Virus record (IMG/VR): IMGVR_UViG_3300046477_000322
Span: 1 to 32,876 of that record
From: a virus
Reading direction: 5' to 3' (one strand)
DNA: 32,876 bases
The notes beneath the pieces are model-generated. The model saw only the letters and a list, made by a program, of their open reading frames with translations, ran no database searches and had not been told where the DNA came from. The first letter of the stretch is position 1. Each line of letters opens with the position of its first letter. Position numbers and translations under genes: made by a program. Positions 1 through 32,876 of the stretch are shown here, in pieces.

Positions 1-19
1 CCCGGGCTGCTGGAACGGG
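1..19. repeat. 19-bp terminal direct repeat, left copy
   Basis: The first 19 bases are identical to the last 19 (32858-32876). A reading frame on the minus strand passes through the repeat without a stop or phase change when the ends are joined. This supports a circular map with a unit of about 32,857 bp. The join lies inside a gene, so the repeat is more likely an assembly overlap than a physical phage end. Confidence 0.85.
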
Positions 20-750
20 GACGGCCCGGAGGACGTGGACGCGCCCTCCGGGCCGGCCGCGGGGGTGGACGCCGCCGGACAGCCAAGATCCGGCTGCGAC
101 GAGGAGGCCGGAACGCCAGCCGTCGACTCGTGTGGTTCCGTATCCCCGCTGTCGGCCGGAGACGCTCCCGAAACCGGCCGGTCTTCCATGATCTCACCGT
201 GCAACACCGCGCCGTCCTCATCAGTGTCCGCGCCCAACTCCTCGGCCGTGTAGACGGAGCCCATGAACACGTCGGAGAACAGCATCCGCGCGAGCTGCGA
301 CACCGCACGCGCCCACAACATCGCCTCGGGGTAACGCTGCCAATTCTGCTTCCCACCCAGGCCGGCCCTCCGGGCCATGTCCAGCGTGAACGTGAACGAA
401 TCCCGTGTCCCGTCGGTCCGCTCGCCGTGCGCGGTCACCCCGACGACGTGCCCCTGCCCGTCCTCGACCGTCTCCCGCCAAATCTTGTGCCCCGCCAACC
501 GGGCCTTGCCGGCGATCAGGGCGGCGCTCATCGTGGGCTTCCCCTCGATCATGTGGATCTCCGACAGCGCCACCATCGGGCTCAGCCCCTGGTCGCGGCC
601 GTACAGGATCGCGGCCATGACGCCGTGCGCGTTGCCGCGCAACCCCTTCGGGACGAACTCGGTGGACGCGATCGTCTTCGCGATCCGGGAGAGCTGCTCC
701 CATTCGCCGTCGCGCATCGGGCCACCACGGACTTCGAGGTCGGTGCTCAC
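1..750 (-). CDS. recT: RecT-like single-strand annealing protein, N-terminal part (gene continues at 32876)
   Basis: This is the N-terminal 250 codons of a phage recombinase expected to coat and anneal single-stranded DNA during recombination and genome circularisation. The first ~170 residues look RecT-like: a LSPMVALSEIHMIEGKPTMS core, then GGKQNWQRYPEAMLWARAVS and a TAEELG motif. A Pro/Ala/Ser-rich linker follows. The GTG start at 750 overlaps the upstream stop (GTGA). The frame is open to base 1 and, if the ends are joined, continues into 32857-32543 to give about 354 residues. No partner exonuclease was recognised nearby. The family call is from motif memory; the exact RecT subfamily is uncertain. 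Confidence 0.8.
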   Translation of the reverse strand, partial: MSTDLEVRGGPMRDGEWEQLSRIAKTIASTEFVPKGLRGNAHGVMAAILYGRDQGLSPMVALSEIHMIEGKPTMSAALIAGKARLAGHKIWRETVEDGQGHVVGVTAHGERTDGTRDSFTFTLDMARRAGLGGKQNWQRYPEAMLWARAVSQLARMLFSDVFMGSVYTAEELGADTDEDGAVLHGEIMEDRPVSGASPADSGDTEPHESTAGVPASSSQPDLGCPAASTPAAGPEGASTSSGPSPFQQPG

Positions 751-947
751 AGGTACTCGCCCTCGTCCTTGCGCCAACACGGGAAGCCCAGCCGCCCGTA
801 CGACCCACACACACCGCAGATGCCGATGTCGTACTCCGGAGCGTCCTCCTTCGCGGCCTTCCGCGCCTGGTCCGCGTCGTCCACGCCGCTCACGTACATC
901 TGCGACAACGGCGGGCCTTCCGGGTTCCGCATCGACCAGACGCTCAC
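747..947 (-). CDS. Small cysteine-containing hypothetical protein
   Basis: This 66-residue protein is of unknown function. It has a CGVCGSYGRLGFPC segment near the C-terminus, which resembles half of a zinc ribbon. Its GTG start at 947 overlaps the stop of the upstream 55-residue gene, and its own stop overlaps the recT start, so the three are probably translationally coupled. The position directly before recT suggests a DNA-metabolism accessory role, but this is inference only. Confidence 0.7.
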   Translation of the reverse strand: MSVWSMRNPEGPPLSQMYVSGVDDADQARKAAKEDAPEYDIGICGVCGSYGRLGFPCWRKDEGEYL

Positions 948-1111
948 GCTGCGCTCCTCTCCTTAGCTGGCTTCCACCCGCAGAACCCCGGACAAGACGT
1001 CGAGCCGCAGTCCGCGCACGGCCTGACCGCATGACCCCGCTTCGCGCCACACGCGAAGCAGCGGCCCTCTACGACCTCGGCGTGCTCGAAACAGACCGGG
1101 CAAGGCGTCAC
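944..1111 (-). CDS. 55-residue zinc-finger protein
   Basis: This short gene fills the gap between its neighbours exactly. The GTG start at 1111 overlaps the upstream stop, and the stop at 944 overlaps the next GTG. The protein has four Cys pairs or clusters: CPVC, CFAC, CADC and CPGFC. It looks like a double zinc ribbon or knuckle. Gap-free coupling on both sides and the Cys pattern make it convincing despite its size. Function is unknown; nucleic-acid or protein binding is plausible. Confidence 0.7.
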   Translation of the reverse strand: MTPCPVCFEHAEVVEGRCFACGAKRGHAVRPCADCGSTSCPGFCGWKPAKERSAA

Positions 1112-1266
1112 GCGGTCTTCTCCTCGGGCGGGTCGAGCACGCCCAACCTGTCCACCAGCACCGTCGTCTCGGGGTTCAGCGCGTGCGCTTGCTGCAACGC
1201 CACGGCGAACGCCCAGAGGTCGTCGTGTTCGGGGTCGGGGTCGGGTGCGAGACGAAGATCAGTCAC
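1108..1266 (-). CDS. Small acidic hypothetical protein
   Basis: This is a 52-residue protein with an acidic N-terminal part (PDPDPEHDD) and a short helical middle. The GTG start at 1266 was chosen because it overlaps the HAD gene stop in the NTGA pattern of this operon. A longer version from 1290 would run inside the HAD gene. No family was recognised. Confidence 0.65.
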   Translation of the reverse strand: MTDLRLAPDPDPEHDDLWAFAVALQQAHALNPETTVLVDRLGVLDPPEEKTA

Positions 1267-1646
1267 GCCGACGCGCGCCCTTTGTTCCACGGCCGTGCCC
1301 GGTGGATCTCGTCCGCCGTCGGGAAGTTCGAGCCGTCGAAGCGATAGGCGCGATCGTCGAGGTAGATCAGCGCCGCAGGCTTCTCGGCTGTGACGAGATA
1401 GGGAATGTGGCCACGGTCGGCTAGCCAGTTAGCGACCGCTGCCGCTCCCTCGAACGTCTTGGCGCGCGTCGTGAAGATCACGACGTTGAACTTCTCCGAG
1501 ATCGAGTTGAGCCACGGGATCGCGCCCTTGACGGGCGGGTCGGGGATCGTCACCGCGTCGATCCACGGCGTCGTATAGCTGTGGATCACGCCGTCGAAGT
1601 CGACCGCGATCGTGTAGCGGCCATCGCGGGACTTGTGGTCGCTCAC
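1263..1646 (-). CDS. HAD-superfamily phosphatase
   Basis: This 127-residue hydrolase probably removes phosphates from a nucleotide, a nucleic-acid end or a small metabolite. Motif I is VDFDGV, with Asp16 as likely nucleophile and Asp18 as acid/base. Motif II is in VIFTTRAK (Thr59/60), and the late acidic motif is LIYLDDRAYRFDG (Asp97/98). There is little cap domain, as in compact phage HAD enzymes. The GTG start at 1646 overlaps the upstream stop; longer frames to 1946 have unlikely Arg-rich N-termini. It lies in the early operon between the Cro-like gene and recT. Confidence 0.85.
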   Translation of the reverse strand: MSDHKSRDGRYTIAVDFDGVIHSYTTPWIDAVTIPDPPVKGAIPWLNSISEKFNVVIFTTRAKTFEGAAAVANWLADRGHIPYLVTAEKPAALIYLDDRAYRFDGSNFPTADEIHRARPWNKGRASA

Positions 1647-1903
1647 GCGCCCTCCTCCCACTCGAACTCGTCCGCCCAGTCGAACACCCGGCGTGGCCCC
1701 ATCGCCGCCAGCACCTCGGTCGGCACATCGACGCCGACCAGATCGATCACGCCCATCCGCCGCCGCGCCCTCCGCCCACGACGCCACCCGGCCCACAGGA
1801 TCCCCACACCATGAGCCGCATACGCGAGCAGCAGGAACCCCCCGACGACGACCGCGACGACCCATGAGAACTGGACGGCCCGCTCGAGATAACTCAACGT
1901 CAC
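1643..1903 (-). CDS. Single-span membrane protein
   Basis: This 86-residue protein has one strong transmembrane segment (about residues 12-33, rich in Val, Leu, Ala and Gly). A very basic stretch, RRGRRARRR, follows, and the tail is acidic and soluble. The positive charges after the helix suggest that the C-terminus is in the cytoplasm. It is the second early gene after the switch, where superinfection-exclusion or host-takeover proteins often sit, but no homology is claimed. The GTG start at 1903 overlaps the Cro-like stop. Confidence 0.7.
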   Translation of the reverse strand: MTLSYLERAVQFSWVVAVVVGGFLLLAYAAHGVGILWAGWRRGRRARRRMGVIDLVGVDVPTEVLAAMGPRRVFDWADEFEWEEGA

Positions 1904-2109
1904 GCGGCCTCCTCCGTGTTGGCCGCGAAGAACGCGGCAAGCGCACGGCGGTGACGCGGATGCGGAAGCGTCCCCGCCTCCCACGCCTGCACCGACCGCA
2001 CCGACACCTTGAGCTTCTCGGCCAACTCCTTCTGGCTCAGAAGCATCAGTTCGCGCCGCTCTCTGAGGAGCGGGCCGACGATGATGGACGGGAGGCGGAG
2101 GCTTGACAT
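1900..2109 (-). CDS. Cro-like XRE-family HTH protein
   Basis: This 69-residue DNA-binding protein carries a classical XRE helix-turn-helix: SQKELAEKLKVSVRSVQAWE, about residues 25-44. It is the first gene transcribed leftward from the switch region and is divergent from the longer repressor, the geometry of a lambda-type Cro. The ATG at 2109 is the only sensible start. Its leader from the predicted promoter would be about 11 nt and contains one arm of the 2117-2142 inverted repeat. It may instead be an excisionase or early activator; no winged-helix excisionase signature is seen. Confidence 0.8.
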   Translation of the reverse strand: MSSLRLPSIIVGPLLRERRELMLLSQKELAEKLKVSVRSVQAWEAGTLPHPRHRRALAAFFAANTEEAA

Positions 2110-2155
2110 GCAGAAACTCTGCGGCGAAGATACCGCGCAGAGATGGCGAAGTCAA
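2103..2155. promoter_or_regulatory. Divergent switch: two face-to-face promoters sharing one -10 region, with an operator-like inverted repeat
   Basis: Plus-strand promoter: TTGACA at 2103-2108, 17-bp spacer, weak -10 GAAGAT at 2126-2131. Minus-strand promoter: TTGACT read from 2155 to 2150, 17-bp spacer, -10 TATCTT read from 2132 to 2127. The inverted repeat CTCTGCG (2117-2123) / CGCAGAG (2136-2142) is centred on the shared -10. The plus start site would fall within about 5 nt of the repressor ATG at 2143, where no Shine-Dalgarno is visible, so that mRNA may be nearly leaderless. Motifs are read from the sequence; function is inferred. Confidence 0.65.
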
Positions 2156-2562
2156 CCCGCAGCTTCGGATCGCCGCAGAAGGATTCGTCGCAAATTGCGA
2201 AGGATTTCCGTAGCTTCCTGCTCATGCAGCAATTCGCTGCTCGAGAGATAGGTCAGCGAATCGCGCAGGCCCGGCGAGAGGCCGGCGGCATGACGCAGGA
2301 CGACCTCTCGGAGGCGCTCAATGTCTCGAAGCGGTCACTCCAAGACTACGAAGCGGGAACGACGATCCCTTGGAAGCACTTCCAGAAACTCAGCGCGATC
2401 TTCAATCGCCCGTTGGAGTGGTTCCTTCACGGAGAGGAGCCACAGCCGGAGCCCGAATCACTCGAAGATCCGGACGTGATAGAGCGGCTCGACCGGATAG
2501 AGCGATTGCTCGAAGCGCTAGTTGCTCCAGGCGGTCTAGCCGAGCGAGAAGCTCCGGGCTAG
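2143..2562 (+). CDS. Phage repressor, XRE-family HTH (CI-like)
   Basis: This is a 139-residue transcriptional repressor, the likely keeper of lysogeny. The HTH lies at about residues 36-90 (IGQRIAQARREAGGMTQDDL, then ALNVSKRSLQDYE). A C-terminal amphipathic segment (VIERLDRIERLLEALV) could be a coiled-coil dimerisation helix. There is no S24 peptidase domain, so induction would not use LexA-type self-cleavage. It is the only clear gene on the plus strand. The ATG at 2143 touches the operator repeat and has no Shine-Dalgarno; an internal ATG at 2224 would keep the HTH. A 13-bp palindrome lies inside its 5' end. Confidence 0.85.
   Translation: MAKSTRSFGSPQKDSSQIAKDFRSFLLMQQFAAREIGQRIAQARREAGGMTQDDLSEALNVSKRSLQDYEAGTTIPWKHFQKLSAIFNRPLEWFLHGEEPQPEPESLEDPDVIERLDRIERLLEALVAPGGLAEREAPG
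2188..2200. promoter_or_regulatory. 13-bp palindrome inside the repressor 5' end, possible second operator
   Basis: TCGCAAATTGCGA is a perfect odd-centred palindrome 45 bp into the repressor gene, just upstream of the leftward promoter -35. It differs from the switch repeat (CTCTGCG/CGCAGAG), so a different protein or binding mode would be needed. It could simply be codon chance; the call is tentative. Confidence 0.3.
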
Positions 2563-2832
2563 TCACCGGGCGCAGGGCGGCCTGCTCCCCCATCTTCCTG
2601 CTCCTTCCCGCTTGCCTGCGGTCCTCGCGGCTCGGTCACCCTAGAACGTCAACCGTGCGTTCACAAGTGGCAGAAACGCCTAGATTTGCAAACGCCCCCG
2701 CGCCCGTCCGCGAGGACCGGGGACAGGACGCAGGGGCGCTCCTACAAGATGCCGCGGATCTGGTGATCCCGTCGGTGTGCTTTGGGTACATCTGCGTACC
2801 CGAACCGGGTGGTTCGCGGGCACGCCAAGGCC
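2563..2832. other. Non-coding interval between repressor and late-operon end
   Basis: No convincing gene was found on either strand here. The interval is less GC-biased in patches (for example around a TTTGCAAA palindrome near 2685). It holds two adjacent hairpins: GGGTAC (2784-2789) / GTACCC (2796-2801) and CGAACC (2801-2806) / GGTTCG (2811-2816). These could end the repressor transcript. The integrase gene has no free flanking DNA, so this is also one of few places where attP could lie. That is inference, since no duplicated core was seen. Confidence 0.4.
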
Positions 2833-2863
2833 AGCCTCGCCCCGGGAGGGTCGGGGCGAGGCT
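2833..2863 (-). terminator. Strong hairpin ending the late operon
   Basis: AGCCTCGCCCC (2833-2843) and GGGGCGAGGCT (2853-2863) form a perfect 11-bp stem with a 9-nt loop. It overlaps the TAG stop of the last late gene and lies before the convergent repressor gene. No long U-tract follows on either strand, which is common for terminators in GC-rich actinobacteria. It may act in both directions. Confidence 0.75.
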
Positions 2864-3023
2864 AGAGGCCGCGGGAGACGATCTCGCCGAGAACGCGGAT
2901 CGTCACGCGCGCGTCACGATGGCAGGAGGCGAACACCTTGACCAGATGCGGCGGGAACGCGGACTCGTACCCCTCGGCGGGGGTGAACCGGAACACGACG
3001 GGCTTGTCAGTCCACGCGGTCAC
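2862..3023 (-). CDS. Last late gene, small hypothetical protein
   Basis: This 53-residue protein was not assigned to a family. The GTG start at 3023 overlaps the upstream stop. The stop is embedded in the terminator hairpin. The composition is mixed (PVVFRFTPAEGYESAF, then VTIRVLGEIVSRGL), looks globular, and has no membrane segment or zinc motif. Confidence 0.6.
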   Translation of the reverse strand: MTAWTDKPVVFRFTPAEGYESAFPPHLVKVFASCHRDARVTIRVLGEIVSRGL

Positions 3024-3211
3024 AGGATCTCGAGGACGAGCTCGGGCGGGCATCCGTTCAGGATGAGCCGTTCGGCTTCGTGCCAGTCTCCGGGTCCGTG
3101 CGCGAAGAAGTCGGCGCGGGCTTCGTCCATGCCGAGGTCTTGCAGCATCCGTGAGCGCCACCGGACGACGCGGAGCCGTTCGGTCTCGGGCGCTTCGGTG
3201 TCGACGGCCAT
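3020..3211 (-). CDS. Small conserved-looking hypothetical protein
   Basis: This is a 63-residue helical protein. It has a strong Shine-Dalgarno (GGGAGG) seven bases before the ATG at 3211. Features include WRSRMLQDLGMDEARADFFA, a DWHEAERLI segment and the end CPPELVLEIL. The pattern is that of small actinophage proteins of unknown role. It lies downstream of the lysis genes. Confidence 0.7.
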   Translation of the reverse strand: MAVDTEAPETERLRVVRWRSRMLQDLGMDEARADFFAHGPGDWHEAERLILNGCPPELVLEIL

Positions 3212-3259
3212 GCGCGACCTCCCGGGAAGACGTCGGGCCGAAAGGGGGTCTAGAGAGTC

Positions 3260-3346
3260 GTGACTGGCAGGCTTCTTCTCGTCGTCGTCGCGTGCGCCGT
3301 CATGGCCGCGGTCGTCGTGTACGTGATCGCGAGGGCGGTAGCGTGA
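3260..3346 (+). CDS. Possible 28-residue transmembrane peptide on the plus strand
   Basis: GTG at 3260 opens a 28-codon frame (MTGRLLLVVVACAVMAAVVV, then YVIARAVA) that is almost one hydrophobic helix with basic residues near the start. It sits in the 142-bp gap between two minus-strand genes, so it is not the shadow of another gene. A purine-rich AAAGGGGG lies about 11 bases upstream, too far for an ideal Shine-Dalgarno. It might be a lysogeny-expressed membrane peptide or chance. Confidence 0.3.
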   Translation: MTGRLLLVVVACAVMAAVVVYVIARAVA

Positions 3347-3353
3347 TCCTCGG

Positions 3354-3839
3354 CTAGCCGTCCGGGAGGGCGGCCATCGCCTTCCGTCGCCGCTGGACGC
3401 ACTCCGCCTTCGTCGGCACAGGAAACCGCTTGATGACGGCGACGTTCGCCCGTGCCTTCCGGAGCCGGATCAGGCTCGCCCGTCTGACCGGGTTCAACGG
3501 GTCACCGGGCGGGGCCGCCTTGAGTCCGGCTGCGGCGTTCTGGATCAGGATGTCCGCGAGGTCGTTCACGCCGTGCAGGAACTTGTTCACGCGGGCGATG
3601 CTCGGCGCCGACCGGACGCAGACCTTGTAGTCCGACACGATCGCGGACTCCTGCGACGACCGGCGGATCGCCTGCTCCTTCGCCGTGTGCGCCGCGTTCC
3701 TCGTCGTCTGCGCCTGCGTCACCTGGCCGCGGACGGCGACGGCCGCGAGGACGATGTAGGCGATGAGGAGCCAGAACCCGAGCCGGCGGAACATCGTCGG
3801 CACCTTGTCCGGCAGGATCTTGTCGAGCATCCGTGTCAT
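3354..3839 (-). CDS. Membrane-anchored protein of the lysis region
   Basis: This 161-residue protein has one transmembrane helix at about residues 20-37, followed by a long soluble helical domain (VTQAQTTRNAAHTAKEQAIR and onward) with two Cys residues. The layout, one helix then a mostly helical extracytoplasmic part, would suit a lysis accessory or spanin-like role, but no family match is claimed and Gram-positive phages often lack spanins. The ATG at 3839 overlaps the preceding stop (ATGA); the longer upstream frame is an Arg/Pro-rich shadow. Confidence 0.65.
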   Translation of the reverse strand: MTRMLDKILPDKVPTMFRRLGFWLLIAYIVLAAVAVRGQVTQAQTTRNAAHTAKEQAIRRSSQESAIVSDYKVCVRSAPSIARVNKFLHGVNDLADILIQNAAAGLKAAPPGDPLNPVRRASLIRLRKARANVAVIKRFPVPTKAECVQRRRKAMAALPDG

Positions 3840-3925
3840 CCGAACAGCACCTCCAGCACGACGAGGGCGGCGATGAACGAGACGCACCCGACGAGGTAGA
3901 CGATGGCGCGGTCGTGCACGGTCAC
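3836..3925 (-). CDS. 29-residue single-span membrane peptide
   Basis: The peptide MTVHDRAIVYLVGCVSFIAA, then LVVLEVLFG, is nearly all one membrane helix. It is coupled on both sides by 4-base overlaps, with a GTG start at 3925. It lies between a two-span protein and a one-span protein in the lysis block, so it may modulate the holin (pinholin or antiholin-like). That role is inferred from location only. Confidence 0.6.
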   Translation of the reverse strand: MTVHDRAIVYLVGCVSFIAALVVLEVLFG

Positions 3926-4146
3926 TGTTTGTCCTCGTCTCCGTTCTTCGTGATCCGCCACCCGGAGGAGTACAAGACGGGCAGCAGCCCGAACGCGGTG
4001 AACCCACCGCCGAGCAGGATCGTGAGGATCGGCGCGGACAGTTGCCGGGAGTGCAACGTGCCGTAGATCAGCATGAACGCCCCGATCCCGACGATCGCGA
4101 AGTCGCGGAGCACCCGCCGCCACGCTTCGAACTTCTCCGGAGTCAC
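3922..4146 (-). CDS. Two-span membrane protein, candidate holin
   Basis: This is a 74-residue protein with two hydrophobic segments (about residues 16-31 and 38-57) and a short charged tail (ITKNGDEDKQ), typical of class II holins. The GTG at 4146 follows a good Shine-Dalgarno (GAGGGGG, 8-base spacing) and was preferred over the ATG at 4209, which would add a non-hydrophobic Pro-rich leader. It is the first gene after the endolysin hairpin. A second two-span protein lies before the endolysin, so which is the true holin is open. Confidence 0.65.
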   Translation of the reverse strand: MTPEKFEAWRRVLRDFAIVGIGAFMLIYGTLHSRQLSAPILTILLGGGFTAFGLLPVLYSSGWRITKNGDEDKQ

Positions 4147-4193
4147 GAACGTCCCCCTCGCGTTGCCCTTTGTCGGCCCATGAGGGCGCGGGG

Positions 4194-4235
4194 GGACGCC
4201 CGATAGCACGGCCGCCGTGGCACGTCAGGGCGTCC
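4194..4235 (-). terminator. Two-tier hairpin between endolysin and downstream membrane genes
   Basis: The outer stem is GGACGCCC (4194-4201) / GGGCGTCC (4228-4235). Inside it is CACGG (4207-4211) / CCGTG (4215-4219). It fills the roughly 100-bp gap after the endolysin and likely attenuates or ends transcription there. The gap also holds an 8-codon frame overlapping the endolysin stop (MTGFLWTP), which is too short to call. Confidence 0.5.
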
Positions 4236-4247
4236 ACAGGAACCCGG

Positions 4248-5039
4248 TCATGTGCTGACCCGGACGAACGCTTGGACGAGGGCGCGGGAACGGTCGCGGC
4301 GCATGACTTCGCCGCCGTTCGAGTCGTTCCCGACCGCCGTGTTCCCCTCGATCGCGTAGAAGGTGCCGGCGGTCTCGTCGATCCACTTCTCGAACAGGCC
4401 GACGTGATCCGCGGTGCCCTTCGACTCGCCGGGCCAGTCGTAGCAGACGAGGTCGCCCGGCCTCGGGTTCGACGTCACGGAGAGTCCGTTGCGGTGCGAG
4501 CGGGCGTCGCCGACGATGTTCGGCACGTACGAGTAGGTGCGGCCGCGGACGAACGCCTTCGACCCCGCCTCCGCGTATGCCCAGCTCGCGCTCATCGCGC
4601 ACCACGGGCCGGTCATGCCGTACCAGGCGGTTGCCCAGCACTGGTTCGAGTCGGGTGGCGACTCCTTCGTGCCGAGCTTCCTGCGGAGCGCGGCCAGGGC
4701 GCGGACGGCGCGGGCGGCTGCTTCCTTCTCCGCCGACGTCGGCGTGCCCGGCGTCGCATCAGGGTGGCCGGAGCGTTGCGCCCGCCGGATCTTGTACGAC
4801 GGCGGCAGCTCCTTCTTCCCGGTCAGGTACGCGACGAGCGTGTCGCCGGCGGTCGGCTGGCAGGCGGCGAGCGGGTAGCCGAGCCGCTTCTTCACCGCGA
4901 CGCACGCGCTTCCGGTGACGGGGCCGAAGTCGCCGTCGACGTCCTTCTGCTTCAGCAGCCCGACGCCCGCGAGGAGCGCCTGCATCTGCTTGACGTCGGG
5001 GCCGTGCATGTGCGGCGACGTGACGAGGAGCGTCTTCAC
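4248..5039 (-). CDS. Endolysin: peptidoglycan-binding domain plus CHAP amidase/peptidase
   Basis: This 263-residue lysis enzyme cuts host peptidoglycan after holin release. Residues about 10-75 form a PG_binding_1-like wall-binding domain (DVKQMQALLAGVGLLKQKDV, DGDFGP). A linker is followed by a CHAP domain from about 130 on: the likely nucleophile is Cys147 in GPWCAMSASW, His is 212 in ADHVGLFEKW, and the third residue is Glu231/Asn233 in AIEGNT. There is no signal peptide, so it depends on a holin. The GTG start at 5039 overlaps the holin-like stop and has an AAGGAG site. Confidence 0.9.
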   Translation of the reverse strand: MKTLLVTSPHMHGPDVKQMQALLAGVGLLKQKDVDGDFGPVTGSACVAVKKRLGYPLAACQPTAGDTLVAYLTGKKELPPSYKIRRAQRSGHPDATPGTPTSAEKEAAARAVRALAALRRKLGTKESPPDSNQCWATAWYGMTGPWCAMSASWAYAEAGSKAFVRGRTYSYVPNIVGDARSHRNGLSVTSNPRPGDLVCYDWPGESKGTADHVGLFEKWIDETAGTFYAIEGNTAVGNDSNGGEVMRRDRSRALVQAFVRVST

Positions 5040-5245
5040 GGCTTCTCCTTCTCGCCGTGCCAGAGGGCGTCCCACGCGCCCTGGATGCCGTTGCGGCCGA
5101 CGAACAGGACGGCGGTCGTGATGACCCCGGACACGGCGACGAGGGCGACGGGGTTCACGTTCACGCCGAACGCAGCGAGCAGGGCGGCGAGGATGACGCC
5201 GACGGTCGACCCGCCGGCCGCCGCGGTCGCGTTCGGATGCTTCAT
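5036..5245 (-). CDS. Holin-like two-span membrane protein
   Basis: This 69-residue protein has two hydrophobic stretches (about residues 14-30 and 32-50) and a charged tail ending HGEKEKP. It immediately precedes the endolysin with a 4-base overlap, the classic holin position. It is a better holin candidate by location than the 3922-4146 protein. The two could form a holin pair. Confidence 0.75.
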   Translation of the reverse strand: MKHPNATAAAGGSTVGVILAALLAAFGVNVNPVALVAVSGVITTAVLFVGRNGIQGAWDALWHGEKEKP

Positions 5246-5418
5246 GGCTGGTCCTCCTCGGGCGGGTCGGTGATGAGCACGAACGCGAAGCTGCGCGGCC
5301 TAGTCGGCAGCGTCAGGTAGCAGCCGGGGCAGCGGCCGTCGAGGAGCACCGACACGAGGTCGCGGCACGCCTCGCAGCGGAGGAGCACGGTGACGTCGTT
5401 GACCGGGGTCGCCGACAT
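5242..5418 (-). CDS. Zinc-ribbon small protein
   Basis: This 58-residue protein has a clear CxxC(11)CxxC zinc ribbon: Cys15/Cys18 (RCEAC) and Cys30/Cys33 (RCPGC). The stop overlaps the holin-like ATG at 5245. It lies between the tail genes and the lysis block. Such ribbons in phages are often of unknown role. A second frame starting a few bases upstream is Arg/Ser-rich and was rejected. Confidence 0.7.
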   Translation of the reverse strand: MSATPVNDVTVLLRCEACRDLVSVLLDGRCPGCYLTLPTRPRSFAFVLITDPPEEDQP

Positions 5419-5425
5419 CTCATGG

Positions 5426-6196
5426 TCAGTTCAGGGAGCGGGGCGGGTACGCCTGCTGGCACGTCGACGTGTTCGACGCGGACGAGGCGCTCCAGGTGAG
5501 GTTCATCGTGAGGCCGCACCCGGCGGTGCCCTGCCCCGTCGTGTCGATCGTCGCGGCGGTCCCGCCGAGTAGGAGCTGCGCGGACACCTGCGACGACGTG
5601 ACGGGGATGCCGAGCAGCGCGAACCCGAACCCGATCCCGGTACCGGCCGTCGCCCCGGGCGGGGCGGTGCGGACGGTGAAGTCGAACTGGATCAGGTACG
5701 GCAGGCCCGCGGTGCCGGTGATCGACGTCCACGCGGTGTTCGCGCCGAGGCTGACGTTCGTCGCCGGAGTCGTCGACGTCCCCCACCGCGGGGTGAAGAT
5801 CATCGTCGGCGTCCCGGTGTTGCCGTACGTCCCGTTCAGCTTGATCTGGTACGTCCGGCCGGGGACGGCGTCGTTCGCGGGGATCGCGCAGAACTGGTTG
5901 ATGATCGCCTGCGTCGCGCCGAGCATGTTCAGCTCGGCCGCCGACGTGTTGATCGCGCCGAACGCCGCCGTCGCAGCGGTGCCACCGACGAACGCCTCGA
6001 ACCCCTGGCTGACCATCTGCAAGCCGGGATGCTTCCGGCCGAGCGCGAGGTAGCGGCGGACGGACTCCGGGGCGCGGGCCCGGATCCACTGCTGGTGGAA
6101 CGTGCCGAACTCGAAACCGGCGGCCTGCTCGAGCTCGACGGCCTCGGTGAGCGAGGGCGGCGTTGTGTCGCCCGTCGTGCGGGGAAGAAGAAGCAC
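5426..6196 (-). CDS. Predicted virion or tail-tip protein, beta-rich
   Basis: This is a 256-residue protein. Residues 1-80 are helical (TEAVELEQAAGFEFGTFHQQ). The rest is low in charge and rich in Gly, Thr, Ser and Ala (for example NLTWSASSASNTSTCQQAYP), like a beta-sandwich. Compositional style matches the small virion proteins at 14882-16410. The GTG start at 6196 has AGGAGG six bases upstream. Lying just after the large minor tail protein, it may be a fibre, decoration or baseplate component. The family is not recognised. Confidence 0.6.
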   Translation of the reverse strand: MLLLPRTTGDTTPPSLTEAVELEQAAGFEFGTFHQQWIRARAPESVRRYLALGRKHPGLQMVSQGFEAFVGGTAATAAFGAINTSAAELNMLGATQAIINQFCAIPANDAVPGRTYQIKLNGTYGNTGTPTMIFTPRWGTSTTPATNVSLGANTAWTSITGTAGLPYLIQFDFTVRTAPPGATAGTGIGFGFALLGIPVTSSQVSAQLLLGGTAATIDTTGQGTAGCGLTMNLTWSASSASNTSTCQQAYPPRSLN

Positions 6197-6206
6197 AATG
6201 GGCCTC

Positions 6207-8825
6207 CTAGACGATGGTGGGAATCTGGATCGGGAAGCGCGGCTGCTGAATCAAGGCCAGGCTGGAATCCGGCGTCACGCCGAGCCCGGCCAGCCCGGTA
6301 AGAGCACGCGGCGCGGAGGCGGGCGACAACTCGAGCGTCTGCGTCCACTGGAGGTCACCGGCGAACTCGTCCAGGATCGCCTCGACGTAGCACTCCTGCA
6401 CGACCGGCGGCTCAACCCCGGCCGGAGTCTTGATGATCGCGATCCGGTCGCCGACGTTCACCGTGAGCACCTGGAGCCACATCGCGTTGGCTTCGGTGTC
6501 GAACGCGGACGGGGTCAGCACGAGCTCGTCGATCCGTTGCCGGGCGTCCTTGTACCGGGACACGAGCAACGCCGCCTGTGACGTTGACAGCGCCCCGTCC
6601 GCGACGGTCGACCGGGTCAGCGACCTGTCCCGGAACCGCCTGATGCTGTCGATGTCGATCGCGGTGTTCGGGCCGGGGCCGATCGTCACGTCGTTCAGGA
6701 CTTGGTCGATCCCGAACGCGACCTTGAGGTCCTCGTATGGGAGCGTGCCGCCGATGTCGCCGAACGTCGCGAGCGCCTCGACGCCGTTCGCGTTCCGGTG
6801 GTTCTGGTCGTGGAACGTCGCGTAGCCGTCGTCCGAGATGAAGAAGTAGCCGAGGTCGGCGTCCGCGACGTCGGTCAGGTGGGCGAGCGCCCCGGACGTC
6901 AGATCGCCGGCGTTGGCCGCGACGACCGTGACGAGCCCGGTGTCGATCCGTCGCAGGGCCGTGGGCCACTGGCAGGCGTCGAGGACGTGGTTGATCCTGA
7001 CCCCGGCCTTCTCGGTCACCCATGCCTGGTCGCTGATGTCCGCCAGGGCGAGCTGCCCCGACCCGTCCGTGACGACGGCCGTCGTCAGGGCTTCCGCGGG
7101 CACCTGCCACTCCTGGTCGTACCGCTCCACGAACCCGAGCGACCGGACGTACGACGCCGACGTTGCGGCGTCGTGGTGGCCGGTGACCGTGCTGTCCGCG
7201 AGGGATGTCGTGTAGGCCGCGGCTTCGTCGAGGGTGCCGTCGAACGACGCGACGACGGCCGACCCGGAGCACGCGGCCCCGATGGTGCAGAGCGACACGA
7301 TCGCGGTTCCTGCCGCCGCCCCGCCGGTCGCGACGAGGACCCCGTCGAGGAACAACCGGCCGGACGCTGCGGAGAACGCGGCGTGATGCCAACTCGTGTC
7401 GGCGACCGTGACCGACGAGGTAGCGACGATCGACGACGGTGCCCCGGCCGCCCCGCACCCGAGCGCGAACTTCAGCTTGTCGTCGGTGTCGACGAGGAGG
7501 TAGACGCCTGCGCCAGTCCCGAAGTTGCCCGACCAGATCAGCGGGTCGCGGTGCCCCGGCGTCGTTCGTTTGAACCACACCTCGACCGTGTACGCGCCTG
7601 TCGGCAGCGCCGGGATGCCCGCCCCGATCGAGACGCCTGTCCCTCCGGCTGACGAGAACGTCAGGGCGGTGTCAGGGTCGGTCGGGAGCGCACCCGGCTG
7701 CGAGAACGCGAGCCCGGTCCCGAACGTCGTCCCGGCGAAGTTGTTCCCGGACGAGTCCGCGATTGCCGTGCCGCCGGTTTCGTCGAGGCGGTAGTACGCG
7801 GCCGGGGCCGACCGAAGGATGAGGGTGCGGTAGTACCCGGGCGGTGACGGACTGTACGTCCACGTCAGCCGCATCTGCGCCGGGAGAAGCTGGTTCACGA
7901 ACGGCCCCGCCGGGTAGGTCGGGTCGAACGTCCGCGTCGTGTTGTCGAGCACGAACGACGACTCTCCGGCCTCCATCCGGTCGAGCTCCTGCTGCCTGCC
8001 TGCGTGCTTCACCGACCCGCCGATCAGCTTGTCGCTGATGTCGATCCACGTCGGGCTGACGGGGACGGGGGCGGAGCCGATCCGTTGCGCCATCTGGAGC
8101 GACGTGAGGAACTGGTTCGTGTAGATCGCGGCCTCGTCGATCTGGCCGATCAGGTTGCCCCGGGTCGAGACGGACGCGCTGGTTCGGTTCTCGTAGCCGA
8201 AGAACAGGCTGCCCTGCGCGCCCTGCGAGCCGGGATCGCTGACGGTCGCGATCCAGCGAACACCGTCAACCCACACCTCGGGCAGCGGCTTCGCGAGCAC
8301 GACGAGGTAATGCCAGCTCCCGTCGTTGATCCGGTTCGTCGACGTCGTCGTGGTCGTCGGGCCTGGTGACACCCATGCGTCGTGGACGATCCGGCCGAGC
8401 GTGTCGACCGACACCTTCCGCACGACCAGGCCGTCGCCACGCATCGACGCGAAGATCGTCTGCGAGATCCCGAGGCTGTCGAGGCGGAACCACATCTCGA
8501 CCGTCTTCCACGTCGTGCCGGTCGGGAGCGCACCGGACGAGAACGTGCCGATCCCGCCGATCCCGCCCGAACCGAACTGGATGCTCGTGCTCGCCGGGTT
8601 TCCCGAGATCGCCCCGCCGAGGCCGTACGCGATGTGCTGGAACGTTGCGTTCGGGTCGATGCTGATGTCCCACGCCGTCAACGCGGCCGTTGAATTCGCG
8701 AACGTCGTGCCGCCCGTCTCGTCGAGGTGCCACAGGGCGGCCGGGCCGAGCAGCGTCCCGAGGTCGGCGTAGTCAAGGCCGGTCGGGCCCAGCAGGATCT
8801 CGAGCTTCGGAGTCGGGAAGCTCAT
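6207..8825 (-). CDS. Minor tail protein with two LamG/concanavalin-like domains
   Basis: At 872 residues this is the likely receptor-recognition or baseplate protein. The first LamG-like domain (about 28-250) starts AALWHLDETGGTTFANS and ends GQIDEAAIYTNQF. It is followed by a minor-tail scaffold segment (WIDISDKL, RQQELDRMEAGESSFVLDN, DPTYPAGPF). The second LamG-like domain (about 330-560) starts AAYYRLDETGGTAIADSSGN. The last ~300 residues (QALLVSRYKDARQRIDEL and onward) look like the conserved C-terminal part of actinophage minor tail proteins. The ATG overlaps the tape-measure stop. The LamG domains probably bind host surface sugars. Confidence 0.85.
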   Translation of the reverse strand: MSFPTPKLEILLGPTGLDYADLGTLLGPAALWHLDETGGTTFANSTAALTAWDISIDPNATFQHIAYGLGGAISGNPASTSIQFGSGGIGGIGTFSSGALPTGTTWKTVEMWFRLDSLGISQTIFASMRGDGLVVRKVSVDTLGRIVHDAWVSPGPTTTTTSTNRINDGSWHYLVVLAKPLPEVWVDGVRWIATVSDPGSQGAQGSLFFGYENRTSASVSTRGNLIGQIDEAAIYTNQFLTSLQMAQRIGSAPVPVSPTWIDISDKLIGGSVKHAGRQQELDRMEAGESSFVLDNTTRTFDPTYPAGPFVNQLLPAQMRLTWTYSPSPPGYYRTLILRSAPAAYYRLDETGGTAIADSSGNNFAGTTFGTGLAFSQPGALPTDPDTALTFSSAGGTGVSIGAGIPALPTGAYTVEVWFKRTTPGHRDPLIWSGNFGTGAGVYLLVDTDDKLKFALGCGAAGAPSSIVATSSVTVADTSWHHAAFSAASGRLFLDGVLVATGGAAAGTAIVSLCTIGAACSGSAVVASFDGTLDEAAAYTTSLADSTVTGHHDAATSASYVRSLGFVERYDQEWQVPAEALTTAVVTDGSGQLALADISDQAWVTEKAGVRINHVLDACQWPTALRRIDTGLVTVVAANAGDLTSGALAHLTDVADADLGYFFISDDGYATFHDQNHRNANGVEALATFGDIGGTLPYEDLKVAFGIDQVLNDVTIGPGPNTAIDIDSIRRFRDRSLTRSTVADGALSTSQAALLVSRYKDARQRIDELVLTPSAFDTEANAMWLQVLTVNVGDRIAIIKTPAGVEPPVVQECYVEAILDEFAGDLQWTQTLELSPASAPRALTGLAGLGVTPDSSLALIQQPRFPIQIPTIV

Positions 8826-10486
8826 CCGAGGATCGGCCTGCCGTTCCGCTTCTGCACGCGGAGCATCTCACCGCGGATCGCCTGCATCGCCTGCGGAAGA
8901 CTGCCGAGGTAGTTCGGCATGTTCACGACGATCGTGGTTCCGCCGAACCCACCGTGCGAGAGCGGCACGACCGCCTCCGGGCCAGCCTCACCGATCATCG
9001 CCAGCGTCGGCGACGTCACGATGCCGCCCTGCGCGAGATACGGGATGCTGAAGAACGCCCCCGACCCGCCGTACGAGAACCCGACCTTCCCGACCCCGGG
9101 GATGTGAGTGTCGATCGACAGGCTGAACGCCGGGATCTGCAACGAATCGATCGCCCGAATCACCTCGTTCACCGGCGTCTTGATCGCGACCTCGATCGCC
9201 CGGCCGACCGCGCCGAACGCATTGATGAGCGGCTGGATCGCCTTCCCCGCAAGCGCGCCCAACGTCGAAGCGATCCGGCCCGGGAGCGCATTGAAGTACC
9301 CGAAGATGTCATCGACGACCTGATGGGCCTTCGCCGCGGCCCCGCCGAAGATCGCGTTGATGATCTGGAACTGGAGCATGATCCGCGCCTTGATCGCGTC
9401 GATCTGGTCGATGACGACCGCCTTCGCGTCCCTCCACGCCTGCGACCAATGACCCTGGAGCAGATCCGCGACCAGCCGGATCGTGTCCGCGACCGTCCGC
9501 AGGATCGGCACGACGACCGCCTCGAGCTTCTGGGCGCCCGCCATGATCTGATCGCCGTGCGCCTTCCAGAACGACGACAGCGTGGCGATCGCCGCCGGCA
9601 GGTTGTCCGCGAGCCACACCTCGAGCTTCGTCAGGATCGGCAGCAGCTTCATCCCGACCTTGACCTCGAGCTCGTCCAGCGCGGCGCCGAACCGCTCCTT
9701 CGCGCCGGCCGCCGTGTTCGCGTAGGCGTCGGCCTGGCCGTGCAGCTTGTCCGTGACCGCCGCGATGATCTGGGTGCCGGTGATCTGGTGGTCCTGGATC
9801 TTCGCGTCCTGCCGGTCGAGCTGGTAGTTCAGGTCGAGCTTGTTCTTCAGGACGTCGTACTGCGTCCGCTCGGCCTCGGTCATCTTCGCCGTCGTCGGGA
9901 ACTGCGCCTTCAGCGCCTCGGTCGCGCGCTGATACGCGAACTTCGCCTTGTCCTGGTTCGACGTCGTGGCCTGCACTTCGAGGCCGAGCTGCTTCACGGC
10001 GCGCTGCGACCCGGTCTGCGCCATCGCGAGCATCTTCGTCGCCTGCTCGAGCGAGACGCCCTTGAACCGGGCGATGTCCTGGGCCGCCGACAGCTCCGAC
10101 AGCGCCTTGCTGCCTGAGCCGGTCGCCGTCGCCAGTGTGCCGATCGCGGCCTTCGTCTGGTCGACGCTGAACCCCAGCTTCACCCCGGCCTCCTGCGCCT
10201 TCTCGATCCCGTCCTTGTACGGGCCGATCGCGATGTGAGCGTTCTTGAACGCCTGCTCAAGCCGGGCCTGCGCGACCTGATCCTTCTGCGCCGCCTCCAC
10301 CGACTTGTTCAGCCCCTCGGCGAGAACGAGGACACCGCCGACGGCCGCACCAGCGGCGGCGGTCTTCAGGGCGCTGAACTTCGACGACGTCTTCTCGCTC
10401 GCGGCCTCGGCCTTCGCCGACGCCTCCTCGAGCCCGGTGACGTCGCCGATCCATTTCACGACCAGCACGGCGCCCTTCTCAGCCAT
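8822..10486 (-). CDS. Tail tape measure protein
   Basis: This 554-residue protein sets tail length and is threaded through the tail tube during assembly. The N-terminal ~250 residues are coiled-coil rich (KAEAASEKTSSKFSALKTAA). A middle hydrophobic/helical part follows, then a C-terminal region with GEAGPEAVVPLS, a motif common at tape-measure ends. It is short for the class; at roughly 0.15 nm per residue the tail would be near 80 nm. The start overlaps the second chaperone frame by 8 bases, typical of this gene pair. Confidence 0.9.
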   Translation of the reverse strand: MAEKGAVLVVKWIGDVTGLEEASAKAEAASEKTSSKFSALKTAAAGAAVGGVLVLAEGLNKSVEAAQKDQVAQARLEQAFKNAHIAIGPYKDGIEKAQEAGVKLGFSVDQTKAAIGTLATATGSGSKALSELSAAQDIARFKGVSLEQATKMLAMAQTGSQRAVKQLGLEVQATTSNQDKAKFAYQRATEALKAQFPTTAKMTEAERTQYDVLKNKLDLNYQLDRQDAKIQDHQITGTQIIAAVTDKLHGQADAYANTAAGAKERFGAALDELEVKVGMKLLPILTKLEVWLADNLPAAIATLSSFWKAHGDQIMAGAQKLEAVVVPILRTVADTIRLVADLLQGHWSQAWRDAKAVVIDQIDAIKARIMLQFQIINAIFGGAAAKAHQVVDDIFGYFNALPGRIASTLGALAGKAIQPLINAFGAVGRAIEVAIKTPVNEVIRAIDSLQIPAFSLSIDTHIPGVGKVGFSYGGSGAFFSIPYLAQGGIVTSPTLAMIGEAGPEAVVPLSHGGFGGTTIVVNMPNYLGSLPQAMQAIRGEMLRVQKRNGRPILG

Positions 10487-10733
10487 CGCTAGCCCCCCTT
10501 CGGTTCTCAGCGGCGATCCACTGGTTCAGCGCCATCAGCTCGGACGGACGGAGGTCAGGCAGATGCCACGGGAACACGCCGAACTGCACCCACGACGGAT
10601 GCCACCGGGAACGGGCCGCGTCCGCAGGACTGGGCGGGACGGCCCGCGCGAGCGCGTCTAGGTCGCGGGCTCGGGTGGGTCGTCCGCCGGCGGCGGCGGG
10701 GTAGGAGGGATCGGCTCCGACTTGTCCGTCCAC
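10479..10733 (-). CDS. Tail assembly chaperone, C-terminal frame expressed by -1 frameshift (GT-like)
   Basis: This frame overlaps the end of the first chaperone gene by about 75 bases and is offset by -1, the arrangement of lambda G/GT. It encodes a Trp-rich tail (SWVQFGVFPWHLPDL, PSELMALNQWIAAENRR) resembling GT-type ends. No perfect XXXYYYZ slip site is seen; codons ATC CCT CCT (minus strand, 10711-10703) allow P-site tRNA-Pro re-pairing to CCC. An independent GTG start at 10733 cannot be excluded. Confidence 0.7.
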   Translation of the reverse strand: MDGQVGADPSYPAAAGGRPTRARDLDALARAVPPSPADAARSRWHPSWVQFGVFPWHLPDLRPSELMALNQWIAAENRRGASDG

Positions 10734-10939
10734 CGGCTGATCTTCATGTCGAGCAGCTCGTCTTCCGACACGGGCTCGTTCGCGCGGCGCTTCGCGATCG
10801 CGAGCACACCGATGACGGTGCCCACGGCGCCGCCGTGGTCCCGGCGCAGACGCTCGATCGTGCCGAGCTCGCGGCCGGTCAGGTCATCGACGTCGAGGCT
10901 GTACTCGTGCCCGTCGAGTTCGATCGAGACGAGGTTCAC
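10658..10939 (-). CDS. Tail assembly chaperone, first frame (G-like)
   Basis: This 93-residue protein is expected to keep the tape measure soluble until tube assembly. It starts with the GTG at 10939, overlapping the gp10-like stop. It has a beta-hairpin start (LVSIELDGHEYSLDVDDLTG), a helical core (GTIERLRRDHGGAVGTVIGV) and a Pro-rich end at the shift region. Its position between tail tube genes and tape measure matches the G gene. Confidence 0.8.
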   Translation of the reverse strand: MNLVSIELDGHEYSLDVDDLTGRELGTIERLRRDHGGAVGTVIGVLAIAKRRANEPVSEDELLDMKISRWTDKSEPIPPTPPPPADDPPEPAT

Positions 10940-11349
10940 AGGATTCCCTTTCGGTTGAAACGCTCTGCCGCCGCATCGACGGCGGCGTTCATCTTCGCGG
11001 TGATCCACGCTGCGCCCTGTTCGATCGCCGGGCGGATGAACGCGCCGGATCCGCCGTCCTGGTACTCGAGCCGGGCCGGGTATCCGTAGGGCGGGTTGCC
11101 GTGCTTCGCGGTGTCGCGGATCATCCCGGTCGTGCCGCGGACGCTGGACTTCAGCCCGGCGATCAGGTCGCCCGTCTGGTTGTAACCGCGGCCGGCGGCT
11201 TCGTGGGCGGCCATGTCCCGGACGGTCAGGCCGATCTCCTTCTGCGCCGCCGTGAGCCCGGCCGCCGCCTCCGGGGCGAACTTCCGCAGCTTCCGCCGCA
11301 ACTCTGGCAGCCCCTCGACCGTGATCGAGGAAGACACCTTCGCGGGCAT
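10936..11349 (-). CDS. HK97 gp10-like head-tail or tail-completion protein
   Basis: This is a 137-residue protein. Features typical of the HK97 gp10 family are an N-terminal strand plus helix (EGLPELRRKLRKFAPEAAAG), a middle RGYNQTGDLIAGLKSSV, then YPARLEYQDGGSGAFIRPAI and a C-terminal helix. Such proteins usually sit between the connector and the tail terminator. Here it follows the tail tube gene, so the order is unusual. The ATG at 11349 overlaps the upstream stop (TGATG). Confidence 0.75.
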   Translation of the reverse strand: MPAKVSSSITVEGLPELRRKLRKFAPEAAAGLTAAQKEIGLTVRDMAAHEAAGRGYNQTGDLIAGLKSSVRGTTGMIRDTAKHGNPPYGYPARLEYQDGGSGAFIRPAIEQGAAWITAKMNAAVDAAAERFNRKGIL

Positions 11350-12326
11350 CAGGGCGTCGCGTCGGTCGTGCGGTACACCGCGCTGATCGGCCCCGAGCCC
11401 GCGTCGAGGCACTTGAACACGAGCGGCTGCCCGACGATGTCGGGGCCGTTGAACTTCGGCGCCCCGGTGTCGAGGCGGCACGCGGGCAGGGTGACCTCGA
11501 GCGCGTAGTTGTAGGCGTGCGAGATGACCGCGCCCGTCCAGAAGATCGTGACCGCGCACGTGCCGCCCGCCTTGATCCGGGTGAGCTGAGTCAGGTCGTT
11601 CAGCTCCGAGTCGACCGTCAGCATCAGCGACCGGATCTTGTTCGAGATCGGATGCTTCCGAAGCGCCGACCCCGTGAAGTACCGGCTGTCGGCGAGGCTG
11701 TTGTCGCCCTTCAGCGAGAGCGACTTCACGTCGTACGCGACCCCGGCGATCTTCAGGATGCAGTCCTCCGCCGTGAACAGCGTCTGCGTCGGATACGACG
11801 CGGTCGCGAGCGTCTGCCCGTCCTCCGTCGAGTCCCGCGCGATGTAGTCCACGTTGAGCCGGGCGGTCTGGTCGAGCGCCTGCGACAGCTCCCACCCGTT
11901 CACGCAGCAGCCGACGTACTCGTGGACGTGCGTTGTGCCGGCGATGTCGGTCAGGCCGAACTGCTTCGTCATCGACAGGGCGGACAGATCCCCGGCGGTC
12001 AGCGTGTGCTCGTACACCGTCGGGTCAGGCCCGGCGGACGGCTGCGCGGTGTTGACCGTGCCGAGACAATGCTTCAGCTCGAGGCCGAACCCGGTGTTCG
12101 CGAGCTCGTACGAGATCGACCCCGCGGGCGCCCGCTTGCCGGCCGCCCAACGGTCGGAGCGGAGGTACTGCGCGCCGGCGCGGACGGCTCCGGACTCGAT
12201 CCGGTCGATGTTCAGGTCGAACGTCTCGTCGATCATCTCGAGGAACCGCGTCGACGCGAGCCGAGTCCCATAGGTGACTTCGGGGATCGAGCCGACCTGG
12301 GCGGATAGCCCGGTGGGGATCGCCAT
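11349..12326 (-). CDS. Major tail tube protein
   Basis: This 325-residue protein is expected to form the stacked hexamer rings of the tail. It starts MAIPTGLSAQVGSIPEVTYG, a common opening of siphovirus tail tube proteins. It then has RSDRWAAGKRAPAGSISYEL and a beta-rich body. A GGAGGG Shine-Dalgarno precedes the ATG. Its position upstream of the chaperones and tape measure supports the call. Confidence 0.85.
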   Translation of the reverse strand: MAIPTGLSAQVGSIPEVTYGTRLASTRFLEMIDETFDLNIDRIESGAVRAGAQYLRSDRWAAGKRAPAGSISYELANTGFGLELKHCLGTVNTAQPSAGPDPTVYEHTLTAGDLSALSMTKQFGLTDIAGTTHVHEYVGCCVNGWELSQALDQTARLNVDYIARDSTEDGQTLATASYPTQTLFTAEDCILKIAGVAYDVKSLSLKGDNSLADSRYFTGSALRKHPISNKIRSLMLTVDSELNDLTQLTRIKAGGTCAVTIFWTGAVISHAYNYALEVTLPACRLDTGAPKFNGPDIVGQPLVFKCLDAGSGPISAVYRTTDATP

Positions 12327-12329
12327 CGG

Positions 12330-12524
12330 TCAGCCCTCCTTCTTCTTCGTCTTGGTGGCCTTCGTCCAGTGGTCTTCGCCCTGCTCGAGGAGGGAGTCCG
12401 CGACCGAGGTCGGCACCGTGACCGTTGCGCCGCGTGCGCACGAGAAAAGGAAGCCGGTCTTGTAGTCGACGATCTCGACCTCGAGGTGCGGGCCGGTGTA
12501 CGTCACGTCCTGCGTGTCGCTCAT
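12330..12524 (-). CDS. Small virion-cluster protein
   Basis: This 64-residue protein starts VTYTGPHLEVEIVDYKTG, has RGATVTVPTSVADSLLEQ in the middle and ends with a Lys-rich tail (KATKTKKKEG). There is a good GGGAGG site before the ATG at 12524. It resembles the 77-residue protein at 16448-16681 in layout (beta N-terminus, short acidic/helical part). It lies three bases before the tail tube gene. Function is unknown. Confidence 0.65.
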   Translation of the reverse strand: MSDTQDVTYTGPHLEVEIVDYKTGFLFSCARGATVTVPTSVADSLLEQGEDHWTKATKTKKKEG

Positions 12525-12563
12525 CGGTGCCTCCCGGTCGTGTTGTTAAGATCCGCGCGATTC

Positions 12564-12640
12564 GGCGGTTCGAACCCGCCCTGTGGCCGCCCCGCCCACG
12601 GCTACCGCACTGGTGAAGCGGAGGCGCCTGATCAGCGCCA
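12564..12640 (+). ncRNA. Possible circularly permuted tRNA-like RNA (Ile-GAT-like anticodon)
   Basis: Plus strand, in order: T-arm 12564-12580 (GGCGG TTCGAAC CCGCC); a short hairpin, 12581-12586 with 12596-12601 (6 bp, one G-U); TA at 12603-12604; D-arm 12605-12621 (CCGC ACTGGTGAA GCGG, with A14, G18G19 and A21); anticodon arm 12623-12639 (GGCGC CTGATCA GCGCC, T33, GAT). Most invariant tRNA bases fit, but the halves are in reverse order. Against it: the acceptor is out of register by one base, position 37 is C, no CCA is seen, and 12589-12595 can pair with 12641-12647 instead. The 135-bp gap lies opposite the late operon. It could instead be a tRNA-derived att site. Confidence 0.3.
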
Positions 12641-12659
12641 GCGGGGCAACTTCTCTCTC

Positions 12660-13100
12660 TCAGATACGAGCCGTGCAGGCGATGCTGATCGTCAACTGCG
12701 ACTCGACCTTCGCGCCGCGCTTCAGCTCGCGCAGAGCGATCGGCCCCGCCACCAGGGCGGTACGCACCGACCCGTTCAGGTTCGTGTACGTGAACCGCAG
12801 CCCGACCTCGATCAGCGCCGCGAGCGCGAACGCGCGCTCCGTCGATGTCTGGTTGTCGCCGGCCTCCTCGAGCACCGACACCACGACGTCGATCGTGTAC
12901 GTCTCCTCACGGTGGCGGGAGCCGATCGCCGCCGACTCCTGCTGGCCGGCGACGTCCGCGACCATGATCCATTCGCGCTGCGGCTCGCCGGTCGGGTACC
13001 CGTACGTGACCATCACGTTCGAGTCGTTGACGAGCGTCGTGATGATCTGGACGAGCGCCGACTTCGCAGCGGGGATCGTCGACGGTGCGATCGTCGGCAC
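12660..13100 (-). CDS. Tail terminator / tail completion protein
   Basis: This 146-residue protein is probably the ring that caps the tail tube and meets the head connector. The layout fits the terminator family: N-terminal helix (TIPAAKSALVQIITTLVN), strands around TGEPQREWIMVADV, and a middle RHREETYTIDVVVSVLEE, then a helix and final strands. The GTG at 13100 follows the connector stop by one base. The call rests on position and fold pattern. Confidence 0.7.
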   Translation of the reverse strand: MPTIAPSTIPAAKSALVQIITTLVNDSNVMVTYGYPTGEPQREWIMVADVAGQQESAAIGSRHREETYTIDVVVSVLEEAGDNQTSTERAFALAALIEVGLRFTYTNLNGSVRTALVAGPIALRELKRGAKVESQLTISIACTARI

Positions 13101-13101
13101 G

Positions 13102-13764
13102 CTAGAACACCATCGTCCGGCGGGCCAAAGGTTCGAGCAGACGCTTCGCGCTGTTCGGGATGTCGAGGCCGCCGGACGTGTCCGGGAGCGTCATCCGGCC
13201 GTCGATGTTGTCTGCGGGCGCGTACGACCCGGCCCGCCGGTCGACCCACGACGCGACCGTGACGATGCACGCACGCTTCACCGGGGCCGGGATCGTCGGG
13301 AACCCCCACGTCCCCGTGATCTGGATCTGGGCGTAGCCGAACTGCGTCGCGAACGCCGACGTGATCGGCAGGTATGACGACACCCGCAGCCCGTAGTAGA
13401 CCCCGTAGAACGAAGGGATCGGCTCGAGCGCGTAGTCCGTCCCGGCCGTCAGGGTCAGCGCCGAGCCGCCCGTCTCGGGGTGCAGGATGACCGACGTCGC
13501 GGTCTGGAGGTCGTACGGGCTCAGATCGACGAACGTGCCGAGCGGGCCGCCGCCGCTCCAGGCGCTCCGCCAGTCGATCGGGAACGTCCTCGCGGTCCCG
13601 GCCGCGCTCTGCGGCGAGAACTCCCGCTTGCAGTACTCCATGATCCGGAGGCTCGCGTCCGTGATCGCGTCGTCGATCAGCGCGTCCCGGACGGTCACGG
13701 TGTCCTGGATCTCGAGGGCCAGCTTCACGTCGGGGCGGGTGCAGAGGTCGCTGTCGTCAGCCAC
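13102..13764 (-). CDS. Head-tail connector protein (gp6-like)
   Basis: At 220 residues it is the probable adaptor below the portal. The N-terminal helices (LCTRPDVKLALEIQDTVTV, DDAITDASLRIMEYCKREF) and C-terminal VKRACIVTVASWVDRRAGSY fit the HK97 gp6/SPP1 gp15-type connector layout, with a beta-rich insert between. The GTG start at 13764 has GGAGG upstream. It precedes the tail terminator, as usual. Confidence 0.8.
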   Translation of the reverse strand: MADDSDLCTRPDVKLALEIQDTVTVRDALIDDAITDASLRIMEYCKREFSPQSAAGTARTFPIDWRSAWSGGGPLGTFVDLSPYDLQTATSVILHPETGGSALTLTAGTDYALEPIPSFYGVYYGLRVSSYLPITSAFATQFGYAQIQITGTWGFPTIPAPVKRACIVTVASWVDRRAGSYAPADNIDGRMTLPDTSGGLDIPNSAKRLLEPLARRTMVF

Positions 13765-13774
13765 AGGAGCCTCC

Positions 13775-14068
13775 TTAGCCGAACAGCGAGGTCACGACGG
13801 GGAACGTCCGGTTCGTCGCGACGCCGGTCGGGGTCGTCGTCTTGGCCGAGTACGTCCACGTGCCGGCCGCGTCAGGGACGATGTCGGCGTGGTACAGGCC
13901 GACCGCGTCCTTCGTGACGGTGCCGCCCGCGAGGGAGTAGTCGGTGTTGACGCTCGACGGGCTGCCGACACGGATGATGAGCGTCGCCGGGTCGATCGGG
14001 ACGTTGTTCTGGCGGATCTCGAAGCTGAGACGGACGGCCTGGCCGACCGCGTACGTGCGTAGTGCCAT
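13775..14068 (-). CDS. Small Ig-like or beta-sandwich virion protein
   Basis: This is a 97-residue protein. It opens LRTYAVGQAVRLSFEIRQNN and contains GTVTKDAVGLYHADIVPDAA then GTWTYSAKT, a pattern like an Ig-fold/BACON-like domain seen in phage capsid or tail accessories. The ATG overlaps the stop of the Arg-repeat protein (TGATG). It is probably exposed on the virion; the exact site is unknown. Confidence 0.65.
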   Translation of the reverse strand: MALRTYAVGQAVRLSFEIRQNNVPIDPATLIIRVGSPSSVNTDYSLAGGTVTKDAVGLYHADIVPDAAGTWTYSAKTTTPTGVATNRTFPVVTSLFG

Positions 14069-14880
14069 CAGTCGGCCCCTTCCTGGTCGTGGAGCTCGAT
14101 GACCGTCACGTCCCTGTCGCCTCCCGTGAACGCGACCGCGTGCGTGTCGCTGCCGGTCGCGGCGGTGACGGCGCCCGACCCGCCCGCCTGCATGAGCGGC
14201 GTGTCGCTGCCGGTGAACGCCGTCCTGTGGTTGTCGCCGCCGATCAGCTTCACCGACTCGACGACCGTCGGGGCGGAGATGACGACGAGCGGGCGAAGGA
14301 TCGTCGGAGCGGTGAGGCCGCGCCGCTGGACACGGTCGTCGGTGACGAACGAGACGATCGGCGGCGGCGGCTGGACGAACGGAGCGACGAAGAACCGGGC
14401 GGCGGTGATGATCGTCAGGTCGGGTGTCGGCCGGCGGCGTCTCCGGTCGTCCGGTTCGACGACGTTCGGGGCGGGCGGGTCGATCAGGTCGGCGCCGTGG
14501 AGAACCGTCGGCGGGAGCTGGGAGAGGAACCTGCGGCGCTCGTCGAGCGGAACGACGAACGGGCCGGGCGGGGTTACCGTCGGCGCGGTGACGAGGGACG
14601 CGAGGAGGCCGTTGAGGACGGTCGGGTCGGGCGGCGCGCGGAATCTGCTGCGCCTGCCGTCCTGCTCAACGCTCTGCGGCCGGGGCGGCGCGACGAACAG
14701 CAGCGTCGGCGCCAGCACTCCGCTGACGACAACCGGGACGAGCGGCACATACCGGCGGCGCTCGTCGAAGCGGTCAACGTTGACGGGCGGACGCGGCAGG
14801 ACGCCGTTCGCAGGGACGTTGCCGACGAATCCGTGCCACGCGGAAGGCTGTACCGGCTGGCTGCGGCCTTCGCGGCTCAT
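14068..14880 (-). CDS. Arg-rich and Pro-rich repeat protein of the virion cluster
   Basis: This 270-residue protein matches no family I recognise. Residues ~38-190 hold about five repeats that begin D-x-RRR or a variant at about 39, 74, 113, 145 and 181 (DERRRY, DGRRSR, DERRRF, DDRRRRR, DDRVQRR). They are spaced 31-39 residues, each with a hydrophobic stretch and a PP motif. Residues ~212-258 carry shorter Gly/Thr repeats (AFTGSD, AATGSD, AFTGGD). Strong basic and proline content suggests an extended, DNA-, lipid- or wall-contacting virion component. It is coupled to both neighbours. Confidence 0.65.
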   Translation of the reverse strand: MSREGRSQPVQPSAWHGFVGNVPANGVLPRPPVNVDRFDERRRYVPLVPVVVSGVLAPTLLFVAPPRPQSVEQDGRRSRFRAPPDPTVLNGLLASLVTAPTVTPPGPFVVPLDERRRFLSQLPPTVLHGADLIDPPAPNVVEPDDRRRRRPTPDLTIITAARFFVAPFVQPPPPIVSFVTDDRVQRRGLTAPTILRPLVVISAPTVVESVKLIGGDNHRTAFTGSDTPLMQAGGSGAVTAATGSDTHAVAFTGGDRDVTVIELHDQEGAD

Positions 14881-14881
14881 C

Positions 14882-15550
14882 TCACCAGCTCGAGGCTCGA
14901 GCGACGGCCGTGTCGACGACCATCGGCATGATCGGGAGCGCGGCCGCGGCCGGAGGCTGCAACGCGATCCCGAGCATCCCCGTCACACGGCTGATCGTCC
15001 AGTTCGCCGTGAACGTCGACGAGACGGTGATCGTCGTGATGAACGACCCGCCGAAGCAGCGGGCGGCAGCGGTGCCGATGTTCGTCGCGACGTTCGTCCC
15101 CGTCCACGCCGAGATCACGCCCGAGCTGCTGTTGCCGCCGCAGCCGAGCAGGACGATGCTCCCAGCGACGCTCGTCGTCACGGAAAGGCCCATCGTTGCG
15201 GCCGACACGTTGTCCGTGTGAACCGGGGATCCGTCCAGCGTCACCGACGAAGCAGCCCCGGCGAGTTCCCAGTAGGCGACACCGTGGCCGGTGCCGCCGG
15301 ATCCGGCTGTCCACGCGATCGATGTCTCACCGCCGGCGGCGATCGCGTACGCAACCCAGCACGAATCGCCAGACCCGTTGTAGACGGCGCTCGTCCCGTT
15401 GACGGTGAACCCCGAGCACGTCGGCGCGTTCAGCCCGGTCTGCGAGAAGAACGAGACGAGCGTGTTCCCGGCGCCCGCGGCGGTGATCGTCGCGCTCGAG
15501 TTGTTGCCGCCCCCGGCCGTCTGGCCAGACTGGACGACGGTGATCGCCAC
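14882..15550 (-). CDS. Beta-rich virion protein
   Basis: This 222-residue protein is low in charge and high in Ser, Thr, Gly and Ala. It starts MAITVVQSGQTAGGGNNSSA and has GHGVAYWELAGAASSVTLDG in the middle, resembling a jelly-roll or lectin-like sheet domain of phage decoration proteins. The GTG at 15550 follows the preceding stop by one base. The related 'MAI..' start at 15934-16410 and the style of 5426-6196 hint at a shared role on the particle surface. Confidence 0.65.
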   Translation of the reverse strand: MAITVVQSGQTAGGGNNSSATITAAGAGNTLVSFFSQTGLNAPTCSGFTVNGTSAVYNGSGDSCWVAYAIAAGGETSIAWTAGSGGTGHGVAYWELAGAASSVTLDGSPVHTDNVSAATMGLSVTTSVAGSIVLLGCGGNSSSGVISAWTGTNVATNIGTAAARCFGGSFITTITVSSTFTANWTISRVTGMLGIALQPPAAAALPIMPMVVDTAVARASSW

Positions 15551-15551
15551 G

Positions 15552-15929
15552 CTACGCCGACTTCATCGTCCAGGTGGTGCCGTCCCACGCCGAGCCCGCG
15601 TCCGCGAGCAACGTGTCGTCGGCGGCCTTGTTCGCGGCCTTCGCCGTGTTGTAGAGACTCACGAGCCGCGCCTGGATCTGCGCCACGGTGGACAGCGGAT
15701 CGATCATGTCGAAGAACCCGAGCCCCTCGAGGTACGTGCCGTTCTGGAACGCAGCCACCTCGGCGCTGTCAGCGCCGGAGTAGTCGCCGAGCGCCTGCGG
15801 TACGTAGCCGCCCTGCGCCTTCTGGTAGTACGCGATCCGGGACGCGCCGACGACGGGGAACCTGAACCACACGTTGATCTGCTGGAGGCCTTGGAGGTTC
15901 CGCACCTGGCCGACGACGATGAGTCGCAT
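15552..15929 (-). CDS. Small virion-cluster hypothetical protein
   Basis: This is a 125-residue protein. The N-terminal part (VGQVRNLQGLQQINVWFRFP) is beta-rich, and the C-terminal half is helical (TVAQIQARLVSLYNTAKAAN). There is no signal peptide or membrane span. It is tightly packed between two beta-rich virion proteins, so it is probably structural or needed for assembly. Family unknown. Confidence 0.65.
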   Translation of the reverse strand: MRLIVVGQVRNLQGLQQINVWFRFPVVGASRIAYYQKAQGGYVPQALGDYSGADSAEVAAFQNGTYLEGLGFFDMIDPLSTVAQIQARLVSLYNTAKAANKAADDTLLADAGSAWDGTTWTMKSA

Positions 15930-15933
15930 CGGA

Positions 15934-16410
15934 CTAGCCGACCAGCCAGATGCCGCACGACACGAGGACGTTCACGTTCGCGGTCACGTTGATCCGGACG
16001 GCGAGCGCCTTGACGGTGCCGCCGGAGAAGTCCGTCTCGTACTCGTCGCCGAGCGGCAGGTTGTACCGGAACAGCCCCATGAACTGCGGGACGTAGTACT
16101 TCTCGAGGGTCGTCAGGGCGGTCGGCTCGACCGAGAAGTTCGCCGCGACGGTCGCCTGCGCCGCGAGGGTGCGGCCGGACGCCTGCGTGATCGTCGGCGA
16201 GCCCGACCCGGTACCGGCGCCGGCCTGCGTCGACTGGCAGATGTCGACGGTCGCCGGGACAGCCGAGCTCGTGACGCCGTCCATCGCGAGCGTGACCGAC
16301 TTCAGCAGCACCGCCTGGTTCGCGCCGGCGATGATGTTCAGCACCGTCTTGGCGCCGGTGGTGGCCGCGAACGGAGTCACGTTCGCGGCGATGTAGAGCG
16401 GGATCGCCAT
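15934..16410 (-). CDS. Beta-rich virion protein, possible capsid decoration
   Basis: This is a 158-residue protein, MAIPLYIAANVTPFAATTGA at the start, with alternating beta segments and few charges. An AGAGGAAGG Shine-Dalgarno precedes the ATG. Its location shortly after the major capsid gene and its composition suit a decoration or stabilisation protein, but no family was recognised. Confidence 0.65.
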   Translation of the reverse strand: MAIPLYIAANVTPFAATTGAKTVLNIIAGANQAVLLKSVTLAMDGVTSSAVPATVDICQSTQAGAGTGSGSPTITQASGRTLAAQATVAANFSVEPTALTTLEKYYVPQFMGLFRYNLPLGDEYETDFSGGTVKALAVRINVTANVNVLVSCGIWLVG

Positions 16411-16447
16411 CGCAGAACCTTCCTCTCAGAGTGATGGTGCGGGGTGA

Positions 16448-16681
16448 CTAGCCGGACTTGTGTCCGCGCTTCTCACCGGGTCCGGACGTTGCCTGCTCGA
16501 CGTCGTCCGTCCAGTCGAAGCGGCCGATCGAGTCGGTCGGGGTGAGGTGGTCGATGTACCGCTTCACGTACGGGTGGTCGGGGTGGAACAGCTCGCCCGC
16601 GGCGACCGTGTCGGCGGCGAGGCCGTTCTCGGTGACCACGAACGACCTCGTAGCACGGTAGAAACGAGGCTTTTTCGCCAT
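16448..16681 (-). CDS. Small head-cluster protein
   Basis: This is a 77-residue protein with a basic start (MAKKPRFYRATRSFVVTENG), a middle AAGELFHPDHPYVKRYIDHL and a C-terminal acidic/basic tail (SGPGEKRGHKSG). AGGAGG lies six bases before the ATG. Proteins of this layout are common between capsid and connector genes of actinophages; the role is unknown. Confidence 0.7.
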   Translation of the reverse strand: MAKKPRFYRATRSFVVTENGLAADTVAAGELFHPDHPYVKRYIDHLTPTDSIGRFDWTDDVEQATSGPGEKRGHKSG

Positions 16682-16690
16682 GAGGACCTC

Positions 16691-16984
16691 CTAGCCCTGC
16701 GTTCGTTTCGCGTTGCCGCCGGACGTGTACGCATTCGTGAACGTCGACCCCTGAAGGTCGAACGTGTTCGCGCCGGTGACGGTGATCCGCCAGTTCGACC
16801 CGTTCGCCTCGACCGTGCCGCCGACGCCCGTGATCGTGATCCGGTCCTCCGTCTTGAAGCCGTGCGCCGCCGACGTGATCTGGATCAGGCCGCCATGCGT
16901 GACGGCGCCCGTGATCGCCCGGGTCAGCCCCTTCCGCTTGACCTGCTGCTGCTGGCCGCCCTGGTAGCCGGCGTACCCGGTCAC
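16691..16984 (-). CDS. FCCH-like beta-barrel virion protein
   Basis: This 97-residue protein has a Gln/Lys-rich N-terminus followed by ITSAAHGFKTEDRITITGVG and NGSNWRITVTGANTFDLQGS, the pattern of the small beta-barrel (FCCH-like) repeat found in many phage structural proteins. The GTG start at 16984 overlaps the upstream stop. It is likely a minor head or tail decoration. Confidence 0.65.
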   Translation of the reverse strand: MTGYAGYQGGQQQQVKRKGLTRAITGAVTHGGLIQITSAAHGFKTEDRITITGVGGTVEANGSNWRITVTGANTFDLQGSTFTNAYTSGGNAKRTQG

Positions 16985-17154
16985 TTCTGCTGCTGCTCCG
17001 ACGAGTAGTTCTCGCCCGGGGACGGACGGCCGACCTGCGGAACATGGTTCGACGGGCCTGCGGCGCCGGACTGCGGCATCTTGCTGACCGCGCCCTTCCC
17101 CGTCTTCGCGTTCTTGCCGTGAACCGTCGGCGTGTACGTCGGCTGGCCGGCCAT
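16981..17154 (-). CDS. 57-residue low-complexity protein
   Basis: This protein is rich in Gly, Pro, Ser, Lys and Gln and probably unstructured (HGKNAKTGKGAVSKMPQSG and an end with SSEQQQK). ATG at 17154 overlaps the stop of the 34-residue gene before it, and its own stop overlaps the next GTG. Found because it fills the gap exactly; function unknown. Confidence 0.6.
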   Translation of the reverse strand: MAGQPTYTPTVHGKNAKTGKGAVSKMPQSGAAGPSNHVPQVGRPSPGENYSSEQQQK

Positions 17155-17258
17155 CACTTGCCCGGCTTCGGCATCATCGCCGGCGGAACGTGCGCCGGCT
17201 GGGTCGCGGGCTGCTTCGGCCCCGAGCCCTTCTGGATGACCACGACCTGCTTGCCCAT
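17154..17258 (-). CDS. 34-residue Pro/Lys-rich peptide
   Basis: MGKQVVVIQKGSGPKQPATQ and PAHVPPAMMPKPGK form a short beta-like start plus a Pro-rich tail. A GGGAGG site lies seven bases before the ATG at 17258, and the stop overlaps the next ATG, so translation is credible. It is the first gene after the major capsid gene and its hairpin. Role unknown. Confidence 0.6.
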   Translation of the reverse strand: MGKQVVVIQKGSGPKQPATQPAHVPPAMMPKPGK

Positions 17259-17281
17259 GCTGGTACCTCCCGTAGTTCCCC

Positions 17282-17316
17282 TGGGGGCGGGCCAGAGGGG
17301 GAACGGCCCGCCCCCA
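17282..17316 (-). terminator. Strong hairpin just after the major capsid gene
   Basis: TGGGGGCGGGCC (17282-17293) pairs fully with GGCCCGCCCCCA (17305-17316), loop 11. It lies 15 bases after the capsid stop. It may act as a partial terminator or an mRNA 3'-end stabiliser that raises capsid output relative to downstream genes. No U-tract follows. Confidence 0.6.
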
Positions 17317-17331
17317 AGTTCGTCGTTAGGT

Positions 17332-18831
17332 CTACGTCGTGCCCTGGAGCGCCTGGAACGCCGACGCGGACAGCACCTTGCTGGAGTTCCTCCACCAGCA
17401 GTAGTACGCCCGCTGACCGACCGGGATGTTCCCCTGGCCGGCGCCGAACAGCGTCGGGATCAGCTCGATGTGGAGGCCGATCCGGTCGACGATCAGGAAG
17501 TAGGAGAAGTCGCCGACGACCATGATCTTCGTCGCGTTGACGACGGTCGCCTGCATCCCGGACGCCTCCCACGCGCCACGGCCGAGCAGCGTCGCCCCGG
17601 TGTTGCCGGGCGTCGGCGCCTGCGTCACGAGCCCCTGCGAGATGTAGAGCCACAGGGCCGCACCGCCGGCGGTGTCGATGCCGCGGACGATGTTGTAGAT
17701 GCCGCGGTTCGCGACGAACGACTCGTTCCCGCGGAACCGCGGAGCGAGGGCCGCCTCGAGCGCGTAGACGTTCGCCGCCGTGACCGTGAGGCCGGTCGCC
17801 GCCGCGACGACGTTCGTGGTGCCGGTGACGAACCCCTGCGGGTTCACGCCGGTGCCGGCGCCCGTCACGAACGCCGTCCCTTCCTCGTCGTCCTTCGCGT
17901 CCTGGAACAGCTTCGCGAGCTCCGCGCCGATCGAGCCCCAGTCCTCCTCGATCTCGACCGAGAACGGCACGAAAGCGTGCGCCTTCGTGACGGTGAGAGT
18001 CGGGGCGGCCATCGTCGGGCTGTTGTCCGACGCGACCGTGGCCTCAGCGACGCGCGACGCCGTGATGGCGCCCGAGCTGATGCCGTTCCAGGTGTTCGAC
18101 CCGGTGATCGTCTCGACCCGGCCGAGCGCACGAGCCGGGTTCACGACGCTGTTCGACGTCGGGATGACGGTCGGGTCGAGCGTGAACGGAACCGCCTGAC
18201 CTCCCGTCGTCGCCCCGGTCGACAGGGCGCGCTGCTCCTCACCCGACAGCGGCTTCCCCGCGAGCGCCTTGCCGAACGCCCGCTTGTAGACCGGCGAGCC
18301 GGTCGCGAGGAGGTGCCGGGCCATCTGACCCGGGATCGACTCCTGCGTGTTCTCGACGAGGTTCGCGAGGTGCGACTGGATGTCCTCGTGCGTCGGGCCG
18401 CCCCGCGTCTTCTGGAGGCCCGGGAACGACGCGAGCTCGATCGCGCGCATCGCGCCGTCGCGGAGATCCCGCTTCAGCGCGAACGGATCGTCGGCGCGCC
18501 CCTCGTACTTCGAGAGGTCGTAGACGTCGCGCTCCTTCATCGAGCCCTTCAGGTCGCGCTCGTGCCGGAACGGGTCGGTGCCCCGCTCGACGCTGCGCTC
18601 GTTGCCGGCCACCTCGGCCATGTACCGCTCCCGGGCCTGGAGCTCGGCGACGCGCTTCTTGATCTCGTCGTTCGTGTCGCGGAGCCGCGCGTACGTCTCG
18701 CGGACGTCGTCCGGGTACGGAAGCCCCTGGTACTCCGTCTCGAGTCCCTTGACCTCGGACACGACGTCGTTCTGGTAGTTCGTGAGCTCGTCGATGCTGC
18801 GGAGCTCGTTCAGGTCTAGCTGGTCGCCCAT
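17332..18831 (-). CDS. Major capsid protein, HK97 fold
   Basis: This 499-residue protein forms the icosahedral shell. Residues 1-~110 are helical and charged (SEVKGLETEYQGLPYPDDVR), a delta/scaffold-like domain likely removed by the prohead protease. The HK97 body starts near STGATTGGQAVPFTLDPTVI and includes SFEIEEDWGS-like SVEIEEDWGSIGAELAKLFQ and a C-terminal AYYCWWRN. The ATG at 18831 was preferred over the GTG at 18840 because AGGAG lies 8 bases upstream. It overlaps the protease end by 16 bases. Confidence 0.95.
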   Translation of the reverse strand: MGDQLDLNELRSIDELTNYQNDVVSEVKGLETEYQGLPYPDDVRETYARLRDTNDEIKKRVAELQARERYMAEVAGNERSVERGTDPFRHERDLKGSMKERDVYDLSKYEGRADDPFALKRDLRDGAMRAIELASFPGLQKTRGGPTHEDIQSHLANLVENTQESIPGQMARHLLATGSPVYKRAFGKALAGKPLSGEEQRALSTGATTGGQAVPFTLDPTVIPTSNSVVNPARALGRVETITGSNTWNGISSGAITASRVAEATVASDNSPTMAAPTLTVTKAHAFVPFSVEIEEDWGSIGAELAKLFQDAKDDEEGTAFVTGAGTGVNPQGFVTGTTNVVAAATGLTVTAANVYALEAALAPRFRGNESFVANRGIYNIVRGIDTAGGAALWLYISQGLVTQAPTPGNTGATLLGRGAWEASGMQATVVNATKIMVVGDFSYFLIVDRIGLHIELIPTLFGAGQGNIPVGQRAYYCWWRNSSKVLSASAFQALQGTT

Positions 18832-19889
18832 TCGAGCCACTCCTCTCGGGTACGGAACCGCTTGTCTGCTTCGCGGCGCCCGGCGTCCGAGGTGCCCTTG
18901 GAGGGCGGCGTCGTCTCGCTGGGGGTGCGTCCGGGCTTCTTCGACCGCCCGGCCGGGTCGTCTTCGTCTTCGACCTCGTTCTCCTGCACCTCGTACGGCA
19001 CAAGAGCGGTCAGGGAGGCGATGATCGCCTCCATCTTCGGGATGTTGACCTCGTCGCCGGGCTCGTCCTGCTCGGCGATGTAGTCGGCTCCGAGGCCGAT
19101 CATCTGCGCGAGGCAGGAGAGATCCTCGACGTCCATCCGAACTTGTCCGTCACGGGGCTGCGCTCGTAGCGCCGCGGTCGCCGCCCGGCTCGCCGGGAAC
19201 GTCACCGGACCGAACTCCATCACCTGCATCTCTTTCAGCGACCGCTCAGGGAGACCGTTCGGGTTGTAGTCCGACGCCTCCGGCTCGTCGTCCCAGAACT
19301 CACGCAATGCGCGGAAGCGGAACGACGCCCCGTAGAGGCCGTCGCGGATCCCCGGTGCGATGCCGCGGACGTAGTCGACGAGGTCGCCGTTGTCGTCGCG
19401 CAGCAGCGGCACCTCGTAGTAGGCCCCCTCGTCGTCTTCGCGAAGATCAGCGATCGGGCCGAGCGGCTTGTCCGCGACGATCGGATCCGAGCCGTGCTGG
19501 AACAGGGCGCGCATCGCATCGCGGTTCTCCCGGATCGTCTTCTTCGCCGACCCGCGAACGGTGCGCTCCATGAAGTGGCCCTCGAAGAACGAGTCGACCT
19601 CGTACCAGGCGTCCCAGACCGTGAAATGGCCGTAGAGGGTGTCGGATGCGACTGCTCCGTTGGACTGGGCGGTACGGATCGTGGTCGTCGGCAACATCCG
19701 CGGCTTGCTCGCGTAGGAGACGACCCGATCGGCCATGCGGAGCACGGCCTTGTTGCGGACGAGTTCTTGGGCGGATTCGATCGACCCATACCGCTGCGCC
19801 GCCACAGCGAAGGCGAAGCGATCTCCGCGTTCGGCGGCGGCCACGACGGACCGAGCGAGAACCTCCCGCGCCGGGTTGTCGGATGCCAT
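18816..19889 (-). CDS. HK97-family prohead protease
   Basis: This 357-residue protein matures the prohead by cleaving capsid scaffold domains. Protease part about residues 80-245: His132 in LFQHGSDP and Ser189 in GLYGASFRF are the likely catalytic pair, and VMEFGPVTFPASRAA is a family hallmark. There is an unusual N-terminal extension of about 75 residues. The charged C-terminal ~100 residues (ENEVEDEDDPAGRSKK) may act as scaffold or be cleaved. An AAGGAGG site precedes the ATG. Confidence 0.9.
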   Translation of the reverse strand: MASDNPAREVLARSVVAAAERGDRFAFAVAAQRYGSIESAQELVRNKAVLRMADRVVSYASKPRMLPTTTIRTAQSNGAVASDTLYGHFTVWDAWYEVDSFFEGHFMERTVRGSAKKTIRENRDAMRALFQHGSDPIVADKPLGPIADLREDDEGAYYEVPLLRDDNGDLVDYVRGIAPGIRDGLYGASFRFRALREFWDDEPEASDYNPNGLPERSLKEMQVMEFGPVTFPASRAATAALRAQPRDGQVRMDVEDLSCLAQMIGLGADYIAEQDEPGDEVNIPKMEAIIASLTALVPYEVQENEVEDEDDPAGRSKKPGRTPSETTPPSKGTSDAGRREADKRFRTREEWLEWATS

Positions 19890-19901
19890 CTGCGCCTCCT
19901 T

Positions 19902-21269
19902 CTACGGGGTAAGAGCCGGCGTGGCGCCGTTCGTGGTTGGATCCGCTGCCGGGGTCGGGTCGCCCGACTGCACCTGGACGGACGGACGGCCTTCGTGCTT
20001 CCCCATCAGCCGGTTCAGGTCGCCCGACGTGACCGCGTCAACGCAGGCGTCGGCGTCGTACCCGGCCATGAACAACGTCGAGATCGACTGGGCGTCCGAC
20101 TGCAACCGCTCCCCGGCCTTCTTGATGTCTTCTTTCAGCGCGGGGATGTCGCGGTCGTCGTACCAGAGCTCGGCGCCGGCAGGGACCGGGACGGCGATCG
20201 CGAGGGCGGCGGCACTCTTGCGCCACAGCTCGCGGATCGTGACGTCGGTGAACATCCGCATCGCCGCGTCGAAGTTCCCGGCGTTCAGCGTCGACCCCTG
20301 GAGCCCCTCCGACAGCCCGACGACCGCCGGGGGCGTGCCAGCGGCGGCCGCGATCCGTGTCTCACCGGCGCCCTGCGTGGCCTTGAAGTCCATGTCGACG
20401 AAGTTCGAGCCGACTGGGGTCGGGGTCGCGCCGCCGCCGACGAACATCGTCTTGTAGCGGTTCGCGAGCCCCTCGTACTTCGTCGAGAACGCCTCCTGGA
20501 AGACCTTCGCGTTCGCCGCCGAGACGTCCTTGTCCATGACCATGTACAGGTTCGTAACGGCGCCGTTCTCGAGGAACTTCAGCTTGTGCTCGGTGTAGCC
20601 GGTGTCGCCCTGGATCTCCCGGATGACCGGCGTCAGCCACGACATGCCGCGGAACCGCGCCTCGGGATCCGGGGTCGGGGCGTAATGCACGACCTCGCTA
20701 ACGTCGAGCAGAACCGGCGCGACGCCAGGGGCGCGCGGCCCGCCGGGGTAGTAGGCGTACCCGAGGATCTCGCAGTCGAGTTGCTCCGCCGCGTCCTCGG
20801 CATCCTGCTGCGACCCGAGCAGGATGTTGACCCAGTCGGGGCGCATCCGCCGGAGGCCGTCCCGGGTGACCCGAGCGTAGAAGTTCCCGGCCAGCGACGA
20901 ATCCTGCTCCATCCGGGCCAGCAGATCGCCCGTCGTGCCGTTCGGCCACGGCGTCTCGAGGATCGCCAGCGACGGATCGCCGAACAGGTCGCCGGGCCGC
21001 CCCTTCCGGATCTGCCGATACTTGAACCGGGCCTCGCAGAACAGCGCCGACCGGGCCCGCATACAGGCGAAAACGACGGCGTTCCCCTTGTACGCCTGCC
21101 GGGACAGCGACCCGAAGTCGCCGCGCATGTCGGGGATCTCGATGTTCCCCTTCACCGACGGCGAGTAGCCGCTCACGTTGTACGTGTGGTTCAGGTACGA
21201 GACCATTTCGGCCCACCCGGACACGGTCATCGGCGGGTCTGACCGCTTGGCCCACGGGATCAGCCTCAT
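19902..21269 (-). CDS. Portal protein, HK97 type
   Basis: This 455-residue protein forms the dodecameric DNA gateway at the capsid vertex. Supporting motifs: QAYKGNAVVFACMRARSALF, LLARMEQDSSLAGNFYARVT, FRGMSWLTPVIREI, and the late GTPPAVVGLSEG and TIRELWRK segments typical of this family. The C-terminus is a Pro/Thr-rich tail. The ATG overlaps the stop of the 81-residue gene. Position between terminase and protease is canonical. Confidence 0.95.
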   Translation of the reverse strand: MRLIPWAKRSDPPMTVSGWAEMVSYLNHTYNVSGYSPSVKGNIEIPDMRGDFGSLSRQAYKGNAVVFACMRARSALFCEARFKYRQIRKGRPGDLFGDPSLAILETPWPNGTTGDLLARMEQDSSLAGNFYARVTRDGLRRMRPDWVNILLGSQQDAEDAAEQLDCEILGYAYYPGGPRAPGVAPVLLDVSEVVHYAPTPDPEARFRGMSWLTPVIREIQGDTGYTEHKLKFLENGAVTNLYMVMDKDVSAANAKVFQEAFSTKYEGLANRYKTMFVGGGATPTPVGSNFVDMDFKATQGAGETRIAAAAGTPPAVVGLSEGLQGSTLNAGNFDAAMRMFTDVTIRELWRKSAAALAIAVPVPAGAELWYDDRDIPALKEDIKKAGERLQSDAQSISTLFMAGYDADACVDAVTSGDLNRLMGKHEGRPSVQVQSGDPTPAADPTTNGATPALTP

Positions 21270-21511
21270 GCGACGCCATCCTTGAGGGTGACCGAGTAGG
21301 AACCATCGGCCTCCAGGTAGACCTGGTCGATCCTCGGATCTGTGACGATTGGCTCGTCAGAGAGGCGCTCGATCACGTAGGCCAGGTCGAGGTTCACGTC
21401 GACGACCTTGTCCGTGGCGCCGACGGTGGCCTTCACCCATCCGGGCCTCGCCACGGGGCCGTCGAACACGAACCCGCGCTCGTCGCCGATGAACCGCGCG
21501 ATGTACCTCAT
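21266..21511 (-). CDS. Small protein between terminase and portal
   Basis: This 81-residue protein is beta-rich at both ends (MRYIARFIGDERGFVFDGPV, IDQVYLEADGSYSVTLKDGV). It is coupled by 4-base overlaps to terminase and portal. No family recognised; short proteins at this site are common in actinophages. Confidence 0.7.
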   Translation of the reverse strand: MRYIARFIGDERGFVFDGPVARPGWVKATVGATDKVVDVNLDLAYVIERLSDEPIVTDPRIDQVYLEADGSYSVTLKDGVA

Positions 21512-23121
21512 GCGAACACGAAGGGTTGGAGTTCCTCGGCCGGCTCGAGCGGACACGCCGACGTGTGAACCATCGCCGCCGCGACCAGACCGTCGATCGC
21601 GCGGCGCCGCTGCTCCGCCGGCGACACCGTCCGCGACGTCTTGATCCTCACGAACCGCGTATCGCCGCCGGGAAGCACCTGGGCGCCGGCGTTCAGCGCG
21701 TGCCGGGTCAGGCCCGCGTCGCCGCTGTGCTTCAGCCAGTCGTACCGGAGCGCCTCCATGAACCGGGCGTAGTCGAGCACCTGCATCGTCGTCGACTGCG
21801 ACCTGTCGATGACGTCAGCCCCGATGTTCTCCTCGATCCACTGCGACAACTGGGCTCCCTCCGTCATGTCCATCACCACCGTATGAATCGGGTTCCGCTC
21901 ATGGACAGCGAGTAGCGCAGCCTCGACGAGATGCGCGTCGAGCTGGTTCCCGTTCCCGGGCGGCTCGAGGATCGTCGCCGGCCCGAACAGCCGAAACTCC
22001 GGGTCGCGCGGCCAGAACGGCACCAGCGCGGTCGTGTCGACCTTCCACCCGAGGTCGAGCCCGAGCCAGACCGACTCGCCGGCAGGGATCGACTCCGACG
22101 TGCGCGCCGCTTCCCACTCGGCCTCCGTGATCGCCGCGTGAATCGACCGGGTCGGGAGGTTGCAAGTGAACCGGAGCCAGTGCGCGAGGCTCCACGTCGG
22201 CTTCGCCCGCTTCTTCCGGAGCTGCTCCACCGTCTTCCCCCGGAACGGGTTCGCCGCCGCGACGAGCTCGAGATCCTCCGGGTCGCCGGTCGCCGGGATC
22301 GCGTACTCGTGCAGCACGACCCCTTCACCAGCGGCACGGACGAAGCATCCATCGCGCTCGAAATCGGTCGCCAGCGTCCGGATCGTCTCGCGGAGCTCCT
22401 CGAACGCCCCGCCAGGCTCGCCGGCCGTCGACGCGACGATCAACTGGCCGTTCGACTTGTCGAGCTTCCCCGACCACGTCTCGTACAGATCCATCGACGC
22501 GAGCCGATGCAGCTCCTCGATGATCGCCAACGTCGGGTCGACACCGTCCCCGGACGCCGCATCCGACGCGAAAATCTTCGACGCGCCCCTCGACTCCTGA
22601 TGCACGATCTGCCGGTACCCCGGATGCAGCCGAAACTCCGACCCCTCGAGCCCGTTCCTCTGCACCAGCCCCGCCGAGATCCGATACGTCAGATCAACCG
22701 CCTGATCCCTCGCCGACGCCGCGATCGGCACCCACGCCTCCGGCACGAACTCGAGCGTGTAGAGCATCAGCAACGAGAAGAACGTCGTCTTCCCGTTCCC
22801 CTCCGGCACGACCAGCCACAGCTCCGAGTAGACCGGCAGGCCCGCCTCGTCCCTCGCGAACACGTCCTCGAGGAACAACGCCTGGTAGTCGTCGAGGTCG
22901 AACTGCGTCCCGTCCTTCAGCCGGAACTTCGACGACCATGACCGGAAATGCGCCACCGTGAACGGCTGCCCGGGCACCTGGCGCCGCTTCGGCTTCCTTT
23001 TCGGCTCCGCAGCCCGCGGCGAGCACCCGAGACAGAACTTCCGCGGCCGGCCCGTCCCCGGCTGCTCGAACCGCTTCCGGCACCGCTCACACGTCGACCG
23101 GGCGACCTCGACAACGCTCAT
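21508..23121 (-). CDS. terL: Terminase large subunit with N-terminal zinc ribbon
   Basis: This 537-residue packaging motor has an ATPase and a nuclease. An N-terminal zinc ribbon uses Cys11/14 and Cys30/33. The Walker A-like loop is VVPEGNGKT (about 104-112) and Walker B is TLAIIEE (about 197-203). The nuclease domain has Asp356 (GLDLGWKVD), Asp418 (VVMDMTEG) and a late acidic AIDGLVAAAM. The ATG at 23121 overlaps the HNH gene stop; longer frames upstream run through that gene and were rejected. No separate small terminase was recognised. Confidence 0.95.
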   Translation of the reverse strand: MSVVEVARSTCERCRKRFEQPGTGRPRKFCLGCSPRAAEPKRKPKRRQVPGQPFTVAHFRSWSSKFRLKDGTQFDLDDYQALFLEDVFARDEAGLPVYSELWLVVPEGNGKTTFFSLLMLYTLEFVPEAWVPIAASARDQAVDLTYRISAGLVQRNGLEGSEFRLHPGYRQIVHQESRGASKIFASDAASGDGVDPTLAIIEELHRLASMDLYETWSGKLDKSNGQLIVASTAGEPGGAFEELRETIRTLATDFERDGCFVRAAGEGVVLHEYAIPATGDPEDLELVAAANPFRGKTVEQLRKKRAKPTWSLAHWLRFTCNLPTRSIHAAITEAEWEAARTSESIPAGESVWLGLDLGWKVDTTALVPFWPRDPEFRLFGPATILEPPGNGNQLDAHLVEAALLAVHERNPIHTVVMDMTEGAQLSQWIEENIGADVIDRSQSTTMQVLDYARFMEALRYDWLKHSGDAGLTRHALNAGAQVLPGGDTRFVRIKTSRTVSPAEQRRRAIDGLVAAAMVHTSACPLEPAEELQPFVFA

Positions 23122-23471
23122 GTGTCGTTTTCTGACACTCGCGAAAAGTTGGGCGGGTGTTTTTCGAGAAAAATGTTTTTCGTCGCAAACCCGCCCCCCG
23201 TGTGGGTTTTCGTTCCGCGTCGGCTGTTGCAGGAGCGATGGGCGGGTCGTAGGTTGGACGGGGTGTCTTGTCCTCCGTGTGCTTGCGGAAGGATGTGGTC
23301 TGCGGTGAGGGGGTCGGCTTGTGTGCCGGGCTTGCCGCAGATTGCACAGGCTGGGGCGGAGGCGATGGCGCGGCGGAGGTAGAGATCTCTGCGTGCTCGG
23401 AGTCTGGGGTGTCGGGGGCAGCGGCTCGTGGTTGAGGGTGCACCGCAGATGACGCAGGCTCGGAGTGTCAT
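23118..23471 (-). CDS. HNH endonuclease next to the terminase
   Basis: This 117-residue nuclease probably assists genome cutting at cos together with TerL, as known for HK97-type phages. Zinc pairs: CVICG and a later Cys, and CAICG with RSCNSR. The HNH core is ADHILPQAHGGQDTPSN then LRPAHRSCNSRRG. A GAGAGGTG site precedes the ATG at 23471. Its C-terminal codons run through an AT-rich, repeated stretch (23151-23196) unlike its surroundings. Confidence 0.85.
   Translation of the reverse strand: MTLRACVICGAPSTTSRCPRHPRLRARRDLYLRRAIASAPACAICGKPGTQADPLTADHILPQAHGGQDTPSNLRPAHRSCNSRRGTKTHTGGGFATKNIFLEKHPPNFSRVSENDT
23151..23196. repeat. AT-rich island flanked by an inverted repeat at the HNH-terminase junction
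   Basis: GGGCGGGT (23151-23158) and ACCCGCCC (23189-23196) flank a 30-nt stretch. TGTTTTTCG occurs there twice, 16 bases apart (23158-23166, 23174-23182). Such A/T runs are rare in this GC-rich genome and lie where cos or pac sites are often found. It is also coding (end of the HNH gene). A cos/terminase-binding site is possible, not shown. Confidence 0.45.
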
Positions 23472-23585
23472 GCGTCACCTCTCTTGGCTCAACCATGCGC
23501 TTCGTACTGCGTGGGAGCGTGCGGAGTCTTGAGGGTGTCCCACCGCGAAGGCGGCGATCGTGGTGGAGTGTAGTCGAAGGTGCGG

Positions 23586-23828
23586 CTATTCGTCCGTGGG
23601 CGCTTTGAGCAGAGCTGTCTTGAGGGGATAGAGAGCGTCGCTGATGGCGAACGGTTCCCAGTCCTTGCCGGTCTGCGCGATCTGATTGGCTAGTCCGACG
23701 CGGCTCGCCTCGTTGTCGGCGAAGGTCGCTTCCATGATGAGCCACGTTCCGAGTTGGTAGACCCGGAGCCAGTGCTGGTCTGCTGGACGCGGTGTCGGCT
23801 CTGGTTCGGGTCTGCGCTTGAACATCAT
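23586..23828 (-). CDS. Small hypothetical protein
   Basis: This is an 80-residue protein with a basic Pro-rich start (MMFKRRPEPEPTPRPADQHW) and a mixed alpha/beta body (RVYQLGTWLIMEATFADNEA). ATG at 23828 overlaps the upstream stop. The 114-bp gap after it (23472-23585) holds no gene and only a weak hairpin; it may contain the promoter for the packaging genes or cos. Family not recognised. Confidence 0.65.
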   Translation of the reverse strand: MMFKRRPEPEPTPRPADQHWLRVYQLGTWLIMEATFADNEASRVGLANQIAQTGKDWEPFAISDALYPLKTALLKAPTDE

Positions 23829-24058
23829 GCCTCGAAGCGGGATAGCGGCTGGGACGTGGAGTATGGATACCACGGCTCCTCGATGGCCTGCCATGCGGTG
23901 CCGTCGTATTCATTCGGCAGCGTGGCGTCGAACGCGATGAGCTTGCGGCGCAGCGCGAGGATGATGACTTCGGTCTTTCGTAGATCCTGTTCGGCGCGTT
24001 GTCTCGCGTCGCGGATCCAGGGCGGTCCGAAGACTGCGGTGACGTGTTCTTCGCTCAT
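23825..24058 (-). CDS. Small hypothetical protein
   Basis: This 77-residue protein has a helical middle (RDARQRAEQDLRKTEVIILA) and an aromatic C-terminus (TAWQAIEEPWYPYSTSQPLS). ATG at 24058 overlaps the stop of the zinc/HTH gene. Lies just upstream of the packaging genes, where a small terminase would be expected, but no clear DNA-binding motif is seen. Confidence 0.65.
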   Translation of the reverse strand: MSEEHVTAVFGPPWIRDARQRAEQDLRKTEVIILALRRKLIAFDATLPNEYDGTAWQAIEEPWYPYSTSQPLSRFEA

Positions 24059-24906
24059 GCGGCGAGGTCCCTTTCGATGGTGGACTTGGAGGTGCCGAGC
24101 TTCTTCGCGATGTAGCGGAGCGATCGTCCTTGTAGGGCGAGGCGTCGTGCTTCGGCGCGGCGGTGTTCGTGGTCGGGCTCGGGTCGTGCGGCACGGATGC
24201 GGCGTTCGGTCTCAAGGTCGATCAGTTCGGCGGCGCGGACCCGTGCGGTGCGCGGTGCCCGGAAGTCCGAGGGGAGCGTGTGCCTGAGGACGAGAAGGCC
24301 GCGCAGGGCGGCGTGTCGCATCGGCAGGATCATCATTCCGACGGGGGTGAGGCGGTGGACGTAGGCGATGAGCATGGGCCCGCAGAGCTCGGGCACGTCG
24401 ACGCGCATGGTGGTGATGGCGATGACGATCATGTCGAGGGCGGGGCTCATGGTGGGGTCGAGGGCGATGTTGAATTCGTCGTCCAAGGGGGTGCGCCAGA
24501 CCCAGTTGGGCCGGCGGTAGCCTTCGCCGTGGCAGGAGTCGCATCGTTCGAGGTGGTGGTTGCGGATGTGGACGCCTCGGCTGTCGCAGCGGTCGCAGCG
24601 GATGAGTGTGTCGGCGCGGAGGTCGTCTGTGATCTGTTCGGCGATGGGCTGTTCGGAGTCGTCGTGTGAGTCGATCCACCATCCGCCGGCGCCGCGGCAG
24701 TTCGGGTGGTCGCATTCGACGATGACCTTCTTCCACCGGATCGTGCGCTCGCCGAGGCATTTGGGGCAGGCGAGCCATGTGGTCTTGCCGAATCCGCTTG
24801 AGGCTTCGCGGCTTGAGCGTGGGACGGTGGGTCCGGGGAGTGTGTCGGCGAGCTGGTCGAGCAGGACTGTCAGGACAGTGACATCGCGATGACCCGGGAG
24901 GCTCAC
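24055..24906 (-). CDS. Zinc-finger protein with C-terminal resolvase-like HTH, candidate late regulator or small terminase
   Basis: This is a 283-residue protein. Two four-Cys zinc modules lie at Cys47/50/65/70 (CPKC..CDHPNC) and Cys104/107/122/125 (CDRC..CDSC, DnaJ-like spacing). A middle region of about 120 residues is of unknown fold. The last ~35 residues (EARRLALQGRSLRYIAKKLG, then TSKSTIERDLA) form a helix-turn-helix like Hin/sigma-70 region 4. It is the last gene before the packaging block, which suits a late-gene activator or an atypical small terminase. GTG start at 24906 with AAGGGG upstream. Confidence 0.7.
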   Translation of the reverse strand: MSLPGHRDVTVLTVLLDQLADTLPGPTVPRSSREASSGFGKTTWLACPKCLGERTIRWKKVIVECDHPNCRGAGGWWIDSHDDSEQPIAEQITDDLRADTLIRCDRCDSRGVHIRNHHLERCDSCHGEGYRRPNWVWRTPLDDEFNIALDPTMSPALDMIVIAITTMRVDVPELCGPMLIAYVHRLTPVGMMILPMRHAALRGLLVLRHTLPSDFRAPRTARVRAAELIDLETERRIRAARPEPDHEHRRAEARRLALQGRSLRYIAKKLGTSKSTIERDLAA

Positions 24907-24937
24907 GCTTCCCCTTTCGTGGTTTCGTCCCCGACCA

Positions 24938-25408
24938 TCACGCCGCGAGCTCGGGAGGCCGGCGGTGTTCGAGCGCAGGAACGGCGGCGAGGACGACTGT
25001 GTCCAGCTTCCGCTGCCGGATCTCTTCGTAGGCCCGGCGGAACTGCGCGCGGAGCGTCTCGGGGTTCTCCGAGGTCCGGACGGCCCAGCTGCCGCCGACG
25101 GCGTTGAGTGCCTCCTTGACTTCGGCGGTCATCGCTGGCCGGTAGTCGGGGTGCGTGGTGACCATGATCCACGCTTCGGTCGCGGTCGGCAGTCCTGTTG
25201 CGAGTTCGGCGGCTTGGGATCGGATCTCGGCGACGGTCGGGAAGAACACGGAGGACGCGATGAGCGCGGTCACGGCAGCCGATGCGAGGTCGTGGTCGAG
25301 GTCGGCGAGGGAGCGGGTGTAGACCTCGATGGTGGCGGGTTCGAGTTGCTGTCGGGGGTAGGCGGCGGCGAGGGTGGCGATGAGGAGACCGGCTTCGTCA
25401 GTCGTCAT
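24938..25408 (-). CDS. Helicase loader/inhibitor, G39P-like
   Basis: This 156-residue protein probably loads the host replicative helicase at the phage origin. The N-terminal domain (AGLLIATLAAAYPRQQLEPA, SLADLDHDLASAAVTALIAS, SSVFFPTVAEIRSQA) fits the SPP1 G39P-type loader pattern, including a conserved FFPTVAEI. It follows the replication initiator. ATG at 25408 overlaps the previous gene by 11 bases. Confidence 0.75.
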   Translation of the reverse strand: MTTDEAGLLIATLAAAYPRQQLEPATIEVYTRSLADLDHDLASAAVTALIASSVFFPTVAEIRSQAAELATGLPTATEAWIMVTTHPDYRPAMTAEVKEALNAVGGSWAVRTSENPETLRAQFRRAYEEIRQRKLDTVVLAAVPALEHRRPPELAA

Positions 25409-25580
25409 CGCTGGACCCCGCGAAGTTCGGGTCGTCGGCTGTGACGATCTGCATAGCGACTCCGCCTCCGCCAACCGCGCCGAACTCAGGGAGATCAAGG
25501 ATCGCCTCGGCGAGTGCTTCGGCCTCCTTCTCGGAGCACGGGCCGATGTAGAAGCCGACGTCGTAGCGGTGATCGCTCAT
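25398..25580 (-). CDS. Small protein between replication genes
   Basis: This 60-residue protein starts MSDHRYDVGFYIGPCSEKEA and has a long helix (EALAEAILDLPEF) and an acidic end (SSDDD). Coupled to the initiator by a 4-base overlap. It may assist initiation or loading; no family recognised. Confidence 0.65.
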   Translation of the reverse strand: MSDHRYDVGFYIGPCSEKEAEALAEAILDLPEFGAVGGGGVAMQIVTADDPNFAGSSDDD

Positions 25581-26398
25581 GGTCGTCCTTTCGTGTAGGC
25601 GACGATGTCGGCCGGCGACATCCCGTTGCGACGGCCCGCGAGCGCCCTCGATCCAGTCGGCGTTCCGGCCAGCACCGACCAGTTCGCCACGAGCCCCGTC
25701 GCGGTGCAAGAGACGTCCGGCCACTCCCGGCGCCACCACTGGATCCGGTCGAGAAGCCCGTCCGGGGTCGCGCCGATCTCGCGGAGTTCCTTCAGCGCCT
25801 TGTTGCGCTTACCGCGCTCGGACGCGGTCTCGACCTTGCCGAGTTCGTCTTCGAGGACGTCCCACAGCGGATCGGGTTTCCGCGGCTTCGGCGTAGCGGC
25901 TTTAGCCGCTACTACTTCTCTTTCACCTTCACTTTCTACTTCACCTTCAGTCCTGTTAACGTCGGGACGTTGTCCGGCTTCCGTCTGCTCGATGTCCGGT
26001 GTTTTTGTGCCCCGTTTGCGGCGCTTTCGTGCGGCATCGAGTTCTCTGTCGACGCCGAGCGCGTACTCTTCCCACCGCGTGCAAACCACGTACGTGACAC
26101 GTCCTGTGTACGTCCGTGACGTCTTCTTGAGACGTCCTGTGTACGTGAAGAAGGTCTTCAGGGTGAATTCGGGCTCGTATCCGTGCAGGCCCAGCGTGGC
26201 CCAGGCGTCCCCCTCGGACGTGTACTCGAAGACTCCCTGCTCGGGCGCGCGCTTGCACGCGGCGATGAAGCAGACCCATACGAGCAGGCCATCCCGGCCG
26301 AATTTCGCGAGCAGTCGTTCGGCCGTCCTGCCGTGGGCGAACGTGCTCACAAGCGGCACGTATTGCCGACGGCGGCGATCCGGGTTCTCTACAGGCAT
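25577..26398 (-). CDS. Replication initiation protein, DnaD/O-like
   Basis: This 273-residue protein has an N-terminal winged-helix-like domain (AHGRTAERLLAKFGRDGLLV, WATLGLHGYEPEFTLKTFFT). A basic, charged linker (RKRRKRGTKTP, EGEVESEGEREV) follows. The C-terminal domain (DPLWDVLEDELGKVETASER, WPDVSCTATGLVANWSVLAG) resembles DnaD-type phage initiators. It should bind the origin and recruit the loader. An AAGGGAGG site before the ATG is part of a hairpin. Tandem-like TYTGR sequences occur at about residues 85-99. Confidence 0.75.
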   Translation of the reverse strand: MPVENPDRRRRQYVPLVSTFAHGRTAERLLAKFGRDGLLVWVCFIAACKRAPEQGVFEYTSEGDAWATLGLHGYEPEFTLKTFFTYTGRLKKTSRTYTGRVTYVVCTRWEEYALGVDRELDAARKRRKRGTKTPDIEQTEAGQRPDVNRTEGEVESEGEREVVAAKAATPKPRKPDPLWDVLEDELGKVETASERGKRNKALKELREIGATPDGLLDRIQWWRREWPDVSCTATGLVANWSVLAGTPTGSRALAGRRNGMSPADIVAYTKGRP

Positions 26399-26405
26399 TG
26401 GCGCC

Positions 26406-26438
26406 TCCCTTCCGGTCCTCTAGTCGGAAGGGATTGTA
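26406..26438 (-). promoter_or_regulatory. Promoter -10 and SD-sequestering hairpin before the replication initiator
   Basis: TCCCTTCCG (26406-26414) pairs perfectly with CGGAAGGGA (26425-26433), loop 10. On the minus-strand RNA this hides the AAGGGAGG ribosome site of the initiator. TACAAT (read from 26438 to 26433) is a good -10, although no -35 is clear. Transcripts starting there would lack most of the 5' arm and have a free site. An 8-bp repeat CTCTAGTC (26418-26425) / GACTAGAG (26478-26485) also spans this 142-bp non-coding interval. Confidence 0.5.
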
Positions 26439-26540
26439 CCTTTTCGAGAGGTCGGCCCCGGGCGGCTTTCGGCGCTTGACTAGAGAACCGAGGGAGCCGC
26501 CCAGGGCCGAGGTGGACAGTATCGCGCCGGCCGGGAAACG

Positions 26541-26597
26541 TCACGCCGCCATCCGCCCGACAGCCCGGCCGTCCGCGTAGTACGGATCCAGCGTCAC
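26541..26597 (-). CDS. Possible 18-residue coupled peptide
   Basis: GTG at 26597 overlaps the HNH stop and opens MTLDPYYADGRAVGRMAA. The SLDPYY(S)NG motif of the HNH protein upstream is repeated here at protein and DNA level (GTAGTACGGATCCAG at 26577-26591 against GTAGTACGGGTCCAG at 27002-27016). It may be a fragment left by insertion or duplication rather than a gene. Confidence 0.3.
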   Translation of the reverse strand: MTLDPYYADGRAVGRMAA

Positions 26598-27217
26598 GCC
26601 GCGTCGCGCTCCCGGAGAAGGCCGTTCTCGCGCTTCACCCTGGAGACGCGATGCTGGTACACGCCCATCGCAGCGAGCTCGCGGTACGTCGCGCCCGCCT
26701 GGACGAGCGCCAGCACGGCGTCGTCGTCGATGTCCGGCCGGCGCGCCATGTGGAGAACCTGATGCGCGCCCTTCGTGAGCACCTCGAGATTCTCCGGACG
26801 GTTGTCGTCGCGGATCTCGTTCTTGTGATGGACGATCTCGCCCGTCGCAAGCGGCCGGCCGAGCCTCCGCTCCATGACGAGGCGGTGCTCGTAGACGTAG
26901 CCGTACCTGTCGGCCTTCGGATGGTTCGGCTCCTGGACGAGCACGTAGCCCTCCGAATGCAGGATGCGCTGCTTCCTCATGTCGACCCCCATTCCGTTCG
27001 AGTAGTACGGGTCCAGAGAAACGAGGTCGCTGTGGGCGTGGCAGGCGATGGCGCTCGTCGTCGCGGAGCAATAAACGCACTTGCCGCCCCGGTCTCCGAT
27101 CTGCATGAGCGTCCGGTGGAGCGCCTTTTGGTTGACGTCACGGCCGGCGCGCGCCCGGTCTCGCTGCTTGGTGAGCGTGTCGATCCGTTCGCGGAGGCGG
27201 AGCTCCCGGGGGGTCAC
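26594..27217 (-). CDS. HNH endonuclease with C-terminal HTH (homing-type)
   Basis: This 207-residue protein has a helical charged N-terminus (LRERIDTLTKQRDRARAG), a CVYC..CHAH putative zinc site, and an HNH_3-like core: YVYEHRLVMERRLGRPL, then EIVHHKNEIRDDNRPENLEV. The C-terminus (AVLALVQAGATYRELAAMGV) is an HTH that could provide site recognition. The pattern suggests a free-standing homing endonuclease in the early operon. The GTG at 27217 overlaps the resolvase stop. Confidence 0.8.
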   Translation of the reverse strand: MTPRELRLRERIDTLTKQRDRARAGRDVNQKALHRTLMQIGDRGGKCVYCSATTSAIACHAHSDLVSLDPYYSNGMGVDMRKQRILHSEGYVLVQEPNHPKADRYGYVYEHRLVMERRLGRPLATGEIVHHKNEIRDDNRPENLEVLTKGAHQVLHMARRPDIDDDAVLALVQAGATYRELAAMGVYQHRVSRVKRENGLLRERDAA

Positions 27218-27759
27218 GCGGCACCAACCGCCCGGTCGTTCAGGATGCGGGCGGCGCGGGCGATCGCGTAGGCGTCGAACGCGTCCTGCGGCCGTGTGTC
27301 GCTCCACCCCACGATGCCGGGCTCAAGGTCAAGCGGCCACTCGGTCATGGCCCAGTCGCGCACGTCGTCCTTGCTCGCGTTCGCCCAGCCGACGGTGAGC
27401 GCCTTCCACTCGCCGGCGGGCATCGGCAACACGCACACGCTGCGGGGGATCGCGGCGAGGATCGCGCCCTGAACCCGGGCGAGGGCGCGGACGGTCTGGG
27501 CGGACCGGTACATGCTGTCCTCGATCCCGACCAGCCAGATCGACTCCCAGTACGGCTTGTTGCGGATCATCCATTGCGGCGGCGCGTGGCAGATGTGCTC
27601 GGCTAGCGCGCTCCGGACGTTCCGGGCGGCGTCGAACGCCGACTCGCCCCGCCCCCGAATCGGGCACGGCACGTACCGGGCCTCGTTCGTGTCGTCGTCC
27701 AGCAGGACGCAGTGAACGGCCCGAGTATCAAAATCGCATCCGAGGATCACTCCGGCCAT
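27214..27759 (-). CDS. RuvC-like Holliday junction resolvase
   Basis: This 181-residue protein has an RNase H fold. Likely catalytic acids are Asp9 (ILGCDFDTRAV), Glu80 (WLVGIEDSMY) and Asp159/Asp162 (QDAFDAYAIARAA), matching RuvC D-E-D-D spacing. It is expected to resolve branched DNA before packaging or during recombination with the RecT-like protein. ATG at 27759 overlaps the upstream gene by 13 bases. Confidence 0.75.
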   Translation of the reverse strand: MAGVILGCDFDTRAVHCVLLDDDTNEARYVPCPIRGRGESAFDAARNVRSALAEHICHAPPQWMIRNKPYWESIWLVGIEDSMYRSAQTVRALARVQGAILAAIPRSVCVLPMPAGEWKALTVGWANASKDDVRDWAMTEWPLDLEPGIVGWSDTRPQDAFDAYAIARAARILNDRAVGAA

Positions 27760-28061
27760 CCGGCCATCCGTGTCTTCCGCTCCCGAGCCCGCCGCTCAAC
27801 CCGCTCCCGAGCCAACCGCGCATGAGCCGCCAACGACCGCGCCTCCGCCTCCCGCTGCAACACCGTCCGCGCAGGCAACGGGCCGCCCGGCGAAGGTTTC
27901 AGAGACACCATCGACGCGGACTGCCGCCCGGTTCCGGACGGGAGGTCAGCGGCCATCCGAACACCGTGATGCTGCTCGGCGTGCTTGCGGGAGCAAAACG
28001 GGTCGTGGTTCTTGATCGCGAGGTCGGGCAGCGGCTTACCGCACGTCAGGCAGGCGGTCAC
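27747..28061 (-). CDS. Zinc-finger protein with basic coiled-coil tail
   Basis: This 104-residue protein has a zinc motif CLTCGKPLPDLAIKNHDPFC with a following SRKHAEQHH. The Arg-rich C-terminal helix (LARERVERRARERKTRMAGW) could bind nucleic acid. The GTG at 28061 overlaps the Rpf-like gene stop, and its end overlaps the resolvase. Role unknown; possibly resolvase-linked. Confidence 0.7.
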   Translation of the reverse strand: MTACLTCGKPLPDLAIKNHDPFCSRKHAEQHHGVRMAADLPSGTGRQSASMVSLKPSPGGPLPARTVLQREAEARSLAAHARLARERVERRARERKTRMAGWPE

Positions 28062-28573
28062 AGGCCGCACGCCCGAGACGTCTGAGGCCACGGCCCGAAC
28101 CCGCGCCCCGACAGGTACGCGGCCTCGGCGACGGCGATCTGGATGAACGGCGGCCAGTGGTCAGCGGTGCCCCACGCCCGGTAGAACGGGCCGCCGTACT
28201 CGGCCATGAACGTCCGGTCCATCTGGACGCCTCCCCAATACGGGGCGCCGGGATCGGTCCAGGAGCCTTCGCCGCCGTGGATGCAGAGGAACGACCGGGT
28301 GAGCCCGTCCGCGCCGAGGGAGAGCTGCGTCCGGTTCGCGCGTCTCAGCCGAGCGACCGTCCGCCCGCGAGCGTTCGCGTCCTTCCGCGCCTGCGTCGCC
28401 CTCCGCGCCCACCATCGGATCCCGCGATGCTGGAACGTCGCCTCCACCGTCCGCGTCTCCGTCACGACCGACGTCACCGTCAGCCCAGGATCCTCCGCAC
28501 GGGAGAACGGCGCATCCAGGGCAGCGAGCAGGCCCAACGAGCCCACGACTGCCAAGGTGCACGCCTTCGTCAC
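28058..28573 (-). CDS. Secreted Rpf-like/transglycosylase enzyme
   Basis: This 171-residue exported wall enzyme has a signal peptide at residues 1-~26 (TLAVVGSLGLLAALDAPFSRA, cut near SRA-ED). A charged helical linker with RRATQARKDANARGRTVARL follows. The catalytic domain (about 93-171) has Glu102 in CIHGGEGSW, PYWGGVQMD, GTADHWPPFIQ, and SGRGFGPWPQTSRACGL. Cys97 and Cys169 could form the Rpf-type disulfide. The family cleaves peptidoglycan glycan strands and includes resuscitation factors. It is in the early operon, away from lysis genes. Confidence 0.8.
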   Translation of the reverse strand: MTKACTLAVVGSLGLLAALDAPFSRAEDPGLTVTSVVTETRTVEATFQHRGIRWWARRATQARKDANARGRTVARLRRANRTQLSLGADGLTRSFLCIHGGEGSWTDPGAPYWGGVQMDRTFMAEYGGPFYRAWGTADHWPPFIQIAVAEAAYLSGRGFGPWPQTSRACGL

Positions 28574-28815
28574 TCGCCGACCGCCGGGGTCATCGTCCCG
28601 AAGTCGCCCTCGAACCCGGTACGGCGCAGCGCGTCACGGACGTCGTGCTTGATCGCGAGGCCGTTCGGAGACGCCGTCCGGAAGTCGAGTGCCCGGAGAA
28701 GCCCGCCATGGGCTTCCGCGAGCAGCCCTTGCAAGCGGCCGACCTCGACTTGGGCGTCCGTTAGCGGGTCGGGATGATGGCCGAACTGCGCGATATCGCA
28801 CGGATACGTACTCAT
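28570..28815 (-). CDS. Small hypothetical protein
   Basis: This 81-residue protein starts MSTYPCDIAQFGHHPDPLTD and has a helix (VGRLQGLLAEAHGGLLRALD) then RTGFEGDFGTMTPAVGE. AAGGAG lies before the ATG at 28815. It is coupled to two secreted-protein genes. No family recognised. Confidence 0.65.
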   Translation of the reverse strand: MSTYPCDIAQFGHHPDPLTDAQVEVGRLQGLLAEAHGGLLRALDFRTASPNGLAIKHDVRDALRRTGFEGDFGTMTPAVGE

Positions 28816-28931
28816 CACGTCTCCTTCCATAGATTCCGTAGAGAGGGGTCATCCGCCCGGGTCGCCGGCACCTCCAGCCCCGCGAACACACCCACGGTCG
28901 CGAGCACCAGGACAGCCGCCCCGACCCTCAC
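28815..28931 (-). CDS. 38-residue secreted peptide
   Basis: The frame opens with GTG at 28931, overlapping the HNH stop, and ends one base into the next ATG. Residues 1-26 form a signal peptide (MRVGAAVLVLATVGVFAGLE, VPATRA-DD), leaving only DDPSLRNLWKET outside. It may be an exported signal, inhibitor or Rpf partner. It was found only by gap reading; support is its signal sequence and coupling. Confidence 0.55.
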   Translation of the reverse strand: MRVGAAVLVLATVGVFAGLEVPATRADDPSLRNLWKET

Positions 28932-29308
28932 GCGGCACGCTCCCTCAGCGCCTGGTTGTACTCAGCCTTCCCGCGCCGGCACAACACGCACTTGCACCCG
29001 AGCGAGTACCGCTGATGCGTCCCGTGCGGATGCCGCAGCTCGGCCTCAACCCGGCGGGCCTCCGCGTGCGCCCGGCCGTGGCACGCCTCACAGAGGACGT
29101 CGCACTTCGCAACCTCGGCGTCACGGCGAGCGGCCGACCACGACCAGATCCGGTGCGACACCTTCCGCGACGGATCCCGGTGATGCAGCCGGAGGTCGTC
29201 GCTCGAGCCGCACCAGAGGCACGTCTTGCCGGCGAAGAACTCACGGCGGCGACGGGCAACCCACTCGCGCTGGGCCTGCTTCTGCCGCTCGGGATCCGAG
29301 TACGGCAA
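28928..29308 (-). CDS. HNH-like endonuclease
   Basis: This 126-residue protein has an HNH/zinc core: KTCLWCGSSDDLRLHHRDP, then a KCDVLCEACHGRAHAEARR segment. A third Cys pair (KCVLCRRGKAEYN) lies near the C-terminus. The start is TTG at 29308, directly after the integrase stop, which is rare here; the N-terminal YSDPERQKQAQREWVARRR is a usual HNH lead-in. It may be homing or a repair nuclease. Confidence 0.75.
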   Translation of the reverse strand: MPYSDPERQKQAQREWVARRRREFFAGKTCLWCGSSDDLRLHHRDPSRKVSHRIWSWSAARRDAEVAKCDVLCEACHGRAHAEARRVEAELRHPHGTHQRYSLGCKCVLCRRGKAEYNQALRERAA

Positions 29309-30412
29309 CTACCCGCCGTCCCGACCCTTAGACTCCAGCCCAGTATCCATGCGGGATGACGGCTTACGGACATTCGCGGTCACCCCGGACGGATCCTCGG
29401 TTGAACTCAAATCTTCCCGCCGCAAATTGCGGGACTCCCGAGACGGCCCGCTGTCAGAGTCGGCAACGTCCCAGGAGAGGCTCCGAACGGGCTCCATCGC
29501 CTTCTGCTTGTTCATCTTCCGCAGGTAGATCTCGGTCGTCGCGAGGTGCTTGTGGCCCATCAGTTCCTTGAGGCCGACGATGTCTCCGTCGGTCGCTTCG
29601 AGGTAGAAGCACGCGAACGCGGCCCGCAGCGAGTGGACGTGCGCGGTGACTTCGGCCCGGCGGGCTATCCGACGGATCAGCCGGTAGATGACCGCAGCGT
29701 CCCGGTCGGGCCGGCGGATCCATTCGGGGCGCGGAGACGGGACGAGGTAGTCCTGATCGTCGTACACACCGTCAGCGAGGGCCTCCTCGATCAGCATGTC
29801 GAGCTTCCCGGGGATCGGCTTGTAAATCGGCTTGCCGCCCTTCTCGCGGAACCTGATCCGTCCGCGGCCCCGGTCGTAGTCCTGGATGCGGAGCTGCGAG
29901 AGCGCCGACCGGCGCGGGCCGAGGTAGATCGCGACGTCCAGCGCGAGCCGTTCCGGCCAGCCCTCGGCGAGGAACCGCATCCGGCGCACGTCGTCCGTCG
30001 ACACCGTCACGACGTCGAGGTCTTCCGACTGCGGCCGGCGCGTCCGTACGAGCATGTCGCACGGGTCACGGGTGACCTTGCCCTGGAACCGCAGCCACGA
30101 GAAGAACGAGCAGACGGCCGATTCGACCGTCGCCTTCGTGCTCTTGGAGCGGTTGCGGTAGCGGCGCAGGAACGGCTGGATGTGCTGGTCGAGCGTGATC
30201 CTCGACACGTCCATGTCCGACGGGACGGAGTCGCAGAGCAGGCCGAGATACCGGCCGTATTCGATGATCGTTCTGGCGGAGTAGTCACGCCGCTCGAGGT
30301 CGTCGAGCCAGTGGTCTAGGGCACGGCTGAGTGTGAGCATCGGCCGAATCTGAACCTCGACCGGCAGGAGTTCAACCTCGGCGGGGCCGACCGGCTGTGT
30401 CTGCAACGTCAC
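29309..30412 (-). CDS. int: Tyrosine integrase
   Basis: This 367-residue site-specific recombinase integrates the phage genome. The SAM-like core-binding domain is at about 26-115 (LSRALDHWLDDLERRDYSAR). The catalytic domain has Arg167 (LGPRRSAL), Lys191/194 (EKGGKPI), His260-Arg263 (HVHSLRAAF), His287 (GHKHL) and nucleophile Tyr296 (ATTEIYLR). A long C-terminal tail (about 300-367) is Ser/Arg-rich. The GTG at 30412 overlaps the upstream stop; ATG at 30337 is the alternative. Neighbours are packed, so attP is not adjacent. Confidence 0.9.
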   Translation of the reverse strand: MTLQTQPVGPAEVELLPVEVQIRPMLTLSRALDHWLDDLERRDYSARTIIEYGRYLGLLCDSVPSDMDVSRITLDQHIQPFLRRYRNRSKSTKATVESAVCSFFSWLRFQGKVTRDPCDMLVRTRRPQSEDLDVVTVSTDDVRRMRFLAEGWPERLALDVAIYLGPRRSALSQLRIQDYDRGRGRIRFREKGGKPIYKPIPGKLDMLIEEALADGVYDDQDYLVPSPRPEWIRRPDRDAAVIYRLIRRIARRAEVTAHVHSLRAAFACFYLEATDGDIVGLKELMGHKHLATTEIYLRKMNKQKAMEPVRSLSWDVADSDSGPSRESRNLRREDLSSTEDPSGVTANVRKPSSRMDTGLESKGRDGG

Positions 30413-30642
30413 GCCTCCCTGGCTTCCGAGAAGTCGAAGCGGCTCTCCGCGTCCCGCCAGCCATCCGCGAGGTCTTTCGGCTGCCGTGCGAGCCACCCTG
30501 AGCCGTGGTGGCGTAGCAGCGCGTGCGCGGCTCCCACGGCCTCGATGAGCGCGAGCAGGTCGTCGCGTCGGATGCTCGCGTAGTCGACCTGGTGGAGACG
30601 ACCACAGATGGCGCGCAACTCGGCGATCCGGATGCGGTTCAT
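30409..30642 (-). CDS. Small helical hypothetical protein
   Basis: This 77-residue protein, MNRIRIAELRAICGRLHQVD at the start, is mostly helical with a basic/acidic mix (LARQPKDLADGWRDAESRFD). Coupled to its neighbours by 4-base overlaps. Next to the integrase, it might be an excisionase or recombination directionality factor, but there is no clear winged helix, so this is only a guess from position. Confidence 0.65.
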   Translation of the reverse strand: MNRIRIAELRAICGRLHQVDYASIRRDDLLALIEAVGAAHALLRHHGSGWLARQPKDLADGWRDAESRFDFSEAREA

Positions 30643-30950
30643 GTCTCGGTCTTTCCGCCCGCCCCGAACCCGGGCGCGTTGTAGACGTGGCGGAGGTCAC
30701 CCTGCGAGAGCGCGAAGACCTGCCACGGAGCCGCAACGAGGCCATCAGGGAACGTTGCCGTCGCTTCGGCGAGGCAGTGAGGCTCCCAGCCCAACAGCGT
30801 CACGTTCACGCCCTTCGCACGCGCCGAGACCCGCGAGACCGTCCAGAGCCTGAACCGCTCGGGCAGGCAGTCCGTCGCCGGTTCGTGGATGAGGAGTACC
30901 ATGCCGCGTTCGACCCGAACGCCCGTCGTCTGGAACGCGACCCCGCTCAC
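30639..30950 (-). CDS. Hypothetical protein
   Basis: This 103-residue protein is beta-rich in the middle (MVLLIHEPATDCLPERFRLW, TVSRVSARAKGVNVTLLGW), which could be a small barrel. GTG at 30950 overlaps the upstream stop; the longer frame to 31226 is Arg-rich and rejected. No family recognised. Confidence 0.65.
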   Translation of the reverse strand: MSGVAFQTTGVRVERGMVLLIHEPATDCLPERFRLWTVSRVSARAKGVNVTLLGWEPHCLAEATATFPDGLVAAPWQVFALSQGDLRHVYNAPGFGAGGKTET

Positions 30951-31306
30951 GTTGTCTCTCCGAGCCTGTCGAGAGCCACCAGAGCAGCGCGCATGGCGAG
31001 GTAGGCGCGGACGCGGGCGAGGACGAGAGGCTTCAGCGCTTCCGACCAGGCGTCGGTCTTGAGCACCGATCCCCAGCCCGTCTCGCGGTGGTAGTCCTCG
31101 GCCTCCTGCGCGTCGTGGTACTCGCGTGCGGCCAGCCAGAGTGCGGCCAGCCCGTCCGCGTGAAGGCGCAGGAAGCGGTCGAGGTCGCGGTGAGCGATCG
31201 TGTCCGCCTGCATGGCCGTGGCCCATTCCTTGTCGGAGACGGCGTGGAAGTCGGGCAGCGGAGTCCGCGCCTCGGAGAGCAGGGTGGTCAGGCGGGCCAC
31301 GCTCAC
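30947..31306 (-). CDS. Helical hypothetical protein
   Basis: This 119-residue protein is almost all helix (RLTTLLSEARTPLPDFHAVS, FLRLHADGLAALWLAAREYH). GTG at 31306 overlaps the upstream stop. It belongs to the early string of small genes of unknown role, probably host-takeover or regulation. Confidence 0.65.
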   Translation of the reverse strand: MSVARLTTLLSEARTPLPDFHAVSDKEWATAMQADTIAHRDLDRFLRLHADGLAALWLAAREYHDAQEAEDYHRETGWGSVLKTDAWSEALKPLVLARVRAYLAMRAALVALDRLGETT

Positions 31307-31485
31307 CCCGGCACCCCGCCGTCGGCGGCCCGCGCCCGGCGCAGCGCCCGTTGCAGCTTCTCGGCGCTCACGCTGAGTGCGGCGCTGTACGCGGTGTCGC
31401 CCGAGTCGTCGTCGTCCTGCGCGCCACGGACGAGAGCGAGCAGCACGGACAACTCAGCGATGGATAGGTACACACGCTCAGCCAT
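31303..31485 (-). CDS. Small helical hypothetical protein
   Basis: This is a 60-residue protein with two helices separated by an acidic stretch (RGAQDDDDSGDT). ATG at 31485 overlaps the upstream gene by 8 bases. No family recognised. Confidence 0.65.
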   Translation of the reverse strand: MAERVYLSIAELSVLLALVRGAQDDDDSGDTAYSAALSVSAEKLQRALRRARAADGGVPG

Positions 31486-32056
31486 TCGGGGCCTTGTCGG
31501 CTGCGGCGGACGGCCGGGCGTCGGGCACACGGAGAAGCTCGAGCGCGACCTGGCTGTCCGTGCAGTAGCTCTCGTGCGCGTTCCCCGACCGCCAGGCGTG
31601 GCAGAAGCACGGCGGCTCGGACGTCTCGTCATTCGCCCACGCGACCACCACGTTGTAGATGAACTTCGCTTGTTCCTCGGTCAGCCGGACGGGGGCCGCC
31701 ACGGACACGGAGGCCGCGGAAGGCTCCCCCGCAGGGCACAGACGCCCCGCCGTCCTGAGTGCCTGACGAGCGATGATGCTGGTGACGCTGCGGCCCGGAA
31801 CGTCGGCAATCTCGTCCAGTGCGGCCTTGAGCGCCTCGGCGTATTCCTGCCAGCCGCCGATGCAGGCGAGCGCATACTCGATTCCCTGCTCCGCCTCGGC
31901 GGCCTGCCCCTCCGCACGCTCAGCCCGCTCCGTGAGCCGCCGAATCTCATGCGCGGCCTCGACGGGCTGCTGCACGGTGAAGCGACGCAGTTCGCTCAAC
32001 GAGCGCGTCTGGCTGACGGCCGGGCCGAACTCGACCCGGCCCACGGAGTCGCTCAT
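31478..32056 (-). CDS. Coiled-coil hypothetical protein
   Basis: This 192-residue protein has a coiled coil at about 25-60 (VEAAHEIRRLTERAERAEGQ, AAEAEQGIEYALACI). A second helical part is followed by a CFC..C cluster (PPCFCHAWRSGNAHESYC) that could bind metal. ATG at 32056 overlaps the upstream stop. Function unknown. Confidence 0.7.
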   Translation of the reverse strand: MSDSVGRVEFGPAVSQTRSLSELRRFTVQQPVEAAHEIRRLTERAERAEGQAAEAEQGIEYALACIGGWQEYAEALKAALDEIADVPGRSVTSIIARQALRTAGRLCPAGEPSAASVSVAAPVRLTEEQAKFIYNVVVAWANDETSEPPCFCHAWRSGNAHESYCTDSQVALELLRVPDARPSAAADKAPNG

Positions 32057-32292
32057 CGCTCTCCTTCCGGCTCGGCCAGCCCGAGGACGCGCTGATTCCT
32101 GACCACCTGCGCGTCAGCTTCGTATCCGAGTCCGAACGGCGCGCCCTCGCGAGGCTTCACGCGCGGGAGCCACGGGGTCGCCATCGTCAGCAGTTCCGTG
32201 CTCGCGGTCAGCGCCTCCCGCAACCCCGCACACTCGACCCGTTCCCGCTCCAACAGGTCGAACAACCGCGACGGATCAGACGGCGTGCTCAT
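32053..32292 (-). CDS. Small hypothetical protein
   Basis: This is a 79-residue protein with an N-terminal helix (SRLFDLLERERVECAGLREA) and a mixed C-terminal part. ATG at 32292 and the stop are both in 4-base overlaps. No family recognised. Confidence 0.65.
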   Translation of the reverse strand: MSTPSDPSRLFDLLERERVECAGLREALTASTELLTMATPWLPRVKPREGAPFGLGYEADAQVVRNQRVLGLAEPEGER

Positions 32293-32546
32293 GCGGCCTC
32301 ATCGGGCAGCCGGCCGTTACAGCGCGGGCACCGGGCCACGCGCTTCTGAACCTCGGTCCGGGCGGTCGGGTCGGGCAACTCCACCGGGACGGCGGCGAGC
32401 CCTTCGCGAACGGGCTCGAGCGCACGGTGCAACGCCCCGATCCGGTCGCGCGTCTCGCGCTCAGCAGCGCGGAGGTTCGCGACGGTCGCCTCGGTCCACT
32501 TGCCCGTGACCGGGTGGATGAACGCTCCGGTGTCTTCGACGCTCAC
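32289..32546 (-). CDS. Small coiled-coil protein with a C-terminal Cys pair
   Basis: This 85-residue protein has a helical middle (ATVANLRAAERETRDRIGAL, HRALEPVREGLA) and ends with CPRCNGRLPDEAA, half of a zinc ribbon. GTG at 32546 overlaps the RecT-like gene stop. It follows that recombinase and could be its partner, but no family match is claimed. Confidence 0.65.
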   Translation of the reverse strand: MSVEDTGAFIHPVTGKWTEATVANLRAAERETRDRIGALHRALEPVREGLAAVPVELPDPTARTEVQKRVARCPRCNGRLPDEAA

Positions 32547-32876
32547 GACGCCAACCTCGCGAACTCGACTTGCGCGTCGAGCTTGTCGATCATCGCGCTC
32601 GCGACCCACAGCGGCAGGACCGTCCGCAGCTTCGAGTACCGCAGCGCCCCGGCCTCGTCCTCGTACACGCCGGGATCGTCCTCGATCAAATCCGGGGCGA
32701 CCTCGCGGGCGACGAGGTAGACGGTGCGCGTGTCGAGCAACCCTTCCTCGCGGCTGCTCCCGATCAGGGTGTCGAGCCGCTTGAGCGTTCGGTACTGCGT
32801 GCTGCGCTTGTCGGTGAACAGGACGCACGGGCTGTTGCGGGGGTCGAGCGGCACCGACCCGGGCTGCTGGAACGGG
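32543..32876 (-). CDS. recT: C-terminal part of the RecT-like protein gene (continues from base 1-750 when circular)
   Basis: The frame runs off the window end without a start. Joined through the 19-bp repeat it is the last ~104 codons of the RecT-like gene. This part is a separate folded region (VLFTDKRSTQYRTLKRLDTL, TVYLVAREVAPDLI, LRYSKLRTVLPLWVASAMID) after a Pro/Ser/Ala linker. If the molecule were linear, GTG at 32854 could start a short separate protein. The C-terminal domain is not recognised. Confidence 0.75.
   Translation of the reverse strand, partial: PFQQPGSVPLDPRNSPCVLFTDKRSTQYRTLKRLDTLIGSSREEGLLDTRTVYLVAREVAPDLIEDDPGVYEDEAGALRYSKLRTVLPLWVASAMIDKLDAQVEFARLAS
32858..32876. repeat. 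19-bp terminal direct repeat, right copy
   Basis: Identical to bases 1-19. See the left copy; together they support circularity. Confidence 0.85.

Follow-up and report, generated by a model that had tools for sequence, protein, structure and literature searches.

Does a gap in a viral tail operon that carries the arms of a tRNA in exchanged order encode an RNA, or is it a spacer whose other strand happens to look like one? The locus lies in the IMG/VR virus record IMGVR_UViG_3300046477_000322. The window, meaning the whole stretch of DNA analysed, is 32,876 bases long; its minus strand encodes a set of tailed-phage genes, and the relatives of this virus are Actinobacteria phages. Around the locus genes are mostly spaced by 1-12 bases, and here 135 non-coding bases separate two of them. 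The genes relevant to the question are:

29309-30745: integrase
21508-23913, minus: terminase
19902-21269, minus: portal
17332-18840, minus: capsid
13102-13764, minus: head-tail adaptor
12660-13100, minus: 146-aa gene upstream of the gap in the operon, phrog_22863 (function unknown), occupying the position of a tail-terminator-type gene
12330-12524, minus: 64-aa gene downstream of the gap, starting with ATG and with GGGAGG upstream
11349-12326, minus: tail-tube gene, phrog_290, annotated as major tail protein in phiC31-type phage relatives
8822-10486, minus: tape measure

By homology, both genes flanking the gap are on the minus strand, and the plus-strand arms are in antisense orientation to the tail operon. 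Neither strand showed a promoter-like site near the element, and the minus strand of the gap has no T-run terminator. Under our gene choice the structural block holds two more gaps, of 340 bases (11009-11348) and 286 bases (17046-17331). Elsewhere in the window, a minus-strand gene at 1263-1946 matches phosphoheptose isomerase and, weakly, polynucleotide kinase families.

All the arms that an earlier note had read from these letters are present, in the order that it described:

12542-12556, plus: leader segments GTTG (12542-12545) and CCGC (12553-12556), proposed to pair with the trailer
12564-12580, plus: T-arm-like hairpin GGCGG-TTCGAAC-CCGCC, 19.3 bits (mean of the training set 21.1), the best T-arm of the window
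12581-12601, plus: acceptor-like hairpin of 6 bp, CTGTGG/CCACGG (strands 12581-12586 and 12596-12601), seen in the sequence
12603-12621, plus: TA (12603-12604) and D-arm-like hairpin CCGC-ACTGGTGAA-GCGG (12605-12621), D plus anticodon score 17.6 bits
12622, plus: A between the D-arm and the anticodon arm
12623-12639, plus: anticodon-arm-like hairpin GGCGC-CTGATCA-GCGCC (GAT), seen in the sequence and counted in the permuted model
12641-12650, plus: trailer segments GCGG (12641-12644) and CAAC (12647-12650), proposed partners of CCGC and GTTG, respectively

The 3' half precedes the 5' half and each arm of the full set occurs once, as in a circularly permuted tRNA gene; the T-loop and G18G19 are intact. 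The acceptor-like hairpin could reach 7 bp if C12597 were bulged, and an extra C (12602) stands between it and the TA.

The arms are statistically unusual. With a log-odds score trained on 46 class I tRNAs from phages and E. coli, the T-arm and the D and anticodon arms together reach 36.9 bits, although the 17.6 bits of the latter pair fall below the training mean of 30.3 and the 10th percentile of 24.5. The best T-arm (12564-12580) and the best D plus anticodon arm (12603-12639), each ranking first in the window, are 22 nt apart in the expected order. A strict pattern scan gave 0 matches in 120 Mb of order-3 Markov sequence, and in 1.55 Gb of such simulated sequence 12 sites reached 26 bits, one reached 35.0 and none 36. 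In 4.77 Mb of reversed real loci, in which hairpins are retained, the top score was 31.0. A covariance model built from 16 tRNAs permuted in silico (R1) scored the locus at 30.6 bits and no other place in the window above 10.6; on phage loci without tRNAs it reached at most 9.7. We estimate the chance of such arms at about 1e-5 to 1e-4 per window. On these simple nulls the three arms go beyond chance, a suggestive result and not a decisive one; chance stays possible because the criteria were set after the sequence had been seen and this was one of an unspecified number of windows.

Other searches at the locus were less informative. Neither ARAGORN nor Rfam RF00005 recognised a standard-order cloverleaf, an Rfam search of the gap returned only noise, and no tmRNA was found by ARAGORN or Rfam. 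A permuted tmRNA shares with the element a T-arm and acceptor 3' strand placed ahead of the acceptor 5' strand, but it has a tag frame and lacks a D-stem and an anticodon arm. Running ARAGORN on the rearranged sequence, as the earlier note had proposed, did give a tRNA-Ile with anticodon GAT; however, the same duplication trick produced tRNAs at three other places in the window, and therefore the call carries little weight. More generally, an ARAGORN match on a rejoined RNA alone is no evidence. Folding energy does not discriminate either, since the permuted structure lies 5.0 kcal/mol above the best fold and real tRNAs permuted in silico have a median of 4.9.

Could this be a working, circularly permuted tRNA-Ile(GAT) gene? 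Leader and trailer would then have to pair, cleavage and joining of the ends would take place in the variable region, and the loop linking the acceptor strands would be trimmed away. The complete set of arms, each present once, and the acceptance of the rejoined RNA by ARAGORN agree with this reading, as does the loop of 6-9 nt, which falls inside the 1-74 bp known for the intervening loop of permuted genes (PMC3978253). Nevertheless, we consider it very unlikely. The acceptor is not flush. The 6-bp hairpin that had been proposed as acceptor does exist, but with a 1-nt offset caused by the extra C before the TA; the 7-bp version requires a bulge, and a flush 7-bp stem scores -29 bits, where the real tRNAs of the training set average +11. 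The stems suggested in the earlier note to bring the ends together (CCGC/GCGG and GTTG/CAAC) pair no better than shuffled flanks (p = 0.31-0.51), whereas in the same test four control units of another phage, L154, gave p <= 0.004. A strict bulge-helix-bulge was not found at the locus, and bacteria are not known to have an endonuclease for this motif. The antisense position relative to the operon also counts against a permuted gene, and so do the imperfect acceptor, C37 and the missing CCA, which the earlier note had already named as weaknesses. The permuted genes of red and green algae and of Thermofilum likewise place the 3' half before the 5' half, with a short intervening loop and leader and trailer flanks, but their acceptors are good and a bulge-helix-bulge marks the junction (PMC3978253, PMC3218864). 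Neither of these is supported in the window element, and its junction would fall in the variable region, unlike theirs. Thus, the arm order and the rarity of the arms survive from the permuted-gene reading, and what it lacks is a flush acceptor, closing stems, the sense orientation in the operon and a second phage with the gap.

The only copy found, L005, is 100% identical and uninformative on compensatory change. Tail cassettes with 30-37% similar proteins (L003, L004 and L028) have no gap at this place, and relatives found through the capsid (MCP) have head genes in common and different tail genes. A search with the tail-tube gene found no gap-bearing relative among the genomes and named phages covered.

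A perfect T-arm is the usual core of tRNA-type attachment sites, and in this respect the element could be an attP copying the 3' end of a host tRNA, or else the leftovers of two neighbouring tRNA genes. The earlier note had named a match to a host tRNA 3' end as the finding that would make it an att site, but the exact 23-mer of T-arm plus acceptor occurs in none of about 85,000 species genomes, and the integrase (29309-30745) is 16.7 kb from the arms. As for leftovers, neither of the missing partners is present: upstream of the T-arm the best D/anticodon candidate scores -16.2 bits, and the best T-arm candidate beyond the anticodon arm -7.5 bits. We regard this whole explanation, attachment site or leftovers, as extremely improbable.

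The order T-arm, acceptor, D-arm is in itself the known architecture of a bacterial Y RNA, YrlA, and is used by phages. YrlA is described as having a basal stem, formed by its paired ends, and a tRNA-like domain that combines D, T and acceptor arms (PMC8394870; also PMC7790460). Two IMG/VR pattern scans followed by a filter for flush acceptor hairpins gave 21 phage units, composed of T-arm, 7-bp acceptor hairpin with a loop of 3-13 nt, TA or TG, and D-arm. Their acceptor stems differ at every pair yet remain paired, although the units had been selected for this pairing; neither the D-arm sequences nor the flanks entered the selection. Several phage units match Rfam RF02553 (YrlA) with scores below its cut-off, a TROVE/Ro60 gene is present in 6 of 13 records with such YrlA-like units, and the Ro60 gene has a YrlA-like RNA beside it both in Mycobacterium phage Alice and in Brevundimonas phage Kikimora. 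The remark in the earlier note that there was no firm phage case of a permuted tRNA gene therefore needs context, as the T-acceptor-D order is known from Y RNAs that phages carry, and a phage element with this order should be checked against Y RNAs first. Reading the units in L034, L154 and about 15 other contigs as new permuted tRNA genes was given up because several of them match RF02553; a family search with the L034 flank motif otherwise matched only one unrelated coding sequence.

Is the window element, then, a working Y RNA, the partner of a host Ro60? The arm order, the intact T-loop and G18G19, and a trailer (GCAACTT) similar to the 3' flank of the L154 units and to the YrlA consensus are consistent with it. 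But a model of the 21 phage T-acceptor-D units (R2) gave 17.2 bits on the element, with the T-arm alone matched, against 41-50 bits on the GC-rich Y RNAs of Alice and Kikimora, which are outside the training set. There was no match to RF02553 at the locus, and no basal stem from paired ends above shuffles, the basal stem being a defining feature. Ro60/TROVE (PF05731) is absent from the 32.9-kb record, which is possibly a fragment, and a Ro60 could be provided by the host. Like YrlA (RF02553, the partner of Ro60/Rsr), the element carries a T-arm, followed on the same strand by an acceptor-like hairpin and then a D-arm; it differs in its non-flush acceptor, in an anticodon-like hairpin after the D-arm, and in lacking a basal stem above chance, a Ro60 gene in the record and an RF02553 match. 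On the tests applied, the window element would not be classified as a Y RNA, and a working one bound by a host Ro60 seems highly improbable.

A broader alternative, and the main rival, is a tRNA mimic that has decayed or diverged strongly. It would descend from a YrlA-like Y RNA or from a half-exchanged tRNA, with an added anticodon-like hairpin and a family pattern no longer adhered to, or only loosely. It stays alive since R1 gives 29.8-41.6 bits on true phage Y RNAs, a range that includes the 30.6 bits of the element. The YrlA arm order, a score above all of the 1.55 Gb of simulated sequence and relatives without the gap, as expected of an insertion, also speak for such a mimic. On the other hand, RF02553 does not match and R2 matches the T-arm alone; the 32.9-kb record has no Ro60, and no basal stem rises above shuffles. 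Moreover, the anticodon-like arm is downstream of the D-arm, whereas in those phage Y RNAs that possess such an arm it precedes the T-arm. We hold this explanation to be a tentative possibility. The narrower proposal, that a temperate actinophage-type virus carries, antisense in its tail operon, a half-exchanged tRNA-derived RNA that kept its anticodon arm, be it a permuted tRNA-Ile or a Y-RNA-like mimic of new layout, is unlikely. If true, it would give a bacterial virus a tRNA or tRNA mimic that is cut at a new point and for which no joining enzyme is known.

The explanation that we prefer, with a probability of roughly 0.5, is that the gap is a structured mRNA spacer and that the tRNA look on its other strand is coincidental. 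It is favoured by the failure of the flush acceptor, the chance-level leader-trailer stem and the match of R2 to the T-arm alone, and also by the minus-strand neighbours, the missing promoter, the gapless similar cassettes, the ordinary plus-strand folds and a better fold on the minus strand:

12586-12650, minus: sense-strand fold, 10-bp basal stem GUUGCCCCGC/GCGGGGCGGC with two G-U pairs, closing two hairpins; -36.0 kcal/mol, z -1.90

The two G-U pairs of the basal stem pair on the minus strand only. This fold (12650-12586) is in the top 0.6% of the 65-nt minus-strand segments of the window and in the top 3% at similar GC, and the plus strand of the same segment has -29.5 kcal/mol (z -0.96). 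Other plus-strand folds are ordinary, with z 0.27 (12564-12650) and -0.05. The minus-strand fold lends weak support to a spacer as modelled, for on neither strand is the gap as a whole unusually stable, and the segment 12586-12650 was chosen with the fold in view.

The gap would then be a GC-rich, structured spacer between genes of the late (tail) operon, and any function would reside in the minus strand, the sense one. The mRNA is predicted to form the 10-bp stem closing two hairpins and, after it, a 5-bp hairpin of its own, shortly before the ribosome site of the 64-aa gene. Possible effects of such folding are insulation of translation, slower decay or the ending of some transcripts, and the plus-strand tRNA look would be the antisense image of those hairpins, two of which have nearly palindromic loops, a resemblance that is probably accidental. 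The intergenic mRNA hairpins of phage late operons are likewise GC-rich stems on the mRNA strand just upstream of a ribosome site; unlike them, the gap has no minus-strand T-run terminator and its function is putative. Counting against a spacer are the rarity of the arms in simulated and reversed sequence, the adjacency of the two best arms, the 30.6 bits of R1, and a z of -1.9 that comes from a post hoc segment in an otherwise ordinary gap.

The survey of phage units yielded observations of its own. In L154 (IMGVR_UViG_3300045107_000413, 80500-87500, minus strand), four tRNA-like units are arrayed at reverse-complement 5440-6130. Three of the four have perfect flush 7-bp acceptor hairpins (loops of 4, 11 and 4 nt), and one has a complete anticodon arm (Pro TGG). 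Each of the four is closed by an 8-11-bp stem whose sequence differs from unit to unit, next to an internal loop, CATAAC / AACTT, that is conserved. A Ro60 gene was looked for in the 122-kb record and not found. Among 25 phage YrlA-like units (from L024, L063, L090, L114, L117, L154, L174, L191, L192, L195, L199, L220, L224, L227, L240, L253, L255, L257, L262 and L263), ten carry an anticodon-arm-like hairpin with T33 located 4-6 nt upstream of the T-arm, against a mean of 1.8 and a maximum of 7 in 500 shuffles. These ten resemble complete tRNAs whose halves have changed places, the break lying between D-arm and anticodon arm. Streptomyces phage Blueeyedbeauty (L024, MH536814), a cultured phage, has YrlA-like units at 8461-8515 and 9554-9610 that are not annotated as such, and its genes include those for a Ro-like protein, an RNA ligase and a polynucleotide kinase. 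In Brevundimonas phage Kikimora (L262/L264), at least three YrlA-like units stand in a row beside the Ro60 gene, at about 158,300-158,950.
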